Shown: positions 1-64,000 of the stretch, piece by piece | Layout: each line of letters begins with the position of its first letter | Numbering within the stretch: the first letter of the stretch is position 1 | Source: a virus | Reading direction: 5' to 3' (one strand) | Length of the DNA stretch: 64,000 nt | IMG/VR virus record: IMGVR_UViG_3300035034_002228 | Location: 1 to 64,000 of that record | The notes under the pieces: model-generated | What the model was told of the DNA's origin: nothing | Seen by the model: the letters and a program-made list of their open reading frames with translations, nothing else | The model's database searches: none | Position numbers and translations under genes: made by a program

Positions 1-1496
1 AAAGCGACATCCCCAACACCGAAGAAGACGTTAGTGGTGACGCGGACGGCACCCAGACTGCCAGCGGTGAAAGCGAAGGCGACATTGCGGTATCCAGTGA
101 AAGCGAAGACGCTTCCCTGGATGTAGGTATCACGACCCCGGAAGACGAACTCACCGAAGAAATGGACCAAGTCGCCAAAGACGGCGACCACTTTGAAAAG
201 GTAAGCGAATCCCTGGAAGCGTACCAAGCGCTGATCACCCAAGCGATGGACGGCGGTAAAGGCATTGACCCAATCACTGCTGAGTCGATCCGCATCGGCC
301 TGGAACACATGGACGAATCCTTTGCTGGCGATCAGTTGATCCCCGCTATGGAAGCGTTTGGTCAAACCAGCTCCCGTCAATACGCCACCCACGTTTCTCT
401 GGAAGGAATCCAGTCTGGCTTTAAAGCGACCATAGAAGCCGGCAAACGGGCGATGTTGAAACTGTTTGATATGCTGTACGAGCTGTGGACGAAGCTGACC
501 GGTGGGGTTGAGCGTGCCAAGCAACGCGTCACCAAAATCGAAGACGCCATCGGGAAGCTGAAAGAAGACAGCGTCGGCTACGCCAACACTACCGTCAAAG
601 GCAAAGCACGTTTGTCGCGCGGTGTTGAGTTTGTTGGTAATGACATTGGCGCCATCAAGCAGGTGGGTGAAGTGGCCGATTACATGTACGGTGCTTACCC
701 AGCAGCGGTCAAAGGACTGATCAAAGATACCATTAAGGTGTTCAAGGACACCGAAAACCCGATACTTAAAGGGGAGGATGAAATCGACGCCATTCGTGGT
801 CGGATGGTACTTGAATTCTTGGAACTACCCAAGAAACATTTCAAACCGCTGCCGGGCTCCACCGTAGCTGACAAGAAGGAGCTTCCTCCGTCAATTGCCA
901 AATACGACGGTGTTACCCGCTCACATGTGCTTCCAGGTAATTTCGCCATGATGATTTACCTGAAACCAATAGCGATCGGCGGTAATCAAGATGATAATGC
1001 TAAACTCATGGTCGGTACAGCGTTCGCTTTCCATCGTGTGTTTAACGTCGAATTTGGTCGTTTGAACGTAAAACCCGATACTAAAAGCGAAGAAACGTAC
1101 GGTATTCCCGATAAGAAGGACCTTGTTACCACCAAAAATGAGATCGGCAAAGTGCTGACCCGTCTGGATAAAGCGTCTGCTGTTGAAAAGGAATACAAAG
1201 ACATTAAGAAAGACATTAAAAGGCAATATGACGGTGTGGTCTATGCAACCTCCAACTACGGCCAACGTGGAGACGTGATCAATAAAATCTTCCATCCGGG
1301 ACTTCGCGCACTCAATTCGTTGGTCCGTACGTTGGTTCATCCAGCAGGGCAATTTAACGGCTACGTGGTTTCAACCATGCACGCTTACCTGTCCGTGTTG
1401 GAACACAACGTGAAGGAATTTGCCAAAGCATCCAAACCGCCGGAGGTGAAAGAAGGCAAGTACCGGAAAGACCAGAAAGCACTACCGGCCAGTTAA
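1..1496 (+). CDS. Internal head/virion protein, 5' end outside window (putative)
   Basis: The reading frame is open from base 3 to the stop at 1494-1496, so the gene begins left of the window; the first internal ATG is at 162. The visible part (about 497 residues) starts with a very acidic, Ser/Glu/Asp-rich stretch and continues as a mostly helical, Lys-rich protein. A motif HVSLEG near base 400 resembles the S-x-E or L-x-E sites cut by prohead proteases in jumbo and T4-like phages, and an acidic propeptide before such a site is typical of internal head proteins. I recognise no catalytic motif. It is followed by a bidirectional terminator and a convergent PAAR gene. The internal-virion role is inference; the partial frame itself is certain. 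Confidence 0.6.
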   Translation, partial: SDIPNTEEDVSGDADGTQTASGESEGDIAVSSESEDASLDVGITTPEDELTEEMDQVAKDGDHFEKVSESLEAYQALITQAMDGGKGIDPITAESIRIGLEHMDESFAGDQLIPAMEAFGQTSSRQYATHVSLEGIQSGFKATIEAGKRAMLKLFDMLYELWTKLTGGVERAKQRVTKIEDAIGKLKEDSVGYANTTVKGKARLSRGVEFVGNDIGAIKQVGEVADYMYGAYPAAVKGLIKDTIKVFKDTENPILKGEDEIDAIRGRMVLEFLELPKKHFKPLPGSTVADKKELPPSIAKYDGVTRSHVLPGNFAMMIYLKPIAIGGNQDDNAKLMVGTAFAFHRVFNVEFGRLNVKPDTKSEETYGIPDKKDLVTTKNEIGKVLTRLDKASAVEKEYKDIKKDIKRQYDGVVYATSNYGQRGDVINKIFHPGLRALNSLVRTLVHPAGQFNGYVVSTMHAYLSVLEHNVKEFAKASKPPEVKEGKYRKDQKALPAS

Positions 1497-1504
1497 TCTG
1501 GCGT

Positions 1505-1540
1505 AACGACATATTGGCGCCCTTCGGGGCGCCTTTATGT
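1505..1540. terminator. Bidirectional UUCG-tetraloop terminator
   Basis: A perfect 7-bp stem (1516-1522 with 1527-1533) closes a TTCG loop. TTTATGT follows on the plus side, and ATATGTCGTT follows when read on the minus strand. It lies between two convergent genes. Confidence 0.85.
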
Positions 1541-1542
1541 TC

Positions 1543-1806
1543 TCAATCCACGTTGAACCACGATTGACCACTGGTCGCATGACCACAACTGGCCAAATCC
1601 CCCGCTCGACACACCGGAATACCATTGATGGTCATCACACTGGACCCAGAGGTCATGGACGGGGCTGCGTGGGGTGACTTACCGTGACCGGCAACTGCAT
1701 CACCGACCACCGCCACCGGGGCCCCATCCACCGTCATTACACTTTGACCACCGCCATTGATGACACCACCGGCGGCGTCGACACCTACCAAACTGATCCC
1801 AGGCAT
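1543..1806 (-). CDS. PAAR-domain tail spike tip protein
   Basis: An 87-residue protein typical in size for PAAR proteins, which cap the central spike of contractile tails and type VI secretion systems and sharpen the tip used to pierce the outer membrane. The pattern is clear: an N-terminal MPGISLVGVDAAGG segment, GxxSVMTVDGxPVAVVGD, a central GHGKSPH, and a second half with SSVMTINGIPVCRAGD and CGH. The His and Cys residues fit the metal-binding apex. It lies 3 bp downstream of the gp5-like spike gene on the same strand, so the two are probably co-transcribed and co-assembled. Confidence 0.9.
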   Translation of the reverse strand: MPGISLVGVDAAGGVINGGGQSVMTVDGAPVAVVGDAVAGHGKSPHAAPSMTSGSSVMTINGIPVCRAGDLASCGHATSGQSWFNVD

Positions 1807-1809
1807 ACT

Positions 1810-2892
1810 CTACCCCTTCTTCACGTTGAAACTACCGACTTCCATATTCATGGCCGGTGCTTTGAAATCCACCCCAGCGGGGGACATGCCCATGGTAGAG
1901 CCCCCACCGGTCATGGCGATACCGGCCGGCGTCACGTTCAAACCGTTCCCCCCACTGACCAACGCCGCACTGACTTGACCCATCACCGTCGCGGTCTTCA
2001 TGGCCGTGACGCTGGCCATCTGTTGTGCGGTAATGGAGTAGTTCATCCCAGCGGTGTGGTTGCTGTTGTTCCCAGCGGCGGTACTGATGTCCATACCCGC
2101 TTGCAGGTCAAAGTTTACCCCTGCTTCATAATTGATGTTCATCCCAGCGGTGACATTGATGTCGTTGACCACATCAATGTTCATGTTGTTACCAACCTGC
2201 AGGTTGACGTCGTTGTCCACCAACCCGTTCACATCGTTCGGAGCATAGAAGTTGATGTCCTGTCGATTCAACTCCACCATCGTTCCTTCGATGTTCTCCA
2301 GATGAATGTTGGTGTGGGCACTGTCCAACAACACGTGGTTTCCCACATCGTCCGTCAGGAGGACATGACCGTCACCGGTATTGAATTGGAACGTGTAACG
2401 GAACGGTTCCCCATTGGCTTGTGACGTGCTCATGGTGATGAGCTTCTTGTGGGTGGAGACTTCAAAGAAATACGAGGTGTCGTAATCAATACCTTTGTCG
2501 TTTTCATTGGATGTGCCGTTGAACGCCCAGATCACCGTTTCAAGGCGTCTTAGGTTGTCTCTCAGACCCATACACCGCCAATAGAACTTGTCCGTGTCGC
2601 CCAGTCGGTAGATCTCAATCAACTCACCACGACGGATGTCAGGCGGTGTCACGCGATTGGATGCTCCAGGGTACCATTCAGCTGTGACTGAGTTGTCCAT
2701 GGTGACCTTGACTTCGTAACTGTTCCCCCGACTGTCTATGCCCCGAACCACTTGTTCTTGGGGGTCGAAGTTGATCTCCCCATCCACCGCCGACAACATT
2801 TCGATGGGACACACGTTGAGATGCCGGGTATCGAGGGGTTTGTTCTCGGCCGCCACACCGATACTGTAAGAATGCAGCTGACTCATTTGCAT
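1810..2892 (-). CDS. Baseplate central spike protein (gp5/gpV-like, OB fold plus beta-helix)
   Basis: This is the trimeric needle protein expected beneath a PAAR tip. The N-terminal 150 residues look like an OB-fold baseplate domain. The C-terminal part is a run of short Asn/Asp/Val/Gly repeats (NVTAGMNINYEAG, FDLQAGMDIS and similar) of the kind that builds the intertwined beta-helix of gp5 or VgrG. The frame is open to 3021, but I chose the ATG at 2892 because AGGAG lies six bases upstream and because the longer version would overlap the divergent sbcC-like gene. That gives 361 residues. No lysozyme domain is visible, unlike T4 gp5. Confidence 0.85.
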   Translation of the reverse strand: MQMSQLHSYSIGVAAENKPLDTRHLNVCPIEMLSAVDGEINFDPQEQVVRGIDSRGNSYEVKVTMDNSVTAEWYPGASNRVTPPDIRRGELIEIYRLGDTDKFYWRCMGLRDNLRRLETVIWAFNGTSNENDKGIDYDTSYFFEVSTHKKLITMSTSQANGEPFRYTFQFNTGDGHVLLTDDVGNHVLLDSAHTNIHLENIEGTMVELNRQDINFYAPNDVNGLVDNDVNLQVGNNMNIDVVNDINVTAGMNINYEAGVNFDLQAGMDISTAAGNNSNHTAGMNYSITAQQMASVTAMKTATVMGQVSAALVSGGNGLNVTPAGIAMTGGGSTMGMSPAGVDFKAPAMNMEVGSFNVKKG

Positions 2893-2965
2893 GCAGATCT
2901 CCTGAAGTTCTACTGAAGGGTCTTTTCCTATAGAGATTAACCGCCAAAATGAAGACTTGCTTACT

Positions 2966-5455
2966 ATGCGCATCACATACTTGCTTTTAGAAAAATACAA
3001 ACGGTTGATGTTGTCGAACATTCAGCGGTTTGAGTACCGACCCAAACAAGACCTGCAATTGTTGATTGGCAGTAACGGGTCCGGGAAATCCTCGGTGTTG
3101 GAAGAACTCACGCCCATTCCAGCTCACCACAGTGGCTTTGTAAAGGGTGGCCGCAAAGAGATCCGTCTGACTCATCACAACAACGAGTACACGCTGGTGT
3201 CGGATTACACCGGCGGCTCGGGGTCGCACTCGTTCATAAAGAACGACGAAGAACTGAACAAAGGCAACACGTACTCGGTTCAAAAGGAACTAGTGTGGGA
3301 CGAGTTTGCTTTGAACCGGGAAATTCACAACCTGTTGGTGGGGATCACCCCGTTCTCCTCATTGTCCACAGCCAAACGCCGAGAGTGGCTGACGCGGATG
3401 GCCCCGGTCGATTTGTATTATGCCTTTAAAGTGTATTCTCACGCGAAGACCGCCCATCGGGACCAACAAGGGGTGGTGAAACACCTGACCAAGCGCATGG
3501 GGCAAGAAAACCACGATTTGCCGGATGACAACGTCTTGAACCACCACCGGCAACGGATCAGTGAGCTGACCAAGAAACTCGACCGATTGTTCGAGGAACG
3601 CAAAGCTGGGGTGGAGTCTCGCTACCGTAACGAACACGACGTTCAAACTCACCTGAAGACCCTGACCGATCGCGCGGCGAAGCTGTTGCGTTACCAACCA
3701 GCCGATCCCCCGGAAGGGTTGGAAGACGGCGATGCGTTCGACGCCCATCTGGCCGAACAACAAGCTGAGTACCAACGCCAGCAGGCCCGTCTGGAACGGA
3801 TGACCGAGGAGCATCAAAAGCTCAACGAACAGGCCCCGAACCGGGATCTGGAGTTGGATGAGAATCAGATCAACGACCTGCGTCGGCAGTTGAGGGAGTT
3901 GGAAGGACAGATCGCCACCGTAAAGGCGAAGACCAACAACACCGGCGGGTACTTCCCGTTGATCACCATTCCAGCCCACCGCCAACCACGACAAACATTG
4001 AACCACATCTTTGACGAATGGTTGACGTTACTGCAAAGCTTCCCCGACAACAGTGAGGGACGGTTCAGTCAGGAGAACGGGGCTAAAGCGCAAGAGCGTT
4101 ATCGACAACTGGAGAAACAACACACCCAACTGGACCATCAACAAAACAGCGATGCCCAACGTCTTGCTCGACTGAAAGGGTGCGACACGGTCCATTGCCC
4201 AAACTGCGAGCATCGGTTCCAACCCGGTGTCAACCCCGGCGAAGTGAACCGCCTTCAAAAAGCCATGGACGAACGCGGTACCCAGTTGGAGGAACTGGAC
4301 AAAGAACTGGTTAAGTACAAAGAGTATTTGGAACAATTCAGTGATTACATGACGTACGTCCGTGCGTTTCAAAAACTGGTCACCGAGAACCAAGTGGCCC
4401 AACCGGTTTGGGACGTGTGTCTGGAAAACAAGGTCATGTTCCGGCGTCCTAAGGATTACATCACCAAGGCGATGCAATGGAAGGACCAAATGGACACCGC
4501 CATTCAACAGGCGGAGTTGGAACAGGAGGCGGACGTCATTCGCCACCGTCTACGATACGTGGACGCCATTGACCGTAATGCATTGACTCGAACCGACCGC
4601 CAACGCAAACATTTGGAGCAGGAGATTGAAAACACCACCCAACTGCTGAGGACGTTGGGTAAAACCATTGGGGATTTAGAGTCCCACAAGAAGACCCGCC
4701 TGAAGTTCAAAGAAGCCCTGACGCAAACCACCACCGATCTTCAACGGTTCTTTGAAGACATGGACACTCACCGTGAGTCGCTGTACCAAGACGCGATCTC
4801 CGAGGAAACCCGACACCTGCAGATTCAACTGGCGCAGGAACAAGAATCGTTGTCTCGGGTGGAAGTCCGCGAAGGGGTACTGCGGGAAATTCAAACCCAA
4901 CACGATTCGAGTGTGAAAGCCCAGAAAGAATACCAGACGTTGGTCAAAGCCCTCGGTCCGACCGACGGGTTGATCGGTCGGTATTTGATGGGGTTCATGC
5001 AAGTGGTGGTGAAGCTGGTGAACAGCGTCATCGAGGAGATCTGGACCTACCCCATGCAGGTTCTACCATCCCCCATGGAGAAGGACGAACTGACCTACAA
5101 GTTCCCCCTAGATGTCAACAACGGGTCAGTAACTGCCCCCGACATTGGGTTGGGGTCGTCATCACAACGAGACATCACCAACTTCGCGTTCAAACTACTG
5201 GTCATGAAGTTCTTGGACATCACCGACTACCCACTGTACCTGGATGAGTTCGGTAGCACGTTTGACGAACAACATCGTCAGAACCTCATTCCCGTATTGA
5301 ACCGAATGATGGAACTGGGTCAGGTCAATCAGATCTTTTACATCTCCCACTTCTCCTCGGTACACGGGGCCTTTAACCAAGCTGAGATCTGTGTCTTGGA
5401 CCCCAACAACATCACCGTACCGCAGAAGTACAATCAACACGTTACTATTGCTTAA
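2966..5455 (+). CDS. SbcC/Rad50/gp46-like recombination ATPase
   Basis: SMC-type ATPase of the Mre11-Rad50 class, which processes DNA ends in recombination-dependent phage replication. Walker A is GSNGSGKSS at residues 35-43. Long Gln/Glu/Arg-rich coiled coils flank a zinc hook CPNC (Cys411, Cys414). An ABC signature-like LGSSSQRD is followed by Walker B LYLDEFGS near residue 760 and a late His switch (FYISHFSS). At 829 residues it is somewhat longer than T4 gp46. I start at ATG 2966 (MRITYLLLEKYK) although the frame also offers TTG at 2957; the SD is weak. The nuclease partner (SbcD/gp47) is not in this window. It is divergent from the spike gene, and the 73-bp gap probably holds both promoters. 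Confidence 0.92.
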   Translation: MRITYLLLEKYKRLMLSNIQRFEYRPKQDLQLLIGSNGSGKSSVLEELTPIPAHHSGFVKGGRKEIRLTHHNNEYTLVSDYTGGSGSHSFIKNDEELNKGNTYSVQKELVWDEFALNREIHNLLVGITPFSSLSTAKRREWLTRMAPVDLYYAFKVYSHAKTAHRDQQGVVKHLTKRMGQENHDLPDDNVLNHHRQRISELTKKLDRLFEERKAGVESRYRNEHDVQTHLKTLTDRAAKLLRYQPADPPEGLEDGDAFDAHLAEQQAEYQRQQARLERMTEEHQKLNEQAPNRDLELDENQINDLRRQLRELEGQIATVKAKTNNTGGYFPLITIPAHRQPRQTLNHIFDEWLTLLQSFPDNSEGRFSQENGAKAQERYRQLEKQHTQLDHQQNSDAQRLARLKGCDTVHCPNCEHRFQPGVNPGEVNRLQKAMDERGTQLEELDKELVKYKEYLEQFSDYMTYVRAFQKLVTENQVAQPVWDVCLENKVMFRRPKDYITKAMQWKDQMDTAIQQAELEQEADVIRHRLRYVDAIDRNALTRTDRQRKHLEQEIENTTQLLRTLGKTIGDLESHKKTRLKFKEALTQTTTDLQRFFEDMDTHRESLYQDAISEETRHLQIQLAQEQESLSRVEVREGVLREIQTQHDSSVKAQKEYQTLVKALGPTDGLIGRYLMGFMQVVVKLVNSVIEEIWTYPMQVLPSPMEKDELTYKFPLDVNNGSVTAPDIGLGSSSQRDITNFAFKLLVMKFLDITDYPLYLDEFGSTFDEQHRQNLIPVLNRMMELGQVNQIFYISHFSSVHGAFNQAEICVLDPNNITVPQKYNQHVTIA

Positions 5456-5466
5456 GGAAATAACCC

Positions 5467-6087
5467 ATGTCAGACGATACCTTTGAACCCACCGACGCCC
5501 GTCGCATCATCGCCTCCCATTCCGGGAAAAAAGTAACCCTGACTCGGGTATCGCGCCCGACTCAGGAACGTCCCCACATGGTGCGACAAGTGTCCCCCAA
5601 AGCACGGTTCGTTCCCGAGGCGTTCGAGGGAATGGAAGACGAGGCAGCAAACAACATCAAACTACTGTACAAAGAAGCCGGGATTGCGACCAATGGGAGT
5701 GCGGCCTACGACCTCCGGTATGTGGGAAAAGAACCACTGATCCTTCAACCCGGTGAGATGAAGGTTGTGCACAGTGGGTTGGCCATCCATCTGGATAACC
5801 CCAACCTCGTGGGTCTAATCACACCCCGCAGTGGATTGGGTTGTAAAGGTGTGGTCTTGGGCAATCTGGTCGGAGTCATTGACTCGGACTACCAAGGTGA
5901 GTTGAAGCTGGCGCTGTGGAACCGTCACGAACAAGAGACTGAGACGGTACTGGAGATACAACCGGGTGAGCGTGTTGCTCAGTACATCGTCACGCAGTGT
6001 TTCCAAGTCAACCCACAGTGGGTGACCGACTTTGACAATGAAACTGAACGCGGTGAAAACGGCTTTGGTCACAGTGGTACCGTGTAA
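5467..6087 (+). CDS. dut: dUTPase (deoxyuridine 5'-triphosphate nucleotidohydrolase)
   Basis: Trimeric dUTPase that hydrolyses dUTP to dUMP and keeps uracil out of phage DNA. All five motifs are visible in order: AYDLRYVG, PRSGLGCKG, GVIDSDYQGEL, GERVAQYIV and a C-terminal RGENGFGHSGT arm that covers the active site. At 206 residues it is longer than the usual 150 because of an N-terminal extension of about 60 residues of unknown role. AAGGA precedes the ATG. It follows the sbcC-like gene by 11 bp, so the two form one replication or nucleotide unit ending at the terminator near 6107. Confidence 0.95.
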   Translation: MSDDTFEPTDARRIIASHSGKKVTLTRVSRPTQERPHMVRQVSPKARFVPEAFEGMEDEAANNIKLLYKEAGIATNGSAAYDLRYVGKEPLILQPGEMKVVHSGLAIHLDNPNLVGLITPRSGLGCKGVVLGNLVGVIDSDYQGELKLALWNRHEQETETVLEIQPGERVAQYIVTQCFQVNPQWVTDFDNETERGENGFGHSGTV

Positions 6088-6096
6088 GCACTAACC

Positions 6097-6136
6097 GACA
6101 TAATGGCTCCTCCCCTAGGGGAGGAGTGCTGTGCCG
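6097..6136. terminator. Bidirectional terminator between dut and the minus-strand gene
   Basis: A 9-bp perfect inverted repeat (6107-6115 with 6118-6126) sits between convergent genes. CGACATAA on its left reads as TTATGTCG on the minus strand; the plus side carries CTGTGCCGTC, a weaker form of the same tail. Confidence 0.75.
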
Positions 6137-7387
6137 TCAATACCGTTCGATGCCTAACAGGCGGGTATACGCCTGACCTTCGGCGTGCGGCCACGCTGGG
6201 TACCGTCCAGCATCCACCCGTTCGCCCGAGGCCCACGGCTGTCGGTAGAAATCGTAGTTATGCCGACGGTTGGGGGTGGTGGCGATCACGGTGACACCAT
6301 CTTCAAAGATGGGGTGGTATTCCAACGTCTTACCGTACGCCCCAATTACCGGGTACTGGTGGTTTTCGGTGTGGCTGTAATACCGACCTGGGTAACCACT
6401 TTGTTCCAACGGCTGGAGTTCGTGGAAAAATCTTGGTGCATCAACCACCACAATGAAACTTTGGGGAAGTGTCAGAAAGGCCCTGAGGACGTCGTCCTGG
6501 AAGAACTGATCAACGCTGACCAAGGATGGGTTGTCATCGTTTACGTCCAGTCCAAGGCTGCTGAAGTCGATGTATTCACGACTATCGTAGTAGCGCTCCA
6601 ATAGTTGAAGCTGTTCCAGCTGGATGCGATAGGTTCGGTCGCTTATTCGGGTGTAGGTCTTCCCAAGAACTTGCAAATAACCACCAACCACCAGCAAGGT
6701 GGTTTTGTTTTCCAAATTCACCGCGTCGGGGATTGTGACATACGCACCTTTACTCAACGGCACGCCGCCCTCATTGCCCGTTACCATGTCAGGTGTGATC
6801 GGCAGGCAATGGATCTCACCAACGTCCTCAAACGACAGCAACCCGATTTGATTGTCGTTGGCGTGACGAAGGCTGTGGTTTCCGCCCAAAATGTAAACCC
6901 CGTGTGGGCCCCAGTCGGTCGGGTGGTAAAACCCGTTGACACTGAACAACGCGTGTCTGCCTAAAAAGGCCGTGTCAACGTCGTCCTTTTGTACTTTGAG
7001 GTCGGCCTTGTCGAAGCGACTCCCGCCCTGGGGTGTCGTTCCTGGGTTCCCAACCGGGGTAAACGTATACCCGGCGTTCCACGCATGAACGTATTTAACG
7101 TAGTCTGGATGGAGACGCGGTATGTCTCCACGGAACGGGAGCGTCTGGTTACCAACTTGGGATAACCACTCGGTCAACGTAAGGCTGTCTGGGTCATCGT
7201 ACGTTTCTTGTACCACGTCCTGATAATACAGTGCCCGAGGTGCGTCAAAACTGTAATGGTCGATGAACAACCAGATCTCATCGTAGTTGGTGCGGAGTTG
7301 TTGCAACGTTGAATTGGAGAGGTCTTTCTTCTCCCACCGGTCATTGCGGCGATCAACGCGCACATGTGCACTGTGTAGGCTGTACAT
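6137..7387 (-). CDS. Unknown protein, possibly virion-associated
   Basis: I do not recognise this 416-residue protein. It is rich in Tyr, His, Asp and Gly with alternating beta-like stretches and no membrane segment. Phrases such as GVYILGGNHSLRHANDNQIG and NGFYHPTDWGPHG suggest a beta-rich structural fold. I chose ATG 7387 over the first possible start at 7420 because ACGAGGA lies about eight bases upstream of it. It is alone on the minus strand, divergent from two fibre genes, and ends at a shared bidirectional terminator. The fibre-rich neighbourhood makes a virion role likely, but nothing in the sequence proves it. Confidence 0.6.
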   Translation of the reverse strand: MYSLHSAHVRVDRRNDRWEKKDLSNSTLQQLRTNYDEIWLFIDHYSFDAPRALYYQDVVQETYDDPDSLTLTEWLSQVGNQTLPFRGDIPRLHPDYVKYVHAWNAGYTFTPVGNPGTTPQGGSRFDKADLKVQKDDVDTAFLGRHALFSVNGFYHPTDWGPHGVYILGGNHSLRHANDNQIGLLSFEDVGEIHCLPITPDMVTGNEGGVPLSKGAYVTIPDAVNLENKTTLLVVGGYLQVLGKTYTRISDRTYRIQLEQLQLLERYYDSREYIDFSSLGLDVNDDNPSLVSVDQFFQDDVLRAFLTLPQSFIVVVDAPRFFHELQPLEQSGYPGRYYSHTENHQYPVIGAYGKTLEYHPIFEDGVTVIATTPNRRHNYDFYRQPWASGERVDAGRYPAWPHAEGQAYTRLLGIERY

Positions 7388-7480
7388 AACTCTATCCTCG
7401 TTTAAGGCAATAAGCGTCAATCTTATGATCTCAAACCATTGATCAGCCTACCAGCCCAAACGCCACGTAAAGGAGAGGTT

Positions 7481-9127
7481 ATGGCTACTGTAAACACAAC
7501 CGGTCTGTATGAATTTGATCCATACGGCACCAATCCTGATAATAAAATACCGGGTGAACTGCAGTCACTGCAAGTCCCCGGTCGGGACGACTACTATTTC
7601 ATCATCCCAAAAGCGGCCCCGTTCTTTGTCGACGGTTTTGAAATTGTGGACCACGACACTGGTCGTCCATACCTTGAAGGGCGTGATTTCCTGTTCGGGC
7701 ATTATTTCCCAGAAGGGTCGGACGCAACGGGTAAGGCCCTGGCCGGGTCGTTGCGATTCCTGAGTCGCGACATCACCGGCATCGTCCGAATGACATACCA
7801 GACCATCGGTGGCCATTGGGGTTTTGACGATCAAGCTGTGTTGGAGGAATTGTCCAACAAGGCAATCAACCCACTGACGCGAGCGTGGAGTCAGATTGAC
7901 ACATTGCCTGCGTTGTTCCCACCAATACCGCACGACCAAGGTACGGGAGAACTCATTGGGTTTGAAGAAGTGGTTGAGGCCATTGGGGACATTGAACGGG
8001 CATTGGGTGACACCGAAGCTGGAACCGTAACCGACCACATGAACAGTCGGGAAAACCCACACAACGTCACCAAGACGCAGATTGGGTTGGAGTTTGTGCA
8101 GAACTACCCCATGGCTAACCTAGCGGAAGCGGCGGACGGTCTTCGGAGCGATCGGTATATGTCGCCAAAGACGACCGATGCGGCGGTTGTGTCGGCGGTT
8201 GATCGTGAGATTGAAAAACACCTGAATGTCGATAATCCCCACGGCACGAATAAAGCCGATGTCGGTTTGCCCCTGGTTCGGAACTTTGGGATCGCCACCG
8301 AATCCACCGCCTACAACGCGACACGTAACGACCAATACATGACACCGTACTTGGTTGGCGTTGTGCTTCAGGCTTTGAAAAGTGAAGTTCTCGACCCGCA
8401 TTTTAACGATACCAACAACCCGCACAACCTGACCGCAGCCGATATTGGTGCGATCAACATGGAAACCATTACCGCCCTGTTGGAAAACTATCTGTTAACA
8501 AACGGCACCGCTTACGACACCGCCCGGACGTTTGGGATGAACCTGGAAGGACTTAAGCAGGAAATCTTGCTGGGCACTGCCGCGAATTCCGAAATGCTGG
8601 AAGGACAAACTTACGGGGAAATCAAAGACGACCTGTACACGCAGTTTGTGTACTTCACCACCTACACGTGGGAATACACCACCGGCGATTACTTGGGTCG
8701 TCAGGAACACCTCCCGTTTTACACCATGACGGAAACCACAGAACCGCTGGTATTGATCGGGAACGTACTGGGCACCGAAGGACGCCGGGCGTTGGTGAAC
8801 ATTGAAGTGGACTGGACCACCGAGGCGGTGAACATCACCACCCTCAACGGGATTCCCCCACTGAAAGATTTTGCCATGCGGGTTATCGGGACTGGGGCCG
8901 ATAAGGCCATTGAGTTGTCCTTGGATGTTCACGAAGTGCCCGTTACCCCAATCACGTTCATCCCCGTTCATCAACCCGACGGTCAATTCCTGCCCGATCC
9001 ATCTAGCGTTGGTCCAAACCATGGGAACGGACGTACGGCGGTTCCGGCAGTTGGTGCCGGTGCACAAGACGTCACCGATACATTGATCGAGTCCTTTAAT
9101 GCGGCGTCCGATCAACTGGAAGCTTAA
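7481..9127 (+). CDS. Tail fibre/baseplate-attached structural protein with NPHNVTK repeats
   Basis: A 548-residue protein with an N-terminal domain (FDPYGTNPDNKIPGEL onwards) that is paralogous to the start of the next gene (TGKRPDNYIPGERHDL). It is followed by three copies of a shaft repeat that begins NPHNVTK, NPHGTNK or NPHNLTA and continues QIGLxxVxNY and a YMSPKT or YMTP motif. Such repeats are common in tail-fibre shafts. The C-terminal 200 residues look globular and beta-rich. ATG 7481 was chosen because AAAGGAG lies nine bases upstream; the in-frame start at 7439 has none. It forms an operon with 9141-10070. Confidence 0.78.
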   Translation: MATVNTTGLYEFDPYGTNPDNKIPGELQSLQVPGRDDYYFIIPKAAPFFVDGFEIVDHDTGRPYLEGRDFLFGHYFPEGSDATGKALAGSLRFLSRDITGIVRMTYQTIGGHWGFDDQAVLEELSNKAINPLTRAWSQIDTLPALFPPIPHDQGTGELIGFEEVVEAIGDIERALGDTEAGTVTDHMNSRENPHNVTKTQIGLEFVQNYPMANLAEAADGLRSDRYMSPKTTDAAVVSAVDREIEKHLNVDNPHGTNKADVGLPLVRNFGIATESTAYNATRNDQYMTPYLVGVVLQALKSEVLDPHFNDTNNPHNLTAADIGAINMETITALLENYLLTNGTAYDTARTFGMNLEGLKQEILLGTAANSEMLEGQTYGEIKDDLYTQFVYFTTYTWEYTTGDYLGRQEHLPFYTMTETTEPLVLIGNVLGTEGRRALVNIEVDWTTEAVNITTLNGIPPLKDFAMRVIGTGADKAIELSLDVHEVPVTPITFIPVHQPDGQFLPDPSSVGPNHGNGRTAVPAVGAGAQDVTDTLIESFNAASDQLEA

Positions 9128-9140
9128 CCGGAGGTTTTAA

Positions 9141-10070
9141 ATGTCAGTCATTGTCAATAAGTACCCATTGGATCTGACGGGTAAACGTCCGGACAACTAT
9201 ATTCCGGGCGAGCGTCACGATCTGGATGCGGCAGTCACCACGGGTAATTACCGTGTGTTCGTGCCAAACTACGGTGGATTCTACACGCAGGACATGGTTG
9301 TCCGCGATGTGTCGGGTACCCCGTTGCGTAAAGGGGAGGATTACATCGCCACATACCTCTATGAACGACCGACCCTGAGGAGCGGTCTGGAAGTGTGTGG
9401 TGCGGTTGTTATTGTTAACCCCAACGTGTCCACCACAGTGTTCATGGACTACCAAGTGGTGGGGGGCGACTTCGCGGTTTCCACCGACGCCCTGCAGCAA
9501 GTGCTCAACACTTTGGCCGAAGAAGATCGGCCGGTTGAATGGGCCAACATCATTGGAAAACCGAACGAGTACCCCGCCGCTGGACACCTACACGCTCTGT
9601 GGGAACTGTACGGATTCGAACCGGTTGTCACCGAACTGGAACGGATTACCCAAGCGATCATGGCAGGCGATCAAGCCCTGCATGATGAAACCCGTGCGTA
9701 CGCTCTTACGCTGTTTGAAGAAGCCGGTGAAGCGCGGGACGCGCTGGAACGTCGCTTGGTTGACCACATGGAAGACGGGACCAATCCCCACGACGTGACG
9801 AAAGCACAAGTTGGGTTAGGTGACGTTGAGAATTACAAGATGGCCACCGATGTCCAAGCGGCCGCCATGGACGTCAAAACGCGTTACATGTCACCCCATG
9901 CGGTGGGCGTGGCCCTAGCCACACACGCCAATCCGAACGTGAATCACCACGACGGTCGGTACGTGAGAATCAGTACCACCGAAGAGACAAGCTTGCGGGT
10001 AAACAACAATCGACTTCAAGCCTATGTTAATGGCGGTTGGAAAACGATTTGGCCGGCACAGTGGGTGTAA
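9141..10070 (+). CDS. Tail fibre/baseplate structural protein, paralogue of the preceding gene
   Basis: A 309-residue protein with the same N-terminal attachment-like domain as its neighbour (PDNYIPGE, then YxxFVPNYGGFY, EDY and MDYQVVGG). It has a central helical segment and one complete shaft repeat (NPHDVTKAQVGLGDVENY, then RYMSPHAV). The short C-terminus HHDGRYVRIST resembles a fibre tail. GGAGG precedes the ATG and the gap to the upstream gene is 13 bp. The stop codon is inside the loop of a strong terminator hairpin. A shorter companion or adaptor of the larger fibre is a reasonable inference. Confidence 0.75.
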   Translation: MSVIVNKYPLDLTGKRPDNYIPGERHDLDAAVTTGNYRVFVPNYGGFYTQDMVVRDVSGTPLRKGEDYIATYLYERPTLRSGLEVCGAVVIVNPNVSTTVFMDYQVVGGDFAVSTDALQQVLNTLAEEDRPVEWANIIGKPNEYPAAGHLHALWELYGFEPVVTELERITQAIMAGDQALHDETRAYALTLFEEAGEARDALERRLVDHMEDGTNPHDVTKAQVGLGDVENYKMATDVQAAAMDVKTRYMSPHAVGVALATHANPNVNHHDGRYVRISTTEETSLRVNNNRLQAYVNGGWKTIWPAQWV

Positions 10071-10090
10071 ACCCACTGCTGCTTTTTTTT
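10059..10090 (+). terminator. Strong intrinsic terminator overlapping the stop codon
   Basis: An 8-bp perfect stem (10059-10066 with 10071-10078) has a GTAA loop that includes the TAA stop of the preceding gene, and is followed by eight T residues (10083-10090). Confidence 0.92.
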
Positions 10091-10107
10091 ACTTGGTGGC
10101 CTGATCG

Positions 10108-10113
10108 TATAGT
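10108..10113 (+). promoter_or_regulatory. Candidate -10 element TATAGT before the radical SAM operon
   Basis: TATAGT lies 36 bases upstream of the first radical SAM gene, directly after a strong terminator, so a new promoter is required here. The same hexamer occurs before the second radical SAM operon (17711). No convincing -35 box is seen. Confidence 0.4.
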
Positions 10114-10148
10114 AGTGACATTCATTCGATTTTAAACGAGGACGTACC

Positions 10149-11285
10149 ATGCGTGAATTGATGGTCTACCTGAAAACTACCGAAACCTGTCAGTTAAACT
10201 GTCAGCACTGTTTCACCAGTGGTACTAACGGTAAGAAAGGATGGTTTGATCCCGAAGCCACCGTTGACTTCTTTAAACGATTGAAGCAGCAGTTTCCAAC
10301 GTATCGTTCCGCCAACATCTCGTTCCATGGGGGCGAGCCGATGCTCTGTCCCTTGGAGAAAATGGAATACGTGTTCGACGAGCTTGACGGTTTGTGGGAC
10401 AACTTGAGTTGGGGGATTCAAACCAACCTTACCTACAAGCTGACCGACGAACGTTTGGCGTTCCTCAAGAAAGTTTCCGGCACGTCCATCGGCACGTCAT
10501 GGGACTACAGCATCCGGTGGCAAGGCAACCGGAATCAAGAAGCTCTGTGGGAAGAAAACGTCCGTCGCCTGGTGGCAGAAGGCATCGACGTTACGGTCAT
10601 GATTTGCGTATCCAAAGACTTGATGGAAGTGGAACCCATTGACGTCATCAACAAGATGATTGATTTAGGGGTAAACTTCATCAACTTCGAACGGATCACT
10701 GAAAACGGAAACGCCCGTGAGAACACCGGTATTTTCCCCACCAACTTGGAACTCGATGCGTGGTTCCTTAAAATGTGGGAACAAACACTGGAACATAAAG
10801 CGTACGAACGAATTCTGAATATGTTCGTTGAGAGTCTACTGACCAGTACCGTCTTTAATACGTTCTCTGGATGCCGCAGTCGTGAGTGCGAGCAGAAGAT
10901 CCTCACGTTGAACGCGGACGGGACCATCGGTGGTTGTCCCAATGGCGCCCCGGAAACAACCTTCGGACGTCTGGATCAAACCATAAACGAAATCGTATTT
11001 TCCGAAGGTCGTGGTTGTAACATCGCCAATGAAAGTACCTTGAACGAGGTGTGTTACACGTGTGATGTGTTTGATGTGTGTAACGGCGACTGTCACCAAC
11101 TTAACTGGCATGGGGATATCTGTGCTTCACCCAAATCCATGATGCGGGCAATGAAAAACACCAGCCAGGAGCAACTGCGGGAAGTACTTAATGGATTCAT
11201 GGGCGACGAAGGCATTCGGTACGAGAAAGAACCGTCGGCACTGACCATCGACCCAAACACCATCCCGATTGTGGAGGTTACCTGA
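10149..11285 (+). CDS. Radical SAM/SPASM-type peptide or protein maturase (rSAM 1)
   Basis: Radical SAM enzymes use a 4Fe-4S cluster to cleave S-adenosylmethionine and start radical chemistry. The CxxxCxxC motif is at Cys14, Cys18 and Cys21, followed by the SAM-binding HGGEPML. The C-terminal third carries many Cys residues (SGCRSREC, GGCPNGA, CYTCDVFDVCNGDCH, DICASP) in the arrangement of a SPASM domain, which binds extra clusters and is typical of enzymes acting on peptides. At 378 residues the length is normal for the class. It begins one base after the promoter-led leader (ATG 10149) and ends 1 bp before the likely substrate gene, with which it must be translated together. The exact reaction cannot be told from sequence. 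Confidence 0.9.
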   Translation: MRELMVYLKTTETCQLNCQHCFTSGTNGKKGWFDPEATVDFFKRLKQQFPTYRSANISFHGGEPMLCPLEKMEYVFDELDGLWDNLSWGIQTNLTYKLTDERLAFLKKVSGTSIGTSWDYSIRWQGNRNQEALWEENVRRLVAEGIDVTVMICVSKDLMEVEPIDVINKMIDLGVNFINFERITENGNARENTGIFPTNLELDAWFLKMWEQTLEHKAYERILNMFVESLLTSTVFNTFSGCRSRECEQKILTLNADGTIGGCPNGAPETTFGRLDQTINEIVFSEGRGCNIANESTLNEVCYTCDVFDVCNGDCHQLNWHGDICASPKSMMRAMKNTSQEQLREVLNGFMGDEGIRYEKEPSALTIDPNTIPIVEVT

Positions 11286-11286
11286 C

Positions 11287-11829
11287 ATGGCGGATTTAAA
11301 ACGAAGTGATTTTCACGCAGCCGTAAATTCTAATATTAACCAGTATGCCAAGGATCAGGCTCGATGGTGGAAGGGTAACGGCAGAAGCGGAAGTTATATG
11401 AACAACGGACCCCTGGTGTATTTGTCCCATTTCGATCGTGGGACTTCGGCAGCGACCGGGGATGCCGATGCCAGTAACGTGGTGGCTGTTATTAAAGCCG
11501 AAGCCGAACGTTGTACCTCCATGCGGAAAGTGTATACAGCCCGTTATTATTCGGGAAGTTATTACGGAAATGGGGACCGGCGTAAAGTCCGGGGCATTGC
11601 GGCCTTGAACTCCAACTACAGCCAGTCCATTTACAGTTTGAAAACGGCAGGTGGGCACCCCAACTACGTGTCCACAAATAACAACGCCGATTGGTCGAAT
11701 TTGAGTGACCTAATCCAATCCGTTCAAGACGATCTGTACGACAAAATCCACAAAAGCGGTGTTGTGGATTTGTCGGTTTGTCATTCAAAGTGTCATGGTA
11801 ACTGCCATTCCTCAAGGAATAGACGATGA
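11287..11829 (+). CDS. Candidate radical SAM substrate with C-terminal CHxx repeats
   Basis: A 180-residue protein: a polar N-terminal part rich in Ser, Asn, Gly and Tyr, then a helical segment and the C-terminal sequence CHSKCHGNCHSSRNRR. The three CH pairs (Cys165-His166, Cys169-His170, Cys173-His174) are spaced exactly four residues apart and followed by an Arg-rich end. It starts at ATG 11287, nine bases after GGAGG, which itself sits inside the end of the rSAM 1 gene. Tight coupling to a SPASM-type maturase and a short repeated Cys/His tail are what RiPP-type precursors look like, although 180 residues is long for one. It could instead be a metal-binding partner protein. The substrate role is inference. 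Confidence 0.7.
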   Translation: MADLKRSDFHAAVNSNINQYAKDQARWWKGNGRSGSYMNNGPLVYLSHFDRGTSAATGDADASNVVAVIKAEAERCTSMRKVYTARYYSGSYYGNGDRRKVRGIAALNSNYSQSIYSLKTAGGHPNYVSTNNNADWSNLSDLIQSVQDDLYDKIHKSGVVDLSVCHSKCHGNCHSSRNRR

Positions 11830-12896
11830 TACGATTACTGAAAAATCTGACGCTGGATTACAGCTTTTCAAGTCCCAGTGGAATGGCTGACCCTAAGGAC
11901 CTCGTGTATATCAATTACCTGGGGTCTAAAACGTTCTCTGCCGACTCAGAACCTTTAATGAAATACCCCAAGTTAGACGTTCTGTTGGATGCGCCGGGCG
12001 GGCTCAATGATTTTTTAGAAACGGTAGTCCTCAGTGGTCGCTCCGTTACTGCGTTTGTGGACGAGATCGATTTAAATCGTTTCTACGTGCATTTCCTCAG
12101 AGGGGTGTTTCCAAACATCACACTTGAGAACACACATCGTTTATTGCGACTCACGGTAGTGGATCAGAAACACAGCCAAACAAACCGGTCGACAAAAGTG
12201 GCGGTAAATCGGGAGGGCAAGCTTGGTCTTACCTTACCGACCCCAATGCAGACTCGAATTTGGTTTGAAGGAGCAGCCAAACAGAACGAGTTCTCAGACA
12301 CGGTGAAAGAAAACGTCTCCATTGAATATTTGATGTTAAATGCATTGGCCGTCAACTACGATCCACACGACCCATTCGTGGTGTATTTCCGTGAGCGACT
12401 GGATGACCTGTTATGGGACATGCTGACGGCGGATTACACAAAACGACGTCGGAAGTTACTGTTGGGTATCTTTAAGTTAAAAGAAAACTTAGATATCGAC
12501 ATCGACCCGTTTGCCGACGACCTGGAGTCTCAAATCGCAGAGCTGGACGCAAAGCTCGGGCTGGACGGTTCTATTAACGAGAAGACAGCCGCCAATGCAC
12601 AACGAATTCACAACACGATCGTGTCGATCAACAAAAAGAACGGCATTGTTGAGGATTTTAAAGAGCTTATTGCACGCTTCTTTTTAAACGACCATGGCAT
12701 CACGCATGACGAGTTTGTTGAACTGATCAAAACCGACCGGCGTCAACCATGGAGTGCTTTATTCGGGCGCAATAAAATGCTGCGTGGTACTGGTTCGCTA
12801 ATATTCAGTTATCTACACAGTGCTACAGCTGATAAACTCTCTGACATGCGTCTGACAAACACAGAGGAAAGTGATCATGCTTCACTTAATAGATGA
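11826..12896 (+). CDS. Unknown protein, tandem paralogue 1 of 3
   Basis: A 356-residue protein that I cannot assign. It overlaps the stop of the upstream candidate substrate by ATGA and the start of the next paralogue by 20 bases, so translation is coupled. Shared features with the next two genes are an N-terminal LLxxLxxDYSF, a VxxFLRxVFPxI-type helix before HRLLRL, a conserved central SIEYLMLNALAVNYDPHDPF, and a C-terminal WSALFGRNKM then YL. There is no signal peptide, membrane segment or metal motif. Its position between a radical SAM enzyme and its probable substrate on one side and further radical SAM genes on the other suggests a role in the same pathway, for example as scaffold or substrate. 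Confidence 0.75.
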   Translation: MIRLLKNLTLDYSFSSPSGMADPKDLVYINYLGSKTFSADSEPLMKYPKLDVLLDAPGGLNDFLETVVLSGRSVTAFVDEIDLNRFYVHFLRGVFPNITLENTHRLLRLTVVDQKHSQTNRSTKVAVNREGKLGLTLPTPMQTRIWFEGAAKQNEFSDTVKENVSIEYLMLNALAVNYDPHDPFVVYFRERLDDLLWDMLTADYTKRRRKLLLGIFKLKENLDIDIDPFADDLESQIAELDAKLGLDGSINEKTAANAQRIHNTIVSINKKNGIVEDFKELIARFFLNDHGITHDEFVELIKTDRRQPWSALFGRNKMLRGTGSLIFSYLHSATADKLSDMRLTNTEESDHASLNR

Positions 12897-13917
12897 CATC
12901 CGAGCGGACTTTTCATTCACGTCCATCGGACTCAAAAAACCAACCGATACGTTCGTTTATTTAGACGATCGAACGCACACCTCAGGGGATCACCATTTTG
13001 AGGGTGTGATGGAGTTTGATGGGTTGAAAGACGCAATGGATCAATTTGGGGATTTACCTACCTTGATTGAGACAGTGTTGTTGCTGGAAGGGGACGTCTG
13101 GTTAATGCTAGACCCTGACGACATGTACCAGCTGGTTGTAACACACTACCGTTCGATCTACCCGGAGTTGCCAATCGATGTGGTTCATGCGGTTCTGAGG
13201 ACGTTTTACATCCACCACCGTTTTGTGCGTGTTAAAGGGTTTGCTTACGACCATTACTCAGAGCAACTCCCCCTGCCGACCTGGGAAGACACGGAACGGC
13301 TCTACGCGAACTCCAGACATGGGAATGGGTACAGCAACGAACTCAAGAAACATTTGAGCTATGAGGTCTTGCTGGCACACGCCCTGAGTGTGGACTTCGA
13401 CAACGACGACCCGTTCGTCACTCAGTTCGCCAAAAACATCGAACGGATGTTGTGGATTTCCTGTGCCCGCGATTTTGTGAAACGGCGGATGACTGCATTC
13501 GACAACGGCTTTCAACTTAAACAGACGTTGGATCTCCCGCTCAATTTTGACCGTAACGACATTGAACGTCAGTTAGAGGTTCCGGTGGTGAAACGGTTCT
13601 TCAACCCCGACGTCACCTACAAAGATGTTGAGGCGATCAAAGCCGATTACGACTACGTCAGAAAAATGATAGCGAAGGTGGACGCACTGGTGGGTTACGG
13701 TGACGCGTACAACCCATCGCTTTTTGATTTCCTAGACCCAGGTCGTTCCTTTACCGGGTCGGTGGTAAAAGGGTTGGTTGAACTCGATCAGGAATCGTTG
13801 TGGTCCTTTATGTTTGGCCGGGAAAAACTGACCAAAGACACAAACGGGGTGTTTGTTAACTACCTTTACACTTTGGATCGAGAACAACTGACCCACTTTA
13901 CATTGAATGGTGCGTAA
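12877..13917 (+). CDS. Unknown protein, tandem paralogue 2 of 3
   Basis: A 346-residue paralogue of its neighbours: MLHLIDDIRADFSF at the start, HYRSIYPELPIDVVHAVLR, LSYEVLLAHALSVDFDNDDP in the middle, and WSFMFGREKL followed by NYLY at the end. GTG 12871 and ATG 12877 are both possible; GAGG nine bases upstream favours the ATG. It overlaps the previous gene by 20 bases and is followed by the third copy after two bases. The copies have diverged widely, so the duplication is old and each copy is probably kept for its own purpose. No function is recognisable. Confidence 0.75.
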   Translation: MLHLIDDIRADFSFTSIGLKKPTDTFVYLDDRTHTSGDHHFEGVMEFDGLKDAMDQFGDLPTLIETVLLLEGDVWLMLDPDDMYQLVVTHYRSIYPELPIDVVHAVLRTFYIHHRFVRVKGFAYDHYSEQLPLPTWEDTERLYANSRHGNGYSNELKKHLSYEVLLAHALSVDFDNDDPFVTQFAKNIERMLWISCARDFVKRRMTAFDNGFQLKQTLDLPLNFDRNDIERQLEVPVVKRFFNPDVTYKDVEAIKADYDYVRKMIAKVDALVGYGDAYNPSLFDFLDPGRSFTGSVVKGLVELDQESLWSFMFGREKLTKDTNGVFVNYLYTLDREQLTHFTLNGA

Positions 13918-13919
13918 AC

Positions 13920-14954
13920 ATGTTGCATTTGCTGGACAAGGTCTACGTTGATTACGACTTTACTGGAAACATTGGTCGCAACAACCTAATCTACGTAGGT
14001 CCCATGGGTATGTTGAAACACACCCACGGTCCGAAACCGCTTTATCAGTTTCCTTCATTGAATACCATCGTTCGGGAATTTGGTGATATACCAACGTTTA
14101 TCGAATGTTTGACACCCCTCGGACAGAAGACCATTATTTTAATGGACGAAGGTTCGATGAACCAATTGCTGGTAACGTGGCTTCGTTCGGTCTTCCCTAA
14201 GATAACCGCCAAAATGGTGCACCGTTTTTTAAAGTTAAACGCAGTGAACCATAAGTACGAACACGGAAGTCGCACCAGTACCAAAGGTTCTCGGAAAGAC
14301 GGGTTTCGAAACCTCACGATTCCCACGTTGGACGATGTTGAGGGAATGTGGAACGATCTGAAAGCGGTTCCCTTGTCCATGGAGCTCAAAGAACGGGTGA
14401 GTTTTGAGTACTTACTGGCACACGTGCTTCTGATGGACTTCCACCCGACCGATCGGTTTGTGAAAGCATTCGTTCAGCGCATGGAGACCATCCTTTGGAA
14501 GTCGGTCGCTTGGGATTTTGTTGGTGTTCGGCGGGACTTACTGTACGGCATGTATAATCTGAAAGAGAACTTTGGTTTGGGTGTGGACTTAGAACAAGAC
14601 GACATCGATGACCAAATTGAAGCCCTTGAGGACACGGTGTTGTTTAACCCAGACAACCATCCTGGGAATGTGGAGTTCATCAAAGACAACCATGCGGCCA
14701 TCCGTGAAATGGTCGAAAAGGTCCATGCAATGAATGGCACGACTGACCCTTTCTTGAATCAGTTGTTGCGGATTTTGCCCAACGGGGTGTTCACTGAAGT
14801 TAAAGCCAAAGAACTGATCGACGAAGACCGGCGGGCGCATTGCAGTCAGATCTTTGGTCGAACGGAGTTTCGGGACAACATGAACAATAACTTCATTGGG
14901 TATCTGTACCGTGCCTCCTGGTCCGAACTCGAAAAAATGAATCTTAACGAATGA
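13920..14954 (+). CDS. Unknown protein, tandem paralogue 3 of 3
   Basis: A 344-residue third copy: MLHLLDKVYVDYDF at the N-terminus, WLRSVFPKITAKMVHRFLK, the conserved VSFEYLLAHVLLMDFHPTD block, and CSQIFGRTEF then FIGYLY at the end. It begins two bases after the stop of copy 2, so it is certainly in the same operon. Like the others it is soluble and largely alpha-helical by composition, with a basic middle region (SRTSTKGSRK). I cannot assign a function. Confidence 0.75.
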   Translation: MLHLLDKVYVDYDFTGNIGRNNLIYVGPMGMLKHTHGPKPLYQFPSLNTIVREFGDIPTFIECLTPLGQKTIILMDEGSMNQLLVTWLRSVFPKITAKMVHRFLKLNAVNHKYEHGSRTSTKGSRKDGFRNLTIPTLDDVEGMWNDLKAVPLSMELKERVSFEYLLAHVLLMDFHPTDRFVKAFVQRMETILWKSVAWDFVGVRRDLLYGMYNLKENFGLGVDLEQDDIDDQIEALEDTVLFNPDNHPGNVEFIKDNHAAIREMVEKVHAMNGTTDPFLNQLLRILPNGVFTEVKAKELIDEDRRAHCSQIFGRTEFRDNMNNNFIGYLYRASWSELEKMNLNE

Positions 14955-14963
14955 GGTAATCAC

Positions 14964-15656
14964 ATGATCACAGTACCCCTGCCCATGAAAGAACTGCACG
15001 AGGTCATCAGTGACAACAGCAAAGTCTATGATGTCGATTACAGCAACTCCAAGATCAAAGGGAAGCCGTTCGTTTTCTATCTGGCCAACCTGAACGTGAA
15101 GACACGGATTAATGTCGAGACACTGACCAAAGAAGAACTCAAAGAGCTTCTGGTGATATACATGACGATCAACACACCGTTCAAGTGTGAAGAACTCAAC
15201 GTCTTGGTCATGTTGACGTTACTGCACTTCATGGAGGGCGATACGTCGGGAATAACCACTTTTGATTTACCCGACGGGTTCTTGGACGAATTCGTTGAGG
15301 AGAACCAAGATCTCATGGCTCGGTATTTCCTCTTTTGTTCTTCAATGATCAAATACTGCGACTACATTCGAAGTATCTCGGATGACAAAGAGCCCGACCT
15401 TCGCGGTTACGATGGGACCATTGACGACCCGAAATACATTGGGGTGAATGTGGTGTGGCTTTTTGAGATCCCTTCGTTCTTCGAGCTGTTCTTTTCGGCG
15501 CGGGACCCTCAGGACTACCCACAAGTGTACTTCCCGGTTCAGTTTGAAGAGTACATGTTCAATGGTAAGAACTTGTTTTACTTCTTCGTGGGTGATAAAG
15601 AAAACCCCAACTGGTTGCTTCTGAACAAAACCGCACTGGAGAAATTACATGACTGA
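14964..15656 (+). CDS. Unknown acidic protein in the radical SAM operon
   Basis: A 230-residue acidic, aromatic-rich protein with no recognisable family. It has a helical middle part (LTKEELKELLVIYMTINTPF) and a Phe/Tyr-rich end (FFELFFSARDPQDY, NGKNLFYFFVGD). GAGG precedes the ATG at 14964. It overlaps the next radical SAM gene by eight bases, which suggests the two products are made in similar amounts and may act together, for example as substrate or partner protein. There is no Cys-rich tail and no membrane segment. Confidence 0.7.
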   Translation: MITVPLPMKELHEVISDNSKVYDVDYSNSKIKGKPFVFYLANLNVKTRINVETLTKEELKELLVIYMTINTPFKCEELNVLVMLTLLHFMEGDTSGITTFDLPDGFLDEFVEENQDLMARYFLFCSSMIKYCDYIRSISDDKEPDLRGYDGTIDDPKYIGVNVVWLFEIPSFFELFFSARDPQDYPQVYFPVQFEEYMFNGKNLFYFFVGDKENPNWLLLNKTALEKLHD

Positions 15657-16653
15657 GAACATGGAAAATCTGATCCCACTGGTGGAGCTAGTGGAAGCGA
15701 AGCGGGGACCGAATAAAGAATTTTTTATCAACTTCTTTGAACGGTGCAACTTGCAATGTGGTTTTTGTTGGCAGGACCATGACGACTGGACAGGGGTTGA
15801 CCAAATCGTTGAAAAAGCCGAGTTGGTGATCAATAACACAAATGACCACGACTTCTACAGTGTGAATGTCATGGGTGGGGAGTTGTTCATGGACGAACTC
15901 CCCGATAGTGTGTTTGACGATTACTTAGAATTCTGCCGTCGGGTTGTGGTGTCGGTGAAACACTGCGAGATAAACTTTGTCACAAACCTGGTGTTCGAGA
16001 AAACCGAACGTGTTGTTCGGTTTGTGAAAACGTTGGAAGAAGCACTGATACCTTTTACGTTTTGCACGTCGTACGATGTGTCGGGCCGTTTTAACACAAA
16101 AACGTTTGCCACGTTTGAACGAAACCTCGCGGTTTTCAAACCATGGCTTTCCAACATCTCAGTGGTGTTGACGCGCCCCAACATCGAACGGTTCATGCGT
16201 CGTCCCGATGTGGCGCTGGATCGCCTGTACAAGGAATACCCGATTTTCTTTGATTACTATTCCCCCGAAGACAACGTCGAGGTACTTCAACCAACGGATG
16301 TGGAGCTGGTCGACTTTTACCTATGGTTAAACGAAAACTACCCGGAGAGTCAACCGATCAAAGCCTTTCGGGAGAACCAGCACAACCCAGCAACGTGTCG
16401 GAGTTCGTTCATCATCCTACCAACCGGGATGACCGGCTCGTGTAGAGTGTTGGCGGACCGCGACCAGTTTAAATCGGACCCAACTGTTGTGGATAACATC
16501 CATGAGTCGGAAGCACGGTTCATTCAGGAACGGGAGTGTTTGAGTTGTGAGTTCTACCAGAAATGCGGGTTGGGATGCTTTCTTCACAGCGACCATGTGA
16601 ACATCACCAATAAACACTGCGAGTTCAAACGACTATATGGAGAACTCGCGTGA
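15649..16653 (+). CDS. Radical SAM protein with Cys-rich C-terminus (rSAM 2)
   Basis: A 334-residue radical SAM enzyme. The cluster motif CNLQCGFC is at Cys33, Cys37 and Cys40 and is followed by the SAM-contacting VMGGELF. The end of the protein has a SPASM-like set of cysteines (TCRSSFIILPTGMTGSCR, ECLSCEFYQKCGLGCF, then HC), consistent with an auxiliary cluster. It overlaps its upstream neighbour by eight bases and the next radical SAM gene by GTGA. Two radical SAM genes translated in tandem suggest sequential steps or a heteromeric pair. Substrate unknown. Confidence 0.88.
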   Translation: MTENMENLIPLVELVEAKRGPNKEFFINFFERCNLQCGFCWQDHDDWTGVDQIVEKAELVINNTNDHDFYSVNVMGGELFMDELPDSVFDDYLEFCRRVVVSVKHCEINFVTNLVFEKTERVVRFVKTLEEALIPFTFCTSYDVSGRFNTKTFATFERNLAVFKPWLSNISVVLTRPNIERFMRRPDVALDRLYKEYPIFFDYYSPEDNVEVLQPTDVELVDFYLWLNENYPESQPIKAFRENQHNPATCRSSFIILPTGMTGSCRVLADRDQFKSDPTVVDNIHESEARFIQERECLSCEFYQKCGLGCFLHSDHVNITNKHCEFKRLYGELA

Positions 16654-17633
16654 GCATTGAAAAATTCAATTCATTTGAGTTGCAGTTAGAAATACTGGCT
16701 GGGTGCGCGTTTAACTGCGTCGGGTGTCACGTCGATCGGGAGTCCCCAAACAAAGCGACCGATAAGATGTATCGGGTAGCCTACGAGTTCTTAGAACAAG
16801 TCGACCCCTACGCTGTTGTGATAGGGAGTACCGACATCTTCACCGCCACCAATACCCTGGAAGTCTTAAACGACATCCGGTTGACCGAACTGATAAAACG
16901 GTTTGACCGACTGGTGGTTAACTCCACCATGGTGAAGCCGAACACGGCTGTACTGGACGCCATTACACGCTTGGGTATGAAGGAAGTTCAAGTGAACATC
17001 GTGATTCCCGAATCGAAGAACTTAAACGAGCGGTACAACACTGTGGTGTCCGAAAAGGTCCGGGAAGTAAAGGAGCGCTTTCCAGATTTGATCCTACATC
17101 CGCAATTGAACCTGAGCGGTTCATTGACCGTTGACAACTACGAAGAGTTGAACGATTTCTACATACGTCACTACGGACAAGGTGTGGATTTCAATCTGTC
17201 GTTTGCTCGCACCAGTTCGGACCCGAATAAGTATCGGGCGGCGTTTGATTGGCTGAAAAAGGTTACGGCAACCACCAGTGCCACCGTTGATGGATGTATG
17301 GATGGCCAACACGTGGATGTGGTCAGTCCCCACGACAAGCTGGAACGGGTGATCATTTTCTACGAAAACGAATTCTACGCCATCCCCATCGTTTACGAAG
17401 ATCTTATTCAAATTCGCGAACGTTATCGGATATCTGGACTCGATGAATACCGTAAGAAATACGATACGGTGGTTTTAGAGCAGTATGCCTACACGGTAAA
17501 AACCGATGAGTGCGGTGAGTGTCCATTTCTACCGACATGTCTTGACCATCGTGTTTTGGCGGTTATGGAAGATTACGACATCACCAGCTGTATACTCCCC
17601 AAGGAAACCATTGCCAGAGTCAACCAGTGGTGA
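16650..17633 (+). CDS. Radical SAM protein, divergent (rSAM 3)
   Basis: A 327-residue protein starting at GTG 16650, overlapping the previous stop. The cluster motif CAFNCVGC is at Cys19, Cys23 and Cys26, but the usual GGE motif is missing: the equivalent place reads VIGSTDIF. The C-terminus has CGECPFLPTC and a final CILP, enough for one auxiliary cluster. It may therefore be an unusual or regulatory partner of rSAM 2 rather than a standard maturase. It is the last gene of the first radical SAM operon; a terminator follows 9 bp after the stop. Confidence 0.82.
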   Translation: MSIEKFNSFELQLEILAGCAFNCVGCHVDRESPNKATDKMYRVAYEFLEQVDPYAVVIGSTDIFTATNTLEVLNDIRLTELIKRFDRLVVNSTMVKPNTAVLDAITRLGMKEVQVNIVIPESKNLNERYNTVVSEKVREVKERFPDLILHPQLNLSGSLTVDNYEELNDFYIRHYGQGVDFNLSFARTSSDPNKYRAAFDWLKKVTATTSATVDGCMDGQHVDVVSPHDKLERVIIFYENEFYAIPIVYEDLIQIRERYRISGLDEYRKKYDTVVLEQYAYTVKTDECGECPFLPTCLDHRVLAVMEDYDITSCILPKETIARVNQW

Positions 17634-17641
17634 CGGAATAA

Positions 17642-17676
17642 AACACCCACGGTGCAAGTCCGTGGGTGTTATGTCG
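17642..17676 (+). terminator. Terminator ending the first radical SAM operon
   Basis: An 11-bp perfect stem (17642-17652 with 17660-17670) has a seven-base loop. The downstream side reads TTATGTCGAC, the conserved terminator tail seen across the window; the upstream side does not carry it. Confidence 0.85.
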
Positions 17677-17710
17677 ACTTCTATTTGTTTTCAACGCATG
17701 CGGCCAACTA

Positions 17711-17716
17711 TATAGT
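17711..17716 (+). promoter_or_regulatory. Candidate -10 element TATAGT before the second radical SAM operon
   Basis: TATAGT lies 28 bases upstream of ATG 17744, just after a terminator. It is identical to the element before the first radical SAM operon. No clear -35 box is seen. Confidence 0.4.
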
Positions 17717-17743
17717 CTTTTATTCACAGGTCGGAGACCCGTA

Positions 17744-18784
17744 ATGGATTTGATCATTAAACCAACCGAACTCTGTAACTTCGCCTGCACGTTTTGCAGT
17801 TCTACCAGCATTACCGACAACAAAACCGATGTATTAAACCTAGACTACATTGCCCGTTTTCTAGACCGGTTCCCGGAAACTAACACCATCATTGTCAATG
17901 GCGGCGACCCATTGATGCTCAAGCCGGATTATTACTGGGACATCCTTAAGCTATTGGAAGAACGGAACATGACGGAAACCATCGTTGGTTTTACCACCAA
18001 CCTCTGGGATTTCTACAAGCGCCCTGACAAATGGACCGAACTATTCCGTCATCCCCAGTTCTCTGTGTGCACCTCCTTCAACTACGGCGACAGTCGACGT
18101 ATCAGTAAGAATCGTGTTTTCACCGAAGCCGATTTCTTGGCCATCAGCGACTTGTTTCTTGAACGTGTGGGTTACCGGCCAGACTTTATTTCCGTCATTG
18201 ACGAAGACAATCGCGATACCGCCATTGACAATGTCCGATTGGCTAAACGTCTTGGGGTGGAATGCAAACTGAATTTGGCCATGGTCAGTGGTCGCCAAAA
18301 AGAACCGTTCTTGATCTCCGACGTACACGAACTTTACCTTGAGATCTACGACGAGGGGCTCATGCCGTGGGAGTACAACACCAAACAGATGGTGAACGCC
18401 CTTAATAGTTACCACACCACTTGCCCAATCAGCCGTGACTGTGACACCGGTATCCGTAATATTCACCCCAATGGCGAGTACTACAGTTGCGGTTCCTTTG
18501 GGGACGATCGGAAGTTCCCCATCGATTTCAATAAAGAGATGGAAAGTGACACCATCGCCACGCCCTTGTCCAAAGAGATCACCATGCGGTCCATGCATGA
18601 CGGCTGTTTTGGGTGTGAGTTGTTTGCTCTGTGTAACGGCTGTCGAAAAACCATCCGTGACACGCAACAAGCAGGGCTGGTTGAAAAACATTGCACCACA
18701 ATGACCGCACTCAAACCAAGACTGTTGGAAGCGGCGGAGAAAGAACCATACGCGGTGGGAGGACTGAGTGATAGTATCGATTAA
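17744..18784 (+). CDS. Radical SAM/SPASM-type protein (rSAM 4)
   Basis: A 346-residue enzyme with CNFACTFC at Cys11, Cys15 and Cys18, immediately after a short first strand, then VNGGDPLML in place of GGE. SPASM-like cysteines are seen in NGEYYSCGSFGDD and CFGCELFALCNGC with a later HC. I start at ATG 17744 because GGAG is seven bases upstream and the cluster motif is then at the usual distance from the N-terminus; the longer frame from 17666 would run through the terminator and promoter. It overlaps the next radical SAM gene by 17 bases. Confidence 0.9.
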   Translation: MDLIIKPTELCNFACTFCSSTSITDNKTDVLNLDYIARFLDRFPETNTIIVNGGDPLMLKPDYYWDILKLLEERNMTETIVGFTTNLWDFYKRPDKWTELFRHPQFSVCTSFNYGDSRRISKNRVFTEADFLAISDLFLERVGYRPDFISVIDEDNRDTAIDNVRLAKRLGVECKLNLAMVSGRQKEPFLISDVHELYLEIYDEGLMPWEYNTKQMVNALNSYHTTCPISRDCDTGIRNIHPNGEYYSCGSFGDDRKFPIDFNKEMESDTIATPLSKEITMRSMHDGCFGCELFALCNGCRKTIRDTQQAGLVEKHCTTMTALKPRLLEAAEKEPYAVGGLSDSID

Positions 18785-19667
18785 CCCGTTGTACCGGTGT
18801 AACTTCCGGTGCAGTAACTGTTACCTAACTGAGGAACAGCTTCGGTCACGCGCTTTGTTGGACTTAGAGCAGTTAGACCGACGCTTGGCGGACATACCCG
18901 AGATTGACGCGGTTGAACTTTATGGAGGCGAAGTCACTTTATTAGACGAGAGCTATGTTAACGACCTTAAAGGTGTGGTACGTCGGTATTACGACGGTCC
19001 GATCTCCGTGACCACCAATAGTTACCAGATGCCGGAATGGATTTATCACGACGACATCGACGTCAACGTCTCTTACGATTTCAATCATCGACCACACCAC
19101 GAACAGGTGTTCACGAATCTGTTGGTTTTCTCCAGGCCGGTGAACGTTATTGTGTTGGCCACGCCAGAAGTAATGGCCGACGATGTAGACCAACAGATCG
19201 AACTAATACGCTCTCTGGTGAATTTGAACTCGGTTGAAATCAAACCTTACAGTCCAAACCAAGCCAACGATCGCGGGAACCGTAACCAAGACTACGTAGA
19301 GTACGTCAAACGCTGGATACGCGGTTTCCCTAATAATCGCTTGCGTAACAGCGCCTTGTTGAATGAGGTGGCTGACGGGGTCCGTAATGCCTTCTCCGAC
19401 GACCACGTGTACATCACGCCCGAAGGAAAGTTCGGGGTGTTGGAATTCGACGAATTCGACCGCGAATACTTTCTCCAGTTGCCGGATTTTAAAGCCTACC
19501 AGCAATGGACCAAGAACGAAAAACACAAATTGCTATCAGAAATATGTCGGGCGTGTGAGTTTAAAGGTAGGTGTTTGACCGAACATTATCGACGGAAGGA
19601 AGGTCTGGATGGGGAATGTAGTGGGTACAAATCGCTCATCGAGTGGTGGTTGGGTCGAGCGGCTTAA
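18768..19667 (+). CDS. Radical SAM protein (rSAM 5)
   Basis: A 299-residue protein, the shortest of the five, starting at GTG 18768 five bases after GGGAGG. The cluster motif CNFRCSNC is at Cys11, Cys15 and Cys18, and YGGEVTLLD supplies the GGE. Near the end CRACEFKGRC and a final Cys form a minimal auxiliary-cluster site. It overlaps rSAM 4 by 17 bases and the next gene by 59, so the three are translationally linked. Substrate and reaction are unknown. Confidence 0.88.
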   Translation: MIVSINPLYRCNFRCSNCYLTEEQLRSRALLDLEQLDRRLADIPEIDAVELYGGEVTLLDESYVNDLKGVVRRYYDGPISVTTNSYQMPEWIYHDDIDVNVSYDFNHRPHHEQVFTNLLVFSRPVNVIVLATPEVMADDVDQQIELIRSLVNLNSVEIKPYSPNQANDRGNRNQDYVEYVKRWIRGFPNNRLRNSALLNEVADGVRNAFSDDHVYITPEGKFGVLEFDEFDREYFLQLPDFKAYQQWTKNEKHKLLSEICRACEFKGRCLTEHYRRKEGLDGECSGYKSLIEWWLGRAA

Positions 19668-20031
19668 ACGCTTTCATCTCAACGGTGTTAAAACAGACTA
19701 CTTTGGGGGACACTACAACCCATGTGTCATAGTCAGCGCGGTAAAAATGATCAATGGCGACTGTGAGGCCCTTGAATTCCCCGCCAAGAGTTATTTGGTG
19801 GGGATCTGCTACGCCGACTACATCGCGCGGTATTTCAACGTGGATTTTTACGAGGTACTTTCCCACCCAACGTTGTTGCACGACGATGAGCATTTCGTTC
19901 CATATAACGAGGCGACAGCCCCGGTTTATGAGACGCTACTCCCAATGGTGTTGTCAAACGACTTCCGCACTACGGAGTTGTACGGTGTCATCATCGGGTA
20001 CTGTGAAGAAGAACTGGGACTGACTGAATGA
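19609..20031 (+). CDS. Unknown small protein coupled to rSAM 5
   Basis: A 140-residue protein in a different frame over the last 59 bases of rSAM 5. A very good SD (GGAAGGAAGG, 19594-19603) supports ATG 19609 and the long overlap. It has no recognised domain; the sequence is mixed alpha/beta with DYFGGHYNPC near residue 30 and an acidic C-terminus. It lies directly before the oxygenase-like gene (eight-base gap), so it belongs to the second radical SAM operon. A helper or substrate role is possible but unproven. Confidence 0.65.
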   Translation: MGNVVGTNRSSSGGWVERLKRFHLNGVKTDYFGGHYNPCVIVSAVKMINGDCEALEFPAKSYLVGICYADYIARYFNVDFYEVLSHPTLLHDDEHFVPYNEATAPVYETLLPMVLSNDFRTTELYGVIIGYCEEELGLTE

Positions 20032-20039
20032 GGTGATGT

Positions 20040-20180
20040 ATGAGCAGTGAGGCAATGTGGCCAACTTTTATCGAAACCCACGATCTTAGTGATGATTGCG
20101 ACTTGGATCAGGCCGTGACTGAATGCTTAATGGTGTCCAATACACTTCAGGACAAAAACAACCTACCCTTAAAAGACTGA
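20040..20180 (+). CDS. N-terminal part of a 2OG-Fe(II) oxygenase-like gene, ending at in-frame TGA
   Basis: A 46-residue frame with a good SD (GAGG six bases upstream of ATG 20040). It reads MWPTFIETHDLSDD then a helix, which looks like the usual start of phage and proteobacterial 2OG-Fe(II) oxygenases of the TIGR02466 type (a short WPTPI-like strand). The TGA at 20178-20180 is followed in the same frame by 13 sense codons and then the ATG of the next entry, so both parts appear to be one gene split by a stop. It could be a mutation, a readthrough product or two separately translated halves. Confidence 0.6.
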   Translation: MSSEAMWPTFIETHDLSDDCDLDQAVTECLMVSNTLQDKNNLPLKD

Positions 20181-20219
20181 GGTACACCCGAACTCCACCG
20201 TATCCACGAAGAGTTAATC

Positions 20220-20609
20220 ATGCCGTTGTTCTACCAACACTTGGAAAGGCGTTACCAATTCAAACCGGAAGGGGTGTCGGTGGCCAATTGGATCTTCGGT
20301 GGGAACGACGGCAGTGGCCTGGAACCCCACATCCATTCGGGTTCGCATTTTACGGCTGTTTTTTACCCAATGGTCGTCGGTGGTAGTATTGTCATGGTGG
20401 ACCCGCGATACAGTGCACAACGTGGATATCCTCGGGATTTCATCGACGGTCATTTTGGGAAGAAGAAGATCAACCCAACCGCCGGTCAATTGGTAATCAT
20501 GCCCAGTTTCCTTGAGCATTACGTCACCGGCTTTAAACAGGGACTGCGTTTGTCATTTGTAAACGACATCATTTTACGCACCGACGACGGTGATGTCCAT
20601 TTCGATTGA
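20220..20609 (+). CDS. 2-oxoglutarate/Fe(II) oxygenase-like catalytic part (TIGR02466-like)
   Basis: A 129-residue C-terminal core of a cupin-fold oxygenase. The signature is EPHIHSGSHFTAVFY, then VMVDPRYSAQRG, then the strand GQLVIMPSFLEHYV and LRLSFVND. In relatives of this family the first His motif and the late HxV His bind iron and an Arg near the end binds 2-oxoglutarate; a clear carboxylate ligand is not obvious here. Such enzymes hydroxylate proteins or small molecules. Its frame continues from the entry ending at 20180 through the in-frame TGA. GAAGAG lies six bases before ATG 20220, so independent initiation is possible. It lies at the end of the radical SAM region and 5 kb before collagen-like fibres. 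Confidence 0.7.
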   Translation: MPLFYQHLERRYQFKPEGVSVANWIFGGNDGSGLEPHIHSGSHFTAVFYPMVVGGSIVMVDPRYSAQRGYPRDFIDGHFGKKKINPTAGQLVIMPSFLEHYVTGFKQGLRLSFVNDIILRTDDGDVHFD

Positions 20610-20614
20610 CGCTT

Positions 20615-20650
20615 GGCGGACCTTAGGGTCCGTCTTTATAACGTCGTTCC
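20615..20650 (+). terminator. Terminator after the oxygenase-like gene
   Basis: An 8-bp stem with one G-T pair (20615-20622 with 20627-20634) has a TTAG loop and is followed by TTTATAACGTCGTT, an interrupted form of the conserved tail. Confidence 0.75.
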
Positions 20651-20775
20651 AGACGCATTGACGTGTCTTATCTTATGACAAATTTTATTCATTGGAAGGT
20701 AAGCGACGTGAGTGGTATGTCCGTTTCTTTTAATTCTTGATGTCCTGACCTTGGCCCAACCGATTTCATTACGCA

Positions 20776-20781
20776 CATAGT
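20776..20781 (+). promoter_or_regulatory. Candidate -10 element CATAGT in the 20.61-20.84 kb gap
   Basis: The 230-bp gap after the terminator is AT-rich and contains no gene I can support. CATAGTAGTAATA at 20776 resembles TATAGTAGTGACA before the first radical SAM gene and precedes the next gene by 64 bases. Confidence 0.3.
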
Positions 20782-20839
20782 AGTAATACCAAACACCATA
20801 ATTGTCTGTGAACGTTCATTAACCAGGGAGCTTTACCCA

Positions 20840-21727
20840 ATGGCCGCAATCGATCAGGAGATTATTGGCGTCAGTCGTACCGTCTACGGGACGTACCTTC
20901 AGACCATCAAGAATCTCGGACTTCCGTTTACCCTCATTCAAAACACCACGTTGAACGAACGCTTTGACGTCCAGTCGGGTGTTGCACCAGAGTCACATCA
21001 AACCCCAAGCATGCGTTATTTGGCCATCGGTAACCTGGGCCACGCCACCGTCAAAGCCGACGACGGTAGCGATGAAACCGTACCGCTGGTTCACCGCGCA
21101 ACTGACGCCGGTATGTACGGTCAGATCCCGTTTGTGTTGCGTGAGTTGACAAACGATCTGCCGGCGCACGAACGTAGTCGCTACGGTCTACGGGTGTTGG
21201 AATCACACAATGGTCGTCAGTACATCGCTTATTACCTGCGTCGGATCAACATGACTCAGGTTACCCCACAGCTCCAGCGAGTTGAAATCATCGACGGTGT
21301 TTCAACCGTGGTTCCGTTTGTGCCAAGTACAGACAATCTAAACCCAGCCCGTCCAAAGATCCCCAACAGCGGTATGGTGGTGGGTTCTAACTCGTCCGAG
21401 TCCGCATCGGCGGTGGTTACCATCAGCCTTACGCCAAGTGACGTGGCTGAGATCTTGAACGCCCACCGCATCCGAACTGGATCGACTCGTTCACCGGTTA
21501 TCTCTGAATTGGCGCTGGTCTCCGGGGTGGATAAAGAAGTGTCGGGTAGCAGTGGTGGTTCGGGTAACTTCACGTACCGCGAGGTTATTGCCGCGCAGAT
21601 CAATGTACACATCTCCACGTACCACGCTTTGGGGTATTCAACCAACGGTGCTGAATTCACCCTTGACGTGGGTGGCGTTGAACCAACCTTGGGTGAAGAC
21701 GACGTCAATGGTGCCACCATTATCTAA
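20840..21727 (+). CDS. Probable virion structural protein
   Basis: A 295-residue protein with no recognised family. It opens with a helix (MAAIDQEIIGVSRTVYGTYLQTI), has a conserved-looking MRYLAIGNLGHATV, and is beta-rich afterwards, with a Gly/Ser linker (GSSGGSGNFTYRE) before a final domain. This composition and the plain SD (GGGAG) fit a neck, tail or other structural component. It stands first in a unit that continues with RuvC and the lysis genes. Confidence 0.6.
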   Translation: MAAIDQEIIGVSRTVYGTYLQTIKNLGLPFTLIQNTTLNERFDVQSGVAPESHQTPSMRYLAIGNLGHATVKADDGSDETVPLVHRATDAGMYGQIPFVLRELTNDLPAHERSRYGLRVLESHNGRQYIAYYLRRINMTQVTPQLQRVEIIDGVSTVVPFVPSTDNLNPARPKIPNSGMVVGSNSSESASAVVTISLTPSDVAEILNAHRIRTGSTRSPVISELALVSGVDKEVSGSSGGSGNFTYREVIAAQINVHISTYHALGYSTNGAEFTLDVGGVEPTLGEDDVNGATII

Positions 21728-21738
21728 GGAGGCGTTCT

Positions 21739-22302
21739 ATGTTGGTCATGCCACCACAACAAACGCCGTTTCGGGTGCTGGGCATTGATCCCGGCACCAC
21801 CACCTTGGGTGTCGCGGTACTGACGTGGGACTTTCGGTCTCAAAAATACCGGGTTGAAAACGCGTTTACGTTACAGGCCAACGATCGCCTATTGGGATAC
21901 CAATCGATCACCGAAGTTCACGGTGGTCGAATCTCGCGCTTTTACCAACAAGCCGACGAACTCAGTTGCATCTTGGCCAATGTCCGTCCCCATGCGGTCA
22001 TTGCAGAGTCGCCCTACATGGGCCGGTTCGCACAATCGTTCGGGGCGTTAACCGAATGCGTGTTGAACCTCCGGCAAATCGTTTACACCTACGACTGTTT
22101 CATGCCGTTGGAACAGATCGACCCAACCCGTGTTAAGAAGAAGGTAGGGGTTCACAAGGGCAAGATGTCCGATAAAGAGGACGTGCGCCGCGCTTTGCGC
22201 GAACGCTCCGACTTGATTTGGGACGTGGACCTTGAGGCATTGGACGAACACAGTGTGGATGCCGTTGCCATCGCTCTGTATTACTTACTGATCCTACTGT
22301 GA
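21739..22302 (+). CDS. RuvC-like Holliday junction resolvase
   Basis: RNase H-fold endonuclease that resolves four-way DNA junctions made during recombination and packaging. The acidic catalytic set is visible: Asp17 in LGIDPGTTTLG, Glu90 in VIAESPYMG, and DEHSVDAVAIAL near the C-terminus with Asp169 and Asp174 (His171 between them). At 187 residues it is slightly longer than bacterial RuvC. AAGGAGG precedes the ATG. It follows the structural gene by 11 bp and is followed by the spanin genes. Confidence 0.9.
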   Translation: MLVMPPQQTPFRVLGIDPGTTTLGVAVLTWDFRSQKYRVENAFTLQANDRLLGYQSITEVHGGRISRFYQQADELSCILANVRPHAVIAESPYMGRFAQSFGALTECVLNLRQIVYTYDCFMPLEQIDPTRVKKKVGVHKGKMSDKEDVRRALRERSDLIWDVDLEALDEHSVDAVAIALYYLLILL

Positions 22303-22311
22303 GGAACGGTT

Positions 22312-22902
22312 ATGTTTACAATGATTAAAGGCCTGTTTGGCAAGCTAGGGCTTCGTTGGTTTGAATGGCTGTTCATCGGAGTGCTGGTGGCGGTGTCGAT
22401 CATCGGGTACGTTCTGTATCAAAAACTGGACGCCTTGAAAGAAGACATGGCCAAAGCCGAAGTGGTCATGCAGCTCAACGAACAGAAAGAAAAGCAGTTG
22501 GAAGACACCATGGAGTTAGACCGCGCCATTGGGTACGCCTTCCATAACGAACAGATGGCAGCGGTTCGAGACCAGTACCGGGAACGGGAAACGGTGATCG
22601 ACACGTACTTGGCCACACGCCAATACGTGCCGAAAGAACTGGATCTGTCGTCGCAAGGTAAGAAGAACGTAGCTGACCCACCACCGGAGCTTCAGGAGAA
22701 GCCCTCAGAGCCTCCTGAACGCGATCGTAAGGAGGTTGTCGACTCAGAACCCGTTACCGTAGAGGAGCCCCGTCATGATACTCAAAAGCCTTCGCCTGAC
22801 GATCTTGATGGTCTGCAGCATTTGGTTGACAGCATGCAGCTCGCTTACTGTCGAGCCGACCACGCCGGAGTCGATTGCCCCACCGCCGGCCATTCTGGCT
22901 AA
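22312..22902 (+). CDS. Inner-membrane spanin (Rz-like)
   Basis: A 196-residue protein with an N-terminal membrane helix (FEWLFIGVLVAVSIIGYVLY, about residues 18-37) followed by a charged coiled coil in the periplasm and a Pro/Glu-rich end. This is the layout of an i-spanin, which joins an outer-membrane lipoprotein to fuse the two membranes in the last step of lysis. GAGGAA precedes ATG 22312. The o-spanin gene starts inside it in another frame (22775), the classical Rz/Rz1 nesting. Confidence 0.85.
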   Translation: MFTMIKGLFGKLGLRWFEWLFIGVLVAVSIIGYVLYQKLDALKEDMAKAEVVMQLNEQKEKQLEDTMELDRAIGYAFHNEQMAAVRDQYRERETVIDTYLATRQYVPKELDLSSQGKKNVADPPPELQEKPSEPPERDRKEVVDSEPVTVEEPRHDTQKPSPDDLDGLQHLVDSMQLAYCRADHAGVDCPTAGHSG

Positions 22903-23134
22903 ATGCCACGTTCCCCAACCCCCGACCATGGACGAACTCCGTGATCCGCGACCACGGTACCCGGGTGTGGACGATATATGGGAAGCACGTTTCCTTGTAC
23001 TCACCAAACACCACTTAGAACAGATCGACGCTATCGGGAACTGCAACCGACAGCTTACTGGAGCGCGAGAATGGGTCGATCGTCATACCCAGATGGAGGA
23101 GAAGTATGATGAACGTCGAAGAAGCATTGATTGA
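22775..23134 (+). CDS. Outer-membrane spanin lipoprotein (Rz1-like)
   Basis: A 119-residue lipoprotein: a short basic start, a hydrophobic segment and the lipobox LTAC with Cys21 as the acylated residue, then a Pro-rich mature region. It overlaps the last 128 bases of the inner-membrane spanin gene in a shifted frame and has its own SD (GAGGAG). It is longer than lambda Rz1. The next small gene overlaps its end by 29 bases. Confidence 0.87.
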   Translation: MILKSLRLTILMVCSIWLTACSSLTVEPTTPESIAPPPAILAKCHVPQPPTMDELRDPRPRYPGVDDIWEARFLVLTKHHLEQIDAIGNCNRQLTGAREWVDRHTQMEEKYDERRRSID

Positions 23135-23441
23135 CCTTGGGGACAAGCCATTGTACAAGAGCACTTACTCAAAAGTGCTTAAAGCAATGTTGAACGCTTT
23201 GATCCCGACGGATACGACGATTACAATGAACCACACCGGTCAAGAACTACTGACTGAAGTTTACCAAATCAGCGACCCTGAGTTGCAAGAAAAGATCTTG
23301 GAGAAGTCGGTAGGGTCAGTTCGAAACAGTGACACGTACCGTTCATCCATCCTGACGTTGTCGGGAATGATCGGCCTGGGTGTGATTGTTTTGACCTTGA
23401 TGGAATTGACCGGCAACAGCATTTTTGCCTTTTTCAAATGA
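23106..23441 (+). CDS. Small single-span membrane protein, possible holin
   Basis: A 111-residue protein with one strong membrane segment close to the C-terminus (LTLSGMIGLGVIVLTLMELT, followed by NSIFAFF). The N-terminal 75 residues are soluble and acidic. GGAGGAGAAG precedes the double ATG at 23106/23109. Its place directly after the spanins and before the endolysin suggests a lysis role such as a holin, but the topology differs from classical holins, so this is inference. A terminator follows. Confidence 0.6.
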   Translation: MMNVEEALIDLGDKPLYKSTYSKVLKAMLNALIPTDTTITMNHTGQELLTEVYQISDPELQEKILEKSVGSVRNSDTYRSSILTLSGMIGLGVIVLTLMELTGNSIFAFFK

Positions 23442-23458
23442 TACAATCGATTAACCAC

Positions 23459-23495
23459 GTCCGCTAACCACAATGGTTGGCGGGCTTTATGCCGT
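23459..23495 (+). terminator. Terminator after the spanin/membrane protein genes
   Basis: An extended stem (23461-23470 with 23474-23483, plus outer pairs) has a CAA loop and is followed by TTTATGCCGTTA, the conserved tail. The upstream side lacks the tail. Confidence 0.85.
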
Positions 23496-23567
23496 TACTC
23501 CCTGAAAAATTATTATGCTATGGGTTGTCACCTCAGTATTTTACCCATTGACACCGAGGATACTACA

Positions 23568-24101
23568 ATGGCTGATATCGTATTCCCGTACAACCTGCCT
23601 TCACGGCTTGCGTTGATTCGGCTGATCCAAGAAACGCACCCGCGTTTCAACCTGAAAGATGAATACACCCAGTTTGACGAACCGTACTTTGCCCCGACGG
23701 AGTCTATCCCCGGCCGTACGTTCATCGAAGTGGAACAAACCGACCTGAATGTCAAACGACAGTATGTTTACCGTCGGTTGGACTTGGACATCACGTTCAA
23801 GGGTGGCATTACCATCCGACTGGAAGCCCCGGTCACACCCCGAAAGATTGTTGAGGAAATCAACCGCACCCGTGGGATGAAACTGGGCGCGGACGATGTG
23901 GAAATCAGTGATCGCGAAATCGGTAACCCAGGTATGCCGGTTAACTACATGTTGCAGGCCAAACCCAAGAGTCTGGTGTGGTTTGGGTCCGTACCCGTGT
24001 ATGTGGAACCCATGGACCGTCCGCAAGACATCCGCATTTTGGAAGACGGTTCTTCCCGACTTGTTGAGTCTGGCGGCTACCGTATGCTGGAAGTGGTCTG
24101 A
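23568..24101 (+). CDS. D1-family probable virion protein
   Basis: A 177-residue member of the amplified D1 family found mainly at 38-55 kb. Shared landmarks are an N-terminal LALIRLIQETHPRFNL helix, F-x-x-P before a beta strand, the YVYRRLDLDI strand (family consensus YYNRLDL), a helix ending GMKLGADDVEISD, and the last strand LQAKPKSLVWFGSVPVYV. ATG 23568 has GAGG upstream; the longer frame from 23520 does not. It lacks the second domain (D2). Function unknown; virion location is inferred from the relatives. Confidence 0.72.
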   Translation: MADIVFPYNLPSRLALIRLIQETHPRFNLKDEYTQFDEPYFAPTESIPGRTFIEVEQTDLNVKRQYVYRRLDLDITFKGGITIRLEAPVTPRKIVEEINRTRGMKLGADDVEISDREIGNPGMPVNYMLQAKPKSLVWFGSVPVYVEPMDRPQDIRILEDGSSRLVESGGYRMLEVV

Positions 24102-24120
24102 CACCGTCGAGGTAATGTAA

Positions 24121-24501
24121 ATGAACATTCATCCCTTGGATAATTACCCCGTCCAAATCATCCTTCCCACGCGTTGGCACCTGCAGTCTCGTTACCGATT
24201 AATGGAAGACGTGACCGTTGGTCAGGTGGTCGTGCCTAAAGGCTTCGTCACCGACGGCGCGACCGTGCCCTTGTTCCTCCGGTGGGCGTTCCCACCGGTG
24301 GGTCGGTACTTCCCGGCCGCTATGGCCCACGACTACCTGTTGGTTAAAGGGGTTAAATGGTCCACTGCCAACCGGGTGTTCCGTCGAACGTTGCGTCAGT
24401 GTCGAGTACCGACTTGGCGGTATTGGTTGATGGCATCGACCACAAGCCTGTACGGAACCTTCAAAGAACTCGGGAAGCGACTGAAAGACCTTTGTTGGTA
24501 A
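24121..24501 (+). CDS. DUF1353 family protein
   Basis: A 126-residue protein matching the DUF1353 pattern: a GFVTDGATVP block near residue 41, FPPVGRYFPAAMAHDYLL, and a basic helical C-terminus. The family is common in phages and near lysis or tail genes; the TDGASVP and HD motifs suggest a metal site, and its biochemical role is not settled. GAGG precedes the ATG. It lies between a D1 protein and the endolysin. Confidence 0.82.
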   Translation: MNIHPLDNYPVQIILPTRWHLQSRYRLMEDVTVGQVVVPKGFVTDGATVPLFLRWAFPPVGRYFPAAMAHDYLLVKGVKWSTANRVFRRTLRQCRVPTWRYWLMASTTSLYGTFKELGKRLKDLCW

Positions 24502-24549
24502 AGGTAAACCAACGTCATTCACACGCAGTAACAAGGAGTTTGGTTTTCA

Positions 24550-25401
24550 ATGACCATCTACAAAGATTTGATCGACCAGGATTTTGATCCCGAGTACGAT
24601 AAGGTTCTCCAACGTGGGGACCACGGTCCTGAGGTTGCCGCTCTTCAAAATCAATTGAAATCCCTCGGCGCCGCTATTATAGCCGATGGAAAATTTGGCA
24701 GAAATACCCGTTACGCCGTATTGGCCTTTCAACGTCAGCACGACTTGGTGGTCGATGGCATCGTCGGTCCTAAAACGTACGCGGTCATGGACGGCGTTCC
24801 CACGGTAACGCGTCGCAATCTTCGCCAAGTTGATCTGGAGGAAGCTGCGGATGAACTGGACGTTCCTTTGCCGGCCGTCATGGCGGTCAACGCTGTCGAA
24901 TCGCGCGGCAGTGGTTTCTTTGCAAATGGCCAACCGGCCATTTTGTTCGAACGCCACATCATGTATCGCCGCCTGGGCGAACACGGCATTGACGCTCGGG
25001 TCTATCGCAAAGAAATGCCGTCATTGGTAAACACCGTCACTGGTGGGTATCAAGGTGGGATTTCCGAACACGCCCGCCTGGGTCGTGCTAAGCTGATCCA
25101 CACGGAAGCGGCCCTAGAGTCTGCATCGTGGGGTGCGTTTCAGATTATGGGTTATCACTGGCAACGTCTTGGGTACGACAGTGTCCATGAGTTCGTGGCT
25201 GGTATGTACGACCATGAGAAGTACCACCTTACCGCCTTCGTTCAGTTCGTAAAAGCCGACGATACCCTGTGGACCGCGTTGCGTGAACAGGACTGGGCAA
25301 CTTTCGCACGACGGTACAACGGACCGGCGTACCGTAAGAATCAGTACGACGTGAAAATGGCGAACGCCTTCAAACGTTTCACTGAAGACACCATTGCTTA
25401 A
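24550..25401 (+). CDS. Endolysin: peptidoglycan-binding domain plus N-acetylmuramidase (DUF3380)
   Basis: A 283-residue modular muramidase that cuts the glycan backbone of the cell wall. Residues 18-80 form a PG_binding_1 domain ([20 protein letters not shown], then [16 protein letters not shown] and DGIVGPKT). Residues 95-280 form the muramidase domain with the probable catalytic Glu in [11 protein letters not shown], then [27 protein letters not shown] and [10 protein letters not shown]. There is no signal peptide, so release depends on a holin-type protein. AAGGAG lies 12 bases before the ATG. The position before the fibre genes is consistent with late expression. Confidence 0.95.
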
Positions 25402-25418
25402 CACGTAGGAAGTTCATC

Positions 25419-27476
25419 ATGACTACACCGCAAAAGATTTCTGATCTGCAAATCGCCGGTCAGGTTAAGAACGACGATTACGTTGAAGTAATCCAACGCA
25501 ATGCCGAGGGCGACTACGTCAACATGCGTTTGGCGATCAATAACCTCAAAGGCAAAGACGGCAAGTCGGCGTTTCAATTGGCCAAGGACGACGGGTTTAC
25601 CGGCACCTTTAACGAATGGCTTCTGTCCCTGCGTGGCCCGGAAGGCAAAAACCCGTTTGACATGGCTCAAGCCGGTGGGTTCACCGGTACTCAAGAAGAG
25701 TGGTTGGCGTCTTTGGTAGGGCCTCAGGGCGCTCCGGGTCCCCAAGGTGAAGCAGGTCCGCAAGGCCCGGAAGGTTCTGTGGGACCGACCGGCCCTGCCG
25801 GTCCGAAAGGCGAAGCCGGTGATGCGGGTCCCGTCGGTCCCAAAGGCGAGGTTGGTGACGCTGGCCCAGCGGGCCCGAAAGGCGACGTAGGTCCTGCGGG
25901 ACCGGAAGGCCCTCAGGGTGAAACGGGTCCGGCTGGTCCCATCGGACCTGAAGGCCCAGAAGGCCCCCAGGGCACTCAAGGTCTCAAAGGGGACCAAGGG
26001 GAACCTGGCCCGACGGGTCCGACGGGTCCAGTTGGCCCCAAAGGGGATCGTGGTCTGGAAGGTCCAGCAGGTCCGGAAGGTCCGCAAGGCGAACAGGGCG
26101 AAATGGGTCCAGGCATTAGCATTGTCGGGACACTGACGGCTGAATCCGAACTACCCGACACCGGCACGCTGGGTGAAGGTTATTTGGTCAACGGCGAGTT
26201 CTGGGGTTGGACCGGCACTCAGTACGAAAACCTAGGACCCATTCGTGGTCCTAAGGGTGAACAGGGTGTTCAAGGACCCGCTGGACCGGAAGGGCCCGAA
26301 GGCCCGCAAGGCGACATGGGACCCGAAGGTCCGGCTGGCGCTACCGGTCCCAAGGGTGATAAGGGTGACGCTGGCACAGTCGGGCCGAAAGGCGACGTAG
26401 GCCCTGCCGGCCCTGAGGGTCCCCAGGGTGAACAGGGTGTTCAAGGTGAGAAAGGTGACAGTGGTGACCCCATTCAAATCCTGGGTACCGTCGCCGATCA
26501 ATCTCAGCTTCCCTCCACCGGTGTTTCTGCCGGCCAGGGTTACGTCATTGGCACCAATCTGTGGGTGTGGGACGGTGCGGCGTGGTTTAACGCCGGCAGC
26601 TTGAAAGGTCCTCAAGGTGAACAAGGTCCGATGGGCCCTGCCGGTGTCAAGGGTGACGACGGTGCTCCAGGTCCTCAGGGTCCTGAAGGTGCTCAGGGTC
26701 CCCAAGGTAACACCGGCCCTGCCGGTCCGACTGGTCCTAAAGGTGATACTGGCGACGCCGGTCCCGCCGGCCCTGAAGGCCCTGCCGGATCACAAGGCCC
26801 TGCTGGCTTTGATGGCGCCGATGGTCAGTCCGCGTATCAGATTGCCGTGGACAATGGTTTCACAGGCACTGAGGCCGAATGGTTGACCTCACTGGAAGGC
26901 GAAGACGGTGTCGGGTCGGCACTGTCCATCGCGAATAACGGCACGGCTGTTACCGCCGAGGCGAAATCCATCAACTTCAAGGGCGCCACGGTTTCTGAAA
27001 CCAACGGTGACGTTACGGTTGAAGTGTCGGCCAGTAGCGGTGGGTCAACAGGCGGTGTAAGCCTCGTACGCAAACGCGCGGTGTTGATGCGCGGGTCCCT
27101 GGAGGCGATTGTCATTGTGGTTGGGTTTGGTTCTCAGACCGACATGGACGCCCTGACCATTGAAAAACTGAACAGCGGCAGTGTGGTACGTCTGGACAAC
27201 AAAGCCGCTGCGCTCCACTTACATTCTGTGACCATATTTTATGATGCAGGATGGAACACCGGTAGCTCGTTCAATCTTCAATTCCCGGACAACTGGGGTG
27301 ATGATTTCATGGGCGACATGGTGATCCCCACGTTCCAGCAGTTCTCTCGGTTGAATCCGCCGACACTGCAACCGACGACTTACCAGAACTACGAAGTCGT
27401 TGATGGTTACGTGAATGTTGGTAAAGCCAACGTTAACTCCAGCTACGGATATCACTGGAAGTACAACTTGTCGTAA
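25419..27476 (+). CDS. Collagen-like tail fibre protein 1
   Basis: A 685-residue fibre. The N-terminus ([20 protein letters not shown]) is shared in outline with the 29411 gene and is probably the attachment end. Two copies of a short helical motif ([19 protein letters not shown] and a second ending EEWLASLVG) are followed by long Gly-X-Y collagen-like triplet tracts rich in Pro, Lys, Glu and Asp. Two globular cassettes ([20 protein letters not shown] and [20 protein letters not shown]) interrupt them. After a third SAYQ motif comes a non-collagen C-terminal domain of about 180 residues that could bind the receptor. AGGAAG precedes the ATG. Confidence 0.92.
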
Positions 27477-27486
27477 ACACCAGCGT

Positions 27487-27524
27487 CATTGGGGTAGTGA
27501 TCTTCAATGAATGCTACCTCAATG
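27487..27524 (+). promoter_or_regulatory. Hairpin between two fibre genes
   Basis: An 11-bp stem with one G-T pair (27487-27497 with 27514-27524) has a 16-base loop and is followed by an A run and the SD of the next gene. The lack of a T tract argues against a terminator; it may stabilise or help process the RNA. Confidence 0.4.
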
Positions 27525-27540
27525 AAAAAAGGATTGTCAA

Positions 27541-28254
27541 ATGTCAAAACTACATTTTCAGGCCACCATTGACCTGAAGAGTGCAATCCCGGATGGTGAG
27601 GCGTGGGTAGTCCAAATTGGCTTTCGGGACGGCGAAGGGTACTTCCGTCCCAGTCAACTCCAGGCGAGCGATGTCATTGTACTGAACACGGGGGCACTTG
27701 AGCCCGGAACGTACACCCAGTACAAGATCAACGAAGTGATCAATGTCAGCTGGACCGGTGAGATCGAGTTATCGATTCAATACCTAGACGGCAACAACAA
27801 CGACATTGCTAACCCACAACTGGATTACCTGGTTGGCGCGGTAGGTATCGTATCACGTCCCAGCGAACACTTGGGGCTTTTACCAGTCGTGTCGCCCGAT
27901 GTTCAGGACATGAGCGACGCGTTCAGTATTTACACGTTGAACCACAACATCGTGAAACTGCTGGACGCACCTCGGTCTGACGGTGGGGGTGGTGGTGTTG
28001 TCCTTAAAACAGCCCAATGGTTGCCCGTTATGGCTGACGGTCGAGCCCCACTCCCAACCGAGCCTCTGGGGGACTTCGTACTGGACATGGGCATGGCGCA
28101 TCTGTTGGATGGGTCGGTGGTTGAGTTGTCTGGAGTAAAACCCCAGTTCAATGCCGAAACATCCACATGGTATGCAGTGATCCCCGCAGCAGACATTGCT
28201 GAACTCCAAGGAATGGTGGGTGCTATCACTGTGTCTTACCTAACCGGTTCTTAA
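27541..28254 (+). CDS. Unknown protein among fibre genes
   Basis: A 237-residue beta-rich protein. The N-terminal 115 residues form one likely domain; a Gly-rich hinge (SDGGGGGVVLK) links it to a second domain of about 90 residues ending in YLTGS. AAAGGA precedes the ATG. Its place between two fibre genes suggests a fibre component or adhesin; I see no chaperone signature. Confidence 0.6.
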   Translation: MSKLHFQATIDLKSAIPDGEAWVVQIGFRDGEGYFRPSQLQASDVIVLNTGALEPGTYTQYKINEVINVSWTGEIELSIQYLDGNNNDIANPQLDYLVGAVGIVSRPSEHLGLLPVVSPDVQDMSDAFSIYTLNHNIVKLLDAPRSDGGGGGVVLKTAQWLPVMADGRAPLPTEPLGDFVLDMGMAHLLDGSVVELSGVKPQFNAETSTWYAVIPAADIAELQGMVGAITVSYLTGS

Positions 28255-28286
28255 AACACAATCTTTGATATTTCAGGAGCAATAGC

Positions 28287-29282
28287 ATGGCTATTATCAA
28301 GCGTAATAAATCCACGATTTACGGCCTCGTGAACGACCTCGGTCAAATCAACCAGTCCATCCTGGACGAAGCCGAAGCCCGTAGTAACGCCGACGGTGAT
28401 CTGGCGGCACTGACCACCACTGAAAAGACTAACCTCGTTGCGGCTATCAATGAAGTCAAGGGTGCAGCGGATCAGGTCTCCAGTGACGCACTGACCAAAG
28501 CCGACAACCTCGCCAGCGTAGCTGACGCAGCGGCGGCCCGTACCAACCTGGACGTGATGTCCGGTGGTGAAATCGATCAGGCGATCTCTGACGCGCAGCT
28601 GAACTTCGGTAAGAGTTACAACGTTGCCGACATCGCGTCCCGTGATGCCCTGACCGGTCTGACCAACGTTGACCGTGTCCTGGTTACCGACGACGGCGAT
28701 AGCAAATGGGCCCTGTACCAGCCGGAAGCGATCGATGGCGATACCGGTGCAGTTACCAGCTGGGTCAAGCTGTCGGATCAAGACACCCTGGAAAACGCCA
28801 TCAGTGCGTCCACCATCAAGCAGTCTTACGAGTCCAACGCTGACACCAACGCGTTCACCGACGCTGAGCAGACCAAAGTTGGTCACGTCACCGTCACCCA
28901 GGCGATTGACCTGGACGACGCGGTCCTCAAGGCCAACCTGGCACAAGACCTCGCGTCGTCCAGCGCCACCGACGCGGCACCTTCGGTCCAGTCCGTTAAG
29001 AACTACGCGGACACCGCAGCCCGTGCTGGCGGTGCCATTCCGTTCATGGAAACCGTTGTAATCTCCGGCGATGACATCACACTGACCCATCAACCACGTG
29101 GTGGTGTTAATGGCATCATGAACTTCGCCACCGTGCGTTACACCCATACTAGCGGTGTGGCATGGGATGCACCGGTTGTTGCCACAGCTGACCCGAAAGT
29201 GTTCACGGTTAACGCCGACCGCGCTGGTCAGTGGGACACTGAGAGCGTTCGTGTTCAGTACCTGTACAGCCCGCAGGCTTAA
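28287..29282 (+). CDS. Virion protein, probably abundant; paralogue of 37289-37873
   Basis: A 331-residue protein that starts KRNKSTIYGLVNDLGQINQS and ends with a beta domain (GVNGIMNFATVRYTH through RVQYLYSPQA). Both ends are also found in the 194-residue protein at 37289, which lacks the middle. The middle part is helical with DGDLAALTTTEKTNLVAAIN-type heptads, as in fibre shafts. Codons are strongly skewed to a few favoured ones (CTG, GCG, ACC, GAC), like the major capsid gene and unlike its neighbours, so high expression is likely. AGGAG precedes the ATG. Confidence 0.72.
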   Translation: MAIIKRNKSTIYGLVNDLGQINQSILDEAEARSNADGDLAALTTTEKTNLVAAINEVKGAADQVSSDALTKADNLASVADAAAARTNLDVMSGGEIDQAISDAQLNFGKSYNVADIASRDALTGLTNVDRVLVTDDGDSKWALYQPEAIDGDTGAVTSWVKLSDQDTLENAISASTIKQSYESNADTNAFTDAEQTKVGHVTVTQAIDLDDAVLKANLAQDLASSSATDAAPSVQSVKNYADTAARAGGAIPFMETVVISGDDITLTHQPRGGVNGIMNFATVRYTHTSGVAWDAPVVATADPKVFTVNADRAGQWDTESVRVQYLYSPQA

Positions 29283-29290
29283 TGGGTACT

Positions 29291-29391
29291 AGCGGTATCG
29301 AGGGTACCGCTAAACTGTAGTTAAAATCTCCTGAAGCTAACGTGGGAAAGGCATCTAAATGGCCTCCTGCGTTAGCTTCAGGTTTATGTGT
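29291..29391 (+). terminator. Two consecutive hairpins; the second is a terminator
   Basis: A 7-bp stem (29291-29297 with 29305-29311) is followed by a perfect 12-bp stem (29331-29342 with 29370-29381) around a 27-base loop. The second is followed by TTTATGTG, close to the conserved terminator tail. Confidence 0.75.
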
Positions 29392-29410
29392 TCATTAGTG
29401 GAGAGATACC

Positions 29411-30178
29411 ATGGCTAAGCGTATTACGGAAATGGGCCCGATTGAACTTCCACTCTCCGGAGAAGAGCTGTTGGAAGTGGTTCAGAACGGTGTCAACAAG
29501 CGGTTCCCGATCGGGGAACTGACGGTTCAAGGTAACGACGGGCTATCGGCATTCGATGTCGCGGTCCGTGAAGGCTTTGAAGGTACTTTGGAAGACTGGT
29601 TGGCATCATTGCGCGGCCCAGAAGGACCAGTGGGTCCACGGGGACCACAGGGCGTTGAGGGACCGAAAGGGCCCAAGGGTGACACTGGCAACGATGGTCC
29701 GGCTGGACCCAAAGGAGACGCAGGGCCGGAAGGACCCCAAGGGGAACCAGGACCCGAAGGACCTGAGGGGCCCAAAGGTGAGAAAGGCGATACCGGTGAT
29801 ACTGGCCCAACCGGACCTAAGGGCGACAAAGGTGATAAGGGTGATACGGGTGACCCCGGCCCAGTTGGACCTGAGGGACCATCAGGTGGAGGTGGTGGTA
29901 GTAACTTTGTAACCATCCAAGCCACCAGCTGGAGTGCGGGACAGTTTACCTTGCCTGAAGGAGTAACGGTCGAGAAGATCTACTCGGACAGCTCCCTGCA
30001 AATCAACCATGGGCAGAACAAATACCCGAAGGGTTGGTTTGGGTTCATTCGAGAGTCGGACCCTTGGGTAGGTATCATCCCAACCAACGTTCGGAACATT
30101 CAAATCGTCGATGCGAATACGATCATTATCACAAACGTGTCCAGCTTCGAAATCTTTGATATTTCCATTCAGTTTTAA
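29411..30178 (+). CDS. Collagen-like tail fibre protein 2
   Basis: A 255-residue short fibre. The N-terminus ([20 protein letters not shown]) is related in style to the start of fibre 1, followed by one helical [19 protein letters not shown] motif, about 90 residues of Gly-X-Y triplets rich in Pro, Lys, Asp and Glu, and a C-terminal beta domain of about 95 residues. GGAGAG precedes the ATG. It may be a minor fibre or adaptor. Confidence 0.9.
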
Positions 30179-30194
30179 CACGAGGGACTGATTT

Positions 30195-30707
30195 ATGATC
30201 AACGCGGGGATAAAGATTGCTTCTTTTAATGGCAAGCAGTCATTCAACAGCGAAACCCAGCTTTGGGAAGGCATTGAAGTCAGTGTCAACTACCCTGGAA
30301 AGCAAACGCCGGTGGACAACCCAATACAGATCGGTGACCTGCTCATTGAACCGGGTGGGAGCATCTGGCAAGTTGAGGCGGCGACGGTTCTGGATGATGT
30401 CGCCGGCGTATTCGAGCTGTCGCTGTCAATGCTGGAAGAAGAAACCACGGACGCGGTCTCACCGGGTCTGGGTACGGTCAACCGAGGTGGTATTGTAACT
30501 CCCAAACAAGGGTATGTGGCACCACATTGGGATTCAACCATCGTCGACGCGAACGTGTCTCGAATTGCCTCCATGATCACCATGGAAAACTACGACAAAC
30601 TGTTTGGTGGTGGTGACGGTAGCGATGCGGGGGATGGATCGACCGATACTGGGCCAGTATGGCTTGGTGTGGTGGACGGCGGTGAACTGGGCAACTCAGG
30701 AGCATAA
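30195..30707 (+). CDS. Unknown protein between collagen-like fibres
   Basis: A 170-residue protein with a beta-rich N-terminal 90 residues and an Asp/Gly-rich end (GGGDGSDAGDGSTDTG). GAGGGA precedes ATG 30195. It sits 16 bp after fibre 2 and 3 bp before the giant fibre gene, so all three are one unit. I cannot assign a role; a fibre connector is possible. Confidence 0.6.
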   Translation: MINAGIKIASFNGKQSFNSETQLWEGIEVSVNYPGKQTPVDNPIQIGDLLIEPGGSIWQVEAATVLDDVAGVFELSLSMLEEETTDAVSPGLGTVNRGGIVTPKQGYVAPHWDSTIVDANVSRIASMITMENYDKLFGGGDGSDAGDGSTDTGPVWLGVVDGGELGNSGA

Positions 30708-30710
30708 CCC

Positions 30711-33700
30711 ATGTCAGGAAACGAAAGAAGGTATCGGTTCCCTCGCGGTAATACCGAACAAAACAACAGTTATACCGGGTACGATGGGGAAGTCACCATC
30801 GATACCGAACTCAATCAACTGCGTCGTCACGACGGCGTAACCCCCGGTGGTTTTGTCATCGCCTCCGGCGGTGGCGGTGAGATTGGGGATGTCAGCGAAC
30901 TGATCGACACCGGCATTCTTGTCGTTGGTACGCTGTCCACCCCCGACAATCTTCCGGAAGCGTGGGAACATTCCACCGGTGATACATACATCATAGACAC
31001 CCACTACTACACCCTGATCGGCAACACCTGGGAAAACCTCGGGTCGTTCCGTGGGGAAGACGGCCTGAACGCGTACGAACTGGCCGTGACCCGTGATGGG
31101 TATACCGGCACGTATGGTCAGTGGAAAGAAAGCCTGCGTGGACAAGACGGCATTGGCATCAACGTCCGTGGCTCGCTGCCGAATCTTGAAACACTGGATT
31201 TGGTGGAACCGGTCCGGGGTCACGCGTACGTGATCGATCGGAAGATGTACGTTTGGGACACCCAGAAATGGGCCGAGGTGGGGCAAGTTGGTCCCCCCGG
31301 GATGAGCACTTACGAGTTGGCCAAGGTCACCGGTCAAATCGAAGAGTCCACCACCCTGACGCAGTACCTCAACTCCCTCAAAGGGCAAAGTGCGTTTCAG
31401 CTGGCGCGGGAGATTGAAGAAATCCCGTCGAACTGGGGCCTTGAAGATTACCTCGAATCCCTGCAAGGCAAAAGCGCGTACGACATGGCCGTGGAAAACG
31501 GCTACGTTGGGACGATTGACGACTACCTTGCCTCGCTGGTAGGACCTGAGGGTCCCCAGGGTCCCCGTGGTCTACGCGGTGATAAGGGTGAACAAGCCAA
31601 CGCCATTCAGGTGTTGGGTAAGGTGGTGTCTTATCTGGACCTTCCAACCGAGGGCGTGTCTCCAGGTGACGCGTATTTCATCCAGAAGAACCTCTGGGTC
31701 TATACAGGCTCGCGTTTTGAAGACCTGGGTGAGATTGTAGGGCCACAAGGTGAACAGGGCTTACAAGGACCCTCAGGCCCTCCTGGGGACCAAGGTCCCG
31801 AAGGGCTGAGCGCGTACGAAGTGGCCATCAACAACTACCTGTTCGACGGCGACGAAGAAGCGTGGATTGCGTCCCTGGAAGGGAAGAGCGCCTACGAGAT
31901 TGCCAAAGAGTTCGACTACGGTAATGAGATCGAAAGCGAGGAACAGTGGCTGGAGTCATTGAAAGGCAAGAACTCGTATGAGACCGCCATTGAACTTGGC
32001 TTGGTGGCTACGGTTGAAGAGTGGAATGAGAAGATGCGTGGTCCGGAAGGGCCGATGGGTCCTCAGGGTCCCATGGGTCGCAGTCTGGAGATTTCCGGCT
32101 ACGTTCAAGACCCCGATGCCCAACCACTGCCAACAGACGTCTCCCCGTACACCGCGTACGTGGTTCAAGATCACCTACACATGTTCACCGGCACCGAATG
32201 GGTCGACCTTGGACGCTTTGAAGGTCCCAAGGGGGACAAAGGCGATAAGGGTGACAAGGGCGATACCGGTGAGAAAGGCGAGGTTGGTACCGGCATTCAG
32301 GTAAAAGGCGCCGTAGCCTCTGAATTGGCCCTACCCAACATCCAAGACTACGTCGACGGTGACTGTTTCTTCGTTGAGAAGAACCTCTACGTGAAAACCG
32401 GCGGTCTGTGGTTGAACGTTGGGGAAGTGAAAGGCGATCAAGGGGAAAAGGGCGAACAAGGTGACCAAGGTCTGACTGGCGACCGTGGACCACGTGGCAC
32501 CAACGGTCGAAACGGTCGCAGTGGTCGGAACGGCCGCAACGGCTTGCATGGTTGGAACGGGCGTAATGGCCGGACTGGTCGTCAAGGTCCCATGGGCGCG
32601 CCCGGTCCGCGTGGGTTTACCGGTTCGCCGGGCGCGTCCATTAAAGTGAAAGGGTCGGTACCGGCGGTGAGCTTCTTGACCGACCAAGGGAACGAGGTCG
32701 GTGATGCGTACATCGTCGAGAACGAGTTCCATGTGTGGGATGGCACACAGTGGACCAACGTAGGATTCCTACAGGGCCCTCGCGGTGTGGACGGCCCCCG
32801 TGGTCTGCAGGGTCCCGTTGGACCGATGGGGGTGAAAGGCGACCAAGGCGTTCCTGGCCCACAAGGCATCGAAGGGGTGCAAGGCTCGGACGGTCGTCAA
32901 GGTCCCATGGGCCTGTCTATCAATGTCCTGGGTCGTGTCTCTACCTTTGCGAGTCTGGACGCCAAGTCCCGACCGTCGTTTGGCGACGCGTACATCGTCG
33001 ACGATACCGAGGGTGAGGTTTACGCGTGGGACGGCGAAGCGTGGCAGGGTCTGGGTCCGGTCCAAGGTCCCGAAGGACCTCCTGGTCCAATCCCTACCCC
33101 ACGTGGTGTAGCGGTTGACCCGGATTACCTGTTCAATCAAATCCTGAACCCGAAGAAAGGCGATTTCTACACCATCGCGGGTGAAGCCTGGATTCATGAC
33201 GGTGAGACGTTCATCAACGTCGGTCAGTGGACCGGACCCGAAGGTCCCAAGGGCGACAAAGGTGATCAAGGCGAAAAGGGTGACGCGGGGGATGACGGCC
33301 ACGGCATCATCGTTCTTGGCGAACTGGGTGATGTAAACGACCTACCCTTGACCTCCAGCCGTGGGGATTTCTACGTGGTCACCGGTGACCTGTGGGGCTG
33401 GGACGGCGCCCGTTGGGTTAACTACGGTCCTTTCCGTGGTCCCACCGGACCGGCTGGACCAAAAGGCATTGATGGCATCGACGGTGTGGATGGCATCGAC
33501 GGTGAACAAGGCCCGCAGGGTGAACGCGGTCTGCAAGGCGAAACCGCCGCCAGCATCAAGGTACTGGGCTCGAAAGCCACCGTGGGCGAACTGCCGGACG
33601 GCAGCACCAGCGAGGTCGGTGATGCGTACATCGTCGGTGACCGATTCTACGTGTGGAACAGTGCCATTTGGGAAGACGTTGGCTTCCTGCAAGGCCCTCG

Positions 33701-35297
33701 TGGCATTCAGGGCGAACAAGGTCCTCGTGGTCCCACAGGTCCGCAAGGTCGGGCTGGTGAGCAGGGACCGCAAGGTTCTACCGGCGCACAAGGCCCTGTG
33801 GGTGCGGAAGGTCCTCAGGGTGAGAAGGGCGATACCGAAGCGGCCATCTACGTCATCGGTAGCCTGGAAAGCAGCGTTGCCCTGCCCACCACGGGCAATG
33901 AACGCGGCGACGCGTACATCATCGACCAGAGCTTCTGGGTCTGGGACGGTGCTGAATGGAGCGATGTCGGTTTCATTCACGGTCCGAAAGGGGATCGGGG
34001 GGATACCGGTCCTGCCGGTCCGCAAGGTCCGTTAGGCCCACGTGGGATTCAAGGTCCTCAGGGTGAACAAGGCCCAGAAGGTGAGAAAGGTCTCCAGGGT
34101 CCCATGGGCATTTCCATCCGAATCATCGGCAGTCAGCCGACCATCTCGGACATTCCGGACCGTCAGCACCAAGTTGGTGACGCGTACATCATCGATGGGG
34201 TTGTGTACACCTACGATGGGTACAGCTGGATCGACATTGGCCAGTTCCAGGGTCAGCGTGGTCCTCAGGGCCCCAGTGGTCTGGACGCCTACGAAATGGC
34301 GGTCAATAAAGGATTCACTGGCACCTTTGAAGACTGGGTGGAATCCCTGCGCGGTCCACAAGGCGATGCCGGTGCGGGACTCACGTTCCTAGGCATCCTG
34401 GGTGACGCTGAGGAATTGCCGACCACCAACAACATGAACGGGGACATGTACCGCAAAGGTCCACACCTGTATGTTTGGGTCGACACCGCCTGGAAGAACA
34501 TGGGCATCATACAAGGCCCCCGTGGTGACGAAGGTCCCGAAGGTCCTGCCGGCCCCGAGGGTCCGCAAGGGATGCGTGGCCCACAGGGTACCGCCTGGCT
34601 GTCGTTCGAACGTGATCCGGACACCCTGGACGGTTTGAAGGGCGACTACGCGATCAACACCATCACCAACGACTACTTCCTCAAGGTGGACGAGTTCCTC
34701 TGGGTGAAGCTCGGCCGGATGGGCGGCGGTACCGTGGAAGAAGCCCCGACCTCCGGTGGGCGTTACGTTCGTGCCGAAGGTGGCTGGAAGCCACTCAAGG
34801 AAGGTGTGACCGAAGCGCCAGTGAACGGCGAAGCGTACATGCGTATCGACGGGACGTGGACGCTGTACAGACCACCGATCGTTGACGTAGAAACCAGCAC
34901 CCCGCATCACCGTGTGAAGGGTTCTTGGGTCCCGGTTGAGCTGACGGACGCCCCGGTGGACGATCAAACCTACTTCCGTCGTAATAAGAAGTGGGTGCCG
35001 TTCAACCGGTACACGTTGAAGAACGAAAGTGTCGATACGGTGATGGACCTGTCCATTGCCCAGACCTTCAACATCGCAGCCACTCGCGATAAGGCATTGT
35101 CGTTTACCAACGCGCCGGGCGCGGATCGCACCATGACGGTGGTAGTGACCATCGCCGGAGACGGCGGTATCATCACATGGCCGGACAGTGTGTTCTTTAA
35201 GGACGAAGTACCGCCAACATTGGGCACCAACTACACCGTGGTGGTCATGTATTGGACGGGCTCGATCTGGATCGGGAAACTGATGGAAGCCATTTAA
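30711..35297 (+). CDS. Giant collagen-like tail fibre protein 3
   Basis: A 1528-residue fibre made of three kinds of unit. There are at least 13 globular cassettes of the form GDAYIVxxxFYVWDGxxWxDVG, separated by Gly-X-Y triplet tracts. There are eight copies of a helical motif of the [20 protein letters not shown] type, mostly in the first third. A single block (32496-32579) uses Asn and Arg triplets ([14 protein letters not shown]) instead of Pro. The C-terminal 230 residues lack collagen triplets and end in a beta domain ([16 protein letters not shown] to [10 protein letters not shown]), probably the trimerising or receptor-binding tip. AGGAG precedes the ATG. It is followed by a terminator. 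Confidence 0.92.
31540..34600 (+). repeat. Cassette repeats within the giant fibre gene
   Basis: Alternating collagen-like triplet tracts and GDAY/WDG cassettes recur through this span at the protein level. The DNA copies have diverged, so these are old repeats kept by selection on the protein and not a recent DNA amplification. Confidence 0.8.
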
Positions 35298-35309
35298 TCC
35301 ACCCATAAT

Positions 35310-35340
35310 GGGGAGGGGTGACCCCTCCCCACACTTTTAC
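35310..35340 (+). terminator. Terminator after the giant fibre gene
   Basis: A perfect 9-bp G/C-rich stem (35310-35318 with 35322-35330) has a TGA loop and is followed by ACACTTTTAC. It lacks the TTTATGYCGT tail found elsewhere. Confidence 0.8.
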
Positions 35341-35351
35341 AGTGAACGCCT

Positions 35352-35963
35352 ATGGACACTTACATTAATTTGACAACGGGACAATACCCACTGACCTTGG
35401 AGGAAATACGGCGAGAGCTTTTGACCGTATCCCTACCAAAAGCCCCCACCGAGGAACAGCTTCGACGGTGTGGCTATGGGTTGGTGAAACCGACCAAACG
35501 CCCCGCCGGTACCAACGTGGTGGGAACAGCCCCACGGTATCAGAACGGGCAGTTTTACCAAACTTGGGAGGTGGTGGAGAGTGCGGATTTGGGCGAGTGG
35601 CAACAAGAGCTTAAACGGTTGCTGGATACGACCTACAACACCCTGTTGACTCAGGGATGGACGTACGGTACTCACCAAGTCGACCTTGTCAACAGTGAGG
35701 AACTGAATTGGTTTTTCTTAGAGTGCTTATCGTCACAAGACGATCACTCGGACGAGCCGGTTTTGTTTTATACGCCCAATGGCGATGCGGTGGAGTTTGA
35801 CTGGGAGACAGGATTGCAATTCGTCAAGGACGCGGTGCGGTATCGACGTTCGTTGAAACGCGGGTACCACCACGGACTTACGCACATTCGTGAGTGCGAG
35901 TGTGTGGCGGATTGCAAATCTGTTAAACGCAAGTTAGAAACAAAGGAAGTCTTCCAATGTTAG
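35352..35963 (+). CDS. Possible tail-fibre assembly protein
   Basis: A 203-residue protein. The N-terminal half resembles the small proteins encoded after tail fibres that help them fold: an LTLEEIRREL helix, a GLVKPTKRPAG strand, and the QNGQFYQTWEVVE segment, a pattern seen in caudoviral fibre-assembly and DUF4376-type proteins. The C-terminus is basic with ECECVADC. The SD before ATG 35352 is weak. It overlaps the next adhesin-like gene by seven bases, which supports a chaperone or companion role. Confidence 0.55.
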   Translation: MDTYINLTTGQYPLTLEEIRRELLTVSLPKAPTEEQLRRCGYGLVKPTKRPAGTNVVGTAPRYQNGQFYQTWEVVESADLGEWQQELKRLLDTTYNTLLTQGWTYGTHQVDLVNSEELNWFFLECLSSQDDHSDEPVLFYTPNGDAVEFDWETGLQFVKDAVRYRRSLKRGYHHGLTHIRECECVADCKSVKRKLETKEVFQC

Positions 35964-37108
35964 AAACGTTACTAGGGGCCGCTGGCAACAGCACACCCGG
36001 CGTCTCATTCACGGTCACCCCACGGGCAAGTTCGTTCAACGCCGGCAACGCCGTGGAGTTTACCATTCAACCAACGGACCCCATTCCAGGGTTTGTCTAC
36101 AGTTGGTCGGTGGGTGGTTCAATCGACCCCGAACTCATCGACGGGCCGACCTCGGGCACGTTCAGTTTTAGTGACACCGAATCGGTCACGGTCTCGGTCA
36201 CCACGCTGATTGACGAGTTTAAGGACACGGGGGAAACGCTGATCCTGAACATTCACCCGTCTGAAACCAGCAGTTCGGTGGTGGCGCAATCCATTCCCGT
36301 TAACATCATTTATTCCAGTCACCCCACTGGGAGTCACCTTCAAGTGGCTACCGGTACACGCCAATGGGTCGTCCCAACGGACGTCACTAAGATCAGTGCG
36401 GTGTGTATCGGTGGTGGTCAAGGGGCGAACTATACCCGGCGTGGACCAGGTGGTGACGGCGGTGATTTACGCTGGCGGAACGACATCCCGGTGGTGCCAG
36501 GGGAAACCCTGACGCTGGAAGTCGGCGCCGGTGGTTTAAACAGTGCCGATTTGGCCACCCGCCAAGGCGGTACGACCCTCATCAAACGGGGCGACAGTGT
36601 ACTGCTCGCCGCTGGTGGGGGCGGCACTACCGACAGTGTTGATTTCACCGACACCATTGGTGGTGGTAATGGAGGTCAGGGTGCCGACGGTGGCGAGAAC
36701 GGTCCTGGCGGCGGTGGCGGTGCCGGCGGATACTCCGGCGACGGTGGTGATGGCGGTAACGCGGTCATTGACGCTCTGCCTGGGGAAGGCGGTGCTGGCG
36801 GTGGCGGTGCCTACTACTTTACCGAAAGCAACAACAGCCATCACGCTACGCCAGGTGGGGGTGTTGGTCTTTATGGTCAAGGCAGTAGTGGTACGGCCGG
36901 TACCCGTAACGACACCATGACTGCCGGTGGTGGCGGTGGCTCCGGTGGCGACGACGGGACCTGGATCGTGACGGGTCTCTACGGGGCCGGGGCACGCGGT
37001 AACTCCTCCAACAACTACTTCGGGGCCGTAAACGGAGCCAACGGGGCGGTTCGTTTAATCTGGGGACCCGCCCGAGAATTCCCGAACAACAACACAGCCG
37101 ACCTCTGA
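35957..37108 (+). CDS. Glycine-rich adhesin-like protein
   Basis: A 383-residue protein. Residues 15-115 form an Ig-like beta domain (FTVTPRASSFNAGNAVEFTI onwards). Residues 120-370 form a glycine-rich domain of the Gly_rich_2 kind: WVVPTDVTKISAVCIGGGQG, VPGETLTLEVGAGG, then GGGGGAGGYSGDGGDGG and similar tracts. Such polyglycine regions form polyproline-II sandwiches in gp38-type phage adhesins that sit on fibre tips and read the receptor. AAGGAAG precedes the ATG, which overlaps the upstream gene. The same kind of domain is inserted in the protein at 41603. Confidence 0.78.
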   Translation: MLETLLGAAGNSTPGVSFTVTPRASSFNAGNAVEFTIQPTDPIPGFVYSWSVGGSIDPELIDGPTSGTFSFSDTESVTVSVTTLIDEFKDTGETLILNIHPSETSSSVVAQSIPVNIIYSSHPTGSHLQVATGTRQWVVPTDVTKISAVCIGGGQGANYTRRGPGGDGGDLRWRNDIPVVPGETLTLEVGAGGLNSADLATRQGGTTLIKRGDSVLLAAGGGGTTDSVDFTDTIGGGNGGQGADGGENGPGGGGGAGGYSGDGGDGGNAVIDALPGEGGAGGGGAYYFTESNNSHHATPGGGVGLYGQGSSGTAGTRNDTMTAGGGGGSGGDDGTWIVTGLYGAGARGNSSNNYFGAVNGANGAVRLIWGPAREFPNNNTADL

Positions 37109-37161
37109 TGCCAATATTATAGATTCAAGCACCTCTCTACTCAGCACACTGCATAAGTTCA

Positions 37162-37195
37162 CCACGGGGGTGTCCCTGTGGATGATCCCTGTTTT
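37162..37195 (+). terminator. Hairpin terminator after the adhesin-like gene
   Basis: An 8-bp stem with one G-T pair (37162-37169 with 37174-37181) has a GTGT loop. A TTTTT run follows after a ten-base spacer, so it is a weaker candidate than the others. Confidence 0.5.
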
Positions 37196-37288
37196 TGGTC
37201 CAACAGTCCCGTTGACCACACGTAGGTTACTGACGGAGATTGGGAGGGTGTAATATAAACAATTTTTGACGCATTGGAGTTCAGACCC

Positions 37289-37873
37289 ATGGCTACGGTT
37301 AAACGGGATAAAGCCAGTATATTCGGACTGAAGATTCAACTGGGTGAGATCGAAACTCGGGTGCAGGAACTGTTTGACAGTGGTCTGCTCACGGTGGAAG
37401 ACCGGGACCTGTTGAACAAGTTGACGACTTCCGAAGCGGTTAATTTGGACAACGCGGTGACCACCGAGCGCTTGGCCGCAAACATTTCCGACCTTCAGTC
37501 CGATGCCCTGGCGGCGAACGTCACCGCCATCCGAGAGTACGTTTTGGGCGCCCTGCAGATGGGTGGTCCCAGTGTCATGGTGGAAACCCGACCCATTTAC
37601 AACGGTCGGGTGACCTTGACGTACAAACCCCACTCCGGGGTCCATGGCATCATGAATTACAGTACGGTCCAGTTCGATCTGGATGGTCAGTTGCATCAGT
37701 TAAAGCTGACCGCCACGGCCGATCCGTACCAGTTCCTCGTTGATCCAAAAGGGTTGGACATCGAGGGGTACAACGTTCAGGTTCAGTACCTGTACCACCA
37801 CGACGCTCGGGATCTCAATGCCTTGATTGGCGAGATGATTCTCGACGGGTTGGTGTTAATCGAACCTGAATAA
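37289..37873 (+). CDS. Virion protein, short paralogue of 28287-29282
   Basis: A 194-residue protein with the same start (KRDKASIFGLKIQLGEIETR) and the same late beta domain (GVHGIMNYSTVQFD to VQVQYLYHHD) as the 331-residue protein at 28287, but without its long helical middle. It ends ILDGLVLIEPE, a tail also found at the end of the D1 protein at 47900 (LLDGLVLTEPTP). ATG 37289 has GGAG nine bases upstream; the frame from 37274 does not. It probably belongs to the virion. Confidence 0.72.
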   Translation: MATVKRDKASIFGLKIQLGEIETRVQELFDSGLLTVEDRDLLNKLTTSEAVNLDNAVTTERLAANISDLQSDALAANVTAIREYVLGALQMGGPSVMVETRPIYNGRVTLTYKPHSGVHGIMNYSTVQFDLDGQLHQLKLTATADPYQFLVDPKGLDIEGYNVQVQYLYHHDARDLNALIGEMILDGLVLIEPE

Positions 37874-37970
37874 CTACCAATATTATGTGAGTTAACACTC
37901 ACACTGAACATGGCCGAGCCTTGAGATTTTCTCTTCGGTCATTCACAACATGCAATTGGAGTTTTACCCC

Positions 37971-38522
37971 ATGCTGATTAATACTTCGAAGTCTGCCGAA
38001 AAGAACTTGATCGACCTGATCAACGCTGACAACGGCACTGCACTGACTTCCGCTGAAATCTCCATCGGCGTTCCTGCCGTATGGGACGAGCTGACCGACA
38101 CTGGCAGCGACACTGGTAACGACCGTAACACCAAAGTAACTGTTTCTGCTGTCGCTAACAGCGGTTACAAGGACTCTGTTGACATCCGTTACTACCGTCT
38201 GGACCTGGACACTCTGCGTGGCGGTGTTTCCCTGGAGCACACCAAGTCTGAGGCGTCAACTGTTCAGTCCGTTATCGATGCGATCGCCACTCAGGTTGAT
38301 CTGATCGAAACTGAACTGGCCCTGTTCGACGAAACCGGTACAGAGCTCAGCTCGCTGGTGGCTCTGAGCGAGCCCAAGGTATACACTGTTCGCGCCAAAG
38401 CGGACAGCGTGTGCTACATCGGTCAGATGGACGTTACCATCAACCCGATCCCGGTACCTGAAGTTCCGGTCGGTGATGAAGTGACCACCACTGACATGAG
38501 TGGTTTCGAATACCCGGCGTAA
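37971..38522 (+). CDS. D1-family virion protein, probably abundant
   Basis: A 183-residue D1 protein: KNLIDLINADNGTALTSAEI at the start, DSVDIRYYRLDLDTL in the middle, and VYTVRAKADSVCYIGQMDVTI at the end of the domain, followed by a short tail TTTDMSGFEYPA. ATG 37971 is used because GGAG precedes it; ATG 37950 has none. Codon choice is very restricted (CTG, GCT, ATC, AAC, GAA), as in the capsid gene, so this is probably a major structural protein such as a decoration or tail protein. It is alone on the plus strand, facing the minus-strand members of its own family. Confidence 0.75.
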   Translation: MLINTSKSAEKNLIDLINADNGTALTSAEISIGVPAVWDELTDTGSDTGNDRNTKVTVSAVANSGYKDSVDIRYYRLDLDTLRGGVSLEHTKSEASTVQSVIDAIATQVDLIETELALFDETGTELSSLVALSEPKVYTVRAKADSVCYIGQMDVTINPIPVPEVPVGDEVTTTDMSGFEYPA

Positions 38523-38550
38523 TGTCTGATCCCTGATTTCGATTAGGGAA

Positions 38551-38597
38551 ACGACATAATAAAACCCCTCCCGTTTGGGAGGGGTTTTATGCCGTCT
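38551..38597. terminator. Bidirectional terminator with conserved tails on both sides
   Basis: A perfect 12-bp stem (38561-38572 with 38577-38588) has a GTTT loop. It is followed by TTATGCCGTC on the plus side and TTATGTCGTT on the minus side. It lies between convergent genes. Confidence 0.9.
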
Positions 38598-39333
38598 ACA
38601 GGTCGGATTTGAGCATGCCAAACAAACTGACGGGCTCGGGTGCTTCGTCGGAGAACCCACTCAAGTCGGTCACGGTGATCAGTGACGACAAAGGTTCTAC
38701 CGGTTCGTTGAACCCGGTGAGATCGGTCACCGTAATCGCCGGTATCAAACTGAACACCGGTGCACTGAACCCCGAGAGGTCGGTGGTGGTGATTCTTAGA
38801 TTGACCGGGATCAGGTCGCTGTCTTCTGGCTCGTACAGGTAGCTGGTCTCTTTGACCCGCAACGTGATCCAACTGCCATCGGTGGGCACGGGATCGTCGT
38901 AAACGTCGTCCTCTGTTAAGGCGACTCCGTACCGGTAGTTAATGTCTACCAGCAAGTCGTGAACCGTGGTGGTGTCCGTCACGGTGGGACTGTAGTCCAC
39001 CAACTCTTTACTCGGCAGGGCATTCAACAATCGAAAACGGTTGTATTGAACGTCCACGTACCGGGTCAATCCCGAGGCGGCTTTGGCAAAGATCCGTACC
39101 CGAGTGTTGTAGGGTTGGTTGTACTGTATTTCAGGAGATCCGAACTCCAAGTCGTTAAAGGTAAACCGCGTCTGGTTCAGGTCGTTGATGCGTTCCAACA
39201 ACAACTGTTTACCGTACTTCGTAAAGTCCGGTAATCGTTTTCGACGCTTGAGGTATTTACCTTGAATGTAAGTGACCTTACCTCTGACGTTACTGGGTAC
39301 AATCGGATCTTCTGAGGTCGTCGTATCCGACAT
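38596..39333 (-). CDS. D1-family protein with three TDLSGF tail repeats
   Basis: A 245-residue protein. After a basic N-terminal stretch (KYLKRRKRLPDF) comes a D1 domain (LLLERINDLNQTRFTFNDLEF, YVDVQYNRFRLLNAL, GVALTEDDVYDD). The C-terminal 60 residues hold three copies of a TTDLSGFSAP-type motif, the same motif that ends the facing plus-strand D1 gene once. ATG 39333 has GAGG six bases upstream; the frame could also start at 39393. It is the first of a run of minus-strand family members. Confidence 0.72.
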   Translation of the reverse strand: MSDTTTSEDPIVPSNVRGKVTYIQGKYLKRRKRLPDFTKYGKQLLLERINDLNQTRFTFNDLEFGSPEIQYNQPYNTRVRIFAKAASGLTRYVDVQYNRFRLLNALPSKELVDYSPTVTDTTTVHDLLVDINYRYGVALTEDDVYDDPVPTDGSWITLRVKETSYLYEPEDSDLIPVNLRITTTDLSGFSAPVFSLIPAITVTDLTGFNEPVEPLSSLITVTDLSGFSDEAPEPVSLFGMLKSDL

Positions 39334-39404
39334 GGTGACCTCACAGAGTGCATCGGTTGATTGTTCGTTTGTGTGGTGCTCAGTGAACACCACACAAACC
39401 CCAG

Positions 39405-39737
39405 TTACGCGTTGTACTGCAGGTACACTCGACCGTCCGGTTGGTCACACTCGGTGTCCGCAAAATCCAAGATCAGTACGTGACTGAACTTAGCGTTGGT
39501 CGCCATCATGTCGTTGTTCGGCCCGTGGTACACGACCTCGGCGTTCAGCAGACTGTAGTCGTGTTCCGGGTTCACGTTCCAGTTCTGGCGCTTGGAGGGG
39601 CGAGGGTCGTTGTTCTGAAACACCCCGGCCATGAACTCGGCGTCTTGTCCAGTTAACACGTCACCGACGTCAAACCGTTTGAGGAATTCGGCGTCGGCAG
39701 TGAAGTCGACCGTGAAGAAGTAGTTTTTCCAAATCAT
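39405..39737 (-). CDS. D2-only protein of the amplified family
   Basis: A 110-residue protein that matches only the second domain (D2) of its larger neighbours: YFFTVDFTADAEFLKRF at the start, SLLNAEVVYHGPNNDMMATNA in the middle, and FSHVLILDFADTECDQPDGR with the family ending YLQYN. AAGGA lies eight bases before ATG 39737. A free-standing D2 next to free-standing D1 genes suggests that the two domains fold and are traded independently. Confidence 0.68.
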   Translation of the reverse strand: MIWKNYFFTVDFTADAEFLKRFDVGDVLTGQDAEFMAGVFQNNDPRPSKRQNWNVNPEHDYSLLNAEVVYHGPNNDMMATNAKFSHVLILDFADTECDQPDGRVYLQYNA

Positions 39738-39750
39738 GGTTGTGTCCTTA

Positions 39751-41103
39751 TTACTCGACGTGGGGTTCAATGAACCCCAGTTTGAATTGCAAACGGTTTA
39801 AGACCGTGGATTCCAACGAATCCCCAGTCGGACTGGATTCCTGACGGAACACCTGATAGTGCGCTGCCGGTTCGAACGTGGTGCTGGCAGGGAGTGTGAT
39901 GTTGACGTCCGGTAGGGCCTCTTGTCCCACCCACGGCGTCAGTTTCATCTCTAAGGGCGCTGAGGCGTCCTCAGGTGCTCCCCACGCGTAGATCTCCGAG
40001 TAGATGATCTCTTCCCCTAACTCGTAAGTCGGGGGCTCTATGAGCACCGTAGCGTCTTCTGCGTTGGTGTCCCCGAGAACCCCCTGTACCGGCACGCTGG
40101 GTGAGATTTTCAACCGGTTCATGGTACCAGCTGGGTTTTCACCCGAGTACGGTGTCCAATACTGACCGATCAAAAAGTTAGACACGTTCAGGTCCCGAAC
40201 TTCCACATCACCAAGTTTGTCACTATGGGTAGATAACTCATCCAAATGTGAGGTATCCGCTACAAAGTAAAAGTCCGTCATTGAGAACTCTTGGTCCTGC
40301 GGCGCTCCCGCGTCGTAGTCATACTGGGACGTACGGCTAGCAGGACACCCGTATTTACTCCGTTGATCGTGCCGGCTGTAACGCTGTCCTTCGGTGGAGC
40401 GGGATTTTTCACCGAATTGGAAACGTAAATTTTCAAAATCAACGAGGACGTCTTTCGATAATATCAATGAAGTGACTTCGGTTTCATTTATCCAACGACG
40501 CACCTTACCGGTTCGTCGATCCACCGAGACTTCAATGTACACGGCATTCCGAACCAAAGCGTTGTTGATTTCTTCTTTGGTGAAGATCGTCAGGTTTGAA
40601 TCGGTGTAACGATTAACCCCATCCCCACCGGGTCGAAGTGCAATACTGGTCATCGCCGACCCTTCAAGAAACCCAGTCGGCAGATAGAGCCGACTGCCCA
40701 TGTAGAACGTAGTCACTGATGGATCAGGAAAATACGCCCCCCACACTCGATCAAAATCCACTCCCAAACAGGGTGACCGAAGGCTAGAATCCGCCAGTCG
40801 TTTTCTGTTGGTCACCGTGGTGTCATGTTTCCGGGTGCGAACATAACAGCGATAGCTTGGGCGGATATAATAATCACTACAGTAACAGTAGGACAAAGGC
40901 TGACGTGACGAGTGATGAGGGTGTGTCGATAACCACCCTCTCTGATCGTACAATGTCAGTTTGAAATACGAGTTCTGCGTTGCGTTATTCTGGTTGTCTT
41001 CTAGGGCGATAAACGGTACGTTTTCAATCGCACTCAAGTCCACAAGGTTGTTGTGTTGCAATTGGGCCACCTCATCAAACCCGACAATACTTGTAATAGC
41101 CAT
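39751..41103 (-). CDS. Unknown large protein within the D1/D2 cluster
   Basis: A 450-residue protein in which I find no D1 or D2 signature. It has a Tyr/Cys/Arg-rich stretch (SYCYCSDYYIRPSYRCYVR) near residue 70, and a middle part (FYMGSRLYLPTGFLEGSAM, ALRPGGDGVNRYTDSN, AVYIEVSVDRRTGKVRRWIN) with the feel of a lectin-like beta sandwich. It may be an acquired receptor-binding or carbohydrate-binding protein. It overlaps the coding start region of the 39405 gene only slightly and lies in the same minus-strand operon. Confidence 0.62.
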   Translation of the reverse strand: MAITSIVGFDEVAQLQHNNLVDLSAIENVPFIALEDNQNNATQNSYFKLTLYDQRGWLSTHPHHSSRQPLSYCYCSDYYIRPSYRCYVRTRKHDTTVTNRKRLADSSLRSPCLGVDFDRVWGAYFPDPSVTTFYMGSRLYLPTGFLEGSAMTSIALRPGGDGVNRYTDSNLTIFTKEEINNALVRNAVYIEVSVDRRTGKVRRWINETEVTSLILSKDVLVDFENLRFQFGEKSRSTEGQRYSRHDQRSKYGCPASRTSQYDYDAGAPQDQEFSMTDFYFVADTSHLDELSTHSDKLGDVEVRDLNVSNFLIGQYWTPYSGENPAGTMNRLKISPSVPVQGVLGDTNAEDATVLIEPPTYELGEEIIYSEIYAWGAPEDASAPLEMKLTPWVGQEALPDVNITLPASTTFEPAAHYQVFRQESSPTGDSLESTVLNRLQFKLGFIEPHVE

Positions 41104-41114
41104 GTTTTACCTAC

Positions 41115-41591
41115 TTACCACAAGAGGTTGAGTCGGGTGAGTGTGGTTGACAAGGCCGGCAGGTTCTCAAAGTACAACCGATAAATCCCGTACCAGCGGT
41201 ACGACTCCGGTCGCGCTTTGAGTTCCATGTTCCAACCTCGGACTGGGTCGTACACCAAGCCGCTGTCATAAACATCTGCCACCGTCAGTAAAATCCCGAG
41301 GCCTTGGGTGACCTCGTCCAACACGTGGTACAACCGCTGAGCCGCTGGATCGATGTTCGGTTTCACTGGTAACATGGTTTCCAGATCGGCCAGATTCAAA
41401 CGGTTGTAAGTAACAATGCCGGTACCGCGATACCGATACTCATCCTTCAGGGTCAACCGCAGTTTGTTGACTCCCGGTTCGGCGGTTGGGTACGTCGGAC
41501 TTAGGATGGCATCCTCCACCGACAGGTACACTTTGGTTTGTCGGTTGACGTTCTTGTTGAAATCCACCAAGGGCGAATCACATAATGCCAT
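41115..41591 (-). CDS. D1-only protein
   Basis: A 158-residue protein with one D1 domain: VNKLRLTLKDEYRYRGTGIV leading into TYNRLNLADLETML, then LYHVLDEVTQGLGILLTVAD and the last strand ELKARPESYRWYGIYRLYF. AAGGAG precedes the ATG at 41591. The first family helix is poorly kept. Same operon as its neighbours. Confidence 0.7.
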   Translation of the reverse strand: MALCDSPLVDFNKNVNRQTKVYLSVEDAILSPTYPTAEPGVNKLRLTLKDEYRYRGTGIVTYNRLNLADLETMLPVKPNIDPAAQRLYHVLDEVTQGLGILLTVADVYDSGLVYDPVRGWNMELKARPESYRWYGIYRLYFENLPALSTTLTRLNLLW

Positions 41592-41602
41592 GACGACTCT
41601 CC

Positions 41603-43387
41603 TTATTTAGGGTCGTAGTGGAACAGAACCGTGCCGGTAAACCACGAGTCTGGGTTTGCCCGGATGGCGTACACCCGTGAGAAGCGTAAGGCGTTGGCCT
41701 CGTCCACCGTGTCGTTGGGTAAGACGTACCGCATCACCGTCAGACCTTTCAAGCCGTTGGGTTCAGTATGTGGGATGGACGTGTCCAACTGCATGTCGTG
41801 AACGCGGTTGTAGTGGTCCACCAAAGCGTTCAGTACTGGGGTGTGTTTGTCCACCACCGCCCCACTGGGCAGGTCTTCAATCTGGTTCTCGTAATGTCGA
41901 CCGTAGTCAAACCCCCAACCAGTGAAGGTCAGGTACGGCTTGGTGTCCACTGGTTCGGATACAAAGCGTGGGTCCCACACGTAACCGTCGATCGCATCGG
42001 TTTCAAGTACTTGATCGAGTTCTCGCTCACCAGGGTTCCAAATGAATTCCAGATGCCCCAAATACGTGAGTGATGTGTCCAGTACATTCAGTCGTTGTGG
42101 GTTGGATGACGGACTGAAGGTTTTCGTTTCGAAATCTTCCGGAATAAACTGGGTACCGAACTCTTCGTTGTAGAGATCCAACAACTGATCGCTGGTTAAC
42201 CGGTTATTTTCGGTCCAGCGACGGAATACCACCTGACGGTGCTTGAAGAAGTTCTCCAGCACGATCCGACGGTAGTATAGGGTAAGCTTGCCTTTAAGAC
42301 CGGAGTCGCGGCCGTGCCAGATGTCGATTTCGGTATTGACCGTTTGGTACTTGAAGTCCGGTTGATTCACCCGAGGGTTATCGTAGGCGATTAGAACAAT
42401 ACCGGAACCACCCGACTGTCCTCTAGTGTACTTACTGGTGCTTTTACCGGCACCACCACCACCGGTGCCGGCAGTGCCTGCGCTCACGGAGTTGACCGTT
42501 CGACCGTCACCCCCGCCACCTTTACCGCCGTATTTTTTAGTATGAACATACCCTGACGCACCGCCACCGGCAAACCACGCGTCGTCATTGATGATTTCAC
42601 CGTGGTCCAAACCGAAGACATCGGAAAAACGGTACTCATGGCCGTAAGGACCCATGTCGGGGGTCATACAACATAAACCGTCGCCACCGTTCCCGCTTTC
42701 AGGGCCTGTTTTATACCCGTCTTCTCCGGCGCCACCACCACCTAACGATTCATTGGCGTTACCCGTTGGGTCGAAGCCCCCGGGGTTACCAAAACCGTAA
42801 AGCCCGCTCAAGCCAAATTGACGGGGTTGGAGTTCACGGCCCTGTCGGTAACCAACAACACTTGTTGAATGGTCGTGTGCAAAACCACCACTAGACCCAC
42901 CTGGGTGTCCTTGTGGGTCTACGAAATCACTGTCCCCACCGGTACCGCCGCCGAGACCCACCAGGCTGTTACCAAATTTGGAGGGCTGTCCTTGCGGTTC
43001 GGGGTTGTCACCGCCATTGGCGCCACGCCCAACTGCTATTTGGTTGAGACTTTCAACGGGGTGATTCGGGACAAACACCAAACCACCGGCACCACCACCA
43101 CCACCATCATGGTTGATAGTTCTTAGCGGCCCGCCACCGGCACCACCACCGCCAACAACGAGAACATCGACGTTCGTGACGCCCCGTGGGGGCACCCAAA
43201 CATGGTCTCCGATGTCAGTGAATGCCTTAACTACCCGATGCGACTGATTGTAACGAAGCGACGGGTACGGCTTTGGAGTACCCAACCGGGTGTTTTCAAG
43301 GGTGCGAAGGTCAATCCCAGTGTTGGGGTTCGCTTGGTTGATCAAATCGATCAATAATTGATTGGGTTTCTTTTCATAAAAGGCCAT
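41603..43387 (-). CDS. D1/D2 protein with a glycine-rich adhesin domain inserted in D1
   Basis: A 594-residue protein. It begins as a D1 domain (MAFYEKKPNQLLIDLINQAN, LGTPKPYPSLRYNQ). A glycine-rich domain of about 270 residues then interrupts it (HVWVPPRGVTNVDVLVVGGG to SGGSGIVLIAYDNPR). After it D1 resumes (DSGLKGKLTLYYRRIVLENF, FGTQFIPEDFE, TSLTYLGHLEFIW) and a complete D2 follows, ending VLFHYD. ATG 43387 has AAGGG upstream. The insert is the same type as in the adhesin-like gene at 35957, so a domain was placed into a surface loop of D1, probably to display it. Confidence 0.78.
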   Translation of the reverse strand: MAFYEKKPNQLLIDLINQANPNTGIDLRTLENTRLGTPKPYPSLRYNQSHRVVKAFTDIGDHVWVPPRGVTNVDVLVVGGGGAGGGPLRTINHDGGGGGAGGLVFVPNHPVESLNQIAVGRGANGGDNPEPQGQPSKFGNSLVGLGGGTGGDSDFVDPQGHPGGSSGGFAHDHSTSVVGYRQGRELQPRQFGLSGLYGFGNPGGFDPTGNANESLGGGGAGEDGYKTGPESGNGGDGLCCMTPDMGPYGHEYRFSDVFGLDHGEIINDDAWFAGGGASGYVHTKKYGGKGGGGDGRTVNSVSAGTAGTGGGGAGKSTSKYTRGQSGGSGIVLIAYDNPRVNQPDFKYQTVNTEIDIWHGRDSGLKGKLTLYYRRIVLENFFKHRQVVFRRWTENNRLTSDQLLDLYNEEFGTQFIPEDFETKTFSPSSNPQRLNVLDTSLTYLGHLEFIWNPGERELDQVLETDAIDGYVWDPRFVSEPVDTKPYLTFTGWGFDYGRHYENQIEDLPSGAVVDKHTPVLNALVDHYNRVHDMQLDTSIPHTEPNGLKGLTVMRYVLPNDTVDEANALRFSRVYAIRANPDSWFTGTVLFHYDPK

Positions 43388-43438
43388 GCCTAATACCCTT
43401 CGCATTCGTGGGGGTGGTTTGACCCACCCCCGTGTGAA

Positions 43439-44362
43439 TTACTGAACCAGCTTGGTCGGATCGAACACATCGTTGTAGTGCAGGTACATATCACCCGGCG
43501 GTGTGTCCACATCCGAACGCAGACGAATGCCCAAGACGTACTTATGCGACTTGTTGGTTGGTAACGCCTCGTCGTTGATACCACTGGCAATGATTTCGGC
43601 ACCATGCAGACTCCACGCGGTGGCAACCGGGTCCAGGTTCCACAGCATCTTACCACTGCCGGTATCGATTTGCTGAATGGCGTCCAACAACGCCGTGTCG
43701 GTTTCGTCCACCACGTACTCGACTGGGTACGTTTCCAGCACGTCTTTCACTTCAGTGAAATCCAAAGAGTACATGTAAACAATGGCCGAGCCACGGGTAC
43801 CGTCGTCGTTCTCAACCGGGTAGTCCAGACCTGGTAGAACGTCTTCGGTCATGAAATCCTTAAACTCGCCACGCCCTTCCTTGTGGGTCAACTGCAACGT
43901 ACCGTACCAACGCAGTGACGTGTCTGTCGCGTGGATCTCGTAGATCGGGTCTTCGAGTTCGTTATCGTTGATGCGCACCAGTGGTTCATCGATGATGTCT
44001 TCGGGGTCGATGATGATCCCGAACCGCAGCCAAATGGCCCGAATGAAATCATGCGTTGTCTGTGGCTGGTACACCTCTACCGTCATATCCACCAACTTGG
44101 CCAGATCCGCCAAATTCAGACGGTCGTAAACCACAATCACCGTACCGTTGTAGTCTAGGCTGTCTTCGGTAGTGGTCATGCGAATGATTGTGTTCTTGTC
44201 GGTTGTCCCGGCTCGCCACGTATCCACCACCCGGGCCGGGGGTGAAAACATCACGTGATTGGAATTCATGTTAACGTTATTCGTGTGGGCAATGAACTCC
44301 ACCAACGCCTGATGGGAACTTCGATGTAAAGCCGCAAGGTTGTGAAACTGAGTGTCTTTCAT
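43439..44362 (-). CDS. D1/D2 protein
   Basis: A 307-residue protein with both domains. D1 landmarks are HQALVEFIAHTNNVNMNSN, NGTVIVVYDRLNLADLAKLV, FGIIIDPEDIID and IHATDTSLRWYGTLQL. D2 starts near residue 190 with IVYMYSLDFTEVKDVL and ends MYLHYND. AAGGA lies eight bases before the ATG at 44362. Probably a virion component; no enzyme motif. Confidence 0.75.
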   Translation of the reverse strand: MKDTQFHNLAALHRSSHQALVEFIAHTNNVNMNSNHVMFSPPARVVDTWRAGTTDKNTIIRMTTTEDSLDYNGTVIVVYDRLNLADLAKLVDMTVEVYQPQTTHDFIRAIWLRFGIIIDPEDIIDEPLVRINDNELEDPIYEIHATDTSLRWYGTLQLTHKEGRGEFKDFMTEDVLPGLDYPVENDDGTRGSAIVYMYSLDFTEVKDVLETYPVEYVVDETDTALLDAIQQIDTGSGKMLWNLDPVATAWSLHGAEIIASGINDEALPTNKSHKYVLGIRLRSDVDTPPGDMYLHYNDVFDPTKLVQ

Positions 44363-44371
44363 GCTAAGTCC

Positions 44372-45331
44372 TTACCGGTTGTAGTGGAAGTAAAGGTTAC
44401 CAACGCCCCACGGACAGTCGGGTGGACATTCCAGAATGATCACGTAATTATAGAACTCCGCGTTGGCTTCTGGGTAGTTGCCGTTTGGCAGCGATGTGTG
44501 AACGATGCCGAAGCCACTGAAATTGAACGGCGTGGTGCGATAGTCGTCAGCGTCGTTCCATGTCATGGTTGGAGTAACTCCCAACACCTCTTCGAACACA
44601 TGAGCGACGTCCTGTAAGAACCGATCATGAAATTCGTCGTCCCAGTTGTAGCCGATGTGATACCGACGGGTTTGCTGCCAGTCGTATGTATTGTTGAAAT
44701 ATTCCAGTGAGAAGTCCCGATCGTAGGTTACCGGTGTTAGGTACACCTTACGCTGTTCCGGGTCGGTGAAATCACTACCGCCAGGATAGTAGATACCCAC
44801 GGTTTCGTCTTCGGTAACGACGTCTTCCAATCCACGACGCCCAGACATCCAGTTGTACGCAACGCTTCCAACGTAAATGTAAGAATCAGTGAAGGCCCGC
44901 ATGGTGTACAGTCGACCTTCATTGGCACCGTAGTAAGCGGTCATGTTCAGGTTCTGGATCTGTGTCTCATCCAACAGCAACCCGTACTGTTTAGAAAACA
45001 GTGGGAGAATATCGTAGAGAGTCGCAATTACTTGCCCGTTGTCGCCGGTGCCGTCGCTGCCTGGGAACCATTTCTGAATCCGAGGTGTGATGCCCCAGAA
45101 CAGACGACCCAGGTCCAATCTGCGGTACGTCAGTACGATGTTGCCAAAGTACGGCGCCGTTGGGTGGGCGAACAATCGGATTTCGCTGTTGTGTCCCTCA
45201 GGGGTTTCAGTAATCGCAACCGGGTCCATGAACTCGTAATCGGTAGCGTTAATCGGGAACGGCAACTGCGGGTTTGCTTCGTTGATCAAATCAACAAGCA
45301 TTTGCTTGGGTGTTTTATCGTAGAAAAACAT
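44372..45331 (-). CDS. D1/D2 protein
   Basis: A 319-residue protein. D1: KQMLVDLINEANPQLPF, YFGNIVLTYRRLDLGRLF, QYGLLLDETQIQNL and FTDSYIYVGSVAYN. D2: TYDRDFSLEYFNNTYDW, then NYPEANAEFYNYVIILECPP and the ending LYFHYN. Its first helix closely resembles that of the 41603 protein, so these two copies are probably nearest relatives. AAGGAC precedes the ATG. Confidence 0.75.
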   Translation of the reverse strand: MFFYDKTPKQMLVDLINEANPQLPFPINATDYEFMDPVAITETPEGHNSEIRLFAHPTAPYFGNIVLTYRRLDLGRLFWGITPRIQKWFPGSDGTGDNGQVIATLYDILPLFSKQYGLLLDETQIQNLNMTAYYGANEGRLYTMRAFTDSYIYVGSVAYNWMSGRRGLEDVVTEDETVGIYYPGGSDFTDPEQRKVYLTPVTYDRDFSLEYFNNTYDWQQTRRYHIGYNWDDEFHDRFLQDVAHVFEEVLGVTPTMTWNDADDYRTTPFNFSGFGIVHTSLPNGNYPEANAEFYNYVIILECPPDCPWGVGNLYFHYNR

Positions 45332-45352
45332 GAGATGTCCTTCGAAATTGGG

Positions 45353-46171
45353 TTACCAGTTAACGTCGTAATGGAAGTACAGTGGGCCTTTCACAGAACC
45401 CAAGGGCGTGCTTTGCACCAGAACGCGTTCAAAGGTGGGATTCGCCCCCGCCACTTGATCGGTCGGCAGATCCACCACGGTGGAGTTGTACCAGTACGAC
45501 AAGCGAGCCGCTTCTTGGCCCACCGTTTGCACGTCGGCGAAGTTATGCCACTGACCGCTCTCAGGATCGATCTGAAGGCGGTCTTTCCACGCAGTGAAGT
45601 CAACCCCCCAGGTCTGCATTCGACCCGACAGACGGCCGTTGAGAAACTCTATGTCGTCCGGGTGTTCCAACATGGGAAGCAGCTGAACCAACACCGAGCT
45701 GGCTAACAGCGGATTCCCATACGTGGTGGTGATCGTGACGGTACCCACCCACCGGTACGAGTTGTCGATCACTCGCAATTCCACCGGATGGATGGTTTCC
45801 AATGGAGCACCCTCAAACGCGCTCAAATCGGGTGTATCCAGGTCCCGCAATTCCAACTTCAACCCGTACTTGTGGTTGACCTTCGCCAGAAGCTTGTCCA
45901 CCGTGAGGTCGTTTTCCCGAATGTTGGGGTTCATGCCTTCAAACAGACTGACCAGATCCCCACGCTTGTAGTAGACGTCGGTCTGACCGTCGTAGCCTTT
46001 GTAGGGAATCCCCTGAAGGGTAACGGCGGTGTTACGAGGCCCTTGGTCGGCGACGGAAAACGGCATCAAGACGCGGGGGTACTTGAAGACCACGTTGTCC
46101 TGTGTGATGACCCGAGGCAGGTCGTTTTGGGTATTGACCAAGTCAATGAGTTCGTCCAAACCGTTGATCAT
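45353..46171 (-). CDS. D1/D2 protein
   Basis: A 272-residue protein. D1: LDELIDLVNTQNDLPRVI, GYDGQTDVYYKRGDLVSLF, KYGLKLELRDLDTPD and RVIDNSYRWVGTVTIT. D2: TWGVDFTAWKDRLQID, DQVAGANPTFERVLVQS, ending LYFHYD. GGAGG precedes the ATG. The phrase TWGVDFT is almost repeated in the 47045 gene (TWGLDFT), marking these as a close pair. Confidence 0.75.
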   Translation of the reverse strand: MINGLDELIDLVNTQNDLPRVITQDNVVFKYPRVLMPFSVADQGPRNTAVTLQGIPYKGYDGQTDVYYKRGDLVSLFEGMNPNIRENDLTVDKLLAKVNHKYGLKLELRDLDTPDLSAFEGAPLETIHPVELRVIDNSYRWVGTVTITTTYGNPLLASSVLVQLLPMLEHPDDIEFLNGRLSGRMQTWGVDFTAWKDRLQIDPESGQWHNFADVQTVGQEAARLSYWYNSTVVDLPTDQVAGANPTFERVLVQSTPLGSVKGPLYFHYDVNW

Positions 46172-46183
46172 GGAATACCTCCG

Positions 46184-47035
46184 TTAGTAGCCCAGCGTGG
46201 CATGGGGGTCTGGACCGTGGTGAATCACCAAGTCGCCGTCCAGTGCCAAACATTGCGTTGGGTCAAGCCGTACGACGATCACCATGGGGTAGTCGTCGTT
46301 GGTGTTCGGGTAATCGGAAGTTGATCCGGAGAAGACGATCTGCGCATCCTTCAACGAATAATCCGAGGGACCGGAACCCAGCCAAGGATCGCCCGTGACG
46401 TCGTCCAGAACGGTCACCAACTCCAAACCAATGGGGTCACCTGTTTGAATGGTCTTCAGCGTTTCATGGTGATCGGTGAAGTCCTGCCAGAAACTGTAGA
46501 AATGGGCGAACACCCGATCCGTGGACTCGGTGGGGTAGTTCAAACCACCCAACGTGGTGGTCAGAACGTGTTCCTCCAACACCAAGTCGCCTTCGGTGGC
46601 GTTGATGTCCAACTGCCCAATCCACCCCAAGCTACCCGGTGTGGCTTCCAGCGTCACCGTTTTGTACGTGGTGTTGTCCACCACTGGGTGATCCACCAGA
46701 TCGCTGGGCGCGAAGTTCAACCCGTACCGTCGATTCAGTGAATCGATCACGTCATGGGTGGTGTTCAAGGTGGGTGCTTGAACGTAGATGTCCGCCAGCA
46801 CGTCCAGATCGGCAATGTCCAGTCGGTTGTAATAAATGTCCACCGACCCCACGTACGGGGCGGCTGGGTTATTGGCCGTCAGGGTGATCTTGGAGTTGTA
46901 ACTGGCCGTTGACCCTTCCGGCGGTGACGCCGGTAAGGGGTTTTCAAAGTCGTAGTCGCTTGGGTCGAGCTGGATGTTGTTTTCCGCTTCCACCAAACTC
47001 AATAGCGTTGACCGTGGGTCTTTATACAGAGACAT
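46184..47035 (-). CDS. D1/D2 protein
   Basis: A 283-residue protein. D1: STLLSLVEAENNIQLDPSDY, YVGSVDIYYNRLDIADLDVL, YGLNFAPSDLVDHPV and LEATPGSLGWIGQLDIN. D2: HFYSFWQDFTDHHETL, DYPMVIVVRLDP, ending DLVIHHG. It shows the family consensus of D1 most clearly. GAGG precedes the ATG. Confidence 0.75.
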   Translation of the reverse strand: MSLYKDPRSTLLSLVEAENNIQLDPSDYDFENPLPASPPEGSTASYNSKITLTANNPAAPYVGSVDIYYNRLDIADLDVLADIYVQAPTLNTTHDVIDSLNRRYGLNFAPSDLVDHPVVDNTTYKTVTLEATPGSLGWIGQLDINATEGDLVLEEHVLTTTLGGLNYPTESTDRVFAHFYSFWQDFTDHHETLKTIQTGDPIGLELVTVLDDVTGDPWLGSGPSDYSLKDAQIVFSGSTSDYPNTNDDYPMVIVVRLDPTQCLALDGDLVIHHGPDPHATLGY

Positions 47036-47044
47036 GTGGACCTC

Positions 47045-47881
47045 TTATGACAAATTGTAGTGGAAGTAAGCCGTGCCGATGTAGCCCCGTTCGTCGATTT
47101 GGGTCTGCACCACCACCCTCTGAAAATCCGAATTGGCCCGCTCAACGTCGCTGGTCGGATGGTCCGTCAGTGTCCCCGTTACCACTGGGGATTCGGCGTT
47201 GGATGGCCAAAGGGAAATCCCATACCGGTCTTCCAGTGCAATACACAGTGCCCCTAGGTTCACGAAGTCCCCACGGAAGTTGGCAGCGGTTGGATCAACC
47301 GCCAACAGGTCAACGATGGGGGTGAAATCGAGTCCCCACGTCAACATGCCTGCGGAGGTCCGATTCGCCAGTAAGGGGTCGGGGTGTGTGAACGCCGCGA
47401 TTAACGGATCGACCACTTCTTCCAACAACAACCAATGACGGTTAAAGGTCAGGGTAAACGATCCCGCGTAGAATCGGGAATCGGGTTTCGCAGTAACCGT
47501 AAACTCCACCACCGCGTTGTTGCCTTCGGTGGTGAAATCCACGTCTTCGATGTCGTCGGTGGTGAACCGGGTCCCCAGGATTTTATTCAAACGCGGGAGT
47601 AGTCGATGCAACGACGACTGACTCAACGTCCGAATCGAGGGGTTGGCCACACCGCCGAACAACCGGTTCAATTCCAAACGACTGTACGCCACACGGACAG
47701 GGTCTTTTCGGTACCCCTGCCCGTGAACGCCCCGGACACCGACTTCCACCAACCCGGTTTCTGCATTAGGAGTTGCGCTGCCCAAAAGAACAGTCTCTTC
47801 TCCCAACGGGATGGGCAAGTCGTTCAGGGTGTTGATGGTGTCCAGTAACTGTTTTTTGGTGTCTTTATAAAACGCATCCAT
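47045..47881 (-). CDS. D1/D2 protein
   Basis: A 278-residue protein. D1: KKQLLDTINTLNDLPIPLGE, YRKDPVRVAYSRLELNRLF, ILGTRFTTDDIEDVDF and TAKPDSRFYAGSFTLTF. D2: LTWGLDFTPIVDLLAVD, DVERANSDFQRVVVQT, ending AYFHYN. The SD is weak (GGGA). It lies between two other family members in a continuous minus-strand run. Confidence 0.73.
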   Translation of the reverse strand: MDAFYKDTKKQLLDTINTLNDLPIPLGEETVLLGSATPNAETGLVEVGVRGVHGQGYRKDPVRVAYSRLELNRLFGGVANPSIRTLSQSSLHRLLPRLNKILGTRFTTDDIEDVDFTTEGNNAVVEFTVTAKPDSRFYAGSFTLTFNRHWLLLEEVVDPLIAAFTHPDPLLANRTSAGMLTWGLDFTPIVDLLAVDPTAANFRGDFVNLGALCIALEDRYGISLWPSNAESPVVTGTLTDHPTSDVERANSDFQRVVVQTQIDERGYIGTAYFHYNLS

Positions 47882-47899
47882 AATGAGAATCCCGGATTA

Positions 47900-48439
47900 T
47901 TACGGTGTCGGTTCAGTCAAGACCAGGCCGTCGAGGAGTTTGTTCTCAACGGCGACGTCGATGTCAACGTCCAGCGGTCGTACAACGAAGCTCACGTTAC
48001 CCCGGTAAGCGTAGGACCACGCACTGGCTTCCATGGTGAATGACTCACCATCGGCCCAATTGGTGGGCAGTACGTACGAGTCGGCGATGTCTTCAATGAC
48101 TAGGGCTGATCCGAAGTAGGCGTTAAACCCGTCCAGAATGTCTTGCAGGGTCAGTGTGCCGGTGTCGGGGTCCACATCCACCTGCACCACAAACGGGTTG
48201 CGGGCGATGGCGACAAACTCAGACAGGTCGATCCGGTTGTAGTAGATCGACGCGCTGCCTTTGTACCCGAAATCGGGAATACCGGAAATCACCAGTTCGG
48301 TGTTCCGTTCGTAAGTAGGGTTGGTGTTAATCGCCGGAACGTCGAACTCAACCTGTTCCCACGTCAGCGACAACCCAGCGCTTTGGTTCAACAACGCAAG
48401 GACTTGGTCCTTGGATGTCATGGAAATATCGTAAGCCAT
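47900..48439 (-). CDS. D1-only protein with LLDGLVL tail
   Basis: A 179-residue protein with one D1 domain (DQVLALLNQSAGLSLTWEQV, YKGSASIYYNRIDLSEFVAI, FGSALVIEDIADSY, EASAWSYAYRGNVSFVV). The C-terminus ENKLLDGLVLTEP matches the end of the otherwise different protein at 37289, hinting at a shared docking tail. ATG 48439 has GGAG eight bases upstream; the longer frame from 48487 does not. It is the first gene of the minus-strand D1/D2 run. Confidence 0.73.
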   Translation of the reverse strand: MAYDISMTSKDQVLALLNQSAGLSLTWEQVEFDVPAINTNPTYERNTELVISGIPDFGYKGSASIYYNRIDLSEFVAIARNPFVVQVDVDPDTGTLTLQDILDGFNAYFGSALVIEDIADSYVLPTNWADGESFTMEASAWSYAYRGNVSFVVRPLDVDIDVAVENKLLDGLVLTEPTP

Positions 48440-48529
48440 TTTGGTTACTCCAATTGTCTTTGGTAACGCACCTTTGGGGTTGTCCAATCCCGAAAGTACA
48501 TAGAATTACGAGCCCGCCACCGATTATCG

Positions 48530-48557
48530 ACATAGACAGCGCCCCGTCAAGGGCGCC
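48530..48557 (-). terminator. Minus-strand terminator after the macro-domain gene
   Basis: A 6-bp stem (48539-48544 with 48551-48556) is followed on the minus strand by TCTATGTCGAT, the conserved tail. The 120-bp gap between it and the next gene holds no other gene. Confidence 0.65.
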
Positions 48558-48558
48558 G

Positions 48559-49008
48559 TCAGTCCGGGACATAGAAATCCACGCGCAATGGGTGGTTATC
48601 GAAGGTGTGATGGATCAACTGGGCGACGGTGGGGCAGTCCAATCCACCCAAACCGGCACCGACGGGTGGGATGGCCAAGCTGGTGATCTCCAACATTCGC
48701 CACACGTCCCCCGCCAACGCGGTCAGGTTGTCTTGTACCCACGTCAGTTGACTGGGGTCACGCCAATGGTCCTTGGTCGGGAAGAACAACACCTGCCGAC
48801 CACTGCCTTCCCCTAACGGGGCCGTGAGCAATCGATCAACTGCTAACCAGTCACTGTTGTAGAACTGGCGGTACGCACGGTACGTGTCTGGGTAACGTCG
48901 TTTAAACGCCAGAGCCAGACCCGCCCCCATGGCACCGTGGCAATTCGTCGGACACACCAACGTCTGGCGATCACTGTCCAACAAATTGCCCCAGTATTCC
49001 ACTATCAC
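48559..49008 (-). CDS. Macro-domain protein (ADP-ribose binding/hydrolase-like)
   Basis: A 149-residue macro domain close in style to the N-terminal part of DarG and TARG1-type proteins: GNLLDSDRQTLVCPTNCHGA, then MGAGLALAFKRRYPDTY, and late AIPPVGAGLGGLDCPTV. These loops bind ADP-ribose, and relatives remove ADP-ribose from DNA or protein. In a phage this could undo a host defence such as DarT-type DNA modification or regulate NAD-derived signals; that is inference. The start is GTG 49008, with only a weak SD, 12 bp after the portal stop. Confidence 0.85.
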   Translation of the reverse strand: MIVEYWGNLLDSDRQTLVCPTNCHGAMGAGLALAFKRRYPDTYRAYRQFYNSDWLAVDRLLTAPLGEGSGRQVLFFPTKDHWRDPSQLTWVQDNLTALAGDVWRMLEITSLAIPPVGAGLGGLDCPTVAQLIHHTFDNHPLRVDFYVPD

Positions 49009-49020
49009 CGCATCACCCGA

Positions 49021-51774
49021 TCATTTCTTATCCTTGTCTTCATCCTCTTCGGGCTCCTCTTCCTCCTCGGGGTCGGTCTCTTCTTCGGCTTCGGGATCTT
49101 CCTCTTCGTCAAGAGTCTCCTCTTCCGTGTCCTCCTCGGTGGTTTCAGACTCCTCTTCTGAGTCGGTGGTGTCTTCCTCTGTCCCCTCTTCGGTTTCAGT
49201 GGATTCTTCCTCTTCGTCTAACGCGAAGTCGTCTTCACCGCCGAACTCGTCCTCATCGCCGGAGGCTTCACCGGATTCATCGTCGGTGGTTTCTTCACCC
49301 TCGCCATCACCGGTTTCCTCACCGGACTCTTCTTCCTCTTCCGGTTGGTTCTTCTCTTCCCACACCTTGCGTTTCTCTTCGATGCCGTCCAAGTATTTCT
49401 GAATGGCCTCACCCAAGCTGCTGAACTGACCTTCCTGAATGTCCAGCAAACTGAACACGGGGTTCTTGCCGTCCATCTCAGTGAGCTTGTCCAATTCCGG
49501 CATGATGTTGTTCCGGTCCAGCCATGTGCGTTGGTAGTACGCCTTGATCACCGCAATGACGTGATCCACGGTGTTGGGCTCACGTGCCAATACTTCGGCC
49601 GGGAACAAGTCCGGGGTGATGTACGCCTCTAGCGCCCGTTCCAGCAGTGTGGTGTACTGCTCAAACATTTGCTGTTGTAGATCCACGCGGGTGGTGTCCG
49701 GCATGGGCAGATCGGTCTGGATCGAGTCGATGAACAGGTCGATCAACTCCTCGGTTTCCATCTTCTTCTGTTCTTTGGTGAGTTTGGTTTTCTGTTCGGT
49801 CAGGACCTCTTCCAACTTCGCCTTCAGTCGAGCGGAATGACGGGTAACCAACTGTGAGTGCTTAGTCAAGTACCGCGTGAGTTTCTTCTGGTGGCGAATC
49901 ACTCGGCGGGTCATCAACAGGTTGTTGTTCACCACACTGGTAGCAAAGTCCGGGCTGGAGGTGGGGTCCACCAGTTCCGGGTTGATACCAAAGCCTGAGA
50001 TGTGCATCCGACGCAGTCGATCCTGCAGTTCCGGATTCCCGCCCTGAATGTTGGTGTTGTAATCGTCAAACTCCACCTTGGTGGTGGGGTAGTTGTCCGA
50101 CTCCACGTTGATCGAGAAATCAAACCCAGCGCGGTTGAGGTAATCCAGGGTTTGGCCCGGATCGGGAGACGCCAACGGGAACCCCCGATGGGAGCTTTCC
50201 AGTACTGCCGCCTGCACATCCGAAATGGTTTTCTCCGGATCAGGGTCTTCGGCGTCCACACTGATGCTGGCCCGCTTGCGACCCACGGCGTTACGAACAC
50301 CGGCCATGGTTTCAGCAAACAGCAACACACTCCGCATCGAGGACAAGATCTTCGACTGTGTCAACAACGTTTGTCCAATGCCGTGTTTGTTGTACGCGAA
50401 GGCCATGTAAGTGACCAGTTCGGCGGGGATGTACAGTAACTGGGTGTTCTGGTTCTTGAGGGACCGGTACAGCATGATCCGGTAGATGTCCTCTTCAGTG
50501 CCCAGCTCAAAGTCTTCCCCATACAGACCGTTACGCAAACGGTTGATCAGATCGTTCTCGATGATGCCCGCGTACGCCTGCTGGATCTGATCGAACTCAG
50601 CGGACGAATCGGTATTGGTAGCGCCCATGGCTTCCTTGGTACGCTTGACCAACTCGGACGTGTTGTCTTTGGAGTTCGCACTGAAATTGCTGCGCAGTTC
50701 CCCGTAATAGTCCTTCCCTTCTTCGCGCACCACCGGGCGACCGTTCTGGTCGATCATCACAAAGTACCCCACGTGTTCTTCGGGGGAACCGGGTACGTAC
50801 ACGGGAATCACACTTTCAATCGGCAGTTTCATCACCAGCGGGTGACCGGCCGACGGTTTGTTGATGTATTCCTGTGTGGGCAATACTTGGGTGTGAACCG
50901 CCGGTTGCTGACCGCGTTGGGTGTATAGCTTGTCAATGTCTTCAGGACTCAGGCCTTTGCTGGCGGATTCCATGGACACTTGGTGACGGTTCAACAAGGA
51001 ATTGATCTTCAGTTGTCGTCCTTTATTACGGATCGCTGTGTTCTTCAGCACATCGAAGTTATCGGTTACTTGCACGCCTGGAATGCTGACGTGATTCCGA
51101 TCGGTGCGTGCACCACCAACATTAAGCTGACCGGAGATCCCACTGGCGGCTTCCTGACCGCCCCGGAACGTTTCCATGGAGACACGCGGTTCACGCGGAT
51201 GACCCAAGAACCCCATGGGGAGTCCTTTGTTGATCCGACTCACTACTTTGTTGTAACTTTCCATGGACAGCTGCTGAGACCCGTTGATAATCACGTCCAG
51301 GTTGTTCTCAGGCAGCACCGCCAGGATGTGCGCGCCCTTGGTAAACAGGATCTCTTCGAGGATACCGTCCAGCCGGTCATCAATTTTATAGTCGTTTTTG
51401 AAGTATTCCTGCACCACGGACAGGAGCGGGCGAGCCACTTCACTGTCGAATACCCGTTCATCCGCCGTAAAATTCAAGTCCACTGAGGACATGTCCTTCG
51501 GAGACAGAATCGACCCGATGAGGATCTGTTCGGTCAGTTCGACGTCCGGCAGCAGTTGGAATACCGAATCCGCATCAATGGCGTCCTGACCCGTGGCCTG
51601 GGAAATCTGTTCAAACAGATCACGTGAGACCGTGATGTTACGTGGATCACTGGGTCGGTCACTGGTTTGGGTTTGGTCTCGAACCAGTTTTGTCAACAAC
51701 GCGTCCACGTTGTCTTTTGCGTTGCGGGTGTACGCCAACTTGGGGTACTTTCGACTCCCATCTTGAACAGCCAT
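49021..51774 (-). CDS. Probable portal protein with long acidic tail
   Basis: A 917-residue protein. The body has the features of large myovirus portals: a helical N-terminus, QLLPDVELTEQILIGSILSPKDM, a beta-rich middle (HPLVMKLPIESVIPVYVPG), IYRIMLYRSLKNQNTQLLYI, AFAYNKHGIGQTLL, and a final helical part before a linker. The last 110 residues are almost only Glu, Asp, Ser, Thr and Gly. A portal is the ring through which DNA is packaged. AAGGAGG precedes the ATG. No portal motif is diagnostic by eye, so the name is probable. It lies divergently from a large virion-like gene. Confidence 0.72.
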   Translation of the reverse strand: MAVQDGSRKYPKLAYTRNAKDNVDALLTKLVRDQTQTSDRPSDPRNITVSRDLFEQISQATGQDAIDADSVFQLLPDVELTEQILIGSILSPKDMSSVDLNFTADERVFDSEVARPLLSVVQEYFKNDYKIDDRLDGILEEILFTKGAHILAVLPENNLDVIINGSQQLSMESYNKVVSRINKGLPMGFLGHPREPRVSMETFRGGQEAASGISGQLNVGGARTDRNHVSIPGVQVTDNFDVLKNTAIRNKGRQLKINSLLNRHQVSMESASKGLSPEDIDKLYTQRGQQPAVHTQVLPTQEYINKPSAGHPLVMKLPIESVIPVYVPGSPEEHVGYFVMIDQNGRPVVREEGKDYYGELRSNFSANSKDNTSELVKRTKEAMGATNTDSSAEFDQIQQAYAGIIENDLINRLRNGLYGEDFELGTEEDIYRIMLYRSLKNQNTQLLYIPAELVTYMAFAYNKHGIGQTLLTQSKILSSMRSVLLFAETMAGVRNAVGRKRASISVDAEDPDPEKTISDVQAAVLESSHRGFPLASPDPGQTLDYLNRAGFDFSINVESDNYPTTKVEFDDYNTNIQGGNPELQDRLRRMHISGFGINPELVDPTSSPDFATSVVNNNLLMTRRVIRHQKKLTRYLTKHSQLVTRHSARLKAKLEEVLTEQKTKLTKEQKKMETEELIDLFIDSIQTDLPMPDTTRVDLQQQMFEQYTTLLERALEAYITPDLFPAEVLAREPNTVDHVIAVIKAYYQRTWLDRNNIMPELDKLTEMDGKNPVFSLLDIQEGQFSSLGEAIQKYLDGIEEKRKVWEEKNQPEEEEESGEETGDGEGEETTDDESGEASGDEDEFGGEDDFALDEEEESTETEEGTEEDTTDSEEESETTEEDTEEETLDEEEDPEAEEETDPEEEEEPEEDEDKDKK

Positions 51775-51829
51775 GGGCCGCCCTCCTTATTTTGGGTGTG
51801 TTACAAACTAAACAATAGAAGGTCAAACA

Positions 51830-53953
51830 ATGAGTAACGTCTATTACAAGCTATATCGTGACAGCGTTTTGGCGTTTGCAAAAACACTGGTTATCAAATG
51901 CTCAGGCGTTGCTGAGACCATCAACAACGAATTGGAGCTGATGGGTCACCCCGTAGAACGGGACCGACCCACCACGTGGAAATACTATTTGAACCTAGCC
52001 GGTCACTACCATCCGTCCGACACGATGATGCGGGTGCGGTCGTTGGACACGTTGGAAGACATTGATTTCACCAAAGAAAACCTTCGTATCCATCGAGCCA
52101 CGGCGCGGGAGTACAAGCCCGGAGGTGTTTTCCACAACGCGCTTTTGAACTCCTACCCCAACCAAACGGCGTTGATTCGCGGGATACTGTTTCCCGTGGA
52201 CCTACACACCGCGATCGACGCCGAAGACGGTACCCTGTTGTATCACGACCAAGAACACATTGAGAGCAATGAGTTGTCACTGGTCACAGATCTACAACAT
52301 TGGTTAAGCGCGTTTTTTGCCCGGTGGCACAACAAACAGTACATGCTCACCGACGACCTTTACCTGCCAAGCTTTTTGGGCACACTGTATATGCAGTTGC
52401 CGTTGGTCATTCAGAACCTACGCTTGCGCCGTGCGAAAACCCCCGAAGCGCACAGTTTTCACGTGCGGGAATATCTGGCCTCAAACGGGGAGTTGGACAC
52501 GTACCTGCCGTATCTGACGAAAGAACAGCAGTTGTTCTTGTATCGTAACCTGAGGTACCTGAAACGCAATCTGGGTAAACAAGCGGTCTTCGACACCCTG
52601 GTAGACCAAATGTTGACTCCCCGTGGTATTCCTTTGAACTGGTACAAACTTGAACACAATACCAGTAAACTGCCCGACAACATGTACCCCGAAGTCGATG
52701 CGGTGGAATACCCGATCAACCAGCCGCTGGCCCAGACTGGTCGGAAACACAGCGATGTTCATACAATACTTCGTAAAGAGCGCTCCATCGCTCGGGACAA
52801 TGTTAATGTGGAAGGGGAAGCGGCTACGGCAATTGTTGATAATGTGCGCAGTGGTCAATTTAATCAACTGCCCACCAAGGTACTGGAATCCACCGTGGTA
52901 GATCGAAGCAATTCTTCGGTCCGGTCATTAATGAGTGTGTTGTTAAACCAATGGGTGTACATGGCAGCCAACGGTCGATACCGATCGTACATCACCATCA
53001 CACACCCGGTAACCGACGAACTCATCAGCCTTTCTGTGAAGGACGCGTTCATTCTGGCGTATTACACCTTCCACAAAGCGAGGGGTATCGAGGTTGAAAA
53101 CATACCGAGGGTTTTGGCCTACTCGGTCTTGCGGGACCGTTTACCCGACTTCGCCGAACTGAATTCCATCGTGGACCAGTGCTATGTACCGGAGCGGTTG
53201 ATCACAGCGGTCATGGACCGAATCTCCCCGCTGGGTGAATACATCACGGTGGGGCGGTTCAATGAAGGCTGCAGTCGTCTGCACCGGGAGTACCTAAAAC
53301 TCTGGGAGCTGTATTCGTTCCAAGAAAACTACATGACGCGCGGCTTGACGCAGCAGGTGGTTGACCGACACTTCCAACACGCGTGGTGTGAATTGAGTGA
53401 CGGACCTACGCGTTACGAGGACTGGTTAACCGAAAGCGGTCTGGATCTCAGTAACTTCTCGACCGTGGATCTGGAACAGGTCATGTTGGAGTGTGTAAAC
53501 TCGGCCACGGGAACAAACCTTACCAATCAGGTGTCGTTCTCAGAAATCCAAAAGGCCATGCTCCAACTGATGCAGCAAATGAGCTCGTACAGTGTTCAGT
53601 ACCTCCGAAGCATTAACAATTCGGACTTCGTGTATGTTGGGATACCAACGATTCGGGTGGGTGATGTTGGCGCCAACATTCAGAGTGGGAACAGCATCAA
53701 CCAAGGTCGAATCACGGTTCTGCACAAACACGGAAAGCATCGGACCGAGTACGACATACGTCGAACCCATCTCAACCCCCCGATCACATCCGAGGCAAAA
53801 GAAAAGGTCCGGTTACACATACCGGTCGGCGTCTCCATGCGAATGAGACTCCAAACGATTGCCTACGTCCCGATTGATGTTTCCAACGTTAACGTCCGGC
53901 GGCTTGAGATGACGGTTGCCAACGACGCACCGGATAACGGTGAGATAACTTAA
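51830..53953 (+). CDS. Unknown large probable virion protein
   Basis: A 707-residue soluble protein without a recognised domain. It is helical through the first 500 residues, with an Asn/Gln-poor, Tyr/Leu-rich composition, and has a beta-rich last 130 residues (VGIPTIRVGDVGANIQSGNS, then VRLHIPVGVSMRMRLQTIAY). It is placed opposite the portal and directly before two D1 family genes, with an 9-bp gap, so a baseplate, neck or head-vertex component is plausible. Start at ATG 51830; the SD is a modest AAGG. Confidence 0.6.
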   Translation: MSNVYYKLYRDSVLAFAKTLVIKCSGVAETINNELELMGHPVERDRPTTWKYYLNLAGHYHPSDTMMRVRSLDTLEDIDFTKENLRIHRATAREYKPGGVFHNALLNSYPNQTALIRGILFPVDLHTAIDAEDGTLLYHDQEHIESNELSLVTDLQHWLSAFFARWHNKQYMLTDDLYLPSFLGTLYMQLPLVIQNLRLRRAKTPEAHSFHVREYLASNGELDTYLPYLTKEQQLFLYRNLRYLKRNLGKQAVFDTLVDQMLTPRGIPLNWYKLEHNTSKLPDNMYPEVDAVEYPINQPLAQTGRKHSDVHTILRKERSIARDNVNVEGEAATAIVDNVRSGQFNQLPTKVLESTVVDRSNSSVRSLMSVLLNQWVYMAANGRYRSYITITHPVTDELISLSVKDAFILAYYTFHKARGIEVENIPRVLAYSVLRDRLPDFAELNSIVDQCYVPERLITAVMDRISPLGEYITVGRFNEGCSRLHREYLKLWELYSFQENYMTRGLTQQVVDRHFQHAWCELSDGPTRYEDWLTESGLDLSNFSTVDLEQVMLECVNSATGTNLTNQVSFSEIQKAMLQLMQQMSSYSVQYLRSINNSDFVYVGIPTIRVGDVGANIQSGNSINQGRITVLHKHGKHRTEYDIRRTHLNPPITSEAKEKVRLHIPVGVSMRMRLQTIAYVPIDVSNVNVRRLEMTVANDAPDNGEIT

Positions 53954-53962
53954 GGACACCTT

Positions 53963-54850
53963 ATGAAACTGGAAGACTACCTCCATCTCCCTCCTTTTGA
54001 GGGGCTGGTGGGGGCCATCAATACCCAATACGTGTTCAATCTAAACGCTAATTGGACCACCATTACTCGATTGGTTCCAGACATCGACGACCCACACCGA
54101 CTGTTTGTTACGTTACAGGTACACCGTAGCAGTAGCGAATCGAATCAGGACCCGGTACCACCCCCATTGGATTTCCATTACACGCGGTTTGATTTAGCCA
54201 CTTACGTGACCCCAACTCAGCCGTTTGTGGTCAGAGACCGCACGCTTCCATTGTCTACGGCCGATCTGGTTGAGTTACTGTCCGAAGAGACGGGGTATCG
54301 GTTTACGTACGACGATTTCCTTCCGATGCAGTGGGACACGCCTACAGCGGACGGCGTGTATACGGTGAAGGCACACCCACTGTCGTTACGGTGGGTTGGG
54401 GAGTTCCAATTCGTTCTGGATGACGTGAAAGCGTCTGTTTCAAGTAAGGTACAAAAAACCAAGCTGGCCAACGCCATGCAGTGGGCCCAAGACCGTCGAA
54501 GCCCTGGACCGTATCAGGTTATGGACATCGACTTCACAAACGACCGAGACGAGTTAATTTGGCTCACCCGTGGGGATCAACGGCTCCCCACTGACAAACT
54601 GATAGAAATACTTCGTCGCAATAGTCGACAGTCCTGGCAGATGTCCCTCGCACCGTCGGTTTTTAATCTGACGTGGGATGTGGTAACGGGCGACACCGGC
54701 GTTGCTTATCCAGTCTACAACGTCCTTTACAACGGACCAGTCCGAAGCCAATGGACCCCCGTTACCGATAAACGGTACGTTTTGGTTCTTGGGTTGTCGC
54801 AAGAACTGTGTCTCAATCTAACCGGAATGGTTCTTTTACACTACGATTAA
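53963..54850 (+). CDS. D1/D2 protein, plus strand
   Basis: A 295-residue divergent member of the family: LDFHYTRFDLATYV (family YYNRLDL), ETGYRFTYDDFLPM, VKAHPLSLRWVGEFQFV, then D2 with MDIDFTNDRDELIWLT, RYVLVLGLSQELC and the ending VLLHYD. The first helix of D1 is degenerate. AAGGA precedes the ATG. With the next gene it forms a separate plus-strand outpost of the family. Confidence 0.7.
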   Translation: MKLEDYLHLPPFEGLVGAINTQYVFNLNANWTTITRLVPDIDDPHRLFVTLQVHRSSSESNQDPVPPPLDFHYTRFDLATYVTPTQPFVVRDRTLPLSTADLVELLSEETGYRFTYDDFLPMQWDTPTADGVYTVKAHPLSLRWVGEFQFVLDDVKASVSSKVQKTKLANAMQWAQDRRSPGPYQVMDIDFTNDRDELIWLTRGDQRLPTDKLIEILRRNSRQSWQMSLAPSVFNLTWDVVTGDTGVAYPVYNVLYNGPVRSQWTPVTDKRYVLVLGLSQELCLNLTGMVLLHYD

Positions 54851-54863
54851 ATGGAGTTGCCAC

Positions 54864-55298
54864 ATGTATTACGAACCACCGAAACTGCAAATCGTCCGTG
54901 CGCTCAACTCGGCAAATCCCGAGCTATCACCACCGTTGAGTCCGGAGTCGGTTACACTCGGTACACCCCGTGTCAATGTCGGGGATTACGAACATAACAC
55001 ACGGGTTACCCTTACCGTGGCTGACGACCATTCTTATTTCTCGGGATCGATCGACCTTGATTATAACCGGTGGGATCTGGACGACCTGTTGGGTGGGTTG
55101 AGCGTACCCGGTGTCATTGGTCAGTACGGATCGAGCCATGAAACATTGGCGGCGTTGCTGGAACAGTACCAGTTGCCGTTAACACCAGCGGACATTGTCA
55201 ACCAACCGATTCCCGTTGACAGTAACCAATTGGTGTTTGAGGCCACCGGCCAATCCCTGGCAGTCATTGGGTCGATAACCCTTCGGTACCGAGGATAA
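54864..55298 (+). CDS. D1-only protein, plus strand
   Basis: A 144-residue protein consisting of one D1 domain: KLQIVRALNSANPELSPPLS, YFSGSIDLDYNRWDLDDLL, YQLPLTPADIVNQPI and FEATGQSLAVIGSITLRY. GGAG precedes the ATG at 54864. It ends at a run of A residues and a bidirectional terminator. Confidence 0.72.
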   Translation: MYYEPPKLQIVRALNSANPELSPPLSPESVTLGTPRVNVGDYEHNTRVTLTVADDHSYFSGSIDLDYNRWDLDDLLGGLSVPGVIGQYGSSHETLAALLEQYQLPLTPADIVNQPIPVDSNQLVFEATGQSLAVIGSITLRYRG

Positions 55299-55313
55299 AA
55301 AAAAAAGAAAGAA

Positions 55314-55347
55314 CGACATAAGACCCTCCCTGAATGGGAGGGCTTTA
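55314..55347. terminator. Bidirectional terminator, near-cruciform
   Basis: The core stem is 55324-55330 with 55336-55342. CGACATAA before it and TTATGTCG after it pair as well, giving a stem of about 17 bp with one mismatch. It sits between convergent genes, with conserved tails on both sides. Confidence 0.88.
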
Positions 55348-55486
55348 TGTCGATTAATGCGTTGTTGCGGTCAGTCATGACCGTCTCCCGATGTTTGTTG
55401 GAATGTGAAAAGCACCCCCAGACAACGTGCCTAGGGGTGTGCCGCAAGGTCTATGGGCGTGTGGAACTCCCACAGGTTTCGGCCAG

Positions 55487-55519
55487 CATGGGGCAGTCCC
55501 AGGCCAGTCCTACCCCATG
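55487..55519. terminator. Possible weak terminator hairpin
   Basis: A 7-bp perfect stem (55487-55493 with 55513-55519) with a 19-base loop lies just beyond the stop of the 55527 gene. Only the plus side has a T run. The 228-bp gap between 55298 and 55527 otherwise shows no gene I can support. Confidence 0.3.
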
Positions 55520-55526
55520 GGTGTTT

Positions 55527-57680
55527 TTATCCCAGATCCTTAAGCAGGATCGAGCCTTCGACCAACCAGCCCCGGATCACTTCGTAGTAGTGACCGTCCA
55601 CACTGATGATGCGCAGACGCGTGCCGGGCAGGTTACCGTTGTCCAGGTGACGTTCCACCATGGTCTTCAGTACCTGATACAGTTTGGCGTGGGCGGATTG
55701 ACTGATGAGCACCGGCTCTTTCGGGGTGAGATTCAGTGACGAGATCTCTTCGGTGGTCCAGCGGGTTTGCAGGTTCACCACTTCCTCGAACAGGTTCAGC
55801 TGCCCTTGGGCTTCGTCCCCTTCGGTCTGCTCATAGGCCAGATTGAACCAACGCTTCATGACCGCCGAGGTCTGACTGTCGAGCACCTTAACGTACGCCG
55901 GGTCGTACTTGGTGCCGTGCTGCAGCACGTCGTACAACTCATCCACATCGTCCACAAAGCTGTCCACGTTCAGGTTGGGCAGGGCCAGATTGTCCGCCAG
56001 TACGCTGTTCAACCCTTTGGTCAGACGCTCGTTGAAGAACCGGTAGTACCGGATCGGCAATCCACCATCGACCATCAACTTGTGCAGACGCCGTGCCACA
56101 CTCACCAGCCCCCTGGATTCGGTTGCGGAGAACAGTTTGTCCTCAACGTCCTTATCCAGTTCGATCGGGTACAGGCAGCCACTGATGTACTCGTACGCCG
56201 GCAGTGTCTTGGTGTCTTTAGGCAGGCCCAAGTCCTCGATCAACTGGACACGCGCCATCAACTCGTTTTCCAGGTCGCTGGAGGCACTGAACAGCGTGGT
56301 GACTGCCACCGGGTTCAGTTCCGCTGCCACATCCAACGGACCACTGACCTTGGCCTCCAGATCTTCGGCGGGGATGTCCAGCTCGTCGTAGTCGGTGATC
56401 TTGTGCTGACTGGCGATGACCTTACCTTCCGGCTTGATCTTCATACCACGCAGTTTGTCGTTGATCTCATGTTTGAGATAATCCATGTCTGAGCTCCATT
56501 TAACAACTTTCTCATGAACCACCCCATCCGGCCAGTGCACGTGGAACAGCACGAACTGTTGTGGGTCGTGTCCGATTGGGTACGGGGTTTCCGACCCTTT
56601 GGTCCGCGTCCACTTTGACAAGTGGGCGGGGGCAATTTCCACACCACCGGGGTTGTAGAAGTGATCGTACGGGCGATCGTGGTCGATGTCCTGACCCCGA
56701 GGGATAAAGAAGAACGGGTCCATGACCACGTCTTCAATGGACTTCGGTGCATCGCCTTCATCAACCTGCTGAACCGGGGCTGGTTCGACCGGTGCGGCAG
56801 TTGGTTGTGCAGGCTGGCTCGGTTGAGTGAAGCCACCGTTGGACGACCAACCACTCGGGGTGGCAGGTTCCGGTTCGTCCATGTACCGACCGGCGGCCGG
56901 GGTGGCGCTGGTCGCCGTGGGGCTTGGTTGAGTACCGTGTTGAGTACCGTACCCTGGAGGCGCTGCTTGGGGCATTTGCTGTGGCCGTGGGGCCGCACCC
57001 ACTGGGGGTAGTTGAGAGCCCTGTGAAGGACCGCCCATTGGCTGACCCCCATAACCCTGCGGGGCATTGTAACCACCGCCACCGTAGCCCTGAGGGGTCG
57101 CTGGTTGACCACCCATCGGTTGACCACCCATTGGTTGTCCGCCGTAACCACCTTGTTGGCTGTAGCCTTGGGGTTGGCGTCCGGCCATGTGGAACGCCTT
57201 AATGTCGTTCATGATGTCTTCGAACTCTTTACCCGCACCCAGCAACTGGTTGTACGTTGCTTGATCCAGCATCTGACCAACTTGCGGGTACTCACCCGCA
57301 GTCACCGCCAAAATACCGTAGTAGATCTTGGCAACGGCTTTGCTGATCGCAACGCCGGGGTTGTTGTACTGGGCGACGACCAGGAACTCCACAAAGTCCA
57401 CGGTCCGTTGGCACCAGTTGGTAAACATCTGGTTATTGAAACGGTTCTGTGACAGGAGATTGTAAGCAAACGTGTGCAGTGGGGTGCGTCCCAGACGGCT
57501 CTGCATCATGGCGCGAAGCTCACACACGATCTGACCGACGGCTTCACCGCCGACCGATTGGGGAATGTTCAGTTGCGGCCACACGTCATTACCTTGTGGC
57601 AGTGCATTGTTAACGGTTGATTGGTCCCAAGTGTCAAAGGGCACTGGGAGTTGTTGCTGGTTGGCCTGGGTTTGGTACAT
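55527..57680 (-). CDS. Probable virion protein with low-complexity Gly/Gln/Pro linker
   Basis: A 717-residue protein in three parts. The first 165 residues are helical (VGGEAVGQIVCELRAMMQSR and onwards). Residues about 165-310 are a low-complexity tract of Gly, Gln, Pro, Tyr and Met with repeats of the type GGQPMGG and PQGYGG, then a Pro/Ala/Ser stretch. The C-terminal 400 residues are a folded mixed domain with an acidic linker. I recognise no family. GAGG precedes ATG 57680. It heads or follows the 57718 gene closely on the minus strand in a run of structural-looking genes. Confidence 0.6.
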   Translation of the reverse strand: MYQTQANQQQLPVPFDTWDQSTVNNALPQGNDVWPQLNIPQSVGGEAVGQIVCELRAMMQSRLGRTPLHTFAYNLLSQNRFNNQMFTNWCQRTVDFVEFLVVAQYNNPGVAISKAVAKIYYGILAVTAGEYPQVGQMLDQATYNQLLGAGKEFEDIMNDIKAFHMAGRQPQGYSQQGGYGGQPMGGQPMGGQPATPQGYGGGGYNAPQGYGGQPMGGPSQGSQLPPVGAAPRPQQMPQAAPPGYGTQHGTQPSPTATSATPAAGRYMDEPEPATPSGWSSNGGFTQPSQPAQPTAAPVEPAPVQQVDEGDAPKSIEDVVMDPFFFIPRGQDIDHDRPYDHFYNPGGVEIAPAHLSKWTRTKGSETPYPIGHDPQQFVLFHVHWPDGVVHEKVVKWSSDMDYLKHEINDKLRGMKIKPEGKVIASQHKITDYDELDIPAEDLEAKVSGPLDVAAELNPVAVTTLFSASSDLENELMARVQLIEDLGLPKDTKTLPAYEYISGCLYPIELDKDVEDKLFSATESRGLVSVARRLHKLMVDGGLPIRYYRFFNERLTKGLNSVLADNLALPNLNVDSFVDDVDELYDVLQHGTKYDPAYVKVLDSQTSAVMKRWFNLAYEQTEGDEAQGQLNLFEEVVNLQTRWTTEEISSLNLTPKEPVLISQSAHAKLYQVLKTMVERHLDNGNLPGTRLRIISVDGHYYEVIRGWLVEGSILLKDLG

Positions 57681-57717
57681 AACCTAAGTCCTCTTTTTCA
57701 GGTTCGAGTTTAACAGT

Positions 57718-59343
57718 TTATCGTTGGTAGCGCTTTTGCGTACGGTCAACCAATTCTTCTCGTTCCGGGTTCCGAAGAATGGTCCCGTCGATCTCGGTCC
57801 GGATGTTTGGATTGATCCGGGCGCGACCATCAGGGTTGGTCTTCGGCTGGTTGTTGAATTGACCGACCTCCGCGATGGAGGCGTGCAGTAAGCGACTGGT
57901 ATCGGAAATCAAGCCTTTACCAAAGCCTTTCCCACGGCGGGCTTTGTCTTGTGGGATCAACATCGAGGTGATCCGGAAGATCTTGTTATCACCGGGGTAG
58001 CTGACCGTGTTCACTTCGCCGTGATCCACCGTCAGTCGTTTGGTGCAGGTGTTGAGCTTGAACAACCGTTTCAAGGCATCGTTCAGCTCATCGGCAGTCC
58101 ACTCTTTGTCGTGGCGGCTTTGGAAGCCATACCCAAACAATGAGATTGCCGAGTTGAACTCCTCCGTGATGTAACGCAGAACCATCAGCTTCTTATTGTA
58201 CATCGAAGTTTCTTCGGTGTTGGTTTGGTAGAAGTGATGGGACAGGTCCGTCATGATTGTGTAGAAGAGGTCCCAGATGTTGTCCACGTAAATCTGTCGC
58301 TGTCGCAACTCTTCACGGGTCATTTCATCCAGTGACACTTCCTGGGAGCGCATGTGCGTGTCGATGTTCTCCAACACTTTCCCGGCGTGTTCGTAATCCC
58401 CAAACACCATGTGTCCCAGAATGATCCGCCACTGACTAATGTCGTCAGCGTAGCTCACTTCCTGGAAACGGTCGGGGAAGGTATCGACGACGTAAAAGAA
58501 ACCACCCACCAACATTCGGACGAAGTCGGTGTCGTTCTCTTTGGGAACCACCAGACACATCTCACCCGTGGGGTGTTTTCCTTTCAACGTCAGTGATTCG
58601 AACACCGTGAACTGATCGCGCGGGTATTCCTTTTCACCGAAGTTATCACGCAGTCCCAATTGCACCTGAGTGCCCGCCCACTTCTCGAACGTTCCGGTGA
58701 CTCCGAAGCGACAGAAGAAGTAATGTGCCAGACTGGTGTGAATGGGTTTGCGGTTATCCAAGTCCCGGTTACCACGGTTGCTCATCTCGTTGTGAATCAT
58801 CGACCAGATGACGTACACGATGCACCGTGCGCCGTTGGCGACGAAGTGGTGATCCGTACGTTTGAAGTTCAGACGCGTGCGTCGGAAGGGAATGAAGATC
58901 CCACCGTTGACCACCGAGAACCCTACGTCGGTCAACACCGGCGATACGTTGTACGTTGCGCCATTGAGTGTCATCAACCCACCGTCACGTACGAACGGTA
59001 GTTGAATGAACCGTGGCATCAACGATTCACCGTGGTACGAGAACTGGTATTTCACCAAGTAAGTATCAAACTGAGCGATGTTGGCAATGCGCTTTGAATT
59101 GTACTCCCTTGTCAGTTCTTCGAAATGTTTTACCGGCGAACAGATTTGACTACCATCGTAAGTCAATCCTTCCGGGAACAACTCCTGGTTGATTCGGATC
59201 AAACGATCAATGTACGCCATAGTGCTGTTGACCCCAGTATCGGGATTCACAGACATCATGTGTTCAACCGCCAGTCCGTTTGTAATAGTCTTATTGAACG
59301 TGGGGGTTCGTTCTTTGATCCGTTCTAACAGTACGTTATCCAT
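57718..59343 (-). CDS. Unknown conserved-looking protein; weak RNA polymerase beta-like resemblance
   Basis: A 541-residue protein. The stretch GGLMTLNGATYNVSPVLTDV followed by IFIPFRRTRLNF recalls the N-terminal lobe of RNA polymerase beta subunits (GxFxINGxERVIVSQ), and the basic C-terminal part (IPQDKARRGKGFGKG, then Asn/Pro/Arg-rich) might hold a nucleic-acid site. The resemblance is weak and could be chance; jumbo phages do encode split polymerase subunits. ATG 59343 is chosen because GAGAG lies upstream; GTG 59367 has no SD. A virion or transcription role cannot be separated here. Confidence 0.5.
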   Translation of the reverse strand: MDNVLLERIKERTPTFNKTITNGLAVEHMMSVNPDTGVNSTMAYIDRLIRINQELFPEGLTYDGSQICSPVKHFEELTREYNSKRIANIAQFDTYLVKYQFSYHGESLMPRFIQLPFVRDGGLMTLNGATYNVSPVLTDVGFSVVNGGIFIPFRRTRLNFKRTDHHFVANGARCIVYVIWSMIHNEMSNRGNRDLDNRKPIHTSLAHYFFCRFGVTGTFEKWAGTQVQLGLRDNFGEKEYPRDQFTVFESLTLKGKHPTGEMCLVVPKENDTDFVRMLVGGFFYVVDTFPDRFQEVSYADDISQWRIILGHMVFGDYEHAGKVLENIDTHMRSQEVSLDEMTREELRQRQIYVDNIWDLFYTIMTDLSHHFYQTNTEETSMYNKKLMVLRYITEEFNSAISLFGYGFQSRHDKEWTADELNDALKRLFKLNTCTKRLTVDHGEVNTVSYPGDNKIFRITSMLIPQDKARRGKGFGKGLISDTSRLLHASIAEVGQFNNQPKTNPDGRARINPNIRTEIDGTILRNPEREELVDRTQKRYQR

Positions 59344-59389
59344 CCAGACTCTCGCTTTGATCGTCACCGACTTACACCAGAGTCAGTGA

Positions 59390-60604
59390 CTACTTTTGTC
59401 GTTTCACGATCAAGGCCGCTAAGCCGAGACCGACCCCTACAACGCTAAGGAACAGTTTCCCAACTTCCACGGCGGACTTCCATTGATCGGTTTCATCCTT
59501 CCGATCGCGGGAGCGCATGTCGTATTCAAACTTCTGACGTTCCGAGTACGTCTGTCGTTCAAACTCGATCCGATTGCGTTCCATTTCCATCCGTTCGCGT
59601 TGTCGTTCAACGTCCTCTTTATGGCGTCGGACCTCCTGGTCTAAACGTTCCTGTTCTCTTTTTCTTCGCGCGTCTTCTTCTTTATAGTAGTCGTCTTGAC
59701 GCTTGCGTTCGGCATCCAGTTCGTGTTGTTCACGAGTGATCTCCTGTTTGTGTTTCTGAACGGCGATCTTCTCCAGACTCAAATCGTGTTCGGCTTCTTT
59801 CAGTTCAGCCTTGAATCGAGCTTCCGGAGACCCAAACGATTCCGCCTCGGCCCGGTTGCGGTATAAACCCAATGCTTTTTCAGCATCGGCGTACTCGTAA
59901 AATACCGTCTCCGGTTCGGAATTAATGGAGGATCGCGTGGTGACATAAACGCCGTCGCGCAGCTGTGGGTCGGATACAGATTTCAGTTCAAAGACATCGT
60001 AACCCGTATTGACCCATCGCTGGCCGTAGATACCTGAGTTGTCAACCATCAGGTACCGTTGTGTCAGCCCTTCTTCCAACGCGAACGATTCGTTTAACCG
60101 CTGTCGTTGTCCGGGTTGACTGAACGGATGTGCCACCGCGTCTCGGTGTTTCTCAAACCCGATAACGAGGTCCACGTCGTTCAAATAAACAACCCCACCT
60201 ACCTTCTCTAGGTCTTCACGGGAAATACCCAAAGTGTAGGAGAATTTACGCTGATTGTACCACATTGGTTCATGTTCGAGCGTATACAATGCATCAACGA
60301 TGCCTTTGCGCTCAACGTGGTTGTCCGGTAACTCTAACTCAGACAATAATTCACGTGCGTCAATTTTTACACCGGGATCGAATTCGTACTCGATCTTAAT
60401 GTAAAAATACTCGTCTGCCGTTGTAGACACGGTCGATGGTTCGCACACCACAATCCCCAGCGCGTTGCGCCAAAAGATCGGAGTCCGCATGGTACTACTC
60501 ATTTGGTAGTTGACGCTGGTGTGTTTGGAATTAAGGTCTTTGTTGTTCGGTCCCGGCACCACATCTGAAATGAGCGACGGAAAAATGTGGTTTAACCGTC
60601 CCAT
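59390..60604 (-). CDS. Tail-anchored coiled-coil protein
   Basis: A 404-residue protein. The N-terminal 260 residues form a mixed domain. From about residue 265 to 370 there is a highly charged Glu/Arg/Lys/Gln single helix or coiled coil (DAERKRQDDYYKEEDARRKR and similar). The C-terminus has one membrane segment (GKLFLSVVGVGLGLAALIVK) followed by a basic end. This is a tail-anchored layout: the protein may tie a structure to the inner membrane. AAGGAG precedes the ATG. Family unknown. Confidence 0.65.
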   Translation of the reverse strand: MGRLNHIFPSLISDVVPGPNNKDLNSKHTSVNYQMSSTMRTPIFWRNALGIVVCEPSTVSTTADEYFYIKIEYEFDPGVKIDARELLSELELPDNHVERKGIVDALYTLEHEPMWYNQRKFSYTLGISREDLEKVGGVVYLNDVDLVIGFEKHRDAVAHPFSQPGQRQRLNESFALEEGLTQRYLMVDNSGIYGQRWVNTGYDVFELKSVSDPQLRDGVYVTTRSSINSEPETVFYEYADAEKALGLYRNRAEAESFGSPEARFKAELKEAEHDLSLEKIAVQKHKQEITREQHELDAERKRQDDYYKEEDARRKREQERLDQEVRRHKEDVERQRERMEMERNRIEFERQTYSERQKFEYDMRSRDRKDETDQWKSAVEVGKLFLSVVGVGLGLAALIVKRQK

Positions 60605-60615
60605 TGACGTGCTCC

Positions 60616-61254
60616 TTAATGCGTGGTGCTGATCTCCACCGACACCACGCCTAGACTCATGCGCGGTATCTCATGGGGTTTCGGATGATCGTTCGGCCTT
60701 GTTGCCGACCGGTCTGTCGGATTCGACCTCTGACTCTTCTCACCGGAATGGTCTCCTTGTTGCTGCCCTGTGGTTTTGACGACGTACAGCGGACGGGGTC
60801 CGGGGCGTTTGGTTCTCCCCGCCCGCTGTGAAAATTTTTGCCGAGGGGCTCCTTTCGGCGTCTTGGCTTTTTGCAGTGCCAAACGTAACGCCGTCATGGG
60901 CGGTTCCTCGTCTTTGTCCGTACAGTGTACCGAACCACTGAACTCACGAGCGACCGGTCCAATGGGATCAACCTGTATGGGTTCAGGGATTTCTTCCACA
61001 ATGGCAATACTGCGAACCAACCCTTCTTGGTTCAGCCATTCTTCCTTTACCCACTCTTCCACATCGGGCATGAATGCGATGAGGGTTTCAATGGCATCGT
61101 GATCGGTGAATCGTACACTGTGCGTGGTCACCAGTGTGTGGCAACCGTTTCGTTCAATTCGTTTTTGAGTCTTCGTGACTTCCGGAAAAGTCAGCTCATG
61201 GAGGTAGGACGTCTGCCCTTGTTCCTCCCAGGTGTTTATATCGAGATAATCCAT
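60616..61254 (-). CDS. Unknown protein with basic Pro/Arg-rich tail
   Basis: A 212-residue protein. The first 110 residues look folded (YLHELTFPEVTKTQKRIERN, HSVRFTDHDAIETLIAFM). The rest is disordered, Lys, Arg, Pro, Gln and Ser-rich (KTPKGAPRQKFSQRAGRTKR). ATG 61254 has GGAG 11 bases upstream; the longer frame would begin inside the upstream terminator. It is followed by the coiled-coil gene after 11 bp. Function unknown; the basic tail could bind nucleic acid. Confidence 0.6.
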   Translation of the reverse strand: MDYLDINTWEEQGQTSYLHELTFPEVTKTQKRIERNGCHTLVTTHSVRFTDHDAIETLIAFMPDVEEWVKEEWLNQEGLVRSIAIVEEIPEPIQVDPIGPVAREFSGSVHCTDKDEEPPMTALRLALQKAKTPKGAPRQKFSQRAGRTKRPGPRPLYVVKTTGQQQGDHSGEKSQRSNPTDRSATRPNDHPKPHEIPRMSLGVVSVEISTTH

Positions 61255-61325
61255 AGCGCTATTAACTCCACGTGGTTTCTTGGCCACGTTTATAATGTAG
61301 ATTTGAAATAAAATGGATTCTCGAC

Positions 61326-61355
61326 AAAAAAAAGAGTGCGGCACACACCGCACTC
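61326..61355 (-). terminator. Minus-strand intrinsic terminator
   Basis: A perfect 8-bp stem (61334-61341 with 61348-61355) is followed on the minus strand by eight T and then GTCG. A second 9-bp hairpin (61356-61364 with 61371-61379) lies just before it. Confidence 0.9.
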
Positions 61356-61474
61356 CCCGCACTGTCACCGCAGTGTGGGTATCATTGACTCATCAAACGT
61401 GGTGTAGTCAAGGTCTTCTTGGGGTAGGTCGATGTAGAATTCGTCTGAGTAATATAGATGTTACTTTAATTGGG

Positions 61475-61504
61475 ACGGCATAAAGCCCGTCCCGAAGGAC
61501 GGAC
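61475..61504 (-). terminator. Minus-strand UUCG terminator
   Basis: A 6-bp stem (61487-61492 with 61497-61502) has a TTCG loop on the minus strand and is followed by GCTTTATGCCGTCC, the conserved tail. The plus side lacks it. Confidence 0.85.
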
Positions 61505-61522
61505 CTTATTGGTGTAGGTGCC

Positions 61523-61753
61523 TCACGCACGGGCTGTGCACCGATTGCTCGGCGACATTGGGTCAGCTCCCAACTCGTGAGACTGCCACCGGATACACGT
61601 TCGCTGGGGGGCAGGTACCCAGATAAGAACAAAACCGATGACTGCTTTGTGGTGGTACTCCAACACTTCCACCGTTTGACTCGCAGGCTGTGGTTGGAAC
61701 ACAGTGAACAGTAAACGCTTCGGGGCCAACAATGCAAACGCGTTTACTGGCAT
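61523..61753 (-). CDS. Small unknown protein
   Basis: A 76-residue frame: a strand-rich start (LLFTVFQPQPASQTVEVLEY) then AVIGFVLIWVPAPQR and a polar C-terminus. It lies 20 bp after the stop of the upstream gene and 20 bp before a good minus-strand terminator, which supports a real gene, but no SD is visible at ATG 61753. No family is recognised. Confidence 0.5.
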   Translation of the reverse strand: MPVNAFALLAPKRLLFTVFQPQPASQTVEVLEYHHKAVIGFVLIWVPAPQRTCIRWQSHELGADPMSPSNRCTARA

Positions 61754-61773
61754 ATGATACTACACTCAGTAAA

Positions 61774-62421
61774 TTAAACGAGGGTTAACGGACCGTCGTA
61801 GTCTTCGGCCGGTACCCAGTACTCCCCATCGTGTACCCAATGTTCGTCCTTGTGTTTGAACTCACTACCTTTGACGGGGTTTTCGGGAATCACGTCCTGA
61901 GGTGGGTTATGTTGGTACTCGGGTTGAGACGGCGGCATGTAGGGGAACTGAATGTCCCGGATACTATCCCTGGAAGTAAACCGTGTCCCATTTGGATCAA
62001 TGAACACCACCGCATCCAACGTGTACGCGGTACCATCCGCGCGTTGGAAGATCTTACTGCAACGCAGGTTCTGTCGGACGTCCCCTTCGTACCATTCCGA
62101 CCATTCTTTTTCGTTCCCAGTCAGTGGGGTGAGGGGTTCACCTTCCACGAGACGAATGAACGCCGAAGCCGCCAACGCGGAGGAGAACCCGCTGTGGTTC
62201 TCTTTGGCGTGAGTCTGGACCAGTCGATACGCCGCCGGACCCAACATTCCATCGTAGTCACTGTCGGAATCAAACAAGCCAGCAGCTGTCAACTCACGCA
62301 TGGCGTGCGAGGTCATCTCGGAGCCGTTATCACGGCGGGTAAGTATACGGCGACACCAATCCCCGAAACGCTCTTTCCAGGTAGGGGTATGGGCTTCAAC
62401 GGTGCAATCTTGTTCAGTCAT
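61774..62421 (-). CDS. Conserved phage protein of unknown function
   Basis: A 215-residue protein of a type I recognise as widespread in phages without a known role: MTSHAMRELTAAGLFDSDSD, a helix ending HSGFSSALAASAF, EPLTPLTGNEKEW, QNLRCSKIFQRADGTAY and FTSRDSIRDIQFPYMPP. The C-terminal 50 residues add a WVHDGEYWVPAEDY motif. AAGGAT precedes the ATG. Early expression is common in this class, which is inference here. Confidence 0.68.
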   Translation of the reverse strand: MTEQDCTVEAHTPTWKERFGDWCRRILTRRDNGSEMTSHAMRELTAAGLFDSDSDYDGMLGPAAYRLVQTHAKENHSGFSSALAASAFIRLVEGEPLTPLTGNEKEWSEWYEGDVRQNLRCSKIFQRADGTAYTLDAVVFIDPNGTRFTSRDSIRDIQFPYMPPSQPEYQHNPPQDVIPENPVKGSEFKHKDEHWVHDGEYWVPAEDYDGPLTLV

Positions 62422-62481
62422 GATTCTATCCTTTTTGGTGTGGGCTTGCAGTGTATTGTTGGGACTCCCAGTAATTCCCTA

Positions 62482-62515
62482 GACGACATAAAAGGCGCCC
62501 CGAAGGGCGCCTTTT
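62482..62515 (-). terminator. Minus-strand terminator after the major capsid gene
   Basis: An 11-bp perfect stem (62490-62500 with 62505-62515) has a TTCG loop on the minus strand and is followed by TTATGTCGTC. The plus side does not carry the conserved tail. Confidence 0.9.
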
Positions 62516-62542
62516 GTTACACTGGTCTCAGCAAGCGTTCGC

Positions 62543-64000
62543 TTACGGAGTAGTGGTACCACCAGTGGTGCCAGAGCCGTCTGTGTCAAGCTTGTTGAGG
62601 AAGACAGACTCACCCATGACGTCACGCAGACCGGATACGTCGATTTCGATCGCAAACGGAATGTTGTTAACGTGCAGGTTGAATGGCACGGCTGCAATCT
62701 CGCGAGAGATCTGACCGTTACGAGAGATCGGCAGGTCCGCAACGATGGTCGGAACGTAGTAGAACTGACCGAAGTTGAGGATGTCGTTCTCAACCGGGTT
62801 TTCACGGGTCGGGATGACCACGATCTTACCGTCGAAACGCTCGTTGTTGGTGGATACGATGTCGTACTTCAGGTAAGCACCCAGAGTACGGTCGTCGCCC
62901 TGCATCATCAGGTAGTGAGCGATTTCTTTATCGGTCGCGATGATGAACTTCGGACGCTCGTCTGCGTTACCAGTAACAGTCTGGTAAGCCGCTTCGATGT
63001 TGGAGTCGCGGTAAGCCGGGAACAGGATGGATTTCACCGTGTTCAGGATGGCTTGACACACGTCTTCCCAACGCTGGCCAGAGCGTGTGGAGTCGATGAC
63101 TTCACGCAGGTCCAGTTCAGCGTGACGATACGTCGGACGGATCATCGCAGACAGGGCACCTTCAACCGCACCGAACTTCGGACGATCATAGCCTGAGGAA
63201 GTCACTTCACGCAGCTGAGCCAGGTAGTTGAGCAGGCGAGTTACTGCGTTGTTGCTGTTACGGATGTTGGTCGCAACAGTCAGTGTCTTCACAACGTCAC
63301 CCGGGCCGTTCTCATCCATAGTGGACATCGGCAGAGTGATCGGGCTGTGCATCGGTACCGGGTAGCGGAACTGCAGGGTACGAGTCTGTACCAGCTGACC
63401 ACGCTCACGACGGTTGGTGTTGGTGAAGCGGCTGTCGAGGTCGTAACCAACCACGTTCAGTTCACCCAGGGCGTTCAGCAGCGTTGCCACGTCACCGGAA
63501 GTCTTGTCCAGTGCTTGACCTTCGGCGTCCAGTACTTTCTCAACCACAACCGGAGTTGAGTTGATCCAGGTGTCACCTTTGGAGAGGCTCACGGAACCGG
63601 ATACACCAACGCTCAGACGCATGGTCCATTCGCGAGAAGCGATTTCGTCCAGCTCTGCGCCAGTAGAACCGTCAACCGCCTTGGTACCGGCCTTAACAAC
63701 CAGATCTTCAGTGGTGAAGTTCAGTTGGGCGATACGGGTGTCGTTGGTCAGGCTCGGCTGGAAGACCGCAGTCGGCATGCGCTCAACAGTGAAGCGGATA
63801 ACCTTCTTGTTGGTACCGCCAGTCTGAACGTACAGGTTCTTCAGACGTATGGCCGGATCGATGGTGTCGGAGGTGTCCAGCAGGTTGCCAGCGATCAGCT
63901 GCTGACGGTTGGAAACACCGATCAGGTCGAACTTGTGGCCAACCTTCAGCGGAGCAGTCTTAACCACACCACCACGGTCCAGTTCGATACTCTTCGGAGC
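62543..64000 (-). CDS. Major capsid protein, N-terminus outside window
   Basis: The frame runs off the right edge; the GTG at 63967 is internal, since the frame continues upstream through codons for APKSIELDRGG. About 485 residues are visible. The pattern fits an HK97-fold capsid protein of a large myovirus: a long E-loop-like region, ALSAMIRPTYRHAELDLREV for the spine helix, and KFIIATDKEIAHYLMM, LGAYLKYDIVSTNNERFDGK and FGQFYYVPTIVADL in the A domain. Codon choice is extremely restricted (CTG, ACC, AAC, CGT), as expected of the most abundant protein. A terminator with the conserved tail follows. Confidence 0.85.
   Translation of the reverse strand, partial: APKSIELDRGGVVKTAPLKVGHKFDLIGVSNRQQLIAGNLLDTSDTIDPAIRLKNLYVQTGGTNKKVIRFTVERMPTAVFQPSLTNDTRIAQLNFTTEDLVVKAGTKAVDGSTGAELDEIASREWTMRLSVGVSGSVSLSKGDTWINSTPVVVEKVLDAEGQALDKTSGDVATLLNALGELNVVGYDLDSRFTNTNRRERGQLVQTRTLQFRYPVPMHSPITLPMSTMDENGPGDVVKTLTVATNIRNSNNAVTRLLNYLAQLREVTSSGYDRPKFGAVEGALSAMIRPTYRHAELDLREVIDSTRSGQRWEDVCQAILNTVKSILFPAYRDSNIEAAYQTVTGNADERPKFIIATDKEIAHYLMMQGDDRTLGAYLKYDIVSTNNERFDGKIVVIPTRENPVENDILNFGQFYYVPTIVADLPISRNGQISREIAAVPFNLHVNNIPFAIEIDVSGLRDVMGESVFLNKLDTDGSGTTGGTTTP

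Follow-up and report, generated by a model that had tools for sequence, protein, structure and literature searches.

Described radical SAM systems and the phage locus

Several described peptide maturation systems resemble the locus analysed here. In the triceptide systems (XyeB, GrrM/OscB, FxsB, YhhB, HaaB and AmcB) a SPASM-like radical SAM (rSAM) enzyme adjoins a repeat-bearing substrate in which an aromatic residue (i) is followed two positions on (i+2) by Ser, Asn, Ala or Arg; three-residue cyclophanes are i, i+2 links, and Phe-Ser, His-Ala and His-Arg are reported in the accessible part of that literature (PMC11002830). The His-Xaa-Ser (Hxs) system combines two or more rSAM enzymes with a protein of His-x-Ser repeats. 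The darobactin maturase DarE is described, in the accessible text, as cross-linking a short antibiotic through Trp (PMC9055067). In phages, the host recognition clusters of two pelagimyophages were reported to differ only by radical SAM cassettes, and the accessible part of that report gives no substrate, tail motif or system (PMC7029224).

The window is the whole stretch of viral DNA analysed, 64,000 nucleotides in length. Profile searches place in its segment 10149–20609 five rSAM genes and one gene for a 2OG-Fe(II) oxygenase (Table 1). As in triceptide systems, an rSAM enzyme, SPASM-like by a borderline score, stands next to a protein with a repeated tail motif, which has an aromatic residue (His) at i and a cross-linkable residue at the same +2 spacing, and as in the Hxs system several rSAMs accompany His-x-Ser repeats. 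Unlike triceptide systems, the cassette has a long phage protein as its proposed substrate, several rSAM paralogues, a Cys ahead of most His, oxygenases, and the partner proteins U20767 and PAR. None of the peptide-maturase equivalog models reached its cut-off on the rSAMs of the window. Among triceptide maturases, the scores of rSAM1 were 36.4 bits for FxsB (cut-off 370), 36.2 for YhhB (445), 34.2 for AmcB (425) and 21.8 for XyeB (450), and rSAM5 scored 11.2 for GrrM/OscB (310). The Hxs enzymes gave 28.0 bits against 370 (HxsB) and 27.1 against 267.9 (HxsC); the tailed protein has no relevant match in NCBIfam, and the cassette differs from Hxs also by its phage location. DarE and the dynobactin maturase DynA rank near the top of the rSAM/SPASM families matched by rSAM1 and rSAM4, and rSAM1 stays below their cut-offs of 650 and 450 (58.0 and 49.6 bits). 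As far as their published description extends, the pelagimyophage cassettes (PMC7029224) and phage 2OG-Fe(II) oxygenases (phrog_81) are probably the same cassettes seen piecemeal. Our literature search found no description of such a system, and the cassette looks like an undescribed means for a virus to modify its own protein.

Table 1. Features of the cassette and its upstream flank in the window.
Feature	Position	Strand	Evidence or remark
Tail-fibre/virion-type gene upstream of cassette	7439..9127	+	same cluster as 9141–10070; clusters with fib15 family
Second tail-fibre-type gene, directly upstream of cassette	9141..10070	+	87% identical to positional L264 counterpart
Strong terminator-like hairpin	10059..10078	+	8-pair stem, T-rich tail; between tail-fibre-type gene and cassette
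rSAM1, radical SAM/SPASM-like, partner of tailed protein	10149..11285	+	PF04055 34.4 bits; phrog_1802 1.4e-54
SUB, small protein with C-terminal CHxS-repeat tail, proposed substrate	11287..11829	+	among 143 distinct strict-tail proteins
Tail CHSKCHGNCHSSRNRR and stop codon, proposed modification site	11779..11829	+	tail-motif comparison
PAR1, paralogue 1, cassette protein	11826..12896	+	PAR family
PAR2, paralogue 2	12871..13917	+	PAR family
PAR3, paralogue 3	13920..14954	+	PAR family
U20767, conserved partner protein	14964..15656	+	phrog_20767 9.4e-36
rSAM2	15649..16653	+	PF04055 20.1 bits, under cut-off; phrog_1802 5.3e-32; CNLQCGFC
rSAM3, divergent radical SAM	16650..17633	+	PF04055 19.7 bits, under cut-off; phrog_31457 6.6e-12
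rSAM4	17744..18784	+	PF04055 42.8 bits; phrog_1802 1.6e-44
rSAM5	18768..19667	+	PF04055 29.8 bits; phrog_1802 1.1e-27
U140, small conserved cassette protein	19654..20031	+	U140 cluster; start 19654 (not 19609) is a guess
2OG-Fe(II) oxygenase	20220..20609	+	PF13759 (2OG-FeII_Oxy_5) 32.1 bits, cut-off 27; phrog_81 2.7e-12

Radical SAM genes and cassette organisation

The five rSAM genes lie where a preliminary description of this DNA had placed them and all five translations carry CxxxCxxC; by motif and profile they are members of the radical SAM superfamily (PF04055). With hmmscan all five matched PF04055, three of them (10149, 17744 and 18768) above the cut-off of 29.5 bits, and a search of the whole record gave matches at five places, which are the same five genes, two above cut-off. 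The motif is kept in 215/216, 80/81 (the rSAM3 cluster) and 11/12 of the members of at least 280 amino acids in three cassette rSAM clusters. It is invariant in an alignment of 15 rSAM1 proteins, as are seven C-terminal Cys (C247, C263, C302, C305, C311, C315 and C325). Cys-rich C-termini, which the preliminary description had counted in four of the enzymes, are present, and reading by eye finds them in all five. For the SPASM model TIGR04085 (cut-off 27 bits) rSAM1 falls just short with 26.7 bits, the genes at 17744 and 15649 score 20.6 and 17.1, those at 16650 and 18768 are unlisted, and a bacterial homologue reaches 28.7.

The other reported components were also recovered: the small protein with a Cys/His tail, three paralogues about 30% identical to each other, and the oxygenase-like gene. 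The PAR family is present in 69 loci. U20767 lies on the same strand in 92 of the 113 listed viral loci, and its AlphaFold2 model (mean pLDDT 92) matched no solved fold that we could find. The U140 cluster occurs in 18 loci. The suggested organisation in two operons delimited by terminators held only for one strong hairpin (Table 1), whereas neither the terminator-like elements of the region (13, against 14.7 in shuffles) nor the promoter-like ones (6, against 11.9) exceed expectation.

Commonly a tail-fibre gene comes first, followed by cupin, rSAM1 and the tailed protein, next by two unknown families and then by more rSAMs and 2OG oxygenases. In a related phage contig of 231,818 bases (L264) the genes from 10149 to 20031 are collinear with the window and the U140 copy is 70% identical; there an oxygenase gene precedes the last rSAM, and the best match to the oxygenase of the window is just 37% identical and lies at a different place.

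The CHxS tail and its association with rSAM1

A scan of viral contigs with the tail pattern yielded at least 119 stretches and a matched control pattern three, only one of which encodes the control peptide, 99 residues ahead of the stop. This difference, together with the collinear genes in L264, places the cassette beyond chance. Among the viral matches listed, 113 have a gene that ends exactly at the motif, and the pattern contained no stop codon. The strict-tail proteins are mostly 120–310 residues in full length. Their three Cys and three His within 16 residues are invariant because the search pattern itself demanded them, and the positions left free by the pattern are nearly constant as well: in the 143 distinct proteins Ser occurs at -13 in 130 and at -5 in 128, position -9 is Ser in 112 and Asn in 27, and Gly occupies -3 in 129. 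The structure model of the tailed protein of the window has a mean pLDDT of 78.7, and of 52 over the final ten residues.

Clustering identified a same-strand rSAM gene in 105 of the 113 listed viral tail loci, at 50 bp or less in 85 of them; the other eight have none within the sequence stretch examined, and by profile an rSAM is present in 101. In the reverse direction we sampled 80 loci by rSAM1, seven of which are truncated where the contig or locus ends, and a CHxS-type tail was found in all 73 with enough sequence, which represent only 61 distinct proteins and are thus not all independent. The residue at His+2 in these tails is Ser in 477, Asn in 67 and Ala in 20 of 573 cases. The tailed protein and the first rSAM are therefore found together whichever one serves as bait, which ties enzyme and tail together. 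These sequence comparisons strongly support an enzyme–substrate pairing of the rSAMs with the tailed protein, the tail being the putative substrate. They also bear out the earlier suggestion of a phage-borne system for modifying proteins or peptides, since in diverse phages the small protein with the near-invariant tail is encoded beside the first rSAM or close to it; the neighbourhood, on whose conservation in related phages that suggestion had been made to depend, is widely conserved.

A bacterial version of the cassette

The cassette occurs beyond jumbo phages, and beyond phages: genomes of the Bacteriovorax/Bdellovibrio type contain a chromosomal version. Bacteria of this type also attach to bacterial prey. 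The Bdellovibrio-type cassettes are homologous, with tails that include CHSSHSSHSSHSSRGRR and CHGNFPPPCHGSRGRR; the bacterial variants retain His-x-Ser/Asn and lack Cys in some or most repeats. An rSAM set also accompanies the variant tails that have four His and a single Cys or that contain a Pro spacer. The phage sheath family was found in none of the five bacterial genomes tested, so that being part of a virion is not the whole story.

Proposed function and alternatives

The cassette is likely to be a phage rSAM maturation system that acts on the C-terminal tail of the tailed protein, probably a virion-associated host-recognition protein. In this scheme rSAM1 and the other rSAMs would modify the exposed CHxS repeats while the N-terminal part remains folded; further oxidations or methylations could come from cupin/JmjC-like and 2OG-Fe(II) oxygenases, joined in some cassettes by a cobalamin-type rSAM, and U20767 and the PAR proteins probably serve as partners for binding, delivery or scaffold. 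The modified protein would most likely be a virion component at the tail, with a rigid, cross-linked or metal-binding tip that takes part in host recognition or attachment.

That the tail is modified we infer from its pairing with the enzymes; for the chemistry we tentatively suggest three-residue His-x-Ser/Asn cross-linking (cyclophanes), at somewhat less than even chance. The main alternative is that Cys reacts and not His, giving sactipeptide- or ranthipeptide-type thioethers or anaerobic sulfatase-type formylglycine. The nearest NCBIfam model to rSAM1 is indeed the anaerobic sulfatase maturase (anSME, TIGR03942; 4.6e-18), enzymes whose target motif is C/S-x-P/A-x-R; the last repeat, CHxSR, is loosely like the C-x-x-x-R site of sulfatases, and all phage tails observed retain at least two Cys. 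We nevertheless regard it as unlikely: the match reaches 65.4 bits where the cut-off is 349, the substrate site is not conserved, as the Arg is absent in 24 of the 73 rSAM1-sampled loci, where the tail ends with CHxS and Ile or Leu without RGRR, and Cys is missing from some or most of the bacterial repeats. An unmodified Zn, Fe, Cu or Fe-S site at a fibre tip or within a trimer, with the rSAMs targeting something else nearby, would suit the dense (pattern-required) Cys and His of the strict tails. It is improbable given that sampling by rSAM1 alone recovers the tail throughout, that the single-Cys/four-His and Pro-spacer tails keep the rSAM set, and that the conserved Ser/Asn at His+2 is left without explanation.

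The combination of rSAMs with a C-terminal repeat core also recalls RiPP clusters, and the RxRR end could serve as a cleavage or recognition site, so that the tailed protein might be a RiPP precursor and its tail, once cleaved and released, a peptide for antibacterial action, signalling or superinfection exclusion. We hold this to be rather improbable, as the region ahead of the tail is long and, in the one case modelled, predicted to be folded, unlike a short leader; inspection of the recurrent gene clusters recognised no protease or exporter, the setting is often one of fibre and baseplate genes, and the tailed protein of phage Atu_ph07 (gp170) borders a cluster of virion proteins. Phage rSAM genes have otherwise been read as metabolic: a T4-like marine genome with 12 of them was interpreted in terms of Fe-S metabolism (PMC5332604), and comparable wording on auxiliary metabolic genes is found in PMC7150976, both as far as the accessible text goes. 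A role as auxiliary metabolic genes in Fe-S, tRNA or cofactor metabolism (placement in tRNA or cofactor pathways being an outcome that the preliminary description had named as contrary to its own reading) is already disfavoured here and very improbable, because all listed tRNA and cofactor families score under their cut-offs and such a role cannot accommodate the linkage to one tailed protein. Still more remote is a role of viperin-like enzymes in defence or antidefence: four of the five rSAMs have weak N-terminal pVip matches (best 1e-8), but these are limited to about 50–80 residues of the shared rSAM core, and the NCBIfam viperin model gives 31.6 bits against a cut-off of 180.

If the maturation system is real, a dedicated multi-enzyme cassette lets viruses remodel their own protein by radical chemistry; it would account for phage radical SAM genes previously read as metabolic, offer a large supply of natural rSAM–substrate pairs whose motif is readable, and open a new approach to how phages recognise their hosts and perhaps to how predatory bacteria recognise prey. 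A more speculative extension, which we consider doubtful, is that strings of His-x-Ser/Asn cross-links (with Cys) tip a host-recognition protein in both tailed phages and Bacteriovorax/Bdellovibrio-type bacteria; viral and cellular predators would then use one chemical solution for gripping bacterial surfaces.

Tail-fibre setting and probable virion association

The modified tailed protein fairly probably sits in the virion. In Agrobacterium phage Atu_ph07 the majority of the virion proteins detected by mass spectrometry fall, according to the accessible part of the published account, in three CDS clusters including 170–215; gp170 is the tailed protein, at the border of this cluster, and gp215 the capsid protein. 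The published boundary thus suggests that gp170 is among the detected proteins. The accessible part of the report on the virion proteome of the related Ralstonia phage RP31 (32 proteins) names no cassette protein (PMC5468394), and a match to a solved fold was not found, which counts against our preferred explanation of a virion-associated, modified tail.

The gene upstream of the cupin–rSAM1–tailed protein block belongs to a fibre cluster in 52 of the 76 loci that have such a gene and lies outside these clusters in 24; for 42 of the 52 the cluster is one of two with a representative that matches a tail-fibre family of PHROG, and the other ten carry weaker labels. The fib15 family also sits ahead of the cassette in other jumbo phages, and a fib15-type cluster member in SURPRISE13 is annotated as a virion structural protein.

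Organization of the cassette in the window

The window was taken from an IMG/VR virus record of 81,795 bases, and the whole record contains one CHxS-repeat tail, the C-terminal end of the small Cys/His-tailed protein SUB. The genes lie in a same-strand run from a fibre-type pair as far as position 20840. The preliminary description had placed five radical SAM genes and an oxygenase in one phage region, which our analysis confirmed: the CxxxCxxC motif is present in all five translations, and the PF04055 profile matched all five proteins, three above its cut-off (hmmscan). The window enzymes belong to the radical SAM proteins and probably to their SPASM group. In PHROG, four of them fall in phrog_1802 and rSAM3 in phrog_31457, U20767 corresponds to phrog_20767, and the last part of SUB matched phrog_35144 (2.6e-4). 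A strong terminator-like hairpin (10059-10078) separates the fibre-type gene from the cassette; the remaining promoter- and terminator-like counts in the region were not above those of shuffled sequence, and the promoter scan was uninformative.

Genes of the radical SAM cassette and the upstream fibre-type pair
Feature	Position	Description
Fibre-type pair	7439-10070	tail-fibre-type genes, upstream of cassette
rSAM1	10149-11285	radical SAM gene
SUB	11287-11829	small Cys/His-tailed protein
PAR1-3	11826-14954	three paralogues
U20767	14964-15656	cassette protein
rSAM2	15649-16653	radical SAM gene
rSAM3	16650-17633	radical SAM gene
rSAM4	17744-18784	radical SAM gene
rSAM5	18768-19667	radical SAM gene
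U140	about 19654-20031	cassette protein
Oxygenase	20220-20609	2OG-Fe(II) oxygenase

The window was also compared with a related phage contig of 231,818 bases (L264). Of the cassette genes, rSAM1 and rSAM2 alone gave dN/dS ratios (0.037 and 0.049, with dS near 2), and dS was infinite for SUB, PAR1-3, U20767, rSAM3, rSAM4, rSAM5, U140 and the oxygenase; because of this saturation, no strong claim about selection is drawn from these ratios.

The tail and its neighbourhood in viral contigs

Viral contigs were scanned with the exact pattern CHxxCHxxCHxxRxRR (the strict tail), no stop codon being included. The scan returned at least 119 stretches, and in 113 loci a reading frame ends exactly at the final Arg. 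An equally degenerate control pattern, with Asp for His, returned three stretches, and the control peptide is encoded in only one of them, 99 residues from a stop. Six of the 119 do not enter the locus counts: in L015, L050, L064 and L067 the strict tail ends no reading frame, in L102 the end of the contig or stretch truncates the gene, which falls below the ORF length limit, and in L125 the tail runs off the end. Among 143 distinct strict-tail proteins from the window, viral contigs, phage records and genome contigs, positions that the pattern does not force are also conserved: Ser at -13 (130) and -5 (128), Ser (112) or Asn (27) at -9, and Gly at -3 (129). Cys is confined to the tail in 101 of them. 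One 231-kb contig (L041:1-10081) has four CHxN repeats in its tail and seven radical SAM genes in the locus.

Clustering placed a same-strand radical SAM gene in 105 of the 113 viral loci, at most 50 bp away in 85, and profile search found one in 101. U20767 was present in 92 loci, PAR or the different PAR family PAR12 in 76, a cupin in 59, fibre clusters in 54 and a 2OG oxygenase in 34; these counts are lower bounds, since many loci are short. All of these neighbours lie on the strand of the tail gene, except in two of the 34 oxygenase loci. In many of these loci the cupin gene precedes rSAM1; the window has none at that place (10071-10148). With family names taken from single cluster representatives, genes often run in the order baseplate wedge (phrog_438), phrog_358 protein, small virion structural protein (phrog_473), tail fibre (phrog_19602), cupin/JmjC-like gene, rSAM1, SUB, U20767 and PAR, then further radical SAM genes, oxygenases and U140. 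In the 41 loci that reach 12 kb or more, the median number of radical SAM genes is four (none to nine).

Two tandem tailed genes occur in 22 of the 113 loci, with lengths of 124-140 residues in 20 (about this size in L011, L034, L042, L043, L047, L053, L063, L077, L079 and others). Many of these contigs have rSAM3-like genes next, together with PAR12. Tailed genes stand at two separate sites in IMGVR_UViG_3300025138_000014 (L088, L104), one tandem and one single copy, and no radical SAM gene was seen in the stretch examined around the tandem site. A larger radical SAM protein recurs within some cassettes (a cluster in 12 loci; L155:3571-5310, L158:13568-15280, L117:3859-5526). Two members resemble the cobalamin-type KedN5 family, scoring under its cut-off (84.5 against 700 bits), a similarity that suggests methylation of the substrate.

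Sampling by rSAM1 and isolated phages

Sampling with rSAM1 avoids the bias that comes from selecting loci by their tail. An rSAM1 alignment used as query gave at least 380 relatives from 599 candidate stretches, and the best 80 were kept, a set made up of the query's nearest relatives and not drawn at random. The strict tail was found in 46, an end of CHxxCHxxCHxx plus Ile or Leu, without RGRR, in 24 (L200-L219 and related loci), and CHxxCHxxHxSRxRR in three. In the other seven the contig or locus stops short of the tail, so that all 73 testable loci carry a CHxS-type tail; they hold 61 distinct proteins, 47 of them new relative to the tail-found set. One tail is thus paired with one radical SAM family in both search directions, which supports and sharpens the earlier proposal of a protein or peptide modification system.

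In tblastn against 50,697 phage records, rSAM1 and U20767 matched the identical seven: Burkholderia phages FLC6, FLC8 and SURPRISE13, Agrobacterium phage Atu_ph07 (two records), Sinorhizobium phage Phosso and Pseudomonas phage pPa_SNUABM_DT01. Queries from other contigs recovered the same seven; rSAM3 matched four of them, and a tandem-type substrate matched none in this collection. In all five regions inspected (SURPRISE13, Atu_ph07, Phosso, DT01 and FLC6) rSAM1 is directly followed by a small protein ending in CHxxCHxxCHxxRxRR, which, tail aside, is dissimilar between phage lineages. In Phosso the tailed protein is XYS97446.1. The Burkholderia phage cassette has two dihydrofolate reductase-like genes between radical SAM genes (L006:14001-15178, L010:14216-15429), and FLC6 has a GIY-YIG nuclease gene (L010:6452-7360) between the fibre-type gene and the cupin, which SURPRISE13 lacks.

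Versions in bacterial genomes

The tail scan of genome contigs gave 19 stretches, 16 with a gene ending in the motif (L133, L134 and L140 were dropped). A radical SAM gene neighbours it in 12 of these 16, once on the other strand. Eight of the 16 titles name Bacteriovoracaceae, Bacteriovorax, Bdellovibrionaceae or Halobacteriovoraceae, bacteria that we take, by their family names, to be predators. L130, L135, L137, L138, L142 and L147 show the phage-type gene order and are probably phage contigs in bins rather than bacterial cassettes. Eight genomes were tested (seven of the eight Bacteriovorax/Bdellovibrio-titled ones and that of L146), and each had one U20767 match and one tail match. The phage sheath family PF04984 was not found in any of five bacterial genomes tested. 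Reading 40 kb around the cassette in three genomes revealed thiolase, clostripain-family peptidase and catalase-peroxidase genes in the first, pyruvate kinase and glycosyl hydrolase 14 in the second, and ABC-F, PmbA/TldD, class I tRNA synthetase and AMP-binding genes in the third (Pfam names; three of ten proteins submitted had no match). Across the phylum, 17 of the 368 genomes searched carry U20767, one of them on a contig of 4,153,408 bases, so the cassette is chromosomal there.

In L154-L159 and L172-L179, from Bacteriovorax/Bdellovibrio-type genomes, the cassette likewise lies amid ordinary bacterial genes, with variant tails. Seven of eight further bacterial regions had SUB relatives with such tails, that of L172 being uncertain. 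CHGNFPPPCHGSRGRR occurs in four loci, with identical proteins in two; the others are CHTNVPTPPPCHASRGRR, CHSNHCSHSNHGSRGRR and CHSSHSSHSSHSSRGRR. Every His in these variants has Ser or Asn at +2 and SRGRR is retained, and the Cys of each repeat is not always kept.

Probable substrate and proposed chemistry

Because tail and enzyme family are tightly paired whichever of the two is searched with, SUB is probably the substrate. In its AlphaFold2 model one part is folded at moderate confidence (mean pLDDT 78.7) and confidence is low at the end, which fits an exposed target. Against solved structures, profile search gave two weak matches only (E 0.02 and 4.5) and VIA-align a best Z of 2.3. U20767 was predicted confidently (pLDDT 92.0), with no PDB sequence match, and none of the solved chains compared has a similar fold (best Z 2.2); five viral proteins matched it at E 0.001 or better, from RSF1, Atu_ph07, an uncultured phage, ctWb16 and ctijX18. 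The rSAM1 sequence had no PDB match at 1e-3.

Counted over 190 distinct proteins of viral, phage and genome contigs, with the bacterial variant tails left out, the residue at His+2 is Ser in 477 of 573 cases, Asn in 67, Ala in 20, Gln in 5 and another in 4; the first repeat of the window's own tail has Lys. His-x-Ser/Asn is, at the level of sequence, the unit retained through nearly all tail variants. In known three-residue cyclophanes the link runs from residue i to residue i+2; Phe-Ser, His-Ala and His-Arg links are among the examples in the available part of the source (PMC11002830), and by this analogy His-x-Ser cross-links are our leading guess. Cys thioethers, formed instead of His cross-links, are the main alternative. 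Formylglycine formation of the sulfatase type on the last Cys was rejected as a general mechanism because Arg and Cys are not always retained. A viperin or antidefence role was also discarded, the matches being restricted to the radical SAM core, as was an auxiliary metabolic, tRNA or cofactor function, for which no family listed reached its cut-off (for two proteins, among the best 25 of 56 and of 47 families). No maturase family cut-off was reached by the window enzymes either. The cassette's proposed mode of working most resembles that of triceptide or Hxs systems.

Phage radical SAM genes were earlier taken as metabolic (PMC5332604, PMC7150976) or merely listed (PMC8066314, PMC11898562, PMC5468394), as far as the available parts of these papers go, and RiPP mining, in the portion available, tied RiPP families to phage infection via RiPP-encoding prokaryotes, not phage-encoded systems (PMC11118758). 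In the mainly open-access literature searched, no account of the cassette or tail was found. Radical SAM maturation of proteins and peptides is itself known; what would be new is this variant of it and its biological place.

Destination of the product

A fibre-cluster gene lies upstream of the cupin-rSAM1-SUB block in 52 of the 76 loci having an upstream gene, and 42 of these 52 belong to two clusters represented by proteins with a match to a PHROG tail-fibre family. In pelagimyophages, according to the part of the report available, two similar phages have host recognition clusters that are distinguished solely by radical SAM cassettes (PMC7029224). For Atu_ph07, the accessible text places the majority of detected virion proteins in three CDS clusters, among them 170-215 (PMC6102473). 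In its record gp215 is the major head protein and gp170 the tailed protein; since gp170 bounds this cluster, it was probably detected in the virion proteome. A virion location of SUB is therefore favoured, though not proven. For the chromosomal version in bacteria a role outside the virion is needed, perhaps in attachment.

Follow-up and report, generated by a model that had tools for sequence, protein, structure and literature searches.

A 180-residue phage protein that ends in three regularly spaced Cys-His pairs is probably the substrate of a phage-encoded multi-enzyme modification system, one that acts on the fixed tail of a host-recognition protein while the body of that protein is kept. 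The genomic evidence supports this reading on three counts: the tail, a radical-SAM/SPASM enzyme (enzyme A) and a partner protein (X1) are obligately linked, the tail is conserved at the protein level, and the genes lie behind those for tail fibres. From these patterns we infer that the tail is modified, what its chemistry might be, that the protein may be present in the virion and that it could serve adhesion.

The tail gene and its cassette

The gene lies in the window, by which we mean the whole 64,000-nt stretch of DNA analysed, part of an 81.8-kb virus record. The window probably derives from a phiKZ-related jumbo phage, given that phiKZ-type phage families are matched by the major head protein, the internal head protein and the RNA polymerase that it encodes. 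The features on which the argument draws are these:

7439-9127, plus strand: first of two tail/virion structural proteins 5' of the cassette (phrog_13857 tail protein, E=1.6e-117)
9141-10070, plus strand: second tail/virion structural protein, directly 5' of the cassette (phrog_2163 virion structural protein, E=4.3e-97)
10149-11285, plus strand: radical-SAM/SPASM enzyme A, obligate partner of the tail protein (PF04055, 3.1e-8; CX3CX2C, HGGEP and all seven SPASM Cys unchanged across 25 diverse relatives; almost always beside the tail gene)
11273-11277, plus strand: Shine-Dalgarno GGAGG of the tail protein, within the end of gene A (from the sequence)
11287-11829, plus strand: CH-tail protein, proposed substrate (180 aa by translation; 184 distinct homologous tails)
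11779-11826, plus strand: C-terminal tail CHSKCHGNCHSSRNRR, proposed modified segment (C, H, R-4, R-2 and R-1 invariant; 81% pairwise identity vs 25% for the body)
11826-12896, plus strand: X2 paralogue 1 (X2 in 27 of 39 full-flank loci; alignment A4; no Pfam or PDB match)
12871-13917, plus strand: X2 paralogue 2 (HMM family X2; ATG 12877 is the likelier start)
13920-14954, plus strand: X2 paralogue 3 (HMM family X2)
14964-15656, plus strand: X1, universal cassette partner (39 of 39 full-flank loci; phrog_20767; AF2 pLDDT 89, no PDB match)
15649-16653, plus strand: radical-SAM enzyme B (CNLQCGFC), with a Cys-rich C-terminus (phrog_1802, 5e-32; 31 of 39 loci)
16650-17633, plus strand: radical-SAM enzyme C (CAFNCVGC) (Pfam 1.1e-3, below cut-off; CX3CX2C motif; 12 of 39 loci, often multicopy)
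17666-18784, plus strand: radical-SAM enzyme D (CNFACTFCSST) (PF04055, 1e-10; 36 of 39 loci; an internal ATG is probably the true start)
18768-19667, plus strand: radical-SAM enzyme E (CNFRCSNC) (PF04055, 8.2e-7; 17 of 39 loci)
19609-20031, plus strand: X3, small conserved cassette protein (HMM family X3; 10 of 39 loci)
20220-20609, plus strand: 2OG-Fe(II) oxygenase of the cassette (PF13759, 1.6e-7)

The initial annotation had noticed three CH pairs at a spacing of four at the C-terminus of this protein and had placed its gene right after that of a SPASM-type enzyme. Translation bears out the former, the product ending in CHSKCHGNCHSSRNRR (with the residues up to the stop codon reading VCHSKCHGNCHSSRNRR), and the latter holds with a gap of a single nucleotide between the stop of the canonical radical-SAM/SPASM gene (11283-11285) and the ATG at 11287. 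Its further claim, that the two genes are translationally coupled, stands as to the 1-nt gap and the Shine-Dalgarno sequence; coupling itself is plausible, since the GGAGG precedes the ATG by 9 nt and lies inside gene A. On the other side, the next gene begins at 11826 and overlaps the stop codon of the tail gene (ATGA).

Enzyme A has the full set of SPASM motifs. The CX3CX2C cysteines (C14, C18 and C21) are invariant in 25 sequences, and PF04055 is matched above its cut-off; the SPASM pattern (CX9-15GX4C - CX2CX5CX3C - C) is present as C247-X10-G258-X4-C263, C302-X2-C305-X5-C311-X3-C315 and C325, all invariant. The models closest to the enzyme are those of peptide-modifying families (sulfatase maturase and darobactin among them), but the scores stay far below their cut-offs, and assignment to the known RiPP families was rejected, all NCBIfam models falling far short of theirs. 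A search for enzyme A in plasmids gave no match.

The cassette runs in the order A, tail protein, three copies of X2, X1, B, C, D, E, X3 and 2OG oxygenase, and thus comprises five radical-SAM enzymes (A-E), where the initial annotation had pointed to a single one. A census of 39 loci with full 9-kb flanks found X1 in 39, D in 36, B in 31, X2 in 27, a cupin in 22, E and an oxygenase in 17 each, C in 12 and X3 in 10, with two to seven radical-SAM genes of HMM families A-E per 19 kb. The cupin, which lies directly 5' of A in most relatives, has the HxD...H metal triad of Fe(II)/2OG oxygenases (H90, D92 and H130, without exception in 34 sequences) and shows a weak profile similarity to the histidyl-hydroxylase MINA (8e-5). 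Two tryptophan-halogenase-type genes stand in tandem at L162:3381-6519 (one was scanned; PF04820, 7.5e-103). Neither a protease nor an exporter family was seen as a fixed component of the cassette, nor did anything recognisable as a RiPP recognition element turn up.

X1 and X2 are conserved phage families without a Pfam match. The AF2 model of X1 is confident (pLDDT 89) and found no PDB counterpart by structure or sequence; for X2, a comparison with the PDB gave only a meaningless match (E=0.19), and Pfam gave none. Individual loci carry further genes: L162 and L163 have the halogenase-type pair plus several 2OG oxygenases just 5' of the cassette, L238:13572-15311 is a radical-SAM gene with a weak match to a B12-binding domain in the cassette of a predatory bacterium, and two tandem dihydrofolate-reductase-like genes lie at L004:12917-14132, within the cassette of Burkholderia phage FLC8.

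Linkage and conservation of the tail

Searches that started from the enzyme and searches that started from the body of the tail protein arrive at the same pairing. An enzyme-A profile built from alignment A1 yielded 80 listed IMG/VR loci, with 367 candidates confirmed; the tail gene is present in 73 of the 80 listed and directly adjacent in 67, and at the other seven the contig ends inside or just before that gene. Body-only profiles (A8 and A9), from which the last 26 residues had been removed, returned 90 loci, 87 of which have the tail (the other three are cut by a contig end) and all 90 of which have a cassette radical-SAM gene. Genuine tail-less or enzyme-less relatives are absent among these 80 listed enzyme-A loci and 90 body-only loci. 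The initial annotation had put the protein forward as a candidate modification substrate and had said that homologues lacking both the tail and any radical-SAM neighbour would speak against it; none occurs among the 90 body-only loci, and the candidate gains support from genomic linkage in both directions. The gene of the proposed substrate is obligately linked to that of a peptide-modifying enzyme, as would be the case for a RiPP-like modified protein, and on genomic grounds this linkage strongly favours an enzyme-substrate pair.

The same linkage weighs on two other readings. The CH repeats could remain unmodified and bind iron or zinc as part of an oligomeric fibre protein, much as the HxH repeats of the T4 gp37 needle coordinate metal, with the radical-SAM enzymes acting elsewhere. 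A metal-binding tip would fit the regular Cys-His spacing of four, the C-terminal position and the fibre neighbourhood, yet no homologue without a cassette radical-SAM gene occurs in the 90 body-only loci and the enzyme A gene is nearly always adjacent, and we consider this reading quite improbable. Alternatively, the radical-SAM genes could be auxiliary metabolic, DNA-repair or haem genes to which the tail gene is merely linked as a structural gene. Although ahbD-type metabolism genes have been described in Baltic viruses (PMC9301287), the obligate two-way linkage in unrelated phages and bacteria, together with a SPASM architecture typical of peptide-modifying enzymes, makes this very unlikely. 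Published annotations have read 12 radical-SAM genes in one T4-like genome as Fe-S metabolism (PMC5332604), the 261 ahbD calls in Baltic viruses as haem synthesis (PMC9301287), phage radical-SAM genes as DNA repair (the DT01 paper), and further such genes as Fe-S oxidoreductase or cupin. Open-access literature, which offers weak evidence of absence, yielded no paper naming the tail or the enzyme/tail pairing.

The tail family was also gathered by its own pattern. The IMG/VR scan asked for three CHxx repeats and RxR only, leaving the final Arg and the stop outside the pattern; it returned at least 119 stretches, about 101 of those listed being real tail loci, and in all of these the tail is exactly C-terminal and ends in RxRR-stop, as (CHxS)3-R-G-R-R. 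Over all searches 184 distinct tail proteins were collected, in which C, H, C, H, C, H, R, R and R are invariant (C, H, R-4 and R-2 had been required by the initial pattern scan but not by the searches with enzyme or body profiles). Ser occupies +3 of each repeat in 79-92% and Gly precedes RR in 91% of the 184 tails; exactly three repeats are found in 182, always at the very C-terminus, and the x positions of the repeats vary among relatives. Mean pairwise identity is 0.81 in the tail and 0.25 in the body, and the two synonymous codons for Cys and for His are used about equally in the tail, which together argue that selection acts on the protein tail. A chance repeat is ruled out by the 184 distinct tails with mixed codons, always C-terminal. 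Three of 19 genome-scan matches (L131, L132 and L138) are not real tail genes, and low-complexity CH repeats in viral DNA (e.g. L057 and L062), which match the pattern without a C-terminal RxRR, were dropped.

A cassette radical-SAM gene is present at 127 of 135 tail-pattern loci, and the eight without one are mostly short or cut stretches, among them L132, a spurious 29-aa ORF. L137:156 (reverse orientation), from a metagenome bin, has the tail CHSSCHGSCHGSRTRR, with 5 kb downstream and no cassette radical-SAM match; it is the sole unexplained exception to the pairing among these 135. A tail of four CH repeats, CHSNCHSNCHSNCHTNRSRR, is encoded at L039:8105-8878, beside at least six radical-SAM genes.

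The repeat also invites a reading in which the tail binds covalent haem c through its CX3CH-like spacing, and C-H-x-S-C-H does include CX3CH. Periplasmic c-type haem attachment would need a signal peptide, however, and the N-termini have no visible one; the obligate partner is a radical-SAM enzyme, and no haem lyase was seen in the cassettes. We find this reading scarcely credible.

By tblastn and in annotated records, relatives occur in Burkholderia phages FLC6, FLC8 and SURPRISE13, Agrobacterium phage Atu_ph07, Sinorhizobium phage Phosso and Pseudomonas phage DT01, and in five of these six, those whose sequence was inspected, the tail protein is encoded directly 3' of a radical-SAM gene.

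Fibre neighbourhood and a proposed mechanism

In the window the cassette follows two tail/virion structural genes, and at eight other loci the gene upstream belongs to tail-fibre families in seven and to a virion structural family in the eighth, so that the tail gene comes after fibre genes, as does the gene of a phage tail-fibre-tip adhesin. About 23 rhodobacterial-type loci have a fibre-like gene followed by two tail proteins of ~130 aa. At four loci (L291 (3043-3969), L292, L293 and L295) the tail gene is split: the first ~50 residues of the body are fused to Gly_rich_2, a kind of domain that occurs in phage adhesins, and a second ORF holds the remainder with the CH tail. In a published comparison, radical-SAM cassettes set apart the host-recognition clusters of two pelagimyophages (PMC7029224). 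The cassette occurs in phiKZ-like, giant Agrobacterium/Sinorhizobium, marine T4-like and rhodobacterial phages, and the same cassette is found on contigs from Bacteriovorax and Halobacteriovorax (219 and 382 kb), with no phage structural genes nearby; in these predatory Bacteriovorax relatives it is apparently chromosomal. From the fibre-gene neighbours, the Gly_rich_2 fusions, the pelagimyophage clusters and the predator cassettes we infer that the tail protein may belong to a host- or prey-recognition structure.

Several loci are worth recording in their own right. L054, L083, L102 and some 20 similar ones encode tandem, different CH-tail proteins of ~130 aa, the preceding fibre-like gene ending in IGIALxx..VEVKV; in L054 and L083 enzyme A lies ~5 kb downstream of the tandem genes. 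Complete or nearly complete, apparently chromosomal cassettes are present in L237 (Bacteriovorax), L238 (Halobacteriovoraceae), L240 (Bdellovibrionaceae) and a further bacterial locus, L239; prepilin-like genes adjoin the cassette in L237 and L238, and, by sequence appearance, ABC-F and cbb3-oxidase genes do so in L239. Elsewhere in the window, 44372-48487 (minus strand) encodes a series of virion structural proteins that resemble one another, two or more of which match phrog_1037, with related-looking ORFs at other places in the window, and 48559-49008 (minus strand) encodes a small macro-domain-looking protein (phrog_335, phosphatase) amid virion genes.

The AF2 model of the body, of moderate quality (65 homologues, mean pLDDT 72, tail uncertain), predicts a helix, a second helix, a beta hairpin and a third helix. 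A Foldseek search with it retrieved nothing but further phage proteins, with those of DT01 and Atu_ph07 among them, and no solved fold in the PDB corresponds to the body by structure or sequence. The initial annotation had suggested that the N-terminal part may be a folded carrier; this has to be revised, as that part is a small, fast-diverging domain and not a conserved carrier or leader. A usual RiPP precursor has a conserved leader that is recognised by the enzyme and then removed, whereas here the body is 25% identical, the tail 81%, and no protease is fixed in the cassette. The body is thus a poor match to such a precursor, the conserved part being the C-terminal tail and not a leader.

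We propose that enzyme A and its universal partner X1 would recognise the body or the tail and start radical chemistry on the CHxS repeats of the (CHxS)3RGRR tail, and that B-E, the Fe/2OG oxygenases and occasionally the halogenases would tailor the same tail. The modified tail would stay on the protein, and the body would not be cleaved off; its retention is suggested by the lack of a fixed protease or exporter and by the frequent presence, in one genome, of two different bodies with the same tail (~25 loci). The body would most likely sit at or near the tail-fibre tip, within the host-recognition apparatus, and the finished tail would make contact with the host envelope as a chemically modified tip, possibly one that is cross-linked or binds metal. 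As a first guess, the chemistry could consist of Cys-based thioether or Cys-His cross-links, perhaps with hydroxylation of His or Arg, because each repeat has one Cys and most bodies (110 of 155) have none outside the tail. Some of the radical-SAM enzymes may act elsewhere, since two to seven of them per 19 kb exceed the apparent need of a 16-residue tail.

Were the body instead a scaffold, the modified C-terminal 16-mer could be cut off as a diffusible product (a cofactor, toxin or signal), in the way that pyrroloquinoline quinone is cut from PqqA. The nearly constant tail, as in cofactor precursors, and the many tailoring enzymes would suit such a product. We nevertheless regard release as unlikely: the cassette has no fixed protease or exporter family and is located in fibre regions, one and the same tail is borne by two different bodies at those ~25 loci, and the body is predicted to be a structured domain, which a disposable leader would not need.

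If retention of the modified tail on a recognition protein is confirmed, phages make chemically modified host-recognition proteins, a level of variation that escapes sequence-based host prediction, and many phage radical-SAM genes gain a specific, testable substrate in one constant 16-residue tail. The cassette would supply many enzyme variants for one short tag, an attractive resource for peptide cross-linking. Its apparently chromosomal presence in Bacteriovorax-type predators suggests that phages and these predators attack Gram-negative envelopes by common means. More tentatively, and with somewhat less than even confidence, we suggest that a cassette shared by phages and predators of Gram-negative cells makes a new radical-made structure on the tail of a variable adhesion protein at the attachment tip, which would constitute an undescribed class of viral protein modification. 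Such a class would also account for the abundance of radical-SAM genes in phages and marine viromes, genes that tend to be filed under metabolism or repair.

Comparison with known systems

The SPASM RiPP maturases that make sactipeptides, ranthipeptides and cyclophanes (PapB, DarE, FxsB, YhhB) have in common with enzyme A a radical-SAM core plus SPASM domain and likewise neighbour a small protein with short C-terminal repeats. They differ in that their models give enzyme A 34-58 bits, the cut-offs being 340-650 bits, and here the neighbour is a folded phage protein of constant tail and variable body, accompanied by up to seven radical-SAM genes and by no fixed leader protease or exporter. The His-Xaa-Ser system (HxsA with the radical-SAM proteins HxsB and HxsC) also combines H-x-S repeats, here in the form CHxS, with more than one radical-SAM gene, but none of HxsA, HxsB and HxsC is matched above cut-off: enzyme A reaches 28 bits against 370 for HxsB, the tail protein matches no HxsA model, every repeat here has a Cys, and the tail ends in RGRR. 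The CXXX-repeat system also sets Cys repeats of period four next to a radical-SAM gene, but its model TIGR04115 scores 27.7 bits against a cut-off of 350; the repeats here are strictly CHxS, three in 182 of 184 proteins.

Among solved structures the best full-length match of enzyme A is anSME (PDB 4k36-4k39), which has the same SPASM layout. The corresponding model for anaerobic sulfatase maturases, TIGR03942, reaches 65 bits against 349, and there is no sulfatase and no CxPxR motif here. The Asp that follows a SPASM Cys, presumably the catalytic D277 of anSME, is replaced in enzyme A by a nearly invariant Pro (Pro264), and this conserved Pro makes sulfatase-type chemistry unlikely. On the structural side, the Gly-rich tip adhesins of the T-even gp38 type are likewise small proteins encoded right after a fibre gene, and L291 has a Gly-rich fusion; the main body here, in contrast, has neither a Gly-rich domain nor a solved-fold match, and it comes with a CH tail and a radical-SAM cassette. 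Seen against these systems, the present one appears to work like radical-SAM RiPP maturation, outside every named family tested and with the logic of the leader inverted.
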